A stretch of DNA of 64,000 nucleotides. Source: Ligustrum vulgare (taxonomy: Eukaryota > Streptophyta > Magnoliopsida > Lamiales > Oleaceae). The notes under the pieces are model-generated. The model was not told where the DNA came from. It did not search any database and worked only from the letters and a program-made list of their open reading frames with translations. The first letter of the stretch is position 1. Every line of letters begins with the position of its first letter. The stretch spans positions 11,298,133 to 11,362,132 of the forward strand of contig OY743187.1 in assembly GCA_963555705.1 (NCBI GenBank). The letters run 5' to 3'. Of the stretch, positions 1-64,000 are shown one piece after another. The translations under genes were made by a program, and so were the position numbers.

Positions 1-1640
1 ACGGTAGGAAGGGATTTTGTTCCTGCAAATGAGGCAGAAAATCAAATAGTAGTGCAAATCAAACAGCAAAAAGGAGCACCAAAAACTAGAACGCTCTTTC
101 TTCCATGCATTATCTGTGTCAGAAAACATTTTCCCAAGAATTGTTGCTGCAACCACAACGAAGGCATGAGACTTGTTACACGAGGAGTTCTAGGGCACTG
201 AAAGAGTAGAGTAATGAAGCTGCAAATGTTGATGAGAGAATTTGAGATGCTGAAGATGAGTGAAGCACATTCTATCAAGGAGTACTCTTCAAAACTCATA
301 GCAGTTGTGAACAAGATGAAGCTTCATGGAGAAAAATTTATTGAAAACATCTTGATTTGTTTGTCTAGAAAGTTTTTTAAGTCTAAAATTTTAGCAATAG
401 AAGAGTCAAAAGAACTCAGCGATTGATAGTGACACAGGTTATTGGATCTCTATAAGCATATGAACAAAGAATTAGTGAAATAAATGAGGAGTCTCTTGAA
501 GAAGCTTTTCAAGTGAGGCACAGAGCAAACTCTTTTTGTGCAAGGAACCAACCTGGAAGAAACTAACCTACTGGAACAGAAGACAAAGGTAAAGGTGTTG
601 AGACTACTATTAAAAAAGTTGATAGAAGAGGAAAATATCTACCTTGCGAAGTTTGCAAGAGAACAAATCACTTGAAGCAGGAATATTGGTACAAAGACAA
701 AAAACAGTGCAGATTTTGTAAATATTTTGTACATATTGAAAGGTTCTGCACAATAAAATAAAATCAAGAAACTCTACAAGGCCAAGAAGATAAACAAGTT
801 CAAAAAGCTCAGTTTATTGACAAGCAAGAAGAAGATTTGTTTATATGACTTCACACAAGAATCAAAGTCAAGAATGATCACAGATTTACATTGACAGTGG
901 GTGTTCAAACCATACGACGTTTGATGCCAAGCTATTCACTACTTTAGACACTTCAATCAAGATCAAAGTGAAGATGGGGAATGTACAATATGTACTGCTG
1001 AAGGTAAATGGACTATTGATGTGCATACAAGTAAATGTACTAAGCTTATCTCAAGTGTCTTATTAGTACTAAATTTAGATCAAAATCTTTTAAGTGTCGC
1101 TCAAATGATAGATAACGGATATTGCTTGATGTTTAAAAACAAATACTGCAAGATTTATGATTCTTTGGGAGGAGAGTAAATGTTGAAGTGAATAACCACA
1201 ACTTTCCATTAAATTGGTTTTCTCGTATTAGTTCACATGCTTATAGAAGCAATGCTGATGAAACTTAGCTGTGGCACAAGAGATTTGGCCACTTGTATCA
1301 CTCAAATTTTCTTATGAAAAATGGATGGCTAGAGATTTACCTCGTATAAATCCAATTAAAGAAATATGTGAATGTTGCCAATTGGGAAAACAACATAGAC
1401 TTTCTTTTTCCTCAAGTGGTGCAAGGGTTAGTGAAAAGTTGGAACTAGTACACACGGATGTTGTGGACCGATGAGGACTCCCTCGTTGAGTGAAAATGGA
1501 TATTTCATTCTTTTTATTGATAATTACTCAAGAATAACATGTGTGTATTTCATGAGTAAAAAGTCTAAAGTCTTCTCCATCGTCAAGAAATTTAAGAATC
1601 GTGTGAAAACGAGTTTATTTGAATATTTTCGTTGATGAAT
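1..1640 (+). pseudogene. Decayed Copia polyprotein (gag, protease, start of integrase)
   Basis: Short reading-frame pieces in changing frames follow the Ty1/copia order. A UBN2-type gag segment lies at about 190-430. A cysteine-rich zinc-knuckle-like segment lies at 640-750. A protease-like stretch with an Asp-Ser-Gly triad lies near 885-930. A gag-pre-integrase His/Cys segment lies at 1270-1400, ending in a Cys-x2-Cys pair. The beginning of the integrase core lies at 1430-1610. Many stops and frameshifts interrupt it and no reverse transcriptase follows. No LTR is visible inside the window; the left end may lie upstream. It is an old inactive fragment. Confidence 0.8.
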
Positions 1641-2639
1641 GGCATTATTCCTATTATTATAACGGTCACAATATGATTGAGAAAATTGATCTCAGCTTTA
1701 TAATGATCAAAGATCAAGTAATTGAGTAACTTATTATAATTTTGTTAAGAAGGTTATTGTTACATAAAACATCAAAAACGTCACTTTCATAATCATATTG
1801 AAAAAATGTCTTTTAAAAAGAATCTCTTATTTTATTGATTATTTTGAAGAAAGCAGTTGAGGATAATAAATGTATTTCCTTTTTGCAAATATTTTATGTC
1901 CTCAATTTAATGCTTTATCAACGAATTCATCCCAACATTTAAGTGAGACATATTTTCATCATTTCATGCATTATATGTGAAAACGGGCATTGAGAACTAA
2001 CGGTGCAATATGAAATAAATCATTATGTTTTCAAATATGAGAAATTAAGCACTGTCGAGTATAGAATATAATATTTTAAAGGTTTAAAAGAGTGGTGATA
2101 TTTATCGTTATTGGTGTTAAACATTAGTCTATGTGACAATTACATGACATTAAATGATAAATTTATTTAGCACTTGTTTGATATTGATGAAAATCTAGAT
2201 TCTTATCAAAGCCTTTGCTCAGAGGCGTTTATAATCAGTTTTTGGGTTTTTTTCGTGGATCTCGAGGTAGATGTAGGGTTAAAATTTGGAGAGAGAAAAG
2301 ATGTGTAGTTAAAAAGTTGTATTGAAAATTGAAGCGATTATTAAAAAAAAAAAAACTCTTTTTATTGAATAGAGAATTAATAATTAATTTTAATCACATA
2401 TTTCATGAAATTCACAACTTTTCAGCCATAGATTTCATCAATTTTTATCAAAATTTGCTACAATTTTGATTTTATCCCTACCAACAATGGCTTAAATTAA
2501 AAGCCATATAACTCATTTAATCGAAGCTAAGATAAAATTGTAGTAACCTATATTAGCATTATTATTCTTTTCAAAAATGGTTAATTTCACTAACGATCAC
2601 TGAAGTTATACAAAATGTAATTTGACATAAAAACAAAAA
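1641..2639. other. AT-rich intergenic sequence, nothing recognised
   Basis: No supported ORF, RNA gene or terminal-repeat structure is visible. It is the 3' flank of the truncated Copia remnant and may contain further decayed transposon sequence. Confidence 0.5.
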
Positions 2640-3835
2640 TTGCAGACAAGTTCCATCTCATCAAAAAATCAGACCAGCTTCCGCCTCTCCATTTGCACCG
2701 CCGCCGCCACCACGCCTCCGGAATTTAACAGTTCTCCATTTGCGAAATGCACCAGTATGAGGAGAGAGTTGCACCAGACCAGACCTGGCACCAGTGCGGG
2801 GAGGGAGGCGGGAAACCTATTTCCCGACATGAACAATAATATCTATTGTTGTCTGAACGTGTCCACCTCGAGGTTCGTCGCTTCAGCTATTGATTTCTCT
2901 ACATTTAGTGTCTTTTTGGTAAAGAAAAAAATAATAACACAATTTTTCAAACACAATCTCAACCATCCATTCTTAGTCAAGCCTACAGTTTTTGACTTTT
3001 CAAATCTTTTTCAACCACACATCCATAAAAAAACTAAAAAATATCACAAAAACCATATTTTTTTACATTACCAAACACGCTCTTAATTTCCAATTTTGCA
3101 AGCAAATCCAATTCCCTTCTAGTTTTATAAACATCTTCAATTTTCTTCTTCCATTTTTGATATCCGAAAATGAATGCCACTCAAGAAATTCTTGATTCTG
3201 ATAATCTTTTGGTATTTCCGTCCCCCATACATTTCTTCAAGAATATTGTTTTTAGGATTTTGATAAAATCCATCCAATTTATTTCTCAAAGAACCAAATT
3301 CCAAAAAATGAGGATAATGATGAGGAATATTGTTCTTATTATCCTCCAAATGAATTTCTGCAGGTCTCTTGAAGAATTTCGGGTAATTCATCTTAGACTG
3401 CCATGTCCCGAAAGGGAAGAACTGGGTTCAAAAGCTGTTAAGAAGAGTAATTTAACTTCCTCGAAATGGAAAGCGGAATTTGGGAGCCAACTACATAATT
3501 GTTTGATTTTTCGAGCTAAAGTCTTGGATTGAGAAACCCGAAAATGCGGATAGTTTACTCGAATCAAACTCGGAATCTTCTGTGATTGATGATCATGAGG
3601 TGAGGTTGAGGATTGTGTGGACAATTTCTTGTTTGATGGCAGCATCAACCTAACATTTTTTTTATTCAAGAAAAATGGATGGTGGCGGTGGTGGTTTTGG
3701 ATGAAGAAGACGAGGGTTTATCTGCAGTTTTTTTTGTGTCAAAATTATACATTTGGGTCCTTATTCTTTTCATTTGGGCAAAACTCAATCAAAGTGACCG
3801 ATAGCGAAATATTCTTTAACTTGGGTGACCAATAG
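2640..3835 (+). other. Unassigned region with overlapping short reading frames
   Basis: Short frames open at 2640-3086, 3170-3532 and 3617-3835, with better GC content than their flanks and a CT-rich leader near 3110-3165 before an ATG at 3170. Frames switch around 3360-3540, as if one coding sequence had been broken by frameshifts. I do not recognise the product. It could be a gene remnant or chance ORFs. Confidence 0.25.
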
Positions 3836-3944
3836 CGCAACAATGGAACTTCAATGACTCTTTTAAAACTTTTGCGCAACTTCAATGACCGTTGATAAAA
3901 TTAACCCTTTTTGAAACTCATTTCTACTCAATTTTGTATTCAAT

Positions 3945-4153
3945 TGTTATAAATATCTTGGGTGTGAATGACCCATTATACCCTTGTAAAGTTTATATTA
4001 TTACAATTGTACCATTATCTACTCCTATAAATAGGGTACTCCACTCCTTCATTTAACACACAATTTGGAATACAAAGAATTCTCTCTATCTCTATATTCT
4101 CTCTAATATTTTGGTAGTCTTGTTCTCTCTAATATTTTGGTAGTTTTACAACA
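3945..4153 (+). repeat. 5' LTR of the Copia element
   Basis: Direct copy of 9785-9993. It holds a TATA-like CTATAAATAG near 4025 and a CT-rich stretch near 4080-4135, the expected promoter and R region. Just after its end lies a sequence beginning CGTTATCAG, an imperfect relative of the initiator-Met primer site. Confidence 0.93.
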
Positions 4154-4240
4154 CGTTATCAGCACGAGATTCTAGCAAACCGAGTTAACAAAGGTTCAAC
4201 CTGTATCAAGAAGGTAAAAAATTTAAATATCTTTTATATA

Positions 4241-4430
4241 TTATACTACCACCTACATGGTTGGTTTTATCAGTTTTAATTATATTATGCTGACACCTAC
4301 ACGGTTGGTTTTACCAGTTTTAATTATATCATGCTACCACCTACATGGTTGATTTTACAAATTTTAAGCATATCATACTACCACCTATATAGTTGGTTCT
4401 ACCAGTTTTATTATCGTTGGTTCTACTGGA
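4241..4430 (+). repeat. Four imperfect tandem repeats in the Copia leader
   Basis: A unit of roughly 46 bp, with a core like CCACCTACATGGTTGGTTTT, recurs about four times with drift between the 5' LTR and gag. Its role is unknown. The rest of the leader to 4919 is AT-rich with nothing else recognised. Confidence 0.75.
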
Positions 4431-4919
4431 TTTTTTTTACATGGTTTCAATGAATCACATTTTATGTATTTTCTAAAAAGATAAATTTATAATCTAATCA
4501 ATTCATCATTCCAATAAAGTGCACTTACAAAAGCAAAAGCTATTTTTCTTTTTGAAAATTAAAATCACAATTTCAAAAGATGTAATGATTAAACATCTCT
4601 TTATGAAATATGGTTACATACATACCACATAATTCTTGAAATGCAATTTTTTGAAAAATCATTTGTTAATGTCACTCTCATTATATGTATTAATCATTTG
4701 TTAATTTATTCTTGATAATTATTATCTTGATTAATTGATACCACAACTTAGATTTGCACATAGCAATTTCAAAATTTTGTTTTATTGCTACAACAACTTA
4801 GAATTATAATTAATATTCCAGAAGAATAAAAACTCGATATAGAAATCATGTCATTAATTATTTATTGATATTTTTCAAAGAATTAATTATGTCTCATGTT
4901 TGATTGAATATATATCCAA

Positions 4920-5918
4920 ATGGCAAACATCACAAAACTCAAGTTCATTGCACTAGATTTATCCGGGAAAAATTATCTATCATGGATCCTAGATGCCTAG
5001 ATCCATCTTATTTCAAAAGGTCTTGGAGAAATAATCAAAGAAGTAAACAAAGAATCCCTGCAGGATCGTGCAAAAGCACTTATTTTCCTTCGTCACCATC
5101 TTCATGATGGATTGAAAATTGAATATCTCACTGTGAAGGATTCACAAGAACTATGAAAAAACTTAAAAGATAGATTTGACCATCAGAGGACTGCAGTCCT
5201 CCCAAAAGCCCGTTATGAATGGATGCATCTTCGTTTGCAAGATTTTAAAACTGTGAGTGAGTACAATTCTGAACTATTCAGAATATGTTCAAAATTGAAT
5301 TTATGTGGAGAAAAGATCACTGAAGCAGATATGCTAGAAAAAACATTCTCCACATTTCACGCCTCAAATGTGCTCTTGCAGCAACAATATCGTGAGTGTG
5401 TTTTTCAAAGGTACTCAGAACTCATATCTTGCCTTTTGGTAGCCGAACAAAATAATGAGTTGTTGATGAAAAATCACGGATTACGTCCAACCGATTCTGT
5501 ACCATTTCTTGAAGCAAGTGGTACGATATTTCCTGAAGCAAATGCTATATCAAGAAATAGACACGGATACAGATGTGACCGTGGCCGTGGGCACGAACGT
5601 AGGCGTGGACACGGACATGAACAGGGACGTGGAAGGAATTTTGGACAAAATCATCAACAACATGGCCACATAGTTAAAAGACACAAGGCAAATAAGAATA
5701 ACATAATCAAACGGAAACACGAAGAAAGTTGCTTCCGATGTGGCATGAAAGGGCATTGGTCATGTACCTGTCGTACGGAAAAACACCTTGTAGACCTTTA
5801 CCAACAGTCTATTAAAGGAAAAGAAAAAATAGAGACAAATTTTGCTGATTGTCCAGTTAATAGGACACACTTAGACGTATCTGATTTTTATACTGATTCA
5901 ATGGAAAATATAGATTAG
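4920..5918 (+). pseudogene. Copia gag with two premature stops
   Basis: One frame from the ATG at 4920 to 5918 spells a UBN2-type retrotransposon capsid protein of about 333 codons. Two in-frame stops interrupt it, TAG at 4998-5000 and TGA at 5154-5156. The C-terminal half has a basic Arg/Gly/His-rich segment and then a CX2CX4HX4C zinc knuckle (about 5731-5772) for RNA packaging. About 134 AT-rich bases separate it from pol and end in a TTTTAG just before the pol ATG. This could be an intron-like spacer, but that is only inference. Confidence 0.88.
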
Positions 5919-6052
5919 TTTGCTTTATCAGAAAGTCACGATGTTGTTATTTTGAAATCTTAATATGTATTGTCCGTTTGATGTTAAATTATGTTTAACT
6001 TCTTTTTATCATAAATTCACTTTTCTAAAATATTTATTTGATTATATTTTAG

Positions 6053-9000
6053 ATGAATTACCAAGATACATGTCTTGTTGATAGTGCAACAACACATACT
6101 ATTCTCTGGAAGAAAAAGTATTTTTTGAACTTAATATTATCGGAAAATAATGTTAATACAATATCCGGCACATCGAAGATCGTTGAAGGCTCCGGTAAAG
6201 TCTGTATTATTTTATCAAATATTACACAACTATGTATTAACGGTGCACTATACTCTAACAAATCCAGAAGAAATTTGCTCAATTTTAAGGATATTCGTTG
6301 CAATGGATATCACATTAAAATGATGCAAGAAAACAATATTGAATATCTTTGCATTACTTCTTTTGTATCTGGCCAGAAACAGATAAAAGAAAAACTTCCG
6401 ACGTTTCCTTCTGAAATGTATTATACATCTATAAAAGAAGTCGAATTAAACAACGTCACGAACCCGAAGTTCGTGGACTTAAAAGGTTTTATACTTTGGC
6501 ATGATCGACTTAGACATCCAGGAGCAATAATGATGCATCGAATAATTAACAACTCACATGGACATCCTTTAAAGAACCAGAAGATTCTTTCACCTAATGA
6601 TTATTCATGTGTTGCTTGCTCGCAAGGGAAATTAGTCATTAGACCTTCCACTATAAAGGTAAATGTTGAATTTCTAACTTTCTTAGAAAGGATTCATGGA
6701 GATATATGTGGGCCGATACACCCACCATGTGGACCATTTCGTTATTTTATGGTACTAGTTGATTCTTCTACTAGATGGTCGCATGTCTGTTTACTGTCCA
6801 CAAGAAATGTAGCATTTTCTAGGCTACTTGCTCAAATAATAAAATTACGAGCTCAATTTCCCGATTACTCAATGAAGACAATTCGTCTTGATAATGCTGG
6901 TGAGTTTAGATCACAGAGATTCAATGAGTATTGCATGTCCATTAGGATTGCAATTGAACATTCAGTTGCTCACATCCATACACAAAATGAGTTAGAGGAG
7001 TCATTTATTAAACGTCTACAATTAATTGCTAGACCATTACTCATGAAAACAAAACTCCCAGCTTATGTTTGGGGTCATGCCATATTACATGCTGCATCAT
7101 TGATTCGTATAAGACCAACTGCTTATTATCAATACTCACCTCTGCAACTTGCATCTGGTCATGAACCTAATATTTCTCACCTAAGGGTTTTTGGTTGTGC
7201 TGTCCAAGTACCAATCTCTCCCCCACAACGTACCAAAATGGGTCCCCAACGTAGACTTGGGATTTATGTTGGTTTTGATTCACCTTCCATCATTAGGTAC
7301 CTTAAACCCTTATCAGGCGATTTGTTTACTGCACGTTTTCCAGATTGTCATTCTGATGAAATGAACTTCCCAACTTTAGGAGGAGTAAAGTTGCATCCTG
7401 AAAATCAAGATAAAATTTCTTGGAATGAAACAACTCTATCTTACTTTGATCCCCGAAGTAATCAATGTGAGCAAGAGGTTGAGAAAATTATTCATTTGCA
7501 AAGAATTGTAAATCAATTACCTGATGAATTTGTTGACACAAGAAAAGGGACAAAGTCATATATACCAGCAGAAAACACTCCGACAAAGATTGATGTCCCT
7601 GTAGGACAAACTGCTATAGCAAGTGAACCTCAAAAACGCCAGAAGCGTGGTCGACCAGTTGGTTCAAAAGACATTGTACCTCGTAAGAGGAAATTAAACC
7701 AACTAAAGACTCCTGGAGGAGTAATAATAGATAAGATTGATCAATCTAATAGTAGTGACATGGTTCCCGCAGAACCACAGATTTCAATGAAACAATCTAA
7801 TAGTGATGACGTGATTCCTGCAGAATCACAGATGTCCGAGAATAATGAAATTTCAATAAATTATCTGTTATCTCATAAATTATGGGAAATGGAGAATGTT
7901 GTTATAGATGATATTTTTTCCTTTCAAATGGCTCTTGAAATAATTCAGAATAATGATCCTGAGCCACTGTCTATTAAAGAATGCCAACAGAGAGAGGATT
8001 GGCCAAAATGGAAGGAAGCTATGCAAAACGAAATTGAATTCCTTAGAAAAACGAAAGGTGTTCGGACTAGTAGTTCGAATACCTAAAAATGTAATCCCTG
8101 TAGGATACAAATGGGTCTTTGTAAGGAAAAGAAATGAAAATAATGAAGTTACAAGATACAAAGCCTGGCTTGTAGCTCAAGGTTTCTCACAAAGACCTGG
8201 AATTAATTATGAGGAAACATATTCTCCCGTCATGGACGCCATCACATTTAGATTTTTAATTAGTTTGGCTATGTCAGAAAGGCTCGATATGCGCCTTATG
8301 GATGTAGTAACTGTCTATCTATATGGCTCACTTGATAGTGACATATACATGAAAGTCCCTGAAAGACTTAAAGTGCCCGAAATAAATGATACATACCCGA
8401 AGAGTATATTTTCAATCAAATTGCAAAGATCATTATATGGATTGAAACAATCTGGACGTATGTGGTATAATCGCCTTAGCGAATACTTGCTGAATGAGGT
8501 TTACAAAAATGATGATATATGCCCATGTGTTTTCATAAAGAAAACAAATGTTGGATTTGCAATAGTGGCAGTTTATGTTGATGATTTAAATATTATTGGA
8601 ACTCCAGAAGAGCTCAACAAAACTGCTGATTACTTGAAAAATGAATTTGAGATGAAAGATTTGGGAAAACCTAAATTTTTCCTTCGGTTGCAAATTGAAC
8701 ATTTTTCAGAAGGACTATTTGTTCATCAATCTTTATATACAGAAAAGGTTTTTAAGCGATTTTATATGGATACAGCACATCCATTGACATCACCAATGGT
8801 CGTTTGATCACTTGATCTAAAAAATGATCCATTTCGTCCACTTGAAGATGGAGAAAATATTCTCGGTCCAGAAGTACCATATCTAAGTGCAATTAGAGCA
8901 TTATCATATCTTGCAAATTGCACTAGACCTGATATAGATTTTTCTGTAAATTTACTCGCAAGATATAGTTCTGCACCAACTCAAATGTATTGGAATGGTG

Positions 9001-9574
9001 TTAAACACATTCTTCGTTACCTAAAAGGCACTGTTGATATGTGATTATTTTATTCTCACAATTTGGGATCTTCTTTAGTGGGATATGCAGATGCAGGTTA
9101 TCTCTCTGATCCACATCAAGCAAAATCGCAAACAGAATATGTGTTTACATGTGGTGGGACGGCTATATCATGGAGATCCGTGAAGCAAACTTTGACAGCA
9201 ATATCTTCAAATCATTCAGAAATTATTACAATCCATGAGGTAAGTCGAGAATGTATATGGTTGAGAAACATGACTCATCATATCCAATCATCATGTGGAT
9301 TAGCTTCGACAAAAGATAGCTCAATGATATTTGTATAAAGATAATGCAGCTTGTATTGCACAACTTAAAGGAGGCTATATCAAAGGAGATAGAACAAAGC
9401 GCATTTCTCCAAAATTCTTCAATACACGAGCTTCAGAATGTAGGTGATATCGATGTTCAACAAATTCGATCAAGTGATAATGTGGCAGACTTATTCACTA
9501 AAGCATTGCCGACATCTACACTCAAGAAATTGATACATGAGATAGGAATGCGTCGGCTCAGCGATTTACGATGA
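6053..9574 (+). pseudogene. Copia pol (PR-INT-RT-RH) with frameshifts and stops
   Basis: In order: a protease start with Asp-Ser-Ala (about 6080), gag-pre-integrase His/Cys region (6490-6640), integrase core with its Asp...Asp...Glu residues (about 6700, 6890, 6995), and reverse transcriptase with the YVDD catalytic motif (about 8575). RNase H (9060-9300) and the usual C-terminal tail (9440-9574) follow. A frameshift near 8040-8060 separates integrase from reverse transcriptase. Stops lie at 8805-8807 and 9042-9044, and a second frameshift near 9338. The domain order INT before RT identifies Copia. Confidence 0.92.
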
Positions 9575-9784
9575 CTAATATCAAGGGGAGTAACTGTACT
9601 CTTTTTCCTTCGTCTAAGTTTTATCCCACTGGGTTTTCTTAGTAAAGTTTTAATGAGACAGTATTTATTTTTATACTTCACAATGACTGTACTCTTTTCC
9701 TTAGCTTAAATTTTATCCCACAGGGTTTTCTTAACAAGGTTTTTAACGAGGTAGGCATTGAATATTAGATAATTCAAGGGGGAG

Positions 9785-9993
9785 TGTTATAAATATCTTG
9801 AGTGTGAATGACCCATTATGCCCTTGTAAAGTTTATATTATTATAATTGTACTATTATCTACCCCTATAAATAGGGTACTTCACTCCTTCATTTAACACA
9901 CAATTTGGAATACAAAGAGTTCTCTCCATCTCTATATTCTCTGTAATATTTTGATAGTCTTGTCCTCCCTAATATTTTTGTAGTTTTACAACA
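9785..9993 (+). repeat. 3' LTR of the Copia element
   Basis: 209-bp copy of 3945-4153, preceded by the purine run CAAGGGGGAG and followed by the target duplication TCAAT. Confidence 0.93.
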
Positions 9994-10256
9994 TCAATAA
10001 CACATCCTTTAAGCAATAAACGACCTTAAGGTCCCGTTCTCTTTACTGTTTTGACTTTTGAGCCCGTTTTGAGTTTTCGATTTTTGGAAATATCAAAAAC
10101 ACGTTCACTTTGCCCATTTTCAGAAACGCGTTTTCCAAAACACCAAAAAAAATATAAAGGAAACTCAAAACGATTTTATTGTGTTTTGGATATTTTGTGT
10201 TAAAAAGTCAAAAACAACCAAAACGTGCATTTTGGATTATTTTTTTTTTGGTAAAT

Positions 10257-10678
10257 GTGAGACACTTCTTTCACTTGAAGTTCTTATATTATTTTGTAAT
10301 TTTTTTTTTTTTTTTTGTAATTTTTTTTTATTATTATTATTTTTTTAAATGTGAGACACTTCCTTCACTTGAAGTTCTTATGTTATTTTGTCATTATATA
10401 TAGATACATGTTAAGATTTTTTTTATTTTTTATTTTTGTAAATTATTTTTTATTTTTTATTTTTATTTTTTGTAAAAGTGAGACACTTCCTTCACTTGAA
10501 GTTTTTATATTATTTTGTCATTATATATACAAATTAATGTTAAGTTTTTATTTTTGTAAATTTTTTATTTTTTTTATTTTTATGTTTGTAAAAGTGAGAC
10601 ACTTCATTCACTTGAAGTTCTTATATTATTTTGTCATTATATATAGATCCATTTTAAGATTATTTTTTTTCGTAATTT

Positions 10679-10756
<78 letters not shown>

Positions 10757-10946
10757 TTGTAAAAGTAAGACACTTCCTTCATTTGAAGTTCTTATGTTAT
10801 TTTGCTATTATATAGATCCATGTTAAGATTTATTTTTTTTGTAATTTTTTTTTTATTATTATTATTATTTTGTAAATGTGAGATACTTCTTTCACTTGAA
10901 ATTCTTATATTATTTTGTCATTATATATACATCCATGTTAAGATTT
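10257..10946 (+). repeat. Six-copy AT-rich minisatellite
   Basis: A conserved block starting GTGAGACACTTCCTTCACTT and continuing through a TTATATTATTTTGTCATTATATA stretch starts at about 10257, 10351, 10479, 10594, 10765 and 10878. Blocks are separated by variable T-rich or ATT-rich spacers, so spacing ranges from about 94 to 171 bp. Confidence 0.88.
10678..10756. repeat. (ATT)n microsatellite
   Basis: A nearly pure run of ATT trinucleotides, about 25 units, sits between the fourth and fifth minisatellite blocks. It explains the long Tyr-rich reading frame on the plus strand. Confidence 0.97.
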
Positions 10947-11285
10947 TATTGGTATGGGGTTAAATTTTTGTTTAGCTGAAACAATATTAATGATGAATTT
11001 ATTGATATAGAGAACTAACTGATTTGTTAGTATTAAAATTAATGTAATTCAACAAATTAACCATTTTTTTAAATATAAAATATCACAAAATAAATATATC
11101 AAAAAATTACAAAGTAAACGCATTTTTCAGTTTTCTATTTTTGAAAACAGTTTTCCAAAATCACAAAGAGAACATGTTTTCAACAATTTCAAAATAAACA
11201 ACCAAAATTCAAAACAAAATTCAAAACTCAAAATTCAAAATCGAAATACAAAGAGAACGGTCCTTAAATTTTTTAATAATATATA

Positions 11286-11298
11286 GTTATATATACTA
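11286..11298 (+). promoter_or_regulatory. Candidate TATA region of the glutaredoxin-domain gene
   Basis: TTATATATACTAC lies about 360 bases before the start codon, followed by a CT-rich stretch typical of a plant 5' leader. Weak evidence by itself. Confidence 0.35.
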
Positions 11299-11657
11299 CT
11301 TTTTAGCTCCACTTTGCTTACACCCCACCCCACCACCAAGGTCCAGCTAGTTTGCTGTCTTTGTCATTTAACCTTCCAACTCCCTTTCTATCTACACTGC
11401 ATTCAATTCCCTTCACCCTTCTTCTTTCCTGCTCTTTCCATTGACAACCGTTTCCCACCAACTGGTTCATCCCAAATCCCAATTATCAACCAAATCTACA
11501 TTTCTACAAATCCAAAAAGGTTTAATAACTAAAAAACGAAAAAGAAAAAAGGATAAACCAATGATGATAATACTTTACAAAGAAGGAGAGGGTTGAAAAA
11601 GAGATCAACTTTCATTTTCTCGAACCCTATTGGCTATTTTTTCAAGGAGTAATCATC

Positions 11658-12818
11658 ATGGGGTGTTCAGCTTCTCGTCCCAGTAATTTCATCACTCAAC
11701 AGCAAAATCCCATCTCGAATTCTTCTTATTCACATTCAAATTCCCAGTTGCAGTCTCCATTTTCAGACCCTTGCTCAACTCCTGTATCACGAACTCTGTC
11801 TCTCCCTACCCCTTTGGTTCACCATCCACCTCTGTGTAAGGGGGATTCTAATCACTTTGTTTCCTTGACCTCCACCACTTATGGATCCCTTGTACTCGTT
11901 GAATCCCCAAACCCCAATTCCAATGGCCAAGATTTCGACAACCTGACTCCCCATTTGAAAAAGGGCCAAGATTATGGCGATTCTGAGGACCCTTTGTCCC
12001 CAGACTCGGTTATCAATACTTGGGAGCTCATGGAAGGGCTTGATGATGACGAATTCAATTTCCACCTCATTGACTACCCCAAGAAGCCCAAGAGGAAAGA
12101 GCTTGATGCTAGTGAGCTAGTGAAATCCTATGAGTTTGTAGAGCACAAGGATTCCAAGCCGTTGTGGAAGCATTTATCTGAGGAATCGTTGCTAGCAAAA
12201 ATGGATCCCAATGTGGTCTCTAGTTATCGAAAGGCGTTGTTGGCTAGACAGCATGGATATGAAAAGACCAAAGATATCTCGAAAGCTGAAAAGATTGAAT
12301 ATTTGGAATTAAACAATGTGAGTTCTTCTGTGTCAAATGATAATGAGTTGTATTACTTATCTGGTACTGAGGATCGAGTTATATTGTATTACACTAGCTT
12401 GAGGGGTATTAGGAAGACTTATGAGGATTGTTGTGCTGTAAGGGGGATTTTCAGGGGGTATAAAGTGTGTGTGGACGAGAGAGATATTTCTATGGACTCT
12501 TCATATAGAAAGGAGTTGCAGGAGGCATTGAAAGTCAAGACTGTAAGCTTGCCACAAGTATTTATTAGGGGGAAATACATTGGTGGAGCAGAGGAGATTA
12601 AGCAGCTTAATGAGGCTGGAGAGTTGGCTAACCTTTTGAAAGGTTTTCAGCTTATGGATTTGGTGTTTGTGTGTGAGATTTGTGGGGATGCAAGGTTCGT
12701 TCCATGTCCAAATTGCAACGGAAGTCGGAAGATTTATGAAGAAGATGAAGGGAGAATGAGGAGATGCCCCGAGTGCAACGAGAATGGATTGATACGATGC
12801 TCTGGTTGTTTCCCTTGA
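11658..12818 (+). CDS. Glutaredoxin-domain protein with C-terminal Cys-pair zinc region
   Basis: An intact 386-aa single-exon gene. The N-terminus begins Met-Gly-Cys-Ser, a good N-myristoylation/palmitoylation context, so membrane association is likely. Residues 1-110 are Ser/Pro-rich. Residues 118-130 hold the family signature VINTWELMEGLDD. Residues about 240-330 form a glutaredoxin fold with the cis-proline segment PQVFI (299-303) and Gly-Gly (309-310). The usual CxxC active site is replaced by Cys258-Cys259-Ala-Val, so classical dithiol chemistry is doubtful. Four Cys-x2-Cys pairs follow at 339, 350, 370 and 381, which probably bind zinc. This matches the plant family of single-exon glutaredoxin-like proteins often annotated 'At5g39865-like'. 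The exact function is not established. The start is the first ATG after a CT-rich leader. It is the clearest host gene on the left side of the window. Confidence 0.93.
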   Translation: MGCSASRPSNFITQQQNPISNSSYSHSNSQLQSPFSDPCSTPVSRTLSLPTPLVHHPPLCKGDSNHFVSLTSTTYGSLVLVESPNPNSNGQDFDNLTPHLKKGQDYGDSEDPLSPDSVINTWELMEGLDDDEFNFHLIDYPKKPKRKELDASELVKSYEFVEHKDSKPLWKHLSEESLLAKMDPNVVSSYRKALLARQHGYEKTKDISKAEKIEYLELNNVSSSVSNDNELYYLSGTEDRVILYYTSLRGIRKTYEDCCAVRGIFRGYKVCVDERDISMDSSYRKELQEALKVKTVSLPQVFIRGKYIGGAEEIKQLNEAGELANLLKGFQLMDLVFVCEICGDARFVPCPNCNGSRKIYEEDEGRMRRCPECNENGLIRCSGCFP

Positions 12819-13010
12819 GTGACACTGCTGATCAGCGAAAACTACTGTTTGGAACTTATTTGTGAGGCTATTTATATAACTTTTCTGCTAATGGAATGTG
12901 TATCTATTTCACTATTTGTGTAGGGTCTTGTTTTAGTCTCCTTTATGTAAACTTTCTGCATATTGTAGCCTATGGATATTCTTGTTCATTGTATCTGAAC
13001 AACATTATCT

Positions 13011-13016
13011 AATAAA
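13011..13016 (+). terminator. Poly(A) signal of the glutaredoxin-domain gene
   Basis: AATAAA lies about 190 bases after the stop codon in a T-rich 3' region, a plausible plant polyadenylation signal. Confidence 0.5.
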
Positions 13017-13800
13017 GTAGTATCATTGTGTGCATGTTTCTAAATGTTACCTATTGTTTCTTCATTCCATTTGTGAGAGTTAATTGCTGCTTTTATTCGT
13101 AGCTCAGAAATCATTGATTAGAATTGTCCTGAAATGCTGAACTGCTGATACTGATGTCTAATAAGCTGTGGAATTGTCCTGAAATGCTCATAGAATTTTC
13201 TGCTTTCTTCAGTAGGTATGATTCTGATGGATTTCATAAAATTAAAAGTGAATTTATGGGACCCCGTCGATTACCAGTTTATGCCTTCTTTAGATCTCGA
13301 ACGATATCCTTAAGACGGGTTTAATGTTGTTCATTTGTAGCAACTTTATGAATAAACTGTCTGGTGCATTGATCTGCTGGTTTAAAGCTTCTTTCATTAT
13401 ATGACACCGTTGTTTTTTACGTTCGGAAATATGTTGTATGGTTGAATTGTTCAGAAACCAACGTTATGGATTGCATTAGAATAGAGTAGAATGGTTTGTG
13501 GATGAATTTTTGTTATGTTCTTTGACTGCATGAGAAAACTTGATAGCATTTTTCTCTTTGAACTCGAGGCTTGGAATCGAGCTGAAGAAGTAAAAACCGG
13601 ATGTAATCCTAATATTTAAATTATAGAAGTTCTGTTGTTTTTGAATTATGACAAACTGCAAAATATAAGATTTCTGCTATGTTCTGATGTTCATCTTATA
13701 GATTTTTTGCCCTTTTAAGAGTAGAAATTCGTAACCGTAAAGCATAGTAGGTCTAATAACTGTTGTGTAGGTAGGAACTAGGGGCATAATTAATGGACCA
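13017..13800. other. Intergenic, nothing recognised
   Basis: AT-rich sequence without a supported ORF. A short phrase GAATTGTCCTGAAATGCT occurs twice near 13118 and 13171, a minor local duplication. Confidence 0.5.
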
Positions 13801-13943
13801 TGATACAATCACTTCGGGGGTCACCCCGAGGTGACTGCACCCTCACATAGAGGGTGCGGGGGCCCAATTTTTTGGAGTGGGTCCCGCACCCTCCATGTGA
13901 GGGTGCGGTCACCTCGGGGGTGACCTCCAAGGTGATTCTATCA
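13801..13943. repeat. GC-rich foldback (MITE-like) A
   Basis: Two arms of about 65 bases are near-perfect inverted copies. They start TGATACAATCAC on the left and end GTGATTCTATCA on the right, with a loop of roughly 10 bases near 13867-13877. Arms contain CACCCTCACATAGAGGGTG-type sub-hairpins. The GC content is far above the surroundings. No clear target duplication was found. It is related to the foldback at 15926-16064. Confidence 0.85.
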
Positions 13944-14370
13944 GTTTTGATAATTAATATCAAAACGACAGTATTCGTGTTCGGTTCTTGTTCTTGAAAC
14001 ATCCTTTCGATTTGTAGTTCGGTCCATGATCTTTTTGTTCGAATTAGATAGTTGAATCATGAGAAAGAACCATTTAAGTTGGTAAATCTTTTACCTCTTT
14101 CTGTGCTATAGTTCAAGTTACTGATGTTCATGGAGATTTCTGCTTCTTTTAAAGGATTTACCTGATATTCTGTGGTTCATTTTCTCTACCTATATTTTCA
14201 CCTTTGATGCATGCCTCCCTGTTGAGTTTTATGCTGAAGCAAGAGGAATTATAAATATGCTTCCTCCTTTTTCATCCCTATGAAGTTATTGGGAAAAAGT
14301 TACTATCCTCAAAAGTGTGTAAGCCCCAAAAAGAATACACGAGAAAGAATAAAATCCCAAAAATCACATA

Positions 14371-14448
14371 ATTGCTTTTTGAACATTCGTGGGAAGAACT
14401 GTACTTTAATATATATATTGCTTTTTGAACATTCGTGGGAAGAACTGT
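14371..14448 (+). repeat. 32-bp tandem duplication
   Basis: ATTGCTTTTTGAACATTCGT plus the next 12 bases occurs at 14371-14402 and again at 14417-14448, separated by a short AT spacer. Confidence 0.9.
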
Positions 14449-14467
14449 GTGTATATATATATATATT

Positions 14468-14690
14468 ATTTTACGAGGAAACCCGCAGTCGCTAATCACC
14501 GGGTGCACCACTTAATAATTCCTCGAGTTGATGCAATAACATGCAAACCACGTTGTCATGTAAACTGCACTAGACAAGCTCGGAATGACATGCTCGATCG
14601 AGAAAGTGTAGGTATGTGGAATTGAACTTGTGACCAAAAGCTTCCGCGCTCTTCTACTCTACCAACTTGGCCACTGCATGACGGGTGATA
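14468..14690 (-). mobile_element. tRNA-derived SINE, minus strand
   Basis: Read on the minus strand from about 14690, an A-box-like GTGGCCAAGTTGGTAGAG (about 14656-14673) is followed by a B-box-like GGTCACAAGTTCAATTCC (about 14618-14635), the spacing of a Pol III promoter. It then has a body with GTGCACCCGG and a GGGTTTCCTCGT 3' end typical of plant SINEs. The tail runs into T/A-rich sequence near 14468. No convincing target duplication was identified. Confidence 0.65.
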
Positions 14691-15052
14691 ATTATACTTT
14701 ATTAATCTGATTTAAATCGACTTACTCTATCAATTTTACAATATTTAAAATAAAACATTAAGTTTCAAAAATAAAATACATTTTCTGATTCTTTGATTTG
14801 ATTTGATTTTTAATACTCCTATAATTTTGATGCGTTCGAAAACTAAATTTATCACAGCGTAATAAAGTTTGCATCAATTAAGATCAAAGTTGGGATTATA
14901 TAAAAAGGTTAATGTTGAGAAATTAATCTGTAACCATTTTTTGCAAAAAGAAATTAGGAACTATCTTATCTATAATATTAGCAGATTTGATCCAACACGA
15001 GCGATCAATGTAAGATAAGAGGAAAAAAAATTACACCAAAATTATAAGGTAA

Positions 15053-15086
15053 TTATTATTATTATTATTATTGTTGTTGTTGTTGT
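15053..15086. repeat. (ATT)n(GTT)n microsatellite at element insertion site
   Basis: An ATT run passes into a GTT run just before the left LTR of the nested Copia element. A matching ATT run continues after the right LTR at 23034, so the element appears to have inserted into a microsatellite. Confidence 0.85.
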
Positions 15087-15507
15087 TGTTGGAATTGACC
15101 AAAAATTATGAAATAAAAAATTCTTGTTTGACAAGTAAAGGAAAAGCTGTCAAATTAAATTAAGAGTATTTTATTTATATAAATAATACTAAGTAGAAAA
15201 GGAAAATAATATTATTGGTATTATTATATAATTAGGTAAGATTTTGTATTGATTTTATTATATATGAATGTCAAGTTGGCAGCTAATTTGGTGTGTGCAA
15301 AAAAAAGGTGCATATGTTGTGAGAGAGAATTTAGAATTGAGAGGCGTCGGAATAGAGGGAAAATTGGGAAGAAAGAAATTAATTCGTGCTTTACGTTTAT
15401 TGTTATTTCTTTGTGTAGGAAGAAGTTGTGAGAATGAGAGAAAAATTGTATGAATAAGTTTTTTTCATTATCAATAAAAAGTGTTCTTCTTCCATGGTTG
15501 TCGACGG

Positions 15508-18026
15508 TGTAATGATCCGAAAAATTATGACATCCTTAGTTGTCCATTGTGACGTAATAAAAGTGTTCTAGAATTTATTTAATTATTTTGGAAATTAAAG
15601 AAATAAAAACAGAAGTTTTAATTAAATGAAAAGTTATGAAAAACGTATTTAAACGTCTTTCTTTAGAAGATTCGTTTGACCACTTTCGGTCTCCGATAAA
15701 TGCATAATTCATATGTAAAAATAAGTACTCGGAGTGAACTTCGAGAATCTGAAACCCATTCATCATTCCGATTAATGTACATCTCGTGGCGAATTTTCAA
15801 AGTCGGCGTTGCAACCGTAAGACTCGAAAAGACAGTTTCGAAGGGTCAAATTTGAGACGCCATAACTCTCACCTCGGTTAACCAAATCTTGTGAAACAAA
15901 ATCTATATGAAAATGGTGATGATACAAGTACTTCTGGGCTTACCCCCGATGTGACCCCTCCTCACATGGAGGGGGTGGAGCCCACTTGGCCCACTTGCGA
16001 CAAGTGGGCTCCACTCCCTCCATGTGAGGAGGGGGTCACCTCGGGGGTAAGCCCCGAGGTACTTTAAACATTTTTCATATGAAAGTACTCCATGAATACT
16101 TTAAAACGAGCCAAGAACATCCAATTTGGAATTCGTTTACTACCTCAAATCTGACCTCAAACATGGCATTATGAAAGTAGGAAAAATTTGGAATTGAAGC
16201 ATGAGGTGACATTTTGATCTTCATATCCAGTTTTAGCCTTCAAGAGTCATCTTCTACATCGTTAGGACACCTCCAGCTTGCATGGGAGTAGCATGACACC
16301 TCAACTTGACATTAAAATATTGTTTCTTAACCTTGAAGGAAGGCTCCAATCCTCTACATACAAGCTCTAGCCTTCCATTCGTGCATCCTTCTTTTTCTAT
16401 AAATAGTGAGGAGTTTAAATGAAGAAACATATCAGAAATCGGATCCAAAATGCTACAGAATCCCTTTTCCCTCTTTCAAACCCTAAGTATTGATTTCATA
16501 CCAAAATCATGTTTCAATCCGCTATAATCCATCTTTTTTATTGGCAAACATGTTTTCTCAAAATCCTTTATCAAAACAAATGATTTTAGATCAAAGAAAC
16601 CAAGAAAACTGACCTTCAGATTCTGAAAATATGTTTAGTGTCGACACCAGGTTCATCTGAGCTTAAAAATGGTATTCTGACACTTTAGTGTCAACACCAA
16701 ATCAGGTGGTGTCGATACCAAACGGACTGCCCGGCAACATAACTTCATTCAACCATAACTTTTGATCTACAACTCTGAATTGTGATCCCCAAAGCCATTT
16801 GAACTCTAGATTCAATGAACTTTCCAATGATATATTATACAACTCATGGAGACTTATGTGCTAGGAGTTATGTTCTTATTCCTCCACCTACTTTGTGCCG
16901 AGGAAGCCTTCCATTCCAAGAGAACTCATCCTAGGAACTGTTCACGGATTGATTCATCCAATAAATTGTGAGTGAGATGTATTTATTTGGATTATTTAAA
17001 TAATATGTAAATTATATTATGTGATTATAAGTAAGTGGATATGTTTATGTGAATTATGATTCAATTATAATGTGAGTTGAATTTGATTATTTGAATCATT
17101 GAATTAAGGAACTGAATATTCGATATACCTTATTATGTAGTATAATGTGATAACATGATACGATGAAATTACATTCGGTTCATGTTTTGGAAATGCAATG
17201 ACATTTGATATATGATGTATCATGAAAGAAAGTTTATGCATAAAGAAGAGTTTTGTGCATATGGATTATAGATTTGAACTCTAGCCCCCTCGATAATCAA
17301 CGTATTGTTTTGGATATCAATGTTGATGATTTAGGGAGGACCTCGCGACTCCGAGGGTTGTGAAGAACGACATGGTGATCTAATATCCCTGTTAGAGTCG
17401 AACATGATGAAAGATGACAGGGATGTAGAAGTCCTAGAGGATGAAATTGGCCTATGTAATCTGATGTGTTATGGCCATTTTATCGATATCCAGGTTATGG
17501 AAATGATAAGCGCTTTTGGGGTAGATGAGATAATCTATAATCGGGCCCTTAAAACATAAGTTTTGAAAAGAACATGCATGTGCATCGGATACTCATCATA
17601 CATTTGAATTTGTCTTGAATATATGAAGTTTACTTGTATACACCAATGTGCAATAACACATGTGTACTATATCTTACTCACTAGGAAAGTGTATGCTCAC
17701 CCCATGCCATCTAACCTTTCAGGTAACTATTGATATAAAAAAGATTGGCATTGATCTTCAGATAGCGCGACAGAGAGTGCTGCGCTAGGTAACGACCTGT
17801 GAGTTGTGGACTTACCACTGAATAAGAACTTTTGTATTTGAACTGCCACTCTTTTATTGCACTCGAGATCTTTATAGAAATGTTTATATCGTTACATTTT
17901 AAATAAATGGATTTTATTTTTGAGTGGAGGGATTTTAAATGAAAAAGTCTTGAAAAATTTGGGCATGACAAGTGGTATCAGAGCATTATTATTCTTGAAA
18001 AAGTTTGAGAATTTTGGGGTGTCACA
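15508..18026 (+). mobile_element. Gypsy-like LTR remnant inserted in the Copia LTR
   Basis: Starts TGTAATGATCCG and ends GGGGTGTCACA. Flanks GACGG (15503-15507) and GGCGG (18027-18031) look like a 5-bp duplication with one mismatch, and the sequence on both sides joins to match the intact right LTR of the host element. An LTR of about 2.46 kb (15508-17970) is followed by AG and a primer site TGGTATCAGAGC at 17973-17984. Only about 40 bases then remain before the right end, so the body and nearly all of the other LTR are deleted. The long LTR and primer spacing suggest a Tekay/Del-type element. Confidence 0.82.
15926..16064. repeat. GC-rich foldback (MITE-like) B inside the Gypsy LTR
   Basis: Arms of about 62 bases start AAGTACTTCTGGGCTTACCC and end as its inverted copy with AAGTACCTCGGGG on the opposite strand. 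The centre is GGCCCACTTGCGACAAGTGG. It shares CACCTCGGGGGT and CCTCACATGGAGGG words with the foldback at 13801-13943. Confidence 0.85.
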
Positions 18027-18185
18027 GGCGGTCAGCTGAGCCACGTTAAATTCTTCATTTTCTCTTTTGTCTAGTTATTTTGTGTTTTTGCGTTTCGCTG
18101 CGTTTGGTTCATTGGGGTGGGAAAATTGATTTTTTCCAATTGTGGTATCAGAGCTAAATGTTCAAACTCTAGGACTGTTGCGAAG

Positions 18186-18955
18186 ATGATGATGATTTCC
18201 AAGTTTGAGATGGAGCGATTTGATGGAAAGAATAATTTTAATATTTGAAAAAGTACAGTTGAAGATGTTCTCGTGCAATAGGGACTTTACAAAGCTTTGC
18301 AGGGTAAGAGGCCAGAAGGGATGAAAGATGTAGATTGGGAAGAGCTGGAAGTGAAGACCGTCAGTACAATCGGATTGACTCTTGCACATGAGGTAAATTA
18401 CAGTGTTTTGAACGAGAAATCCGCTTCTAAGTTATGGAAAACGTTACAAGATTTATATGTGTCCAAGTACCTAACAAATAGACTTTATTTGAAGAAACAA
18501 TTATATGAGTTGAAAATGGATGATGATATTGATGTTAGGGACCACTGAATAAGTTTAATAAGTGTGTGACTGAGTTGTTAAATGTGGGTGTGAAAATTGA
18601 GGATGAAGATAAGGCCATTATTTTATTGTCTTCCTTATCCAAATCATATGAGACGTTGGTGACCACATTGTTAGTTGGTAAATCTACTTTGACGGTGAAT
18701 AAGGTTTTGACCGCTTTGTTAGAGACAACCAACATGAAGAAGCCAAGTGGTAATGTGAATGGTGATTAGGTTCTATTGACTACTTCTGATAATAGGTATG
18801 GTAGAGGTGAATCGAGAGGAAGAAATTATAGTCAAAAGGATCGTTCTCAATCTCTTTCAAGGAGAGACGTTGAGTGTTATTACTGTCACAAGAAGGGTCA
18901 CGTTAGAAGAGATTGTGAAGAATTGACAAAACATCTTGAATCGAAGAGGAGATGA
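18186..18955 (+). pseudogene. Gag of the outer Copia derivative, broken
   Basis: Frame pieces from an ATG at 18186 match Copia gag (DUF4219/UBN2-type). In-frame stops lie near 18246 and 18279, a frameshift near 18540, and another stop at 18767-18769. A CX2CX4HX4C zinc knuckle lies at about 18874-18915. The downstream end is cut by insertion of the element at 18956; the protease continues at 21848. Confidence 0.88.
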
Positions 18956-21847
18956 TGAGATTCGAAGCGCGGAAGAAACGTCGGAAAGTTCCAAACTCAG
19001 GTTGTGGTTGGACGGATGAATCATGACCCGATATTCACGACGTGATGGCTCAACGATGCGGAATAAAGAACCACGACTTTCGAAACGACACAAGGATTTG
19101 CCCAATCTCCTTGATAAGTCTCTGATTTTGAACGCCACAAATATTCTAGCAAATATTTGATAAGTTCGATATTTGAATACCACAAGAAATATTCTTGATA
19201 AGTTCGAAAAACATAGGAATCCACCTGTAACTTTTATTGAATCCTCAATAAAAACTGTTTATATCAAAATCAAATCTCAAGTCTGAATTACAATGAATGG
19301 AAAAAACGTATAAATAAGCAAAATAAAACCCTAGTCGCTAATTTACTCAAAATAGAATTCTAATTAGACTAAAATTCTAAAATAGGCAAACAAATAATTA
19401 AAAACAAAATTTAACCTAAAAATACGCAAAACCCCTAATTTCCGTCTGCATAATTGACTTGCTGTTTTGAAGCCTCAAATGATAGAATTTAGCCATAAAA
19501 TCAGTCGGCTCAAGGGCTTTAGCCCATGAGTTTTGCTTAGTGGCCAATTTCTACTCGAAAAACACATATTATGCATCTAATTCCGACATGGTTGACTGGA
19601 TTGCACTTTTATTTGACTTGAATATTTAACTTTTTCCGTCAAGCCTGCTATGACTCCGATTGTCGAGGATCTGGAACACATCATACCCTCCTTCTTTAGA
19701 ATGATTCGTCCCGAATCATAGCTTTGTTCCTGTTATTTCACTTCACCTCCTGGATCAAACGGAGAATTTCTCCTGCTATTGCACATGATCAACCAAAAAT
19801 ATTCTGCAACGGGGGTCACGTGAATGACTTGAAGTTGAAACACCTTTGGAAATTGGTGGTGTTGCCCAAATTTTTACGTACCATTAACCTGCAAGAAAGA
19901 ATTAAATAGAACGGGGAGGGAAATGTTAGGTTCATAAGTTATAAGGTATGGATTCTTGTATTCATGAATTATCACCGTCAATTCCACTTTTTGAACTACG
20001 ATGCCCTTCTCTTCATCTCGTTCTCCTTTTGCAATTTCTTGCTCACCCCCTCTATCTCTTTTCTCTCAAGCTCGGTTACTTTCTCTAACTCAAGATTTCC
20101 TAACTCACCCACCTCTTCAAATTTTTTTCTTTGAAACTCAACCATATCTTCTACTTCCACATTCGTATCACCATGTTCGCACACTACCTCATCACTATCC
20201 AAATGTGGATGTACCAATTTAAAACCCAAATTTTGAACTTCTACCCCAACTTCTAATTCATCATCAAATTTTGGAGTTTGTTCACCTAACTCCACATTTT
20301 CAACTCATATCACAAAGTTCGGGGTCTCTTCAACTAATTCATGTCTCAAGCCTCCCTCCTTCTTTTCAACTTTCATATCCCGAGGCTCAACATGATTTTC
20401 GCTCTCTTCTAACCATCTAATTACCGCCTTTCGTTTCTCCTCATTCCTTTGCAATTTAGCCAAATATTTTCTTTCTGCCTCTCGTTCACACTTCAATCTT
20501 TCTTCATAAATTTCTTTTTGAATTTTCAAAATTGCTTTTGGATCAATCTCGACTCCTCTCTTAACCCCGATTCCATCCCTAGGTTTAGGATCACGCCTAT
20601 TCTCCCTCCTAGATCTAGAATCCGATTGAGATCGCTCCTTTTTCAATTTCCCCTCCCTTTCATCTAGTTTATTCAACCTCATCAAAGCATCATTCAAAAA
20701 TCTCCACATACGATCTTTATCATTATCGTTACCCCTTCTAGATGGATATTTTTCTTGAAAATTGGACATTATAGAATTTATGTAGAATGGAATGGAAAAG
20801 AAAAACAAAGGATAAAGGAATTCAAAAAAGTGGTTCTTGAATGGATTTTTTTTTTAAATAAATCCGAAAATCCGACACGAAGACAACAAAACGAACGGAA
20901 CAGGATTTGGATAAGAATCGAACAAAATAAACACTTTTGAATTTTTGTGGAATTTTTATATGGATCAAACTGGAAAAAATTTACTGGCACGAAGAACACT
21001 CAAGAAAAGAAAGACTCAACAACAAGATATGGATAATTCTTATAACATACTCGATGATAAACATAAGAATTAAACTGGATAGAAAAACCTGAATTCAGAG
21101 TCCAGCTCTGATACCAGATTATGAGATTCGAAGCGCGGAAGAAACGTCGGAAAGTTCCGAACTCAGGTTGTGGTTGGACGGATGAATCATGACCCGATAT
21201 TCACGACGCGATGGCTCGAAGATGCGGAATAAAGAACCACGACTTTCGAAACGCCACAAGGATTTGCCCAATCTCCTTGATAAGTCTCTGATTTTGAACG
21301 CCACAAATATTCTAGCAAATATTTGATAAGTTCGATATTTGAACGCCACAAGAAATATTCTTGATAAGTTCGAAAAACATAGGAATCCACCTATAACTTT
21401 TATTGAATCCTCAATAAAAATTGTTTATATCAAAATCAAATCTCAAGTCTGAATTACAATGAATGGAAAAAACGTATAAATAAGCAAAATAAAACCCTAG
21501 TTGCTAATTTACTCAAAATAGAACTCTAATTAGACTAAAATTCTAAAATAGGCAAACGAATAATTAAAAACAAAATTTAACCTAAAAATACGCAAAAACC
21601 CTAATTTCCGTCTGCATAATTGACTTGCTGTTTTGAAGCCCCAAATGATAGAATTTGGCCATAAAATCAGTCGGCTCAAGGGCTTTTGCCCATGAGTTTT
21701 GCTTAGTGGCCCATTTCTACTCGAAAAATACATATTATGCATCTAATTCCGACATGGTTGACTAGATTGCACTTTTATTTGGCTTGAATATTTAACTTTT
21801 TCCGTCAAGCCTGCTATGACTCTGATTGTCGAGTCTGGAACACATCA
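18956..21847 (-). mobile_element. LARD-like LTR element on the minus strand
   Basis: Direct repeats 18956-19683 and 21122-21847 (about 727 bp, roughly 3 percent different) begin TGAGATTCG and end CACATCA. The primer site is on the minus strand at 21104-21116 (complement reads TGGTATCAGAGCT), next to the right-hand LTR. A minus-strand purine tract lies at 19684-19697. The orientation is therefore minus. The internal region is only about 1.4 kb and has no pol, so it is a non-autonomous derivative. The flanks GATGA and GGAAA do not give a clean target duplication. Confidence 0.9.
19996..20769 (-). pseudogene. Charged coiled-coil ORF of the LARD-like element
   Basis: From an ATG at 20767-20769 a frame of about 154 codons runs to a TGA at 20305-20307, and the same frame continues to 19996. 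The product starts MSNFQEKYPS, then is very rich in Lys/Arg/Glu with long helical stretches, then becomes acidic. No zinc knuckle, protease or polymerase motif is seen. It may be a diverged gag-like structural protein of this non-autonomous family. Otherwise unrecognised. Confidence 0.55.
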
Positions 21848-22434
21848 GGAAAGGTAAAGAAAACATAGAGAATTCAGATTCTACAAATGTGGTGGACAAA
21901 AATTATGATCATGAAGATATTTTATGTGTTGCTAATGAGTCTAGTTAGTAATTGGTTTCTAGATTCTGGATGTTTTTATCACATGTGTCCAAATAGAGAT
22001 TGGTTTGAGAATTATAAGTCATGTAATGAGCATCATATTTTTGTTACTTATAATCAAAAACTTGAACTCAAGGGTTCGGGTACTGTGAAGGTGAGAATGT
22101 TTGATGGAGTGGTAAGAAGAATAACAGGTGTTTTACATGTTCCAAGATTAAAGCGAAGTTTAATATTGTTGGGAGCATTAGACACGTTGGGTTATGAATA
22201 TTCTTCTAGAGCTGGTGTGATGATTGTGAAGAAAAATTATGCACCAATAATTAAAGGTAAAAAGATTGGTAATTTGTACAAGCTAATAGGGAAGATGATT
22301 TTAGGTGGAGCTGCCAGATTGGAGTCACCCCAAGGGGAGTCTTCTAATATTGTTAAAGTTTGTAAAGTGGTCAAGACAGGATCTGTGACTAATGACAAGA
22401 AGATTGAAGAAAGTAGTTCAAAGATATCAAAATG
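21848..22434 (+). pseudogene. Copia protease segment of the outer element
   Basis: The frame around 21887-22434 contains the Copia aspartic protease pattern Trp-Phe-Leu-Asp-Ser-Gly (about 21952-21969) with its His/Cys neighbourhood, then ends in a short lysine-rich tail. The right LTR follows almost at once, so integrase and reverse transcriptase were lost before or at insertion. Gag continues from 18955 across the nested element. Confidence 0.85.
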
Positions 22435-22502
22435 AAAGGTGACGTTTCATGAATCTTTGAATACTGTTCACGTTTATTAGAATTTTTGGTCAATGTGGAG
22501 AT

Positions 22503-23033
22503 TGTTGGGATTGACCAAAAATTATGGAATAAAGATTTCTTGTTTGACAAGAAAAGGAAAAGTTGTCAATTAAATTAGGAGTATTTTATTTATATATACA
22601 ATACCAAGTAGAAAAGGAAAATAATATTATTGGTATTATTATATAATTAGGTAAGTTTTTTTGTATTGATTTCATTATATACGCATGTCAAGTTGACAGC
22701 TAATTTGGTGTGTGCAAAAAAAAGGTGCATATGTTGTGAGAGAGAATTTGGAATTGTGAGGCGTCAGAATAGAGGGAAAATTGGGAGGAAAGAAATTAAT
22801 TCGTGCTTTACATTTATTGTTATTTCTTTCTGTGGGGAGACGTTGTGAGAATGAGAAAAAAATTGTATGAGTGAGTTTCTTTCATTATCAATAAAAAGTG
22901 TATTCTCCCATGGTTGTCGGTGGTCAGCTGAACCACGTTAAATTCTTCTTTTTCTCTTTTGTCTGTTATTTTGTGTTTTTGCTTTTCGCTACGTTTGGTT
23001 GATTTGGGATGAGAAAATTGATTTTTCCCAACA
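22503..23033 (+). repeat. Right LTR of the outer Copia derivative
   Basis: Uninterrupted 531-bp copy of the split left LTR (15087-15507 plus 18027-18141). It ends TTCCCAACA and is followed by an ATT microsatellite. Confidence 0.92.
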
Positions 23034-23076
23034 ATTATTATTATTACTACTACTACTACTACTACTACTACTAATC
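23034..23076. repeat. (ATT)n(ACT)n microsatellite
   Basis: Trinucleotide run directly after the right LTR, likely the far side of the microsatellite into which the element inserted. Confidence 0.93.
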
Positions 23077-23270
23077 TAGCACAAACGATCGGACACCCTT
23101 GTTACATGTTGGATCTGTCTCTGCTCAAGAAGTGGCTTTTTTTCTTTTAAGTGATGAACAAACCATAATAATAAATTAAATGGACCTATAATATATTCAA
23201 AACTAATTACATAATTCTTATTTGTCAATTATTCGTACTTATGTTTAACTGCGTTGATATAGACTACTTA
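23077..23270. other. Short intergenic stretch, nothing recognised
   Basis: AT-rich sequence between the microsatellite and a MITE. Confidence 0.5.
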
Positions 23271-23434
23271 GAGCTTATTCGGTGTTGGGAGATTTTGAAG
23301 AATTTTGAATTTTTGGGAAATGTATGGTTGAAAAGTTATTGAATGTGTGAAAAGTGATGTATCCCATAGAAATATTTAGTTAAAAAGAATTTGAGGGAAA
23401 AGTTGAAAAAAAGGATATTGGAACAAACAAGCTC
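23271..23434. mobile_element. Tourist-like MITE (164 bp)
   Basis: Left end GAGCTTATTCGG and right end GAACAAACAAGCTC are imperfect terminal inverted repeats, flanked by TTA at 23268-23270 and 23435-23437. A TTA duplication is typical of PIF/Harbinger-derived MITEs. No coding capacity. Confidence 0.72.
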
Positions 23435-24438
23435 TTAGAGTTAGAAAGAACAATGTCTATCTATGACTGGTGCTAGCTCGTAAGTTCTTCCTAATGTCAA
23501 TGAGGTCAGGGTGGGATTTTGATATGTATATTTTTTTATAGGAAAGATAACTTCATTAATTGAAATCAACTCGGACTAAGTCCGAAATAAAACAAGGAAC
23601 ACAATCAAACTAAACAAAATCAACTCTTTTACTAGCCCCATACGCGGCCAATGAATGGGGGACTCTATTATTGACTCTAGAAACATGGCAACGCTTCCCA
23701 TGAACAGACTTTAAGAGATAGGAAATCTCATGTAAAATTTGGGAGTTCAAAGCACAAGAAAAATCCGAACCTAAATCTTGAAACACCAGAAGAGAATCCG
23801 TTTCCACAATAGTTGGAGAGAAACCGTAAATTTGCACAAAACGAATCCCTTCAAGGACAACAATAGCTTCAGCATCAACCACGGAAAGAGCACCACCAAA
23901 GCATCTCGTAAATGCCCCTAAAACCATACCCTGATCGTCCCTAATCACCACTCCAACTGCAAAAAATCCTGTTCCTCCAGTAATGCTGCATCAGAGTTAA
24001 TTTTGATCTTTCCATCTAGTGGCTTCATCCATCCCAGCTGGTGTACTCTCCTGTCTGAACCACCCCAGTAGAGAGTAGAGCAGTATAATTTTTGCCTATA
24101 ATCCATTTCCACAAACTTCTGGTTGCCTCCACCTCCACCAGAACGGGAAGTCGGGTTGTTCCATGAATAGCTTTGTTACGATACCCCCATATAACCCACA
24201 TTAAACCCCCCCAACCAACCAAGATCATCCTTGTGATTCTGCCAAGCTCATGTAGTTCCCCTCCATTGGTCCCAATAAATTCTTAATCACACTCCACTAG
24301 TCGACTTCCTTCCACACACCTCTCAACCACTTGCTTGAAAATATAGCATGTGGTGGACTCCATTTCTCCACAATAACCACACCTAGCCTGACTTGCTGAT
24401 ATAATTTTTTGATGTATCAAGTTGACACCCGATGGAAG

Positions 24439-26089
24439 TGTTGAGTGCATTTTACATGCATATTTCATACATTTATGGTAGTATTTTTTGAGTAATTTGG
24501 ACAAATACCTACTTAATTGTGCATATTTTGTGGTTAAATAGGTTTAGCAATCAACTTCATGGAGAAAACACAAGAAAGAGCTAAATGGATGAATAATTGA
24601 AGAAATTGAGGAGAAAAAAGTCAAATCTATCAAAGATTCAAAGTTTGGGGACCAAATTGTCACTTTCAGAAAGTTGTGGATCACATGTGCAATTGATCGA
24701 AGGACTAAATTGCAAGTGTACAAAGTTGAAGGACTCAAATGCACTTTTGAAAGGGCTTAATTGAAAGAAATCGAAAACTTTGAGGACCAAGTTGATCTAC
24801 ATTGAAAGTTGGAGGACCCAAATTACAAATCATTTAAGGATGGAGTTGCAAAACCATGCCTAGGTAAGCCACGCGATCGCGTAGCTTTAACAGGTCGCGT
24901 TCGCTACTCAGACCAAAAATCCAACCCGAGACTCAACATGTCAACCACGCGATCACGAGGCATTCAACTGCGCGATCACGTGGTCAAAAATTTGAACGAT
25001 ACTCTGGTGCGACCCGGTTCGGCCCAAATGCTGTTATCACGGATCTACGCGATTTTTGGCTATTTGGGGAGTGATTTGGCTAGGGTTTACCAACTTTGGA
25101 CTCCATTTTCATCCCAAAAACTCATTCTCTCATTTGTTCTTCATTTTTTTGCTATTTTCTTGTCATTTTCTCTTGTCATTAGTTAGTATAGTTGATAAAT
25201 GTTGATGAAGGGAAGAAATATCAATAACATTGTAGAAGAACTTTGATGTTTTAAAGCTTCAAGCGTTGTTGAAGGGGAGTTTTTATTATAAATCTTCATA
25301 TTTCTTCATATATACTTGAATCCACTGTTGAAATGATGTATTTAATTCTTGAATTTTATTGTTATTTCATCATGGACTAAACTATTTTGTATTGGGATTA
25401 TTGATGAAGCTTGACCTAGCCTAGTTGTTTTTAATGCTTGCATTAAGAATTTAGGTTATTTATTATCTTGTACATTTATTATTGTATTTATTGACTTTGC
25501 ATTTATTGTGTCACATTTATACTTGGATTTCATGGGATGTGCAATTATTGAGAATTTGTTGTGTATTCTATATCGATACAATATTTGCTCTAGGTTCTTA
25601 TTTATGATAGAGATATACCTAAAATCCTAGATAATTCATCGAGTTATTTTCACAAAGGTTTAATGCAATTGATGTGTTTTTAATCGACATAGAGTTATAG
25701 TAGGTTAATTCCACTAATTAGGGTTGATTTCACTCAAGAGAGGTAATTGGCTAAACTTAAAAAATCGGGTCTAACATGCTTAGTAAGTTGCATTTCTTTT
25801 TAATTGTTGAGAAGTTAATTAGGTAATGGTCAAGTGGAATCAAGAATCCCAACACTCCTTTATCATCACGTTATCACCATTTTTCTAGTTATTTATTTCT
25901 AATTGTGATTTTAATTCTAGTACTAGAACATTCCCAATCCAAACTTTACTGTGTGTATTTCTTGTTAAAATTGATTAAACTAGAGTGTAATTGAAATAGA
26001 CAATCCTTGTGGGATCGATAAATCGGACTCATTTAGTCCACTATTACTTGTAAGTGATACGTGCACTTGCGGTGTGTTTCTAGCGAACA
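24439..26089 (+). mobile_element. Solo LTR inside the LINE (Gypsy, Athila/Tat-like)
   Basis: Starts TGTTGAGTGCATTTT and ends AGCGAACA. Flanking GGAAG (24434-24438) and GAAAG (26090-26094) are a 5-bp duplication with one mismatch. The LINE zf-RVT protein reads across when this segment is skipped. The right end has CTTGTGGGATCGATA and GATACGTGCACTTGCG, phrases common in plant Athila/Tat-type LTR ends. No internal region remains. An ORF at 24809-25186 inside it is not convincing as a gene. Confidence 0.8.
24871..24984. repeat. Cluster of CGCGATCGCG-type palindromes in the solo LTR
   Basis: ACGCGATCGCGT (24871-24882) is a perfect 12-bp palindrome. Related ACGCGATCACGA (24956-24967) and GCGCGATCACGTGG (from 24970) follow. 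The CpG-rich cluster stands out from its AT-rich surroundings. Confidence 0.7.
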
Positions 26090-27017
26090 GAAAGTATATC
26101 GTAGAATAAACTCCATTGGAACATCTTTATCTTAGGCGGGGCATTAACTTTCCACACACCCACCATTCCTCTCGACCAAATTTCCCTTCTGCTGGGAAAG
26201 TGCTTTGTTGCAGCAATCTATATCCACTTCGCACCGAATATTTCTCGTTTGCTTCATAGTGCCAAATCAGTTTATCATCTTGCCCAACATGTTCCAATGG
26301 AATAGATAATATTTTCTCACAATCAATGGGCCAAAATAAGCTCCAAATCATGTCTACGTCCCAGGCTCCATATGCAGTTAACATCTGATCAACCGAATAA
26401 ATTCCATGTACGGGTGGCGTGTAAAGCATGAATGAGGGTGGTCAGGGCAGCCATGCATATTGAAAAATATGAACCTCTCTACCACTTCCCACCCTCCATC
26501 GTAGGCCAGCAGCAGCCAAAAGCTCCCTTCCCCATAATAGACTACGCCATATAGCAGAGGAACCCGTGAGTGATTGAGCCTCCATGAAGCTTGAATTGCG
26601 AAAATATTTTTTGTGTAACAATCTGGACACCAATGAGTCTGGTAAATGAAGGATTCTCCATACTTGTTTAGCCACAAGAGCCTAGTTAAAATCCTTAAAG
26701 TCCAGGAATCCAAGTCCACCACAATATTTAGACAACCACAATATTTAGACATGCAAAGCTTTGGCCATTGTATCCAAGGAATTCTTTTCATAACCTGGCA
26801 GCCGCCCCACCAAAATCCTCGAAGCAGTAACATTAAATCATTATAAATATTTTCTGGCATATTCAATAAGCTCATCATAAAGGTTGGTATAGCCTGCAGC
26901 ACTGCTTTAATCAATACCTCTTTACCACCAACTGAAAAGATACCCAGTTTCCAACCCTTTACTCTCTTCCAAACTCGTTCTTTAATAGACATAAAAAACT
27001 GATCTGCTGTTCATCTT

Positions 27018-27119
27018 GGGCAATATAAGATTTTCACACAGTCAATAAAAATCGACAAGTGTCCAATATTAGACACTTGACAGTTTTTCACTGATCGTAA
27101 ACAATTCTTATATTGCTCA
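27018..27119. repeat. Small inverted-repeat element (MITE-like)
   Basis: GGGCAATATAAGA at the left and TCTTATATTGCTC at the right are inverted. The centre AAGTGTCCAATATTAGACACTT is itself a hairpin. The whole is about 102 bp with no ORF. Confidence 0.6.
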
Positions 27120-27904
27120 CGTAGGAATAGATCAAAATTGTTAAATATTATTTCTATCACACCTTACTCATACTAGCTACATCGATGTGCTTTTAATTTG
27201 ATGTCAAACTTTTTTTTTTAAGTGGGACCACTTTGGAGCTTGGTAACTAATTTTATTTCGACATTAAGGAATGTCGACACTACCCTTAGGTGGCACCACG
27301 CGCAACCTTTTTGCAACATCTTCTACGACTGGTGGCATCTTCGATGTTGAAGGTAGTAGTGGAGATGTTGGTGCTATTACATTCTCAAATCTGCACATAG
27401 ATTTTTACCTCAAGTTAGCGAGTTTCTCTCCGACGAGAAGATTCTCGCCAGAGGTCACCACTGCTTCGATCTATCAAGGACTCCCATCAGAGATCATCGT
27501 TGATTCATTCCACTTCGTAGCGGTGGATATGTGTTAGGATGGTTGTAACGGTGCGATGATGGCAGTGACATTGTTGGCATGACACTCGTTTGGAACAATG
27601 ATAGCAATGGGGCGAGTCCCTTGGACGAGCCAAACTCTGCCTCGTCTGAGCTCGTGTTTGGCTGGATCCACAAACCTACTATTTTATTTTTATTTTATTT
27701 TTTTTTGTATTTAAAGGGGACCGTTTTGTCACAAATGTAGGCTCAACCCACGAGCCACAAGCTTGAACGACTAGCCATGCCCGTTCGAGTTGCCAAAAAA
27801 TTTGTCCACTTGACGTTTGTTTAGGCTCTTCACTAGACAAACCCAAACGATCCATGAACAGAGTCAAGATGAGTCGTTTGTCCCAATATCATCCCAAATT
27901 TGGA
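27120..27904. other. Unassigned region with one short ORF
   Basis: The plus frame 27271-27537 (88 codons, Thr/Ser/Gly-rich) has no recognised domain and no clear leader. The rest holds no supported feature. It could be a decayed gene 5' end or chance. Confidence 0.3.
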
Positions 27905-28178
27905 GCCTTTGTTTGGTAATATAGTTTGATTTATAAATTGATTTATTTATGATTTTGAGCTAAAAAATAGTTGTTAAAAATTAGAGAAAAAATGTGTTTG
28001 GTTAAAAAATAGTTTAAGAAATTATGTAGAAGTGTTTGATAAATGATTTATAAACCACATAATTTTTCAAATTACTTTTTAACCATACATATTTTCTTTC
28101 TTCAATTTTTAATCACATTTTACCTCAAAATTATAAATAAATCAGATTATAAATCGTTATAGTGTTACCAAACTTTGA
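27905..28178. mobile_element. MITE with GCCTTTGTTTGGTAA-type ends
   Basis: The left end GCCTTTGTTTGGTAATA and right end AGTGTTACCAAACTTTG are imperfect inverted repeats. The body is AT-rich with TTTATAAATTGATTTATTTATG. Related copies lie at 28306-28464 and 34073-34215. Target duplication not resolved. Confidence 0.55.
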
Positions 28179-28200
28179 CCAAATGAGTAATTCTATACAA

Positions 28201-28485
28201 ACATTTTTTTTTGACATTTTTTAGTGACATGCTGAGGTGTCACCTCGACATTAGTGAGTCACATGGCCCACCTCGACATCCATCAATGCTAAGGTGACAT
28301 ATCACCTCCGTTTGATAACACTGTTTTGTTTATAAATTGATTTATTTATGATTTTGAGGTAAAAAGTAATAGTTAAAAATTGGAGAGAGAAACATTTATA
28401 TTTAAAAAGTAATTTGAAAAATTGTGTGATAAATCAGAAAAAGTACCGTTACCAAACGAAGGCTGAATATGTCAAAAAAAAATGT
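28201..28485. repeat. 17-bp perfect inverted repeat enclosing a second MITE copy
   Basis: ACATTTTTTTTTGACAT at 28201-28217 is exactly inverted at 28469-28485. Between them are GTGACA/CACCTCGACAT-rich sequence (28225-28305) and a copy of the neighbouring MITE (about 28306-28464) ending CGTTACCAAACGAAGGC. It looks like a foldback element with a MITE inserted near its right end. Confidence 0.6.
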
Positions 28486-28631
28486 CCCCTTTGAATTTTT
28501 GTGACCGAATTTAACAAAAGGCTTCGACTAGAATAAGGGGAAATTGATAATACTCAAACGTCAGTCCCTTTTTTTCCAATTTCCAAACCTGACTGAAGAA
28601 CACACAAATCTAGTTCCCCAGGGAGGGTAAA

Positions 28632-31600
28632 ATGTCGAAAGAAGATTTGGTGGACACAGATGTCGACGGAGAAAGCTTGGGAAACTGCCTGAGCGGTTTC
28701 ATTGATGATGGCAGCATCGAAAGCCATCGATACTATTTGGCTCGCAGAACCACATTGGAGATGCTGAGGGACCGTGGATTTGCCGTTCCGAATGCTGAAA
28801 TTGAAGTTTCTCTTCAAGAATTTCGTAACAAGCATGGGCAGAACCCGGATATTGATAATTTGAGAATCACCACTCTTCACAGGGATGACCCTTCTATTAA
28901 GGTCTCTGTTTTTACCTTTTACTTTTTCCTTTTTTTTTTTTTTTTTTGTGTGGGGGGGGGGGGGCAAGATTCCTGTACTGGGCTGGATTAATTTTTGGCG
29001 AAAGTTACATTTCTTAACTGTAACTTTGAATTTTCACAAGGATGACCATCCTTATGATAAGGTTTGTTTTTGTCCTCTACCCGTTCCTTTTTTTTAGATT
29101 TGGCAGTGTGATAGAGTGATATTATGTCTAGATTGTATCTGGCTCACAATTTAAGCTGTATTTGTGTGATTATGCGGTGGAAACACCAAATAGGACGATT
29201 GAAATCGATAAATTTGCATGCAATGGTTAGGTGCATTTTGAGTATTTGTTCTTGTTCTCCTACTTGTTTACTTTTTCTTTTCTTTTTTGAATTTCCTACT
29301 TGTTTACTAGACTTGATATCTTGGATTCTTGGTGCAAATTTGAAAAGCCCGGAATACAAATTATAAGAGATTATTCAAACAAAAATATCCAGGCATGTTT
29401 GCAAAAACTTGAAATAAAAAAGAACACAAGATATTTGTTTCGGCCGTAGCCTCGGAAGTTCAGTGACAAGGTCACATACTCTCCTGTTGATCATCCATTA
29501 AACATGGATAACGCTCGATTGCACTATAAACGCCAAAAGCTGTACAAGATCAATGTTTTGTTACAGATCTAATAAAATTAAACTCTAAACAAACACTTGT
29601 CTTTCAGGACCTTCACACATCTGTACAACAGATCACCAAGAACCACTAACGAACATCAACTCTCCAACCAACAATTAGAACACTCAGTCCTAATAAATTT
29701 CACTCAGAAATATACGAAGGAGAAGAAGATGATACAAATTTTTCTCTCGAATAAGGCATTCAAGTGACAAAGAAAACCCAAGATACTAAACCCTAATTTT
29801 CTCAAAATCGCACCCAGGAGCCAGAGAACAGAAGAACACACTAGAATAGAATCGACCAAAACCAACTAAACCATCTTAGCCAAATAATAGAAGGACCTAG
29901 AAGTCAGATATCAAGGGCCAGGATGGAGCCAGTTGTCAACATCTCAGAAAAGTACAAGACACTTAAAGAAGTGGAAAAAATGCCAAAACACGTTTTTGCC
30001 AATTTGTGGGAGCACATGCATCCGAGTACAACTTTTCCCAACAAATTTTTTATAATTTCACTTTTTCTGTATGGTTTTTTCTTTGAGCAAGGGCGTGCCT
30101 CCTTTTTTTCGTGGGTTTCTTAAGGAATGAAATCTCTCCTCCACATTTTCTGTCAATTCTCTAAGTTTTTGCACAAGATGGTCTGTCCTCAGCATCTTCA
30201 CTATATCTACAATGAGAAAAATTCTTTACCATAACCACATTGCTGGTATTGAGCAAATAACGCCTGAAGGTGCTGATCATGATACTTTTTTTGATACATA
30301 TTCCTCACAACATCGCCTCAAGGCTTGCGACCCACAGAACATAAAAATACTAATAATATATATCTTGAAGATAGCTTATTTTTCACTAAAACATTAAAAA
30401 GTTTGTTTCTTATAGACAATGTGTGAGAGTTGTCCACTATCTTCACCAACTAAAATAATAGTTTATTTATAAATTTTTCTTTTGTCGGTTTGCACCCTTT
30501 ATATTTTCCAGTTATGAATTTTAAAGATTGCTTATGATATATTATGAGTTTATTTTGCATTTTAGTAATCTTTTGACATTTTTTTTTTTTTTTTTTAAAT
30601 TTACGGTGAGACTTACATCTTAAAATGCCTTGTGGTTTATGACCCGCCTCATAAAAGAAAAATGCCTCAGTATCCGATTTTGCCTTTTAAGCACTGGTGG
30701 CAACATTCACATTCCCCATATTCATTTTATGGATGTCCTTGCATAGATTTAAAATTTTCTAACACGAGGGTTATTTATGATGTGTGAGAAAAAATATTGT
30801 CTTGTGCATCTAAAGTCAAAAGTGTTTTGTTATGTAGTTTCATTTTCTATGCATTGATTTTAGTGAACCTTGGAGATATAATAGATTTCTGATTCTATTG
30901 GTTGTTCTACACTTGTTCCTTGGAATACTTCTCTTGAAATCTACCATTATATATTTTCAGCTGCATATGAATTTATTCAGAAATTCAATATCTTGGTTGC
31001 AGGTTTTAGTTATCTTCTGTGGACCGCAAATAGTTAAAGTAAATGTCATCCGTGCCATTGCAACTCAGATAGTTAACAGAGACACCTTAAATCGGCTGAT
31101 ACTGGTAGTGCAAAATAAAATAACTAACCAGGCATTAAAAGCAGTGGGTCTTTTTTCATTCAAAGTTGAAATTTTCCAGGCAAGTTTTCCTATGGTTTGC
31201 AGTTATACTGTTTTAGCTTCTACTCCTACTGGTATAAGAAGTGTAATTTTATTGCCAAATTAGGAAATCAAAAGTAAAAGTAGAAGTATTGTTTTTAATG
31301 TGTACTATGTATATTTTATTTAAACATTTGCGTTACTCGTCCTCAGAAATTACTTTGGCGAGATATAAACTCCAAATTACTAACATTCTTACTAGTATCA
31401 CATTAGTTACTTACCATGGTTTACCAATTAATATTTCATCCAATGTCTGTAATCTGTATGTTGTAACTTGTATCTGATAAGGGGCTGCTATTTATTTTTC
31501 CCATCTAATTATTTTGGTCCCATGTACCAACCTCTATCTATTGTGCACTTTCAAGGAAATCTTATCTTGTGCGCAAATATCTAATTTTTCTTTTTTCGAA

Positions 31601-33219
31601 ACAGAAAAGTGTCTCATAATTCCTCTTTGATGACTGCGCTATGCTTAATATATTAGACCAGATAGCTGCATGATAGAAAAATAATGATAATCTACATTTT
31701 CAGCTGTGTTTTAGTCCGAATCATGTTCCTCAGCACATACTATATGTCACCGAGGTGATTAGACTCGCAATGACAGATGAAATTCAGATATTGTTGCTTA
31801 ATCAGCCAGGATCCTGTGCTGTACACATTTATGTCTTTGGTGCATAATTAGTTCAATAGCCAGAGTTTTATGATGTATGCTCACCTTATACATGCTGTGA
31901 AAATGCCATCTCTACGCTTTACAAGATGAATATTTTCATCTTTTTTCCCTCCCTACTTAAAAGCAATATTTTTTAGCTTAAACCATATTTTCTTGAATTT
32001 TACCATCATTGTAATCTCAAAAACAGCATATTACTTACTGATTCGTTTTCTTATATCATTTTGTTCAATAATTTGATTTGTCCTTATCCCTTTTCATTTT
32101 ATGTGGAGACACCTCACATTCCTGAGAATTTTCCATGCCTTCAGATCACTGACTTGCTTGTTAATATTACGAAGCATGAATGCAAACCAAAGCATCAGGT
32201 ACTTACTGAACAAGAGAAACAAAGTCTATTAAGGAAGTACTCCGTGGATGAAACCCAGGTTAGTGTTCAAAGTCACAAAATGTTGGGCACGCTCAATCCC
32301 ACTGGCTCTTATATTTATATATATACACGCACATGGATTAATAAGTATTTTCACATCATTTTGTTCTGTGCATGTTATCTATGTGGAATCCTTGTGTTTG
32401 TGCAATTTATTGTTCTTCTTACATTAATCCTAGTTCTATGTTGGTCATGTGATAGAAGTTGAATCTTCTCAATGCTATGTCAAAATCTGTAACATACATT
32501 GCAACTTTGATGCTGTAAAGTGCTTTCTGATCTTGATATTTGACTTTTATCTTGACAAAAGTCACAACATATGACATCATCGAAACATAAGACGTGTATT
32601 TTCTTTTTCTTTTAAGATAATTTTTTTTCTCCTAAATATTAGATGCCTAGGATGCACAGACACCCTCCTAGGGCAGGCGAGTCAGTGCATGTGTCAAAAA
32701 ATTTCGCCTAAATATTAGATGTCTAGGATGCACTGACATGCGACATTGTCCACGTTGGAATTAACAAAAACAAATTTACTTAGTAAAAAAATAAAAAATA
32801 AAATATTTTAGTCTGTGTCGGGGATGTGTCAAGTCGTACCTTGTTGAAAAAAAATGTCCATGTCATGTCCGACTCCGTGTCAGTGCTTCCAGTAGTTGAT
32901 AAAATGGCTTAAGACCCGCTCATAAGAACACGTGACTCACATATATGAAAATAGTGATCTTACAAATGATTTATCGTTCTGTTAGCATTAGGGTTAAAAG
33001 GAGAATGAAATTCTTGTTAGCATAAAGCCCTGTGAATTTTGACCTTGTGTACGTTGAGGTTTCTGATCACATCTCAACAATGACCTTTTTCAGCTTCCGC
33101 GGATGCTGCAAAAAGATGCAATTGCTCGTTACTATGGCCTCGAGAAAGGGCAGGTTGTGAAGGTCATGTACACTGGTGAACTTACCCAGTTACATACAAG
33201 TTATCGCTGTGTTTGGTGA
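28632..33219 (+). CDS. NRPE5: RPB5-like subunit of RNA polymerase V, four exons
   Basis: Exons 28632-28901, 31003-31179, 32145-32258 and 33094-33219 join in phase 0 to a 228-aa protein (90+59+38+41 codons). Exon 1 holds the RPB5 N-terminal region with SHRYYLARRT.LEMLRDRG. Exon 2 carries VLVIFCG...TNQALKA...FSFKVEIFQ. Exon 3 carries ITDLLVNITKH...KPKHQVL. Exon 4 carries the assembly-domain end DAIARYYGLEKGQVVKV and finishes CVW. The acidic N-terminal extension and the IFCG/ITDLLVNITKH segments fit the plant-specific Pol V type (NRPE5), which acts in RNA-directed DNA methylation, better than the common NRPB5. Introns 1 and 3 are GT-AG. Intron 2 begins GCAAGT after CAG, a GC-AG intron. Intron 1 (2.1 kb) contains homopolymers and a probable LTR insertion. 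It looks intact. Choice of NRPE5 over a close paralogue is an inference. Confidence 0.9.
29396..30043 (-). mobile_element. Possible solo LTR in intron 1 of the NRPE5-like gene
   Basis: On the minus strand it would begin TGTTGGGAAAAGTTG and end GTTTTTGCAAACA, the TG...CA form of a Copia LTR. The middle contains AAACCCTAATTTTCTC on the plus strand, as seen in some LTR R regions. No target duplication is visible, so this is tentative. Confidence 0.4.
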
Positions 33220-34072
33220 TGCACTAAAGCTGTCTATTGTCAGATGTTATGTTTCTAGATTCCACAAGATTGCCTTTTGTGAAATGTGTTGTTATGAAGG
33301 CAATGCTTCTTATCTGACTGTAAGAAATGCTAATGGACAATTGTATGTTTCGTCAGGATGCTGGTTTTCGTTTGTTTCTTTGTATGACACCACTCGGTGG
33401 GACTTATTTAACGTAGCTAATGGTGGTTACGCTTTTGTATTTTTGTACTTGGTTGGATGTCGAGAGTGCTGTCGTAACATGTGGACTTTTAGATTTGTCC
33501 GAGAAGATGGTGCGAAATTTGCTAGTGTTTGAACCATTTCTACCTGATGAGATGTGTTTTCTTGCAAGATATTCAGTAAACTTGCTTCTCCTTGTGGATA
33601 AAAAACAGAGATAATCTTAACATGTTTATAAATAGGTTTATTGCGATACATGTTATGTTGGATTCATTATTGAACTTATCGAGTTCATTCCCGCCCGGTG
33701 TATAATTGTAATCCGTACAAAATGCTTCTCTTGTGGTCTTTGCCTTCCACGTTATCTAGAAATTGTTAGTCATGTTCACTTTGTGCCAGCACAATCTTAT
33801 GATTTGACATGGTGATAATCACATGTAACCTTAAGAGCATATTTGATTGCATTTATTTATCGTGAAAAATGCCTCATCAAGTTTAAAAATAAATTTCTTC
33901 TTTTTTGTTTAATTGAAACAATTTCTTGTTTTCTATGTACAAGTGGTTGAAGCATCTTTTAGATAAATTTTTCATTCAAATATTTTCTCACCATTTTAGT
34001 GAGAAAATGTACATGAAACCATGTGCAATCAAACGTACATTAATTTCTAACTTGGAATTCTGGTCTGTTCGG
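33220..34072 (+). other. 3' region of the NRPE5-like gene and intergenic sequence
   Basis: The transcript 3' UTR probably ends somewhere before about 33760, but no single strong poly(A) signal stands out. No other gene is supported. Confidence 0.45.
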
Positions 34073-34215
34073 TAACATTGTAGTAGTTTATAAACGATTT
34101 TTTTACTGTTTAAAAAGTAAGATGCGTGGTTGAAAAATGGAGAGAAAATTTGGATGGTTAAAAAATGATTTGAAAAATTGTGTTGTTTATAAATTGGTTT
34201 ATGAAATAAATGACG
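34073..34215. mobile_element. Third copy of the TTTATAAATTGG-type MITE
   Basis: TTCGGTAACATTG followed by TTTATAAACGATTTTTT, and at the right GTTTATAAATTGGTTTATG, resemble the MITEs at 27905-28178 and 28306-28464. The right terminus is degraded. Confidence 0.4.
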
Positions 34216-34415
34216 ATCATCATTTTCCGGCTCACATCAGTAGTCACTGTGTGATTAGTGGCTTAACTATTACCCTTCTAAAGGCTATACAGTCGAAATA
34301 AACCTTTTTTTAAAAATAAAACCTTGAGATGTATTAGTACTCCATATGGTCTTATTAGAGGAATATATAAATGATTTACACGTTAGCGCCTCTTAAGTGT
34401 TCTTTCCTTCAATTC

Positions 34416-34680
34416 AAGAAAGTTGATTACTCGAGCCTCAGGTCATATTCCAATTGATAAAGATTGAGGATCGATAAATGTTGTCAGTGCAGTGATATTA
34501 TGTTCGAATTCTAACATGTTCGAATTTGTTAGACACTTTGTTAGTCCAGTGATTATACTCAAACTCTGACCAACTCAGGACATAACCTACGATTTACATC
34601 CTTCGCCAATTTCATGCAAAGGGCGGTAGAAACGTCTAAGGTTTGCGTTCAATCTTTCAGTAAGAAAGTTGATTACTCGA
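34416..34680 (+). mobile_element. SINE with 19-bp target duplication
   Basis: AAGAAAGTTGATTACTCGA occurs at 34416-34434 and 34662-34680 and brackets a 227-bp body. The body has a B-box-like GTTCGAATTCTAA (near 34503) and a weaker A-box-like region upstream, then a 3' segment with GGCGGTAGAAACGTCTAAGG before a pyrimidine-rich tail. Length, long target duplication and Pol III-like box support a tRNA-derived SINE. Confidence 0.75.
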
Positions 34681-35461
34681 TCATAATCAAATTATTCTCT
34701 AGTTTTCGTATTAAAAAAAAATTGAAGTATAATTAATAGCATTATTACTTAGCAAGTGTTTTGATCGAATCATCACACACATTTTTCAAAATTATTTATC
34801 AACCACAAATTTTCAAATTGCTTATTTATAATATATTTATTATTGTTAGTGGGATTTACCTCCATTGCCGGTGATCCACTATTAAACCGCCTCCATCGCC
34901 GGTGATCCACTATTTAACCGCTCACTGCCATCCGACGCCATCGTATAATGTTCTACAACCACCAGCCACCAGGTTACCCCTAAATCGCCCATAGGCATGG
35001 CCGGACCTGGCTTGAATCAACTGAAGCAATGGCTTCAGGGCTCACTGGTTTTGGGGCCCTTTTTTTTTTTTTTTTTTTTTTTTTCTTTTCCTTCAGTTTT
35101 TTTCTTAAAAATTTTTTTTTCGGGGGAGCTGCCCTCGAACTCCCGTAAAGCCCAGAGCCTATATTTCGAAAAACAACTGTTTGTTTCAGGTCTACAAAAT
35201 CACAGGTACAGCTCTGGGTCCTACCCCATAAATATACACGCGCATGGCGATAGAGTTTATAGGATCATTATGTTGCATTTCTAAAAAAAAAAAAAGTGTA
35301 TCCCATACCCACGGCCCGAACCGACTGCCCAAGGTCATTGTTTCGAGATTGTAAATCCCATTTCTACTTTGTACTTTCGGAACCATCTTAAAAAGGGAAT
35401 AATACAAAAACAAGGGGGTTATAATACAACATTTCAAACTTAAAGTAATAAGTTTAAAAAC
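34681..35461. other. Intergenic with homopolymers and a short duplication
   Basis: Near 34860-34920 the phrase GCCGGTGATCCACTATT recurs in tandem. A run of about 25 T lies at 35061-35085. The reading frame 34997-35284 spans that run and is not convincing. Confidence 0.5.
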
Positions 35462-35559
35462 TTCACAAATCAGGTTATAAATAAAATAATTAATATATTA
35501 TATAAATCACCCACCCCCCATCCCACTCCACTTCAAATCTGTAAATGATCTGCAGCTCT

Positions 35560-35755
35560 ACCACCGAACACCACCAACTACCGTCGCCACCACCACCACC
35601 ACCACCAACCACCGTCGTCACCACCACCACCGCTGTCACCACCACCAACCACCGTCTTCACAACCACCACCGCCATCGTCACCAACACCAACCATTGTCG
35701 TCATCACTATCACCACCTCCAACGTAACCTTCAACTCATCTCCACCACCACCACC
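35560..35755. repeat. CCA/CCG trinucleotide-rich tract
   Basis: Imperfect CCACCA and CCGTCG units produce Thr/Pro/His-rich frames on the plus strand and Gly/Val-rich frames on the minus strand. Low complexity, not a gene. Confidence 0.85.
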
Positions 35756-35934
35756 ACAAGAAAACTGATGAATTGTGAAATTAATAAAAAAATATAAAAT
35801 CTGTAACTTACATTTAAATTTTGAATTAACGGATATCACATCTTCACTAAAGCCACCACCACCCAACTCCGCCGCCGCCGCCACCACCTCCTGTCGTCAC
35901 CTCCAGAATCCAGAAGAAGAAGAAGACTGGAACA

Positions 35935-36900
35935 TTTTTTAACATGTGACCTATTGCACCATATGTGACCCGTGACCTAAGGTGTCATATGTGACATGTG
36001 ACCGCCATCTGGAAGAAGAAGAAGAATGTAACATTTTTGAACATGTGACCTAATGCGACATCTGGAAGAAGAAGATTGGAACATTTTTGAACATGTGACC
36101 TAATGAGTCATATGTGACCTGTGACTATTAATTGTCATTTGCAAGATGTAAAATATGACATGCGACCCTCAAATGTAATATGTGACTTAAAGTATGAATC
36201 ATGATGTGATTGTGACCTAAACTATAAAGTGTGACCAATTTTCTTGAATTTGTGTCTTGATAAAATTGATATGTGGCCAAGGGATTTTATGGCTTGTGAC
36301 CTGTTACATGTGACCTCCAAGCTCCAGCATATGGACTGTAATGCAATGTATCAAATAGATTGTGACCTGAACAATTCTGAAGTGTGACATGTGACTTTCT
36401 GCATCAAATTTAACATGTGACATTCGCATTTTGAAGTGTGAACAATGACATGTGACCTAATACATCAAACGTGACTTGAAAATTTAAAGTGTGACCTGCG
36501 ACTTAATAAATTAAATGTGACATGTGACCTAAAACATTTAAAGTGTGACATGAGATTTATTGTGTGACCTGTAACTTAATACATTAAATGTGATATGTGA
36601 CCTAAACATTTAGATGTGACCTGAAAATTTGTTGTGTGACCTGTGGAATATAGCTGTGACCCATTAACGCGTCAATGTGATCTAAACATTTAAAGTGTGA
36701 CATGAAAATTTGTTGGGTGACCTGTGGAATATGACTGTGACCAATTACACGTGACCACACTGCACAACCAGTGAACGCAATGCACAATCACAACCACCAC
36801 TGACAGCAAATGCACAATAAGTGACCGCACTGCACAACTACCAGTGACCACGCAAATGCACAACCAGTGACCACCGTCACCACCGAAAATTAATTTTGCA
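35935..36900. repeat. Degenerate GTGAC-based satellite
   Basis: Words such as TGTGACCTGTGACTTAA, ACATGTGACCTAA and ATTTAAAGTGTGACATG recur many times. A higher-order unit of about 123 bp is visible around 36602-36787, and the minus-strand frame there repeats a peptide about every 41 residues. The right part changes to GTGACCGCACTGCACAA units. Confidence 0.85.
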
Positions 36901-37713
36901 CCACCATCACCTTCAAGCTCGAAATTCACATATTGATGTTGGAATATAGATTTCTAATCGTCAATAATATGAGAATAAATACAAACAAAATCACAATCCC
37001 CAATTCAACATCACATCACCATACCCGAGCCTTAACCATCATAGCAGACCAAAAACCCAAACACCACTACAACCTCAACGACGTACAACTCACCAACCTC
37101 CACTGCCAACCTGATAACCAAACTTCCATTTACCAAGCAACCTGAAATGGCAAACTCCACACACCCAACTGAGACAATTCCATAGCCCAATCGAGCTTCG
37201 AACAACCACTTCTATAATTTGTAACATCAGATTTCCCCAACCATGAACCACCACAAAAATCCTACAACCACCACACGAACACCCCCTCAACAATTGCTTG
37301 CTGCCACTTCAAAAATCCCTGCCTTTTTACACCCAAGCAACCAGAAAAGAACAAGAGATAGACTTTACCCAACATCTTACCATCATCGTCGGACCATCAC
37401 AGGAATCAAAACTCCCAAAATGAAATCCCTTTAGCCTAGGTTTACACCAAAATCCGAGCCCAAACTCTCTTTTCTTCGCCTCCCATCGCTAGCCATTGTC
37501 CCGCCACTCGTTGGCGGGGTCGCTGCCAATGGACACTAGTGGAAGGGGCACCAATCGCCCTCTTCGTTCGCTCACCGGACATTGCCTGGGGACGGACGAT
37601 TTCTCTGTCGGATGTTTACCAGATTTGGGGCTGAACCAGGGTGCTTTATGGGTGGGTTGATTAATAAATATTACTTTATCTATATTATAGTATTTGACAC
37701 CTGATTTGTGAAT

Positions 37714-38130
37714 ATAATAATATTATTCCGGACTTGTGAAATTGGGCAAAGATAACTCGGGTGTGGTGTAATTTCCACTCTTAAAAGGAATAGTGTTCAG
37801 GCCCATTGAATTTATCAGTTTTTCAATATCTTTGCTTATAATTTGACGTTATTTATTGGATTAGTATTTATCCAATCCATTTTATTTGAACTTAATAAAT
37901 TTCAGATCCATTGAAGGAAGTTCCATTTTCCAATTTTCTTTAGGTTATTTTTTGATTAATAATTTTCAGATTTTCTTTGATCTTACTTTTGATTTTCAGG
38001 AATGAAAGATACATTCATAACCAACTCCAATTTTCATTATTCTCCCTTTGTTAATACTAGTGAACAACACTGATGTTTTGACTTGAAATCTGAAAATTGA
38101 GAAAGAACCAAAAAAAAAATTAAAAAAAAA
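37714..38130. other. Upstream flank of the augmin pseudogene
   Basis: AT-rich sequence, presumably the former promoter and leader of the AUG1 pseudogene, with A-runs just before 38131. No distinct site can be supported. Confidence 0.4.
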
Positions 38131-38620
38131 AATAGTGAAATTGTGGGTGGAGCCAATCCTCCTCCTCCAATTGTTGGGAATTTCGACACGTCGATTCCCA
38201 CTTTAATTTTCCCACAGGATCTTTCGATGTTCAAAATAAAATAAGCAAACAAGAAAATAAATACGAACACAGAAATTTACGTGGTTCAGCAAAATGCCTA
38301 CGTCCACGGACCCTCGCCAAAGCTTTTCACTATATATTAAATTGTTACAAATATATAGACTTTCACTCACCAACCCAATCCCACAGACCACAGAGAAAAT
38401 ACAACAAACGAGCTTTACCACATATAATTTCTACCCTTTGACTTACACTACAAAGAGTTACAAGAAACTTCACAATATGCTAGGCTCACAATTTTCTCTC
38501 TTTGATCACAATATGACACTAATTAGCACTCTCTAATATGTTTGTGGTGGTGTATTTCTTCCTTGAATTCCTTCTCTATTTATAGAGAGAATTCTACATG
38601 AAATTCTCTTAACACCAAGA

Positions 38621-38726
38621 CATCATAATTAGTCAAAACTAATTATCATTCAAAGACATCATAATTAGTCAAGACTAATTATCATTCAAAGACATCATAA
38701 TTAGTCAAGGCTAATTATCATTCAAA
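38621..38726. repeat. Three 36-bp tandem repeats in the LTR
   Basis: AGACATCATAATTAGTCAA followed by an inverted-like ACTAATTATCATTCAA is repeated three times with one or two base changes. The same array is present in the right LTR at about 40355-40460. Confidence 0.9.
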
Positions 38727-39171
38727 TACCATAATTAGCTCCACCATCCTTTGTTTCAACTAGGCACTCATTATGTTTTACTAGGCACTTGATTAATTTG
38801 GGTCAAATACCCAACAATCTCCACCTTGACACAAATTCGTCCAAGCCAAAACCAAATTCAAATATTGGGTAACAGGCAAGCATTTTTCCACTTTGACAGT
38901 CCCATACTCCACCATATGAGTATAATCACTCAGAATTATCAACGAACTCCGAGAATTTCATCGGCCCATGTCGAAACAAAATTGCTGAAATTTATGGTGC
39001 AACTCCCATGTTTGGTTCTCCTTGGAAGTTCATCAGCCATCGACATAAAAAAACCACATACCTTGCATCTAAACCAAACCAATGCTATATGCGAACACAG
39101 TACCCGTGCCAGTAAGAACACATCCTCTATCATGGCAACTGACATCATGCCATGAGGATGTCCCATCTTAC

Positions 39172-39957
39172 TTAGAGTACATCATCACCACCCTCCACCA
39201 GGAGAGTCGCATTGTCCTTCGAGCAGTTCGCCGTATCCGCTCCACCTTTTGGACAATTTCTTCTCACGTGCCCGGATTGACCACAGTTCCAACATGTCAC
39301 CTTCTTCTTCATGGAGTTCCCTCTCTTCCACTTTTCAGTAACAAGCAAATTATTTCCAGATGAATCATCACCTCCACCCAATCTCCGTTCTTCAGAGATC
39401 AACTTACTTGTAACTTCAGCAAAATCCACCGTTTCTTTCCCATACATCAAAATCGGTTTGATGTGCTCAAACGTGGATGGAAGAGACCAGATGAGCCTCA
39501 ATGCTTTATCCTCATCTTCAACTTTGACTCCAATAGATTCCAGTTCAGAAACAATCCCGTTAAGGACACTAAGATGGTCAGAAATTTTTGTACATGCGCT
39601 CATTCTCAACGAATGAAACTGTTCCTTCAGATACAAGCGATTTGACAAGTTCTTCGTTTGATACAACTCTTCCAGTTTCTCCCAAAGTTCCTTAGCAGCA
39701 GATATCCCATGAATATTTGCAAGAACATTCTTGGCCAAACAAAGTCGTATTGTACTAGCAGCTTTCAAATCCAAATCTACCCAATCTTCATCAGTCTTGT
39801 TGGATTCAATTTCTTTTTCTTTGTCAGAACTCTCAGTTGGTTTTCCCTTCAAAGCTTTGTGCAGACCCGCCTGAATCAAGACATCCTTGACTTGTACTTG
39901 CCACAAGCCAAAATTGATTCTCCCGTCAAATTTCTCCACATCGTACTTGACAGACAT
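39172..39957 (-). CDS. Copia gag of the gag-only element (intact ORF)
   Basis: An uninterrupted 261-codon frame. The N-terminal part is a DUF4219/UBN2-type capsid (MSVKYDVEKFDG...WQVQVKDVL). The C-terminal part has a CX2CX4HX4C zinc knuckle (CWNCGQSGHVRRNC) for RNA binding. It is followed by a short non-coding stretch and the purine tract, with no protease or polymerase. Such elements would need enzymes in trans from an autonomous Copia relative. The reading frame is not damaged, which fits the identical LTRs. Confidence 0.9.
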   Translation of the reverse strand: MSVKYDVEKFDGRINFGLWQVQVKDVLIQAGLHKALKGKPTESSDKEKEIESNKTDEDWVDLDLKAASTIRLCLAKNVLANIHGISAAKELWEKLEELYQTKNLSNRLYLKEQFHSLRMSACTKISDHLSVLNGIVSELESIGVKVEDEDKALRLIWSLPSTFEHIKPILMYGKETVDFAEVTSKLISEERRLGGGDDSSGNNLLVTEKWKRGNSMKKKVTCWNCGQSGHVRRNCPKGGADTANCSKDNATLLVEGGDDVL

Positions 39958-42381
39958 ATTTTCTTTTTCTTCAAATTATTTGAACCACCTGTAGCTCTGA
40001 TACCACTTTTTTACGTGGTTCAGCAAAATGCCTACGTCCACGGACCCTCGCCAAAGCTTTTCACTATATATTAAATTGTTACAAATATATAGACTTTCAC
40101 TCACCAACCCAATCCCACAGACCACAGAGAAAATACAACAAACGAGCTTTACCACATATAATTTCTACCCTTTGACTTACACTACAAAGAGTTACAAGAA
40201 ACTTCACAATATGCTAGGCTCACAATTTTCTCTCTTTGATCACAATATGACACTAATTAGCACTCTCTAATATGTTTGTGGTGGTGTATTTCTTCCTTGA
40301 ATTCCTTCTCTATTTATAGAGAGAATTCTACATGAAATTCTCTTAACACCAAGACATCATAATTAGTCAAAACTAATTATCATTCAAAGACATCATAATT
40401 AGTCAAGACTAATTATCATTCAAAGACATCATAATTAGTCAAGGCTAATTATCATTCAAATACCATAATTAGCTCCACCATCCTTTGTTTCAACTAGGCA
40501 CTCATTATGTTTTACTAGGCACTTGATTAATTTGGGTCAAATACCCAACACCAATGCCTTCAACAGTAGCATCAGAATCATGTGGTGATGATGGTTTTGA
40601 TTCTAGTCAAGTTGCGGAGGTGAAAGCATGGGTCATTTCCCAGTTTGATGCAGTGGGGAAAGATGTGGCTGATTTCGAGTACACTCCTCAGAACATAGCT
40701 CACTTACACAACATTGCCACCCTCTCCCAAGCCAGAACGCAGGCAGCCACTATTATTACCGATGACTTTCGACAGAAAGCTTTAGATTATCACTCTCAAG
40801 GTCTTGATTCTTATATGCACATTCAAGTAAAAACACAAAACGTGAATAGGAGTATTTTATTGTGTTTCTTATGAAACTATATTTTGCTGGAATTGTTTTT
40901 CATTCTCATTTCGGTTCTATCATAGCTGCAAGGATAAGAGAGCTTCTGGAGTATGTAGGATTAGTCCAAGAGAGTCTACCATCAAATCCAATGTGGTCTC
41001 ATCTGCACAAGTTCTTGCCAGTGTGGCAAATCTTCTGAATATTACAGATACTGAACTTCTCATATTTTTACACTACAATTGTTTGGATAATTTGAATTGC
41101 TTACCGGGAAAAATATTCTAGTTTTCTTGTAGCAATGCCGGATCTTTCTCTCAGAAAAACTCAAGTAGATGAGAAGAGAACTGAAGTGCAACAGGAATCT
41201 AAACAACTTCTCAACTATACTCCAAAGGCAATATCAAGATTAACTTATTTGAAAAGGTGAATGAGTGAATACTCGAATACATGTAAACAGAACTTTAGGT
41301 CCTCTCTGTTCACAAATAGGCCTTTCTAACATTTATTTTGCCTCTTTGGCAAATTTGTTTTTAATTACACACATTTCCCAAAATCACTTTTCAACCTCGA
41401 AAATATCATATTCTTTTTTTATTAAACAAAAAACTTGTTAAAAAAAAGTAGCATTGGGCTTGATTATAACCTCTGCCCATTTTTCTTTTTTCACTTCCTT
41501 GGCAGAACACTGGTGCAATTTGAAGATGATATAGCACCATGTGAAGCTCAAATGGATCATTGGAACACAAATTTGAGCATTATGGAATCAAAACAGAGAC
41601 AGTACTTCCAACAGTATTCTAATTATAAGGTAGCATCTTGTTTCGGGCCTTTTGGTTGTCAACCACAAACGCTGATTTTCTTCAATGCATTTACTCCCAA
41701 GACAAGTTGGTGTTTCATTTCTAACTCAGAAGAAGATTTGGAGATACACAATGACCATCATAATGTGCAGAAATTATATTCTTCTTTAATTTATGGGATA
41801 TTTATGTAGGGATTAGCTCCAAACTTTATGATGGCATATAACAATGTACTTTTTCTACCTGTTGATTAAGTTTGCTTCTAATTTAGGTTTGAGTGCTAAG
41901 AAACTAAGTATCAAATGCGACTTCAGTTGGGTCCACTCTGTCTCTCCCTCTCTTATAATTTGGACTATGTGATGTGCCTAAGATGGTGCTCTTTATAATT
42001 TGATTGCTGAATCAGACAACGCCATTTTGGGAACATGTTGCAGATGTTACTTGTCTTAAATGTAATCTGGATGTTAATCACTGGAAATGTGGTAACAGGC
42101 TATAGCTCTGAGATTAGTCATGGAATGTTAGCTGAAATGGCAGAGTACCGAAAAGAACTGGAGAAGAAAACAAAACCAATCCTTGACACATTGAGAAGCT
42201 ACCGCGACTTGCCTCCTGTACTCTCTCTCTCTCTTACTAATAATCACAATTTTTTTTTCTGGTCTATTTTTATCTTATTTAGGGAATATTGATCATTAGA
42301 TTCTTATTAATTTTTTTTTTTTTTCAGGATAAAGCTTTGGATGCTTTGGCAATTGAGGACAAGAAGAGGCAGTATGCTGCT

Positions 42382-42934
42382 TGTCACGACTCGCTCGATT
42401 TTGGCACAAGAAGATCGAGAAACTTAAAATGACGACGACTTGAGGCTAACCGGAATATTCTAGAACTCCTACAAGTGCATGAAGATTGCTAGAATATGGT
42501 GGAACATTCTAGAAGCCTTCAAGCTCCTCACTTGGTGGATTATTCTAGATCACCTTAGTTTAATCCATAAATATTTTAATGTAGATATTTGTATAGATAA
42601 TTCTAGAAGTGTAATCTAGACCATTGGATAGAAATGATCCTAGCCATCCATTTGAGGAGGCTACTACTATAAATAGCTTGGTAGGATTCATTTGTAGGGA
42701 TCAAGAGAGTGAACTTGTAAAGAGTGTTGTAAAGAGTGTCTTTATTCAATACAAAGCTTTCTTTGTAAGTTCTTGTGTTCCTTCATTGTCCCCTTCGTAA
42801 GGTGTTCTACTTAGTGCCCTTCTAAGACATCAACGCCAATCGGGAGGCTGACTTAGTGTAATAACCGCGGGGGCGGAAGTTGAAGACACTAAGGCCGCAC
42901 GGTTCTTGGAGGAAATTAGCAAGTCCGTGACATC
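42382..42934. mobile_element. Solo LTR in the last exon of the augmin pseudogene
   Basis: Starts TGTCACGACTCG and ends near CCGTGACA (42932) or GTGACATC (42934). CTGCT occurs immediately before the element (42377-42381) and again at 42935-42939, a likely 5-bp duplication. The coding sequence of the last exon resumes directly after it. TCTATAAATAG-like motifs and a CTTTGTAAGTTCTTG region inside fit an LTR promoter. Strand and family not settled. Confidence 0.78.
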
Positions 42935-42990
42935 CTGCTGAGAAGTAGCTTGAAGTTGTCTTGCAGTCAGCGCTTGATTCTACTGATTGA

Positions 42991-43499
42991 TATCTTAGGA
43001 ATTAGGACATCGCAGGGACGTGACGGGCACATTGCGAGGTGCATGCTATCCGAAGTGATCTTCTGATATTCATTTTTGGCTTGACCTTGATGATTTTCAT
43101 GTTCGTTTTAAACTGTCTGATGATCTCAAAGATGACTCGAACTTTTTGTGTACAATTTTTTCTAAATATGCTGTGCAGTGGTTCTGTACGGCGATGAACC
43201 AACAGAAATGTGAAACATAATTCATGTAGTCGACCCTAAAAAATTGGAAACTATTACTTGTATATTTATTCTTCCTAACCTTTGTAATCTATGAATGTCA
43301 GGTTTCCTTACAGCATCTCGGTACAACGCTTCCTACATAAATGTTCATAAGTTGAATGCAATTCTAGTTTCTCAAGACTTCGGAGAGAACTCATACTTTT
43401 TCATTTACTCAATTTTGTTATATACAAGAAAGTATTACATAATTACAACTATAGTCCCTAGAATCTACTATATGCTTTTTTGGTATAATTGCAACACTC
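42991..43499. other. 3' flank of the augmin pseudogene
   Basis: Probable former 3' UTR up to about 43215, then AT-rich sequence. Short frames here show no recognised domain. Confidence 0.4.
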
Positions 43500-46425
43500 A
43501 CCCTCAAATTGGTGTATAGATAACACACATGTCCAACTGGATATCGATGTAAAGAAAGAACCACTAACCACTCCATGCATCATGATGTCAACTAATTGAT
43601 TTGCACTCTTAATACACGGAATCATATATTATTGGAGTTGAAGTTGTCTTTGATGTAGTATCTATCAAGCTCAAAATGTTTCATTCGATAATATTGTACC
43701 AGGTTGTTTGCTATCTTAATAGGTACAGTGTTATCACAAAAGAGTAACACGCATGATGTTCTACTTCTGCACTAGATAGTCAAACCACATTTTCTTATTT
43801 ACCCAAGTAACAAGATTTCCTCCAAACAATCTCGATGCAACAAAATCAGAATTTGTGTAAACAATGTCTAGATGTTCCCTTTTAAAGTACAAGATGCCCT
43901 TACTTGAGAAAAAAAAAAAGCCAAAATACTAATAATTGCACTCATGTGTTGATCATTTGAGTTATGCATGAACTGGCTAATAACACTGATTGCACATGAA
44001 AATTTTGATATTGTGTGAGTAAGATAAATCAATTCTTCTACCAATCTCTAACATCTCTGCTTGTTCGTAGGAATCTGATTCGGGTAAATAGATAGGCCAT
44101 GATTCACTTCAATAGGTGTATCTACAGAAGCACAAGCTGAAATACCAATTTTTTGCTAGGAGATCAAGAACATACTCAAGGACAAGTCCTTGCTTGGATG
44201 TCATTCTTAAAAACCCATTAAAATACTTTAGAGTACCCCAAATCTTTCTTTTTAAACTCCTTTGTGAGATGAGTTGAAGTTTCTCAATTTCACCATGGTT
44301 ACTCCCAATAACAATCATATTATTCACATATACAATGAGTAAGGTAAAATCCTAACAATTTCTTTTAGATAGAGTTTGGTAAGTTAAAGTCTGCTTAAAA
44401 TCGTACTTCTTCATTGAACAACTCAACCTTCCAAACCATGTCCTTGGTAATTATTTTAGCCCATATAGAGTTTTCTTTAACTTACACACTTTACCCTTAG
44501 AGGAGTAAAATCAATAGATGGATCCATATACACTTCATCTATCAGATCATCATGAAGGAAGACATTTTAACATCGAATTACCCCAATGGCTTATCGAGAT
44601 TGACTGCTAAAGACAATATAACTCTAACAATATTCATCTTGGCTACTGAATCAAAAATCTGCCCATGATCAAATCCATTGGCCTGTGTGAAACCTTTTTG
44701 CAACCATTATAGCCTTATACGTGTCCACGGTCTTATTTGGCTTGTATTTTAATGAGTATACTCATTTGCACCCCATAGTCCTTTTTCCAGGTGGTAGCGC
44801 TTCCAAGTGGAATTCTTTTAGAGAGCATCCATTCCTTCTACCATAGCAAATTTCCACTTAGGTTGATCAAAAGCTTCCTGGAAATGATTAGGAATAGACG
44901 CAACAAACAACTGAAGGGCAAGTGCCATGTTAATCTTATATAAACAATGATAAGAATATATTCAAAGATAGGAAAGATAGTACCAGAAGAGGATGTTAAG
45001 AAACTTAACCTATCAGGTGGGTTAAGGTTTCGAAGAGAATGTCTCCTGACCAGAGTATCAACATTGTCTGAAGCTACATGATTAGAATTAAAAATGAAAA
45101 TAGAATTGGAAGGGGTAGGAGGTGGAATATGTACTTCATTTTCAATTGTAGAAGAGTTCGATGGAACTGTAGTATCAACAGGAGAACTATCAAAGTCTGA
45201 AGAGGGCCGACAATATTTTCAGTAACCAGTGCTGGAGTAAAAGGAGTATCTAGATTTTTTCTGGTGTAGCACTTTTGGAACAACCTAAATGATTTGTCAC
45301 TCTCGACTTAGAACGCCCCCTTACATTTATTTTTATTCTAATCATATATGTTCCCCTTCTTTACTACAAATCGCCCTTTGAAGAGGAACTAACGATACAT
45401 CGTCAGATAAAAAAGAACCGAATTCACAAAACTCAACGTCCATAAGATATAGTATTTTCTAGTAGGGGGATAAAAATATTTGTAGGCTTTTGGGAGCTGG
45501 AAAAACCAAGGAAAATACATTTCAATGCACAAGGATCAAGTTTGTCTTTGAGATGGAAGTTTACATGGACATAACACACACAACCAACGATTTTAGGATA
45601 AATTATTCAAGGTAGGAGGAACAGAGTGGAACCTTGACAACATCCTTAGGGGAATTTGAAAATCAATTATGCAAGAAGGCATATGATTGATGAGAAACAT
45701 AGCGGTTGACATAGCTTCAGCCCAAAAACATTTTGAAACCCGCATAATAAAGCATAATACTCGGGCTACTGCAAGGACATGCTAATTTTTCACGCTCTGC
45801 TATGCCGTTATATTGTGTTGTGTAAGCATAAATTGTCTGATGGAGAATATCGTGAGTCGCAAAGAAGTTGGCAAGAGTTTGATTTACAAACCCGCGATCG
45901 TTGTCAGAATGAAAAACCTTAACCTGAGTAAGAAATTGTGTCTCGACCATTTTCGAAAATTTAGGAATAACATACACGACATCACCTTTAGATTTAAGAA
46001 AATATACCCAACACATTTTGGTACGACTATCAATAAAAGAAACAAAATATTTTTGACCTAAAGCAGATGGAATAGAGAAAAGATCACAAACATCAGTATG
46101 AACATAAGTAAAAGGAACAAGACTTGTATTAAGACTGATTTTAAAAGGTACACGATGATTTTTGGGAAAAATACATTGTTCACAACGCATCTAGAACTAG
46201 GAATATTCTAAAATAATTTTGCAAACAAGTGTTCTAAATAAGAAAATGAGGGGTGTCTTAATCAACAATGTCACAAAAGGATTCTGTATTTAGGAGAGGA
46301 TCTACTCACCACTTAAAGACCAGCACCAGCCTAAGTTTACAACTTCTCTATCCCATCCAAAAAAATAGCCCTCCTCTTTCCCTACTTGTGCTAAGCGTCA
46401 TCTTCTTTCAATTGTCCTGGAAGAC
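43500..46425 (-). pseudogene. Decayed Copia polyprotein, minus strand
   Basis: Read on the minus strand from about 46420: a degraded gag-pre-integrase segment (46420-46190), a CEQC motif and integrase core (46190-45717) with an HTDVCD aspartate, then an intervening degraded stretch. Reverse transcriptase (about 44750-44100) contains a YVNNMIVIG-like version of the YVDD box and a LGTLKYF-like segment, and an RNase H end (43860-43560) contains GNLVTW. Stops and frameshifts are numerous. No LTR of its own was recognised. It is cut at 46425 by the start of the tandem array. Confidence 0.82.
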
Positions 46426-46967
46426 TATAGCGACCCAGAAGCCTCATTTTGTAAAACAGACTGGCAAACAGGATCTTTCGATATTATATTTTGGAGACTA
46501 TAACGATTTTTGTCCTCGTTAAACTGAGCGTATAAGGAGAGAAGTTCACGTTGTACATAACCACTTGGGTGCGTCTCAAGAGTCAGTCGAATATCATCCA
46601 AAGACTCCTTACTCAGTCCACCCTTTATGAATTCGATTTTATCATCTCGATTAGTAGAAGAATATCCTACTGATTTGCAACGTGTATTACAGTTCCAACG
46701 AGCACATTTGTAGCAACCACCCAGTCTTTTTGCTCTTCGTTTCTTTGCAAACGTGCTTTTGCCTAAACCAGGCATGTGCTTTGGAAATGTTGATGGTAAT
46801 TCACCAGATAGTCGAACCTTTGCTTCTATCAACCAGCGAACATCTTCGGGAATATCATGAGCCATTAGCAACCTCAATCTTTCGAGCCTTATTCTATAGA
46901 TCTTTCTCAGATCATTCATAGGAAGACTGGAATAATACTTGCGAATGTTAGAAAGGATGATATCCAT
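46425..46967 (-). CDS. Cysteine-rich basic ORF, copy 1 (altered C-terminus)
   Basis: 180 codons from the ATG at 46965-46967, same as copy 2 up to Gly-Ser near the end. The last residues are replaced by Leu and a TAG supplied by the LTR remnant, because the array is truncated here. The cysteine cluster and basic region are kept. Its LOG partner is missing since the deletion removed it. The upstream region, including the TTTAAATAG box, is preserved, so expression is possible. Confidence 0.6.
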   Translation of the reverse strand: MDIILSNIRKYYSSLPMNDLRKIYRIRLERLRLLMAHDIPEDVRWLIEAKVRLSGELPSTFPKHMPGLGKSTFAKKRRAKRLGGCYKCARWNCNTRCKSVGYSSTNRDDKIEFIKGGLSKESLDDIRLTLETHPSGYVQRELLSLYAQFNEDKNRYSLQNIISKDPVCQSVLQNEASGSL

Positions 46968-47860
46968 TGTTTGATGATTCAACCTCTTCCCAGCATGAAC
47001 TATTTAAAAGCGCAAGGATATGAATGAATCCGCGTGATTTGTGTTACAGTAAGAAAGCATGGAATAAAATAATGGATAAGAGGAGACAAGAATTAATGCG
47101 CCGTTCAATTTCTTGATAAAAGAAAGATTTGATGATGGGATTTGAGATTTGGAATATTTTTTCTTGGATTATGGGTACTGATATTTTGTTATAATAATGA
47201 TAATCATGGTATAGTGTGATGATACGTGGAAAGTGAATTGAGGACCGTATCGAATCAGAATTCATACGTATATACAAGTGAAAGAAATACTTTGCAGGAA
47301 ATGTGATGATAATTAAGTAAAGAATCTTAGTTTGGGAGATATTTGTTTAATGAATTTTTGGGTTACAAATATTGGAATGATAAGTTGATGATATTATGTT
47401 GATATGTTATTGGGTATATTACGTAGAGAGAATATTCAGGTAATTCTTTGATTATTTTGGAAATATTCGATGATAAGAAGAAAGGAAAAATTTTTATGAT
47501 ATGATATATCAGTAAAGATTTGTTGAAATTTTAGAGATATATACGAATATTTGAGGTCACATGATACGATGATAAGTGACAAGTTACATGAATACTACAA
47601 GATATGATGAAATATCACATACGATTGGGAAAATTTCATTTTGATTCAGAAGAATTTTTGAGTAGACACATATGTCTATAGAAAAAGTCCATGTTCTTGA
47701 GAAAACAAAGTGATGCATTTAGTCAAAGTCCAGTTGGTTAAAATGGTTGGGTTAAATATGGTAGCGATGATGCTACATAAGGGAAGAAGAAGAAGAGATT
47801 CTGATTAAGTATTCAGAAATCATAAGATCGAGTAAGTTTAATTTCGAGGACGAAATTATT

Positions 47861-47875
47861 TTAAGGGGGAAAGAT
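47861..47875 (+). promoter_or_regulatory. Polypurine tract before LTR1
   Basis: TTAAGGGGGAAAGAT lies directly before the LTR start TATAGCGACCC. The same tract precedes LTR2 (about 54562-54576) and LTR3 (about 61280-61294). It would prime plus-strand DNA synthesis. Confidence 0.85.
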
Positions 47876-50800
47876 TATAGCGACCCAGAATTTTTACGCA
47901 ATTTTATAATTATTTTAATATTTAGAAAATTGTGTCGCTACTATTTCACCTATTATTTTGAAGTTAACGCCGCGACGGATTCGTCTAGCCAAGTCAAGAA
48001 ATATCGAATTTGTTCGATTTTAAATTAAAATTCAAATTTCTAAAATTATGTTATTTTAATTATTTACTCAAAGTATTATTTTCAAAATTATTTTTCAGTC
48101 CAAAATATATCAATTTTAAATATATTTTCAAATCGAAGTTAGTCAGATTTTTTTTAGTTAAATTAATCCTATTTATCTAAACCAAATTTTCCCCCACCTC
48201 CACGTTCAACTTCAATAATACAGCAATTTCATCATCAAAATCCACTCAATGATTCCACTAAATTATTCCCCAAATTATGATGTTTCCCACCTCCACAAAA
48301 CACTATCATTATCATCACCATCCTCTTCCCACTATCATCAATTAAAACCACCAATTCAGTACAATTTCAGTTCAGCATCACCTATATAATAACCACAGCC
48401 CTGCCTCCATCATCAGTCACCACTGTTTCATCAATCTGTTTCATCAATGTCAAAACCACCACTATCCATTTCCACCTTCATCACCTGCAACTCACAATCA
48501 GACACCTCCACGAACCCACACTGCCACTACCAAGCTGAACCAGAATCACCACCCACACTGATTCATCTCCCTCACGCAGTTAACCTCACATAACCATCTC
48601 AACATCACACAATTCTCAATTCCATCAAGTTTTCAGAAATCATTCTCATTATCAATAACCTCACCACTGCAAATCACCATTTATCATCATCACCAAATTG
48701 GCAAGCCATAACCAAGATCCACAGCCTGCATACACAATAACCAAATACAACCAATGCCACCTTCAACACCATTTCAGTATTATCTCCACCACCGGTAGCA
48801 TCACCAGCCCTTTCACTGTCACCACCCCTGCCAGGTTGAACTTCAAACCAACCAGCACCACCACCACCAATCAATCAAGAACCGCCACTGCCTGAAACTC
48901 TGTTTTCCACAAACTAAATTCACAACGTTCAGTTGAACCCAATTTCTCAACCTCTCCAAATCACCATTGATCAGACCAAAAAAAAACTCAATGATAAATA
49001 AACCCAGTTACCTACCTCAACTGTGGAACCACTTCGCCGGAGCTATCACCGGAAACCGCAACCTTCGACCTAGGTTACACTTCGATTTCGCACCTAACCT
49101 CGCACCTGAAACCAAATCAGAACTTCCACTCTTTTTCCGTCGCTCGCCACACCTTACGCCTACGGTTCGCCGGCGTTCCACCGGCTGTAGCCCGGACTTC
49201 ACCCTCCGTCGCCAGCTTCATCTCCCCTCTCGCCTGTCTCTATCTCTGATGAATACGAAATAGTAGAAAGTGAACGTAAAGATCTGAAATATATGTTTAA
49301 TTTAAAAGTTTTCTTAAATTGCAGTTTAGTCCCTGAAGTTTTAAAGTCTTTCAAATCGACCCCTACTGTTTTAAAATGATCATTTCAGCCTTGAGTTTTA
49401 AATGAGTTTTAATCAGCCCCTATTGTTTTAAAATATATTATTTCAACCCTATTGTTTTGAGTTTCCGACTCAACTTTCAAAGTATTCACTTTTAATCCCT
49501 CAAATTTCAAAATATCTATTTTAGTCCATGAACTTTCAAAACATCAATTTTAGTCCTCAAATTATAATTTATCATTTTGAACTATATATTCGATAGACTA
49601 AAATGACTTATTGGCTAAGACGAAGCGTACGGAGAATTTAAAGAAATTGAAGTCATTCTCGCTCAACTTTGCACTCGTCGGATTTGAGGTAGACTCGCAC
49701 TTATTAATTGATTTAAATTATGATTTCATATGAATGTCATGTGACTTGTGAAAGTCAATTTTCAAGAAAATTAAGTATGTTTTATGAAAGGTAAATATAC
49801 CTTATGTTTTTATGAAAAGTAAGTATACCCTATGTTTTTACGATAATGTTTTATATGTTTTGGATCATTGCTATGCACATAAGAATTCTTGCCACCTAAG
49901 TTCGGTAAAATTCTTGTGTCTCCATAAGTTTATGAGGATTTACCACCTAAGTTCGGTAAAATTCCTGTCTTTCCATATGTTTATGAGGATTTACCACCTA
50001 AGTTCGGTAAAATTCCTGTCGCGTATGTTTATGAGGATTTCGATCCTATCTTATGTTATGATGGAAATGATCCCTATGAATTTCATGAATTATGTTTTGG
50101 TATACTTACTGTTATTATGATTTTACTACATAAGAATTCTTGCCACCTTAGTTCGGTAAAATTCTTATATTTATGAGGATTTCGATCTTATCTTATGTTA
50201 TTATGATCTTACTGTTATTATGATTTTACTACATAAGAATTCTTGCCACCTAAGTTCGGTAAAATTCTTATATTTATGAGGATTTCGATCTTATCCTATG
50301 TTATTATGATCTTACTGTTATTATGATTTTACTACATAAGAATTCTTGCCACCTAAGTTCGGTAAAGTTCTTGTGTCTTCTTATGTTTATGAGGATTTCA
50401 ATCATATCTTATGTTATGCTTTCAAAAGAAATTATGCTTGGCATAATTAAAATATTTTTATAAGTATATGGTTTTCAAAGAGCTGTTTTCAAAGAGCTAA
50501 TTTCAAAGAGCAGTTTTATAAAGAAGCTCTATCAATGCCCGTTTTATAAAGAGCCGGGATTTATGTGTTTAATCATCTTATAAATTAAATTAATTTGCGA
50601 TGAGTCTACTGAGTATTTCCCCCATGAAATACTCACCCTACTTTTTAACAGTTTTGCAGATTTCGGAGACGGTGGCGAGCGATGAATGATGGTGGCAATA
50701 ATCGTTAAACGGTTGAAAGTTTGACGTTAATGATTTCCGTATTTTTCCAAACAATCGAATAATTTAGAGAAGTTCATTTATTTGAGAAATTATGACATTG

Positions 50801-50997
50801 TCAATTTCTTTACAAAATTAATGGTTCGATTTACTATTTCAAATGGTTTCATAAATGTTTCAATTTTATCGGCCATTACAGTATATTTAATGTTGCCAAA
50901 AATGAATTTCAATTATTTCTTCCGCAAAAATATTATTCGAAAAATTTAGACAGAAAATGACGTAGTGAATCGGGTATACGGAACTCGGGGCGCTACA
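47876..50997 (+). repeat. LTR1 of the array (3122 bp)
   Basis: Starts TATAGCGACCC and ends GGGGCGCTACA, which are imperfect inverted ends; the leading TG appears mutated to TA. It has an AT-rich left part, a CAC-rich low-complexity middle (48190-48960), a GC-rich segment (49020-49240), and a tandem-repeat region near 49870-50390. Several short frames inside (for example 48967-49263) show no recognised domain. It differs from LTR2 at two noted positions and by the 17-bp indel. Confidence 0.88.
49870..50395 (+). repeat. LTR subrepeats with CCACCTAAGTTCGGTAAAATTC core
   Basis: Six copies of a CCACCTAAGTTCGGTAAA-type core, with TTTATGAGGATTT after each, are spaced about 55 to 115 bp apart. The block is repeated at about 56571-57115 and 63289-63833 in LTR2 and LTR3. 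A 17-bp phrase (TTATTATGATCTTACTG) is present once here and twice in the later copies. Confidence 0.9.
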
Positions 50998-51000
50998 AGT

Positions 51001-51012
51001 TGGTATCAGAGC
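51001..51012 (+). promoter_or_regulatory. Primer-binding site of the array element
   Basis: TGGTATCAGAGC, complementary to the 3' end of initiator-Met tRNA, three bases after the LTR end. Repeated at 57719-57730. Confidence 0.92.
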
Positions 51013-51839
51013 TAGTCTGCGTTTCTGTAGACTGGTAAAATTTTCAAAAAGAATTTTCAAGAAATATTTTCATTATAAGATTTTTATTGATGAAGATTGC
51101 CACTGCCATCATTCGTTCCACCAACTCCGAGGTAAAGAAGTTTATGATGTTTAAAGTTATTTCAGTATTTCGAATACTCATTTTATTGATTTATGAGAAA
51201 GAATGAAGAGTATTTTGGATACTTATGATTTATGAGAAATAAGAATGTATTTCTTCGAAAATAATGATGTTGTTATGCTTTGTCATAACTTATATGCTTT
51301 AATGTATGATTATGAGAAAATTTTTAAGAAAGAAAACGAGTGTTGAGCATAATGGGAATAATATGATTTAAGAATGATTTTTAAATAATTTTTGTCCTCG
51401 AGTTAGAAATGATGAACCCTAGATGGACTTTGCATAATTGATTTTAGACATGGCATATATTTATAAGTATGAGTAATCTTTTGAGCCAATTAAGGTATGG
51501 AAGGAAATGATATTGTGATATTGAAAAAAATATGATTTGAAATTGTTATGTTGAGGAATTATGAATGGAATTATGAGATATTTTTGATGATATTGAAGTG
51601 TTGGAATCGTTTTCAATATTTTAGATCGTTGTGATCAAATGTGGAGTTATTTGTTATTGTGAGTTATGAAGTATGCTTATGTTTTGGGATAAGTCCAAAT
51701 TACACGGGAGACTCTGTTCAGAATTTTATCAATTGAAATTAAGAGCATGATATGATAAGCATCTACTAAAGAATTAAGGTTAGACATGCAAGTTCATTTA
51801 CATCACAAACGAGATTTAGTAGCTGATAGCAGAGATTTT
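51013..51839. other. Leader-like internal sequence, no ORF recognised
   Basis: AT-rich with many ATGAT/TTATGA words. A short frame begins at an ATG near 51090 but stops soon. A normal Gypsy element would carry gag here; none is recognisable. Same in 57731-58557. Confidence 0.55.
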
Positions 51840-51845
51840 TTTATT
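51840..51845 (-). terminator. Candidate poly(A) signal for LOG copy 1
   Basis: AATAAA on the minus strand, about 320 bases after the LOG stop codon. The same site is at 58558-58563. Confidence 0.4.
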
Positions 51846-51949
51846 TTCTCATAAGGAGAACACACAAGAGTCACACTGGAAAGGAAATACATGAAACACA
51901 TGAAAGCATAAGAGAAAAACATGGAAAGATCCTCAGAATGAGAGATGTG

Positions 51950-52155
51950 TTTCCGGAGTAGCCGTATCCTACCACCTCTGATCTTTTGAGGATAAAGAGA
52001 AAACCTTCAAAGAGGTGTGTTTCGAGAGTAAGAATACTCCGTAATCTACCACCTGGAACCTTTGAGGTACACACAAGATTTAAACATTAAGGAAATCCTA
52101 GTAAATGGAGGGGTGTCTCGAGAGTGAGAATACTCCGTACTCTACCCCCACCTAT
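51950..52155 (-). repeat. Three imperfect repeats downstream of LOG
   Basis: On the minus strand, GGTGG...TAGAGTACGGAGTATTC, GGTGGTAGATTACGGAGTATTC and GGTGGTAGGATACGGCTACTCC occur about 75-100 bases apart, each followed by CTCGA(G/A)ACACCCCTC-like sequence. They lie in the putative LOG 3' UTR. Copy 2 is at about 58668-58873. Confidence 0.75.
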
Positions 52156-52163
52156 TCTAAGAT

Positions 52164-52817
52164 TCACAGAGTTAAGTTTACATTAACCGGACTCCATTTT
52201 CGCTTGATTCCCTTTCCTTGCGACCAATCTATCTTAACCCCTGCTGGATCTTGTATTGAGATATATGACTGCAGCTTATCCAGTAGTTCATCAATAGTAG
52301 GAGCAGAAATAAGAAGCCTTCTGGAAAATGGAGAGATGAATCCCTGTTCCACAGCATAATCAAGAAAAGTTAACAAACCATCAAAGAAATTGTTAACATT
52401 CAGAAGTCCAATAGGCTTAGTATGGAGATCTAGTTGAGCCCACGAGGTAATGTTAAAGATTTCTTCTAAGGTACCAAAACCTCCGGGCAGGGCTATAAAG
52501 GCATCAGAACCATATAGCATACAAGTTATGCGTTCATGGATGGAAAATGTTTGAACTTCATGCCCTCGTGTTTTGCCTGCAACATCTACCAAAGGGACAG
52601 GTATGACACCGATTACTTTTGATTTCTCTGCAAGAGCAGATTGGGAAACACAACCCATTAGACCACTGCTACCACCCCCATATACAAGAGTGATACCTTT
52701 TTCCCCCAGTTTCTTTCCAAGATCTACAGCCGTTTCTAGATAACCGAAGCCTTTCCCCACTCTTGATCCACAAAATACACAAATAGTTTTGATTTGTCGA
52801 AGTTTTGGTGCTTCCAT
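52164..52817 (-). CDS. LOG: LONELY GUY-type cytokinin-activating enzyme, intronless, copy 1
   Basis: A 217-aa LOG family protein: it releases active cytokinin bases from cytokinin riboside 5'-monophosphates, normally in cytosol and nucleus. Seen: CVFCGSR (13-19), the nucleotide-binding YGGGSSGLMG (46-55), VIGVIP (68-73), HER (94-96) and the signature PGGFGTLEE (111-119) with its catalytic glutamate; Tyr of the usual PGGYGT is Phe. The usual Lys after HER is Ile here. The C-terminal region has SAPTIDELLDKLQSY. Length is normal for the family. Ordinary plant LOG genes have several introns; this one has none, suggesting capture through RNA. It lies antisense inside the array element, downstream of the cysteine-rich ORF, with its own TTTAAATAG box. 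The ATG at 52817 follows a CT-rich leader. Which LOG paralogue gave rise to it is unknown. Confidence 0.92.
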   Translation of the reverse strand: MEAPKLRQIKTICVFCGSRVGKGFGYLETAVDLGKKLGEKGITLVYGGGSSGLMGCVSQSALAEKSKVIGVIPVPLVDVAGKTRGHEVQTFSIHERITCMLYGSDAFIALPGGFGTLEEIFNITSWAQLDLHTKPIGLLNVNNFFDGLLTFLDYAVEQGFISPFSRRLLISAPTIDELLDKLQSYISIQDPAGVKIDWSQGKGIKRKWSPVNVNLTL

Positions 52818-52891
52818 CTTTGATAGTATAGAAGAGAAAACTTACGAAGAAGATGTGATTTTGGGATGCCTGAACTATGAAATATGTTTGG

Positions 52892-52900
52892 CTATTTAAA
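52892..52900 (-). promoter_or_regulatory. TATA-like box upstream of LOG copy 1
   Basis: TTTAAATAG on the minus strand about 75 bases before the ATG, inside GGCTTTAAATAGCC. It resembles the box before the cysteine-rich ORF (53701-53711). Copy at 59610-59618. Confidence 0.6.
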
Positions 52901-53116
52901 GCCGGAAAAATTTACTGTTTTTGATTGATTCTGAAAAAGTAAAGATTTACTTTTGACAAAATCAGCCCACTTTTGAATATTTTTATCGTATCGAGGCTGT
53001 CACCTTTCGGCGATTAAATATTTTATTTCCAGCTTTATCAAACCTCGAGAAAGGAAAATATATTTTATTTTCAAAACGCGTGAAAGAAAGCAGCAAAATA
53101 TTTTAAAAGATTTACC

Positions 53117-53668
53117 TTATATCATTGCTGAACTGCCAGAAGCCTCATTTTGTAAAACAGACTGGCAAACAGGATCTTTCGATATTATATTTTGGAGACT
53201 ATAACGATTTTTGTCCTCGTTAAACTGAGCGTATAAGGAGAGAAGTTCACGTTGTACATAACCACTTGGGTGCGTCTCAAGAGTCAGTCGAATATCATCC
53301 AAAGACTCCTTACTCAGTCCACCCTTTATGAATTCGATTTTATCATCTCGATTAGTAGAAGAATATCCTACTGATTTGCAACGTGTATTACAGTTCCAAC
53401 GAGCACATTTGTAGCAACCACCCAGTCTTTTTGCTCTTCGTTTCTTTGCAAACGTGCTTTTGCCTAAACCAGGCATGTGCTTTGGAAATGTTGATGGTAA
53501 TTCACCAGATAGTCGAACCTTTGCTTCTATCAACCAGCGAACATCTTCGGGAATATCATGAGCCATTAGCAACCTCAATCTTTCGAGCCTTATTCTATAG
53601 ATCTTTCTCAGATCATTCATAGGAAGACTGGAATAATACTTGCGAATGTTAGAAAGGATGATATCCAT
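53117..53668 (-). CDS. Virus-like cysteine-rich nucleic-acid-binding ORF, copy 2
   Basis: 183 codons from the ATG at 53666-53668; a longer frame would need a TTG start. Residues 1-60 are helical and basic, with a segment LLMAHDIPEDVRWLIEAKV. Residues 70-82 are a strongly basic run (GKSTFAKKRRAKR). A four-cysteine cluster CX2CX4CX3C follows at 85-97, then an acidic-hydrophobic FIKGGL segment and a Glu/Asn/Ser-rich tail. The order of helical N-terminus, STFAK-RRAKR basic run, Cys cluster and FIKxG segment resembles the small cysteine-rich nucleic-acid-binding proteins of Betaflexiviridae (carlaviruses, vitiviruses), some of which are reported silencing suppressors. I infer an endogenised viral gene or a plant protein of the same fold. 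No other family came to mind. Intact, antisense to the retroelement, 300 bases upstream of LOG in the same direction. Confidence 0.6.
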   Translation of the reverse strand: MDIILSNIRKYYSSLPMNDLRKIYRIRLERLRLLMAHDIPEDVRWLIEAKVRLSGELPSTFPKHMPGLGKSTFAKKRRAKRLGGCYKCARWNCNTRCKSVGYSSTNRDDKIEFIKGGLSKESLDDIRLTLETHPSGYVQRELLSLYAQFNEDKNRYSLQNIISKDPVCQSVLQNEASGSSAMI

Positions 53669-53700
53669 TGTTTGATGATTCAACCTCTTCCCAGCATGAA

Positions 53701-53711
53701 CTATTTAAAAG
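53701..53711 (-). promoter_or_regulatory. TATA-like box upstream of the cysteine-rich ORF, copy 2
   Basis: CTTTTAAATAG on the minus strand about 35 bases before the ATG, close in sequence to the LOG box. Same box at about 47000-47010 and 60419-60429. The short spacing would give a short leader. Confidence 0.5.
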
Positions 53712-54576
53712 CGCAAGGATATGAATGAATCCGCGTGATTTGTGTTACAGTAAGAAAGCATGGAATAAAATAATGGATAAGAGGAGACAAGAATTAATGC
53801 GCCGTTCAATTTCTTGATAAAAGAAAGATTTGATGATGGGATTTGAGATTTGGAATATTTTTTCTTGGATTATGGGTACTGATATTTTGTTATAATAATG
53901 ATAATCATGGTATAGTGTGATGATACGTGGAAAGTGAATTGAGGACCGTATCGAATCAGAATTCATACGTATATACAAGTGAAAGAAATACTTTGCAGGA
54001 AATGTGATGATAATTAAGTAAAGAATCTTAGTTTGGGAGATATTTGTTTAATGAATTTTTGGGTTACAAATATTGGAATGATAAGTTGATGATATTATGT
54101 TGATATGTTATTGGGTATATTACGTAGAGAGAATATTCAGGTAATTCTTTGATTATTTTGGAAATATTCGATGATAAGAAGAAAGGAAAAATTTTTATGA
54201 TATGATATATCAGTAAAGATTTGTTGAAATTTTAGAGATATATACGAATATTTGAGGTCACATGATACGATGATAAGTGACAAGTTACATGAATACTACA
54301 AGATATGATGAAATATCACATACGATTGGGAAAATTTCATTTTGATTCAGAAGAATTTTTGAGTAGACACATATGTCTATAGAAAAAGTCCATGTTCTTG
54401 AGAAAACAAAGTGATGCATTTAGTCAAAGTCCAGTTGGTTAAAATGGTTGGGTTAAATATGGTAGCGATGATGCTACATAAGGGAAGAAGAAGAAGAGAT
54501 TCTGATTAAGTATTCAGAAATCATAAGATCGAGTAAGTTTAATTTCGAGGACGAAATTATTTTAAGGGGGAAAGAT
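53712..54576. other. Upstream flank of the ORF pair and 3' end of the element
   Basis: AT-rich sequence with no recognised gene; the minus frame 53745-53978 has no domain. The right end has the TTTCGAGGACGAAATT phrase seen near the 3' end of many chromovirus Gypsy elements, then the purine tract. Same content at 47011-47875 and 60430-61294. Confidence 0.55.
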
Positions 54577-57500
54577 TATAGCGACCCAGAATTTTTACGC
54601 AATTTTATAATTATTTTAATATTTAGAAAATTGTGTCGCTACTATTTCACCTATTATTTTGAAGTTAACGCCGCGACGGATTCGTCTAGCCAAGTCAAGA
54701 AATATCGAATTTGTTCGATTTTAAATTAAAATCCAAATTTCTAAAATTATGTTATTTTAATTATTTACTCAAAGTATTATTTTCAAAATTATTTTTCAGT
54801 CCAAAATATATCAATTTTAAATATATTTTCAAATCGAAGTTAGTCAGATTTTTTTTAGTTAAATTAATCCTATTTATCTAAACCAAATTTTCCCCCACCT
54901 CCACGTTCAACTTCAATAATACAGCAATTTCATCATCAAAATCCACTCAATGATTCCACTAAATTATTCCCCAAATTATGATGTTTCCCACCTCCACAAA
55001 ACACTATCATTATCATCACCATCCTCTTCCCACTATCATCAATTAAAACCACCAATTCAGTACAATTTCAGTTCAGCATCACCTATATAATAACCACAGC
55101 CCTGCCTCCATCATCAGTCACCACTGTTTCATCAATCTGTTTCATCAATGTCAAAACCACCACTATCCATTTCCACCTTCATCACCTGCAACTCACAATC
55201 AGACACCTCCACGAACCCACACTGCCACTACCAAGCTGAACCAGAATCACCACCCACACTGATTCATCTCCCTCACGCAGTTAACCTCACATAACCATCT
55301 CAACATCACACAATTCTCAATTCCATCAAGTTTTCAGAAATCATTCTCATTATCAATAACCTCACCACTGCAAATCACCATTTATCATCATCACCAAATT
55401 GGCAAGCCATAACCAAGATCCACAGCCTGCATACACAATAACCAAATACAACCAATGCCACCTTCAACACCATTTCAGTATTATCTCCACCACCGGTAGC
55501 ATCACCAGCCCTTTCACTGTCACCACCCCTGCCAGGTTGAACTTCAAACCAACCAGCACCACCACCACCAATCAATCAAGAACCGCCACTGCCTGAAACT
55601 CTGTTTTCCACAAACTAAATTCACAACGTTCAGTTGAACCCAATTTCTCAACCTCTCCAAATCACCATTGATCAGACCAAAAAAAAACTCAATGATAAAT
55701 AAACCCAGTTACCTACCTCAACTGTGGAACCACTTCGCCGGAGCTATCACCGGAAACCGCAACCTTCGACCTAGGTTACACTTCGATTTCGCACCTAACC
55801 TCGCACCTGAAACCAAATCAGAACTTCCACTCTTTTTCCGTCGCTCGCCACACCTTACGCCTACGGTTCGCCGGCGTTCCACCGGCTGTAGCCCGGACTT
55901 CACCCTCCGTCGCCAGCTTCATCTCCCCTCTCGCCTGTCTCTATCTCTGATGAATACGAAATAGTAGAAAGTGAACGTAAAGATCTGAAATATATGTTTA
56001 ATTTAAAAGTTTTCTTAAATTGCAGTTTAGTCCCTGAAGTTTTAAAGTCTTTCAAATCGACCCCTACTGTTTTAAAATGATCATTTCAGCCTTGAGTTTT
56101 AAATGAGTTTTAATCAGCCCCTATTGTTTTAAAATATATTATTTCAACCCTATTGTTTTGAGTTTCCGACTCAACTTTCAAAGTATTCACTTTTAATCCC
56201 TCAAATTTCAAAATATCTATTTTAGTCCATGAACTTTCAAAACATCAATTTTAGTCCTCAAATTATAATTTATCATTTTGAACTATATATTCGATAGACT
56301 AAAATGACTTATTGGCTAAGACGAAGCGTACGGAGAATTTAAAGAAATTGAAGTCATTCCCGCTCAACTTTGCACTCGTCGGATTTGAGGTAGACTCGCA
56401 CTTATTAATTGATTTAAATTATGATTTCATATGAATGTCATGTGACTTGTGAAAGTCAATTTTCAAGAAAATTAAGTATGTTTTATGAAAGGTAAATATA
56501 CCTTATGTTTTTATGAAAAGTAAGTATACCCTATGTTTTTACGATAATGTTTTATATGTTTTGGATCATTGCTATGCACATAAGAATTCTTGCCACCTAA
56601 GTTCGGTAAAATTCTTGTGTCTCCATAAGTTTATGAGGATTTACCACCTAAGTTCGGTAAAATTCCTGTCTTTCCATATGTTTATGAGGATTTACCACCT
56701 AAGTTCGGTAAAATTCCTGTCGCGTATGTTTATGAGGATTTCGATCCTATCTTATGTTATGATGGAAATGATCCCTATGAATTTCATGAATTATGTTTTG
56801 GTATACTTACTGTTATTATGATTTTACTACATAAGAATTCTTGCCACCTTAGTTCGGTAAAATTCTTATATTTATGAGGATTTCGATCTTATCTTATGTT
56901 ATTATGATCTTACTGTTATTATGATTTTACTACATAAGAATTCTTGCCACCTAAGTTCGGTAAAATTCTTATATTTATGAGGATTTCGATCTTATCCTAT
57001 GTTATTATGATCTTACTGTTATTATGATCTTACTGTTATTATGATTTTACTACATAAGAATTCTTGCCACCTAAGTTCGGTAAAGTTCTTGTGTCTTCTT
57101 ATGTTTATGAGGATTTCAATCATATCTTATGTTATGCTTTCAAAAGAAATTATGCTTGGCATAATTAAAATATTTTTATAAGTATATGGTTTTCAAAGAG
57201 CTGTTTTCAAAGAGCTAATTTCAAAGAGCAGTTTTATAAAGAAGCTCTATCAATGCCCGTTTTATAAAGAGCCGGGATTTATGTGTTTAATCATCTTATA
57301 AATTAAATTAATTTGCGATGAGTCTACTGAGTATTTCCCCCATGAAATACTCACCCTACTTTTTAACAGTTTTGCAGATTTCGGAGACGGTGGCGAGCGA
57401 TGAATGATGGTGGCAATAATCGTTAAACGGTTGAAAGTTTGACGTTAATGATTTCCGTATTTTTCCAAACAATCGAATAATTTAGAGAAGTTCATTTATT

Positions 57501-57715
57501 TGAGAAATTATGACATTGTCAATTTCTTTACAAAATTAATGGTTCGATTTACTATTTCAAATGGTTTCATAAATGTTTCAATTTTATCGGCCATTACAGT
57601 ATATTTAATGTTGCCAAAAATGAATTTCAATTATTTCTTCCGCAAAAATATTATTCGAAAAATTTAGACAGAAAATGACGTAGTGAATCGGGTATACGGA
57701 ACTCGGGGCGCTACA
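54577..57715 (+). repeat. LTR2 of the array (3139 bp)
   Basis: As LTR1, with a 17-bp tandem duplication near 57010-57045 and single-base differences near 54732 (T to C) and 56360 (T to C). Confidence 0.9.
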
Positions 57716-58881
57716 AGTTGGTATCAGAGCTAGTCTGCGTTTCTGTAGACTGGTAAAATTTTCAAAAAGAATTTTCAAGAAATATTTTCATTATAAGATT
57801 TTTATTGATGAAGATTGCCACTGCCATCATTCGTTCCACCAACTCCGAGGTAAAGAAGTTTATGATGTTTAAAGTTATTTCAGTATTTCGAATACTCATT
57901 TTATTGATTTATGAGAAAGAATGAAGAGTATTTTGGATACTTATGATTTATGAGAAATAAGAATGTATTTCTTCGAAAATAATGATGTTGTTATGCTTTG
58001 TCATAACTTATATGCTTTAATGTATGATTATGAGAAAATTTTTAAGAAAGAAAACGAGTGTTGAGCATAATGGGAATAATATGATTTAAGAATGATTTTT
58101 AAATAATTTTTGTCCTCGAGTTAGAAATGATGAACCCTAGATGGACTTTGCATAATTGATTTTAGACATGGCATATATTTATAAGTATGAGTAATCTTTT
58201 GAGCCAATTAAGGTATGGAAGGAAATGATATTGTGATATTGAAAAAAATATGATTTGAAATTGTTATGTTGAGGAATTATGAATGGAATTATGAGATATT
58301 TTTGATGATATTGAAGTGTTGGAATCGTTTTCAATATTTTAGATCGTTGTGATCAAATGTGGAGTTATTTGTTATTGTGAGTTATGAAGTATGCTTATGT
58401 TTTGGGATAAGTCCAAATTACACGGGAGACTCTGTTCAGAATTTTATCAATTGAAATTAAGAGCATGATATGATAAGCATCTACTAAAGAATTAAGGTTA
58501 GACATGCAAGTTCATTTACATCACAAACGAGATTTAGTAGCTGATAGCAGAGATTTTTTTATTTTCTCATAAGGAGAACACACAAGAGTCACACTGGAAA
58601 GGAAATACATGAAACACATGAAAGCATAAGAGAAAAACATGGAAAGATCCTCAGAATGAGAGATGTGTTTCCGGAGTAGCCGTATCCTACCACCTCTGAT
58701 CTTTTGAGGATAAAGAGAAAACCTTCAAAGAGGTGTGTTTCGAGAGTAAGAATACTCTGTAATCTACCACCTGGAACCTTTGAGGTACACACAAGATTTA
58801 AACATTAAGGAAATCCTAGTAAATGGAGGGGTGTCTCGAGAGTGAGAATACTCCGTACTCTACCCCCACCTATTCTAAGAT

Positions 58882-59535
58882 TCACAGAGTTAAGTTTACA
58901 TTAACCGGACTCCATTTTCGCTTGATTCCCTTTCCTTGCGACCAATCTATCTTAACCCCTGCTGGATCTTGTATTGAGATATATGACTGCAGCTTATCCA
59001 GTAGTTCATCAATAGTAGGAGCAGAAATAAGAAGCCTTCTGGAAAATGGAGAGATGAATCCCTGTTCCACAGCATAATCAAGAAAAGTTAACAAACCATC
59101 AAAGAAATTGTTAACATTCAGAAGTCCAATAGGCTTAGTATGGAGATCTAGTTGAGCCCACGAGGTAATGTTAAAGATTTCTTCTAAGGTACCAAAACCT
59201 CCGGGCAGGGCTATAAAGGCATCAGAACCATATAGCATACAAGTTATGCGTTCATGGATGGAAAATGTTTGAACTTCATGCCCTCGTGTTTTGCCTGCAA
59301 CATCTACCAAAGGGACAGGTATGACACCGATTACTTTTGATTTCTCTGCAAGAGCAGATTGGGAAACACAACCCATTAGACCACTGCTACCACCCCCATA
59401 TACAAGAGTGATACCTTTTTCCCCCAGTTTCTTTCCAAGATCTACAGCCGTTTCTAGATAACCGAAGCCTTTCCCCACTCTTGATCCACAAAATACACAA
59501 ATAGTTTTGATTTGTCGAAGTTTTGGTGCTTCCAT
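58882..59535 (-). CDS. LOG: LONELY GUY-type cytokinin-activating enzyme, intronless, copy 2
   Basis: Protein identical to the copy at 52164-52817, all 217 residues, with the PGGFGTLEE signature intact. The flanks are also near-identical; the one difference I noticed nearby is a C to T at about 58758 in the downstream repeats. Because the copy is so recent, sequence identity says nothing about selection. Both copies are open and have the same upstream TATA-like box. Confidence 0.92.
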   Translation of the reverse strand: MEAPKLRQIKTICVFCGSRVGKGFGYLETAVDLGKKLGEKGITLVYGGGSSGLMGCVSQSALAEKSKVIGVIPVPLVDVAGKTRGHEVQTFSIHERITCMLYGSDAFIALPGGFGTLEEIFNITSWAQLDLHTKPIGLLNVNNFFDGLLTFLDYAVEQGFISPFSRRLLISAPTIDELLDKLQSYISIQDPAGVKIDWSQGKGIKRKWSPVNVNLTL

Positions 59536-59834
59536 CTTTGATAGTATAGAAGAGAAAACTTACGAAGAAGATGTGATTTTGGGATGCCTGAACTATGAAA
59601 TATGTTTGGCTATTTAAAGCCGGAAAAATTTACTGTTTTTGATTGATTCTGAAAAAGTAAAGATTTACTTTTGACAAAATCAGCCCACTTTTGAATATTT
59701 TTATCGTATCGAGGCTGTCACCTTTCGGCGATTAAATATTTTATTTCCAGCTTTATCAAACCTCGAGAAAGGAAAATATATTTTATTTTCAAAACGCGTG
59801 AAAGAAAGCAGCAAAATATTTTAAAAGATTTACC

Positions 59835-60386
59835 TTATATCATTGCTGAACTGCCAGAAGCCTCATTTTGTAAAACAGACTGGCAAACAGGATCTTTCGA
59901 TATTATATTTTGGAGACTATAACGATTTTTGTCCTCGTTAAACTGAGCGTATAAGGAGAGAAGTTCACGTTGTACATAACCACTTGGGTGCGTCTCAAGA
60001 GTCAGTCGAATATCATCCAAAGACTCCTTACTCAGTCCACCCTTTATGAATTCGATTTTATCATCTCGATTAGTAGAAGAATATCCTACTGATTTGCAAC
60101 GTGTATTACAGTTCCAACGAGCACATTTGTAGCAACCACCCAGTCTTTTTGCTCTTCGTTTCTTTGCAAACGTGCTTTTGCCTAAACCAGGCATGTGCTT
60201 TGGAAATGTTGATGGTAATTCACCAGATAGTCGAACCTTTGCTTCTATCAACCAGCGAACATCTTCGGGAATATCATGAGCCATTAGCAACCTCAATCTT
60301 TCGAGCCTTATTCTATAGATCTTTCTCAGATCATTCATAGGAAGACTGGAATAATACTTGCGAATGTTAGAAAGGATGATATCCAT
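59835..60386 (-). CDS. Virus-like cysteine-rich nucleic-acid-binding ORF, copy 3
   Basis: Identical in protein sequence to copy 2 (183 codons from the ATG at 60384-60386), including the basic run and CX2CX4CX3C cluster. It sits 300 bases upstream of LOG copy 2 in the same orientation. Confidence 0.6.
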   Translation of the reverse strand: MDIILSNIRKYYSSLPMNDLRKIYRIRLERLRLLMAHDIPEDVRWLIEAKVRLSGELPSTFPKHMPGLGKSTFAKKRRAKRLGGCYKCARWNCNTRCKSVGYSSTNRDDKIEFIKGGLSKESLDDIRLTLETHPSGYVQRELLSLYAQFNEDKNRYSLQNIISKDPVCQSVLQNEASGSSAMI

Positions 60387-61294
60387 TGTTTGATGATTCA
60401 ACCTCTTCCCAGCATGAACTATTTAAAAGCGCAAGGATATGAATGAATCCGCGTGATTTGTGTTACAGTAAGAAAGCATGGAATAAAATAATGGATAAGA
60501 GGAGACAAGAATTAATGCGCCGTTCAATTTCTTGATAAAAGAAAGATTTGATGATGGGATTTGAGATTTGGAATATTTTTTCTTGGATTATGGGTACTGA
60601 TATTTTGTTATAATAATGATAATCATGGTATAGTGTGATGATACGTGGAAAGTGAATTGAGGACCGTATCGAATCAGAATTCATACGTATATACAAGTGA
60701 AAGAAATACTTTGCAGGAAATGTGATGATAATTAAGTAAAGAATCTTAGTTTGGGAGATATTTGTTTAATGAATTTTTGGGTTACAAATATTGGAATGAT
60801 AAGTTGATGATATTATGTTGATATGTTATTGGGTATATTACGTAGAGAGAATATTCAGGTAATTCTTTGATTATTTTGGAAATATTCGATGATAAGAAGA
60901 AAGGAAAAATTTTTATGATATGATATATCAGTAAAGATTTGTTGAAATTTTAGAGATATATACGAATATTTGAGGTCACATGATACGATGATAAGTGACA
61001 AGTTACATGAATACTACAAGATATGATGAAATATCACATACGATTGGGAAAATTTCATTTTGATTCAGAAGAATTTTTGAGTAGACACATATGTCTATAG
61101 AAAAAGTCCATGTTCTTGAGAAAACAAAGTGATGCATTTAGTCAAAGTCCAGTTGGTTAAAATGGTTGGGTTAAATATGGTAGCGATGATGCTACATAAG
61201 GGAAGAAGAAGAAGAGATTCTGATTAAGTATTCAGAAATCATAAGATCGAGTAAGTTTAATTTCGAGGACGAAATTATTTTAAGGGGGAAAGAT

Positions 61295-64000
61295 TATAGC
61301 GACCCAGAATTTTTACGCAATTTTATAATTATTTTAATATTTAGAAAATTGTGTCGCTACTATTTCACCTATTATTTTGAAGTTAACGCCGCGACGGATT
61401 CGTCTAGCCAAGTCAAGAAATATCGAATTTGTTCGATTTTAAATTAAAATCCAAATTTCTAAAATTATGTTATTTTAATTATTTACTCAAAGTATTATTT
61501 TCAAAATTATTTTTCAGTCCAAAATATATCAATTTTAAATATATTTTCAAATCGAAGTTAGTCAGATTTTTTTTAGTTAAATTAATCCTATTTATCTAAA
61601 CCAAATTTTCCCCCACCTCCACGTTCAACTTCAATAATACAGCAATTTCATCATCAAAATCCACTCAATGATTCCACTAAATTATTCCCCAAATTATGAT
61701 GTTTCCCACCTCCACAAAACACTATCATTATCATCACCATCCTCTTCCCACTATCATCAATTAAAACCACCAATTCAGTACAATTTCAGTTCAGCATCAC
61801 CTATATAATAACCACAGCCCTGCCTCCATCATCAGTCACCACTGTTTCATCAATCTGTTTCATCAATGTCAAAACCACCACTATCCATTTCCACCTTCAT
61901 CACCTGCAACTCACAATCAGACACCTCCACGAACCCACACTGCCACTACCAAGCTGAACCAGAATCACCACCCACACTGATTCATCTCCCTCACGCAGTT
62001 AACCTCACATAACCATCTCAACATCACACAATTCTCAATTCCATCAAGTTTTCAGAAATCATTCTCATTATCAATAACCTCACCACTGCAAATCACCATT
62101 TATCATCATCACCAAATTGGCAAGCCATAACCAAGATCCACAGCCTGCATACACAATAACCAAATACAACCAATGCCACCTTCAACACCATTTCAGTATT
62201 ATCTCCACCACCGGTAGCATCACCAGCCCTTTCACTGTCACCACCCCTGCCAGGTTGAACTTCAAACCAACCAGCACCACCACCACCAATCAATCAAGAA
62301 CCGCCACTGCCTGAAACTCTGTTTTCCACAAACTAAATTCACAACGTTCAGTTGAACCCAATTTCTCAACCTCTCCAAATCACCATTGATCAGACCAAAA
62401 AAAAACTCAATGATAAATAAACCCAGTTACCTACCTCAACTGTGGAACCACTTCGCCGGAGCTATCACCGGAAACCGCAACCTTCGACCTAGGTTACACT
62501 TCGATTTCGCACCTAACCTCGCACCTGAAACCAAATCAGAACTTCCACTCTTTTTCCGTCGCTCGCCACACCTTACGCCTACGGTTCGCCGGCGTTCCAC
62601 CGGCTGTAGCCCGGACTTCACCCTCCGTCGCCAGCTTCATCTCCCCTCTCGCCTGTCTCTATCTCTGATGAATACGAAATAGTAGAAAGTGAACGTAAAG
62701 ATCTGAAATATATGTTTAATTTAAAAGTTTTCTTAAATTGCAGTTTAGTCCCTGAAGTTTTAAAGTCTTTCAAATCGACCCCTACTGTTTTAAAATGATC
62801 ATTTCAGCCTTGAGTTTTAAATGAGTTTTAATCAGCCCCTATTGTTTTAAAATATATTATTTCAACCCTATTGTTTTGAGTTTCCGACTCAACTTTCAAA
62901 GTATTCACTTTTAATCCCTCAAATTTCAAAATATCTATTTTAGTCCATGAACTTTCAAAACATCAATTTTAGTCCTCAAATTATAATTTATCATTTTGAA
63001 CTATATATTCGATAGACTAAAATGACTTATTGGCTAAGACGAAGCGTACGGAGAATTTAAAGAAATTGAAGTCATTCCCGCTCAACTTTGCACTCGTCGG
63101 ATTTGAGGTAGACTCGCACTTATTAATTGATTTAAATTATGATTTCATATGAATGTCATGTGACTTGTGAAAGTCAATTTTCAAGAAAATTAAGTATGTT
63201 TTATGAAAGGTAAATATACCTTATGTTTTTATGAAAAGTAAGTATACCCTATGTTTTTACGATAATGTTTTATATGTTTTGGATCATTGCTATGCACATA
63301 AGAATTCTTGCCACCTAAGTTCGGTAAAATTCTTGTGTCTCCATAAGTTTATGAGGATTTACCACCTAAGTTCGGTAAAATTCCTGTCTTTCCATATGTT
63401 TATGAGGATTTACCACCTAAGTTCGGTAAAATTCCTGTCGCGTATGTTTATGAGGATTTCGATCCTATCTTATGTTATGATGGAAATGATCCCTATGAAT
63501 TTCATGAATTATGTTTTGGTATACTTACTGTTATTATGATTTTACTACATAAGAATTCTTGCCACCTTAGTTCGGTAAAATTCTTATATTTATGAGGATT
63601 TCGATCTTATCTTATGTTATTATGATCTTACTGTTATTATGATTTTACTACATAAGAATTCTTGCCACCTAAGTTCGGTAAAATTCTTATATTTATGAGG
63701 ATTTCGATCTTATCCTATGTTATTATGATCTTACTGTTATTATGATCTTACTGTTATTATGATTTTACTACATAAGAATTCTTGCCACCTAAGTTCGGTA
63801 AAGTTCTTGTGTCTTCTTATGTTTATGAGGATTTCAATCATATCTTATGTTATGCTTTCAAAAGAAATTATGCTTGGCATAATTAAAATATTTTTATAAG
63901 TATATGGTTTTCAAAGAGCTGTTTTCAAAGAGCTAATTTCAAAGAGCAGTTTTATAAAGAAGCTCTATCAATGCCCGTTTTATAAAGAGCCGGGATTTAT
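61295..64000 (+). repeat. LTR3 of the array, cut by the window end
   Basis: Matches LTR2 through the window end, including the 17-bp duplication near 63730-63765. The array therefore continues at least to the right edge of this LTR and possibly further. Confidence 0.9.

What the first reader, a model, noticed from the sequence alone, without database searches (positions are those of the whole stretch)
46426..64000. Tandem Gypsy derivative carrying an antisense LOG plus virus-like cysteine-rich gene pair
Seen: at least three LTRs alternate with internal segments that keep primer site and purine tract, lack gag/pol, and carry two intact antisense ORFs. One is a cytokinin-activating LOG enzyme without introns, the other a basic Cys4 protein. 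Known: LOG makes active cytokinin; cysteine-rich proteins of betaflexiviruses bind nucleic acid and some suppress silencing. Inference: a mobile, amplifiable two-gene cassette joining a hormone enzyme to a virus-type protein, which could alter growth or protect the element. I know of no described element with this pairing.
Basis: partly seen in the sequence, partly recalled or inferred. Interest (0 to 1): 0.92.

Follow-up and report, generated by a model that had tools for sequence, protein, structure and literature searches.

The report
Retrotransposon with cytokinin-enzyme and virus-like genes
A recently inserted plant retrotransposon that lacks its own copying genes carries two genes kept intact by purifying selection, one for a predicted cytokinin-activating enzyme and one for a protein related to plant-virus proteins, which likely help the element by changing host growth signals and silencing.

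Summary
From 46426 to past the window edge lies a tandem array of an LTR element with 3.1 kb LTRs, primer site and purine tract but no gag or pol found. Antisense to the LTRs it carries an intronless LOG enzyme gene and a carlavirus-type cysteine-rich protein (CRP) gene. It is no one-off: in the same 1.385 Gb plant genome I read seven further loci with paired LTRs, and 7 of 7 carry both genes in the same antisense order, LOG intact in 7, CRP in 6. Six of seven show 4-5 bp target duplications. Five LTR pairs differ by K 0.0003-0.0015, so insertion is recent. Pooled dN/dS is 0.12 (LOG) and 0.15 (CRP). Of the 120 nearest LOG proteins, 94 end in LxLxL (the window's copy does not), against 0 of 120 host LOG1/3-like proteins. 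A LOG domain in Gypsy elements was already in print (PMC9289625). New, as far as my searches reach: the CRP partner, measured selection, conserved promoter boxes and the tail. What the pair does is untested; I think it raises cytokinin and dampens silencing.

The parts
46426..46440 (+). Remnant of the first LTR (14-15 bp), fused through the shared bases CCAGAA to the end of the CRP gene
   Evidence: LTR start motif at 46426 and junction read directly
46425..46967 (-). CRP gene of unit 1, C terminus altered by the junction
   Evidence: (ORF 46425-46982 from TTG; first ATG gives 46967)
47863..47874 (+). Purine tract before LTR 2
47876..50997 (+). LTR 2, 3122 bp, TATAGCG...CGCTACA, with a minisatellite
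   Evidence: same ends with target duplications at other loci
51001..51012 (+). Primer site TGGTATCAGAGC (initiator-Met type, recalled)
   Evidence: present in 7 of 7 other loci
52164..52817 (-). LOG gene, 217 aa, no intron
52892..52900 (-). TATA-like TTTAAATAG upstream of LOG
   Evidence: identical in 10 of 10 copies compared; use as promoter inferred
53117..53668 (-). CRP gene, 183 aa from the first ATG, Cys4 CYKCARWNCNTRC
53701..53709 (-). TATA-like TTTAAATAG upstream of CRP
   Evidence: use as promoter inferred
54564..54575 (+). Purine tract before LTR 3
54577..57715 (+). LTR 3, 3139 bp
57719..57730 (+). Primer site
58882..59535 (-). LOG gene, second copy in the window
59610..59618 (-). 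TATA-like box upstream of LOG
59835..60386 (-). CRP gene, 183 aa, third copy in the window
60419..60427 (-). TATA-like box upstream of CRP
61282..61293 (+). Purine tract before LTR 4
61295..64000 (+). LTR 4, cut by the window edge; it ends 433 bp further on and another LOG-CRP unit follows

Best explanation
A recently inserted LTR retrotransposon without gag or pol carries, antisense to its LTRs, a LOG-family gene and a carlavirus-type cysteine-rich protein gene that are kept intact by purifying selection, and the pair likely acts as an accessory module that frees active cytokinin and dampens silencing so that the element is copied and inherited. Shown: the anatomy, seven further loci with both genes, target duplications at six, young LTR pairs, intact frames, low dN/dS, and an identical TATA-like box before each gene in ten copies. 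Inferred: each gene is transcribed from its own promoter; LOG cleaves cytokinin nucleotides; the CRP binds nucleic acid and weakens silencing as some viral relatives do; gag and pol come from an autonomous relative that I did not find; the array arose by unequal recombination between LTRs.
For: Seven of seven paired-LTR loci read carry LOG and CRP in the same order and orientation; LOG intact 7 of 7, CRP 6 of 7. Target duplications: five of 5 bp, one of 4 bp; the seventh locus continues as a tandem. Five LTR pairs differ by 1-5 substitutions over 3202-3471 bp. Pooled dN/dS 0.118 (LOG, 8 copies) and 0.154 (CRP, 7 copies); third codon positions hold 34 of 55 variable sites. Mean pairwise difference: LOG 0.012 without gaps, CRP 0.024; other internal parts 0.021-0.073 with 4-15% gap cells. 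LOG keeps PGGxGTxxE and the LOG fold. CRP: 25 of 27 aligned relatives match each of the two viral Pfam families. Viral CRPs as silencing suppressors, and one as a transcription factor causing hyperplasia: passages of PMC12172455.
Against: No transcript, protein or activity data. The CRP is only distantly related to the viral proteins whose functions are known, and its fold model is poor. The leader with the primer site is as conserved in bases as the CRP. No autonomous partner was found; the genome searches for it did not complete. L024 has a CRP but no LOG in its 3330 bases, so the two are not always close together. dN/dS rests on few changes and on pairs that are not independent.
Confidence: 0.5

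Rival explanations
1. The LOG works mainly as a nuclear co-repressor recruiter: the basic run and the LxLxL tail (an EAR-type motif) would bind TOPLESS-family proteins, with cytokinin release secondary or lost.
For: 94 of the 120 nearest LOG proteins end in LxLxL and 103 have a basic run in the last 20 residues, against 0 and 1 of 120 host LOG1/3-like proteins. The tail is predicted to be disordered. Pathogen effectors with EAR motifs are in print (listing and abstract starts only).
Against: The window's own copies end VNVNLTL, without the strict motif, in 8 of 8 copies compared. The enzyme motif PGGxGTxxE is kept in 107 of the 120, about as in host LOGs (108 of 120).
Confidence: 0.2
2. The antisense transcripts themselves matter, for example by pairing with element RNA and tuning its silencing, and the proteins are secondary.
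For: Antisense transcription is known for other plant elements and such a role was proposed (PMC7264820 passages). Conserved TATA-like boxes.
Against: Amino acids are conserved well beyond synonymous sites, which an RNA-only role does not ask for.
Confidence: 0.1
3. The pair serves the host: a domesticated hormone and defence cassette that happens to lie in an element.
For: Purifying selection by itself does not say for whom.
Against: Copies are very young and sit at scattered places on six contigs; LOG hits in one other species, Reevesia, fill 38 of 120 listed rows. Both fit an amplifying element better than a host gene.
Confidence: 0.06
4. Neutral passengers: the genes were captured recently and have not yet decayed; and the tandem array itself is an assembly artefact.
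For: The copies are young. Units 2 and 3 are identical over 4147 bp, which misassembly can also give.
Against: Sublineages differ by up to 0.073 in noncoding internal DNA while the genes change mostly at synonymous sites; CRP against the distant L024 copy has dN 0.25, dS 1.36. For the array: units 1 and 2 differ, and a second locus also shows an LTR followed by a primer site.
Confidence: 0.05

Closest known systems
LOG/YgdH-bearing plant Gypsy elements (PMC9289625 section 12 read; it cites Steinbauerova 2011, not held, which I recall as two Athila-like elements with LOGL4-like ORFs)
   Same: A LOG-family domain inside a plant LTR retrotransposon, in Citrus and Populus
   Different: Those consensuses were found by their reverse transcriptase, so they have pol; the section read names no CRP, selection test or tail. 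Here there is no gag or pol found, and the LOG is antisense and paired with a CRP
LTR retrotransposons with antisense extra ORFs: Grande gene23, RIRE2, Retand (PMC7264820 and PMC11963269, passages)
   Same: Conserved ORFs antisense to the element, before the 3' LTR; an upstream promoter of their own is reported for Grande
   Different: Those ORFs had no clear similarity to known proteins as of 2020, or carry TRP28 and others; here the two families are LOG and viral-type CRP, and gag-pol is missing
Orchid Gypsy elements with an AlkB-type RNA demethylase (PMC9289625 abstract and section 12)
   Same: A captured enzyme with a proposed role against host control of the element
   Different: Other enzyme, 25 kb elements, no partner protein named there
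Carlavirus-type CRP/NABP, such as CVB p12 and SPCFV NaBP (PMC12172455 passages)
   Same: Pfam PF01623 and PF05515, Cys4 next to a basic stretch
   Different: Here encoded in nuclear retroelements, with conserved N- and C-terminal parts beyond the matched stretch
LARD-type elements (recalled, no call)
   Same: Long LTRs and an internal part of about 3.5 kb without gag-pol
   Different: As I recall, LARD internals are noncoding; this one holds two selected genes

Membership tests
LTR retrotransposon | Two near-identical LTRs around an internal region | tested here: met
LTR retrotransposon | Primer site and purine tract at the right places | tested here: met
   window and 7 of 7 other loci (the tract reads AAGGGGG or AAGGAGG)
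LTR retrotransposon | Target site duplication | tested here: met
   six of seven other loci; not readable at the seventh nor at the window's array, whose last LTR is truncated
Ty3/gypsy (Metaviridae) | gag and pol of gypsy order and phylogeny | tested here: not met
   none found in the nine frames scanned and no match to the L024 pol; descent from a gypsy element stays possible but untested
Antisense-ORF-bearing LTR retrotransposon | Conserved ORFs antisense to the LTRs in the internal region | tested here: met
   7 of 7 other loci
Antisense-ORF-bearing LTR retrotransposon | gag-pol upstream of those ORFs | tested here: not met
LOG phosphoribohydrolase | PF03641 and the PGGxGTxxE motif, LOG fold | tested here: met
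LOG phosphoribohydrolase | Release of cytokinin base from its nucleotide | not testable with these tools
   needs an enzyme assay
Carlavirus-type CRP | PF01623 and PF05515 above the curated cut-off; Cys4 | tested here: met
Carlavirus-type CRP | Encoded by a flexible filamentous RNA virus | tested here: not met
   lies between LTRs in plant DNA
Carlavirus-type CRP | Silencing suppression or nucleic acid binding | not testable with these tools
   needs bench work
EAR-motif protein | LxLxL in the window's LOG | tested here: not met
   the window's LOG ends VNVNLTL; 94 of the 120 nearest proteins meet it

The most novel reading that the evidence does not exclude
Plant retroelements across rosids and asterids share a two-gene host-manipulation module: a viral-type CRP plus a LOG that has gained a nuclear and co-repressor-binding tail. 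The module passes between retroelement lineages (the CRP in sense behind pol in one, both genes antisense with their own promoters in a gag-pol-less one) and steers growth and silencing in the element's favour, as a pathogen's effector set would.
Probability: 0.33. Interest if true: 0.92.

Novelty: new variant of a known kind. Interest (0 to 1): 0.75.

Why it matters
As of a 2020 review, antisense ORFs of plant retrotransposons had no clear similarity to known proteins and no known role (PMC7264820 passages). Here both proteins belong to known families with assayable activities, and both show purifying selection inside an element without gag or pol. That makes the open question of what such accessory genes do for an element directly testable. 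It also puts a predicted hormone-activating enzyme and a plant-virus-type protein into one selfish unit, and bears on where the cysteine-rich proteins of flexible filamentous viruses come from.

Tried and rejected
Rejected: a one-off insertion (seven further loci); neutral passengers; a piece of an RNA virus genome as such (only the CRP is virus-like, and it lies inside an LTR element); an ordinary host LOG copy (tree and tail).

Led nowhere: the IMG/VR scan with the CRP alignment found no relative; with the LOG alignment it found 23 loci at 25-33% identity, which I take for phage or bacterial LOG-like genes. PDB sequence search with the CRP gave two hits at E 0.25. The CRP fold model was of low confidence (mean pLDDT 62) and was not searched. 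Paper searches for the pairing or the CRP families in retrotransposons gave nothing or nothing to the point. Genome-wide counts of LOG and CRP and the search for an autonomous partner did not complete.

Not done: RNA-seq, small RNA, DNA of other named plants (none held). Twenty single-LTR loci were read on the 3' side only, so 'solo LTR' is likely, not shown; four more single hits were not read. One search's list is incomplete: it names only one of the window's own LTRs.

Rows dropped: the frameshifted CRP of L039 and the third array unit (L033) from the CRP dN/dS; L033 from the LOG one. Two of 11 minor frames were not scanned. Host LOG8-type proteins were not in the control.
Full report
What is there. 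The region is a tandem array of a 6.7 kb unit: one 3.1 kb LTR plus 3.58 kb of internal DNA. The LTRs begin TATAGCG and end CGCTACA. Shortly after comes TGGTATCAGAGC, a primer site of initiator-Met type (recalled), and each LTR is preceded by a purine tract. The array starts at 46426 with 14-15 bp of LTR fused through the shared bases CCAGAA to the end of the CRP gene, so unit 1 has lost its LOG. It continues 4180 bp past the window, with a third LOG and a fourth CRP, and stops in an LTR cut after 168 bp. No gag or pol was found: nine of the 11 minor frames of 60 aa or more in one internal region were scanned and none matched Pfam, and the pol of L024 has no match in the window.

The two genes. 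Antisense to the LTRs, in transcription order CRP then LOG, lie a 183-aa CRP and a 217-aa LOG. The LOG matches PF03641 (1.4e-33), Arabidopsis 2a33 by sequence (1.4e-56) and by fold of its predicted model (rmsd 1.3 over 176 columns), and keeps PGGxGTxxE. The CRP matches Viral_NABP and Carla_C4 above their cut-offs; of 27 aligned members 25 match each. TTTAAATAG stands upstream of each gene and is identical in all 10 copies compared, three from this array and seven from elsewhere. That it is a promoter is inferred.

Other copies. The one genome search that was answered places the window in a 1.385 Gb assembly and scored 40 LTR hits out of 2195 first-look candidates. The list is incomplete, since it names only one of the window's own LTRs. 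Fourteen of the other 39 hits form seven pairs. I read the internal region of all seven: 7 of 7 hold primer site, LOG, CRP and purine tract in the same order and orientation. LOG is intact in 7, CRP in 6; one CRP is frameshifted. Five have perfect 5-bp target duplications, one a 4-bp one, and at the seventh the second LTR is again followed by a primer site, so a tandem arrangement occurs at a second place. For five loci both LTRs were read: they differ by 1 to 5 substitutions over 3202-3471 bp, K 0.0003-0.0015, or 0.01-0.11 million years at rates that I recall (1.3e-8 and 7e-9). At 20 further places, covering 21 hits, the stretch after one LTR was read and no internal region followed; these are probably solo LTRs. 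Four hits were not read.

Selection. Pooled over all pairs, LOG (8 copies) has dS 0.037 and dN 0.0044, ratio 0.118; CRP (7 copies) dS 0.072 and dN 0.011, ratio 0.154. Variable sites fall in third positions 15 of 23 times for LOG and 19 of 32 for CRP. Random changes on these genes would be synonymous 28-29% of the time, but 15 of 23 variable codons (LOG) and 16 of 28 (CRP) are synonymous only. Mean pairwise difference is 0.012 for LOG, with no gaps, and 0.024 for CRP, with 0.1% gap cells; the other internal parts have 0.021 (leader), 0.047, 0.038 and 0.073, with 4-15% gap cells. The leader is thus as conserved in bases as the CRP. The pairs are not independent and the changes few, so the ratios are rough; their direction is clear.

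Relatives elsewhere. The CRP has 343 hits (best 120 seen); named ones are Orobanche, Striga, Populus, Xanthoceras and Acer. Three Orobanche gene models join a CRP with a LOG-family domain, in the order seen here. The LOG has 6560 hits at 1e-20 (best 120 seen); 38 of these rows are from Reevesia by my count. Two pairs of CRP and LOG proteins come from contigs of equal length and source (P0013/P0144, 8723 bases; P0014/P0231, 4511), so each pair likely shares a contig. That the remaining LOG hits are element-borne is inferred. L024, a 3330-base contig filed under a bacterial MAG, which I take for plant contamination, holds the end of a retrotransposon pol (integrase domains) and, 200 bases later and in sense, a CRP 67% identical to the window's, with a splice-acceptor-like stretch between. 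So a CRP also sits where an env-like gene would, behind pol; that this pol looks Athila-like is recalled, not tested. No LOG was found in L024. Against L024 the CRP has dN 0.25 and dS 1.36, pN/pS 0.33 (0.25-0.44).

The tail. An unrooted tree of 27 LOG rows (window included) and 13 plant LOG1/LOG3-like rows splits the two sets at 100/100. Of the 120 hits, 94 end in LxLxL and 103 have a basic run in the last 20 residues; of 120 proteins nearest to Arabidopsis 2a33 the counts are 0 and 1. LOG8-type host proteins were not sampled. The eight LOG copies of this genome that were compared, and the third array unit, end in KRKWSPVNVNLTL, a degenerate form. LxLxL is one of two EAR-type motifs (PMC6479872, abstract start).

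How it likely works. Purifying selection on both proteins inside an element without gag and pol means that copies with working genes leave more descendants. I think the likeliest gain is a cell state that favours copying and inheritance: more active cytokinin, hence dividing cells, from LOG, and weaker silencing from the CRP. Viral CRPs include silencing suppressors, and one acts as a transcription factor that causes hyperplasia (PMC12172455 passages). Selection on single copies suggests that the benefit is partly in cis, or that few master copies are active. All of this is inference.

What is known. LOG-type (YgdH) domains in Citrus and Populus Gypsy elements are in print (PMC9289625 section 12), with a reference to Steinbauerova 2011, which is not held and which I only recall. 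Antisense ORFs are known from Grande, RIRE2 and Retand, with no clear similarity to known proteins as of 2020 (PMC7264820 passages); the Retand survey has no occurrence of cytokinin, lysine decarboxylase, NABP or carlavirus in its main text. A survey of RNA-virus pieces in plant genomes mentions a betaflexivirus replicase-like piece but neither 'cysteine-rich' nor 'nucleic acid-binding' (PMC3136472). In searches of the held open-access library I found no paper with a CRP in a retrotransposon; most subscription papers are not held. Hence: new variant of a known kind.

Noticed in passing
window 38276-40550: Two 541-bp direct repeats, 100% identical, flank a lone copia-type gag ORF (39172-39957, -; PF14223 at 4.6e-36), like a small gag-only LTR element.
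   Followed up: partly
L024:194-2347: A contig filed under a bacterial MAG that looks like plant retrotransposon DNA: integrase followed by a CRP gene in sense.
   Followed up: yes
L038:4481 to about 7451: An inverted LTR-like insert about 85% identical at its end, inside the 3' LTR of the C8 copy; probably a solo LTR of a related family that could lead to the autonomous partner.
   Followed up: partly
C20:15852112-15859430 of the same genome (L037, L046, L047): A second place where an LTR is followed by a primer site on both sides, so another tandem of this element is likely.
   Followed up: partly
window 49889-50417 and its copies: A minisatellite inside the LTR, source of the one 17-bp length difference between array units.
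   Followed up: no
window 11658-12818: An intact 386-aa glutaredoxin-domain ORF, probably a host gene (PF00462 at 1.8e-12).
   Followed up: no
window 45717-46190: A broken copia-type integrase fragment (PF00665 at 1.8e-10) next to the array's left edge.
   Followed up: no
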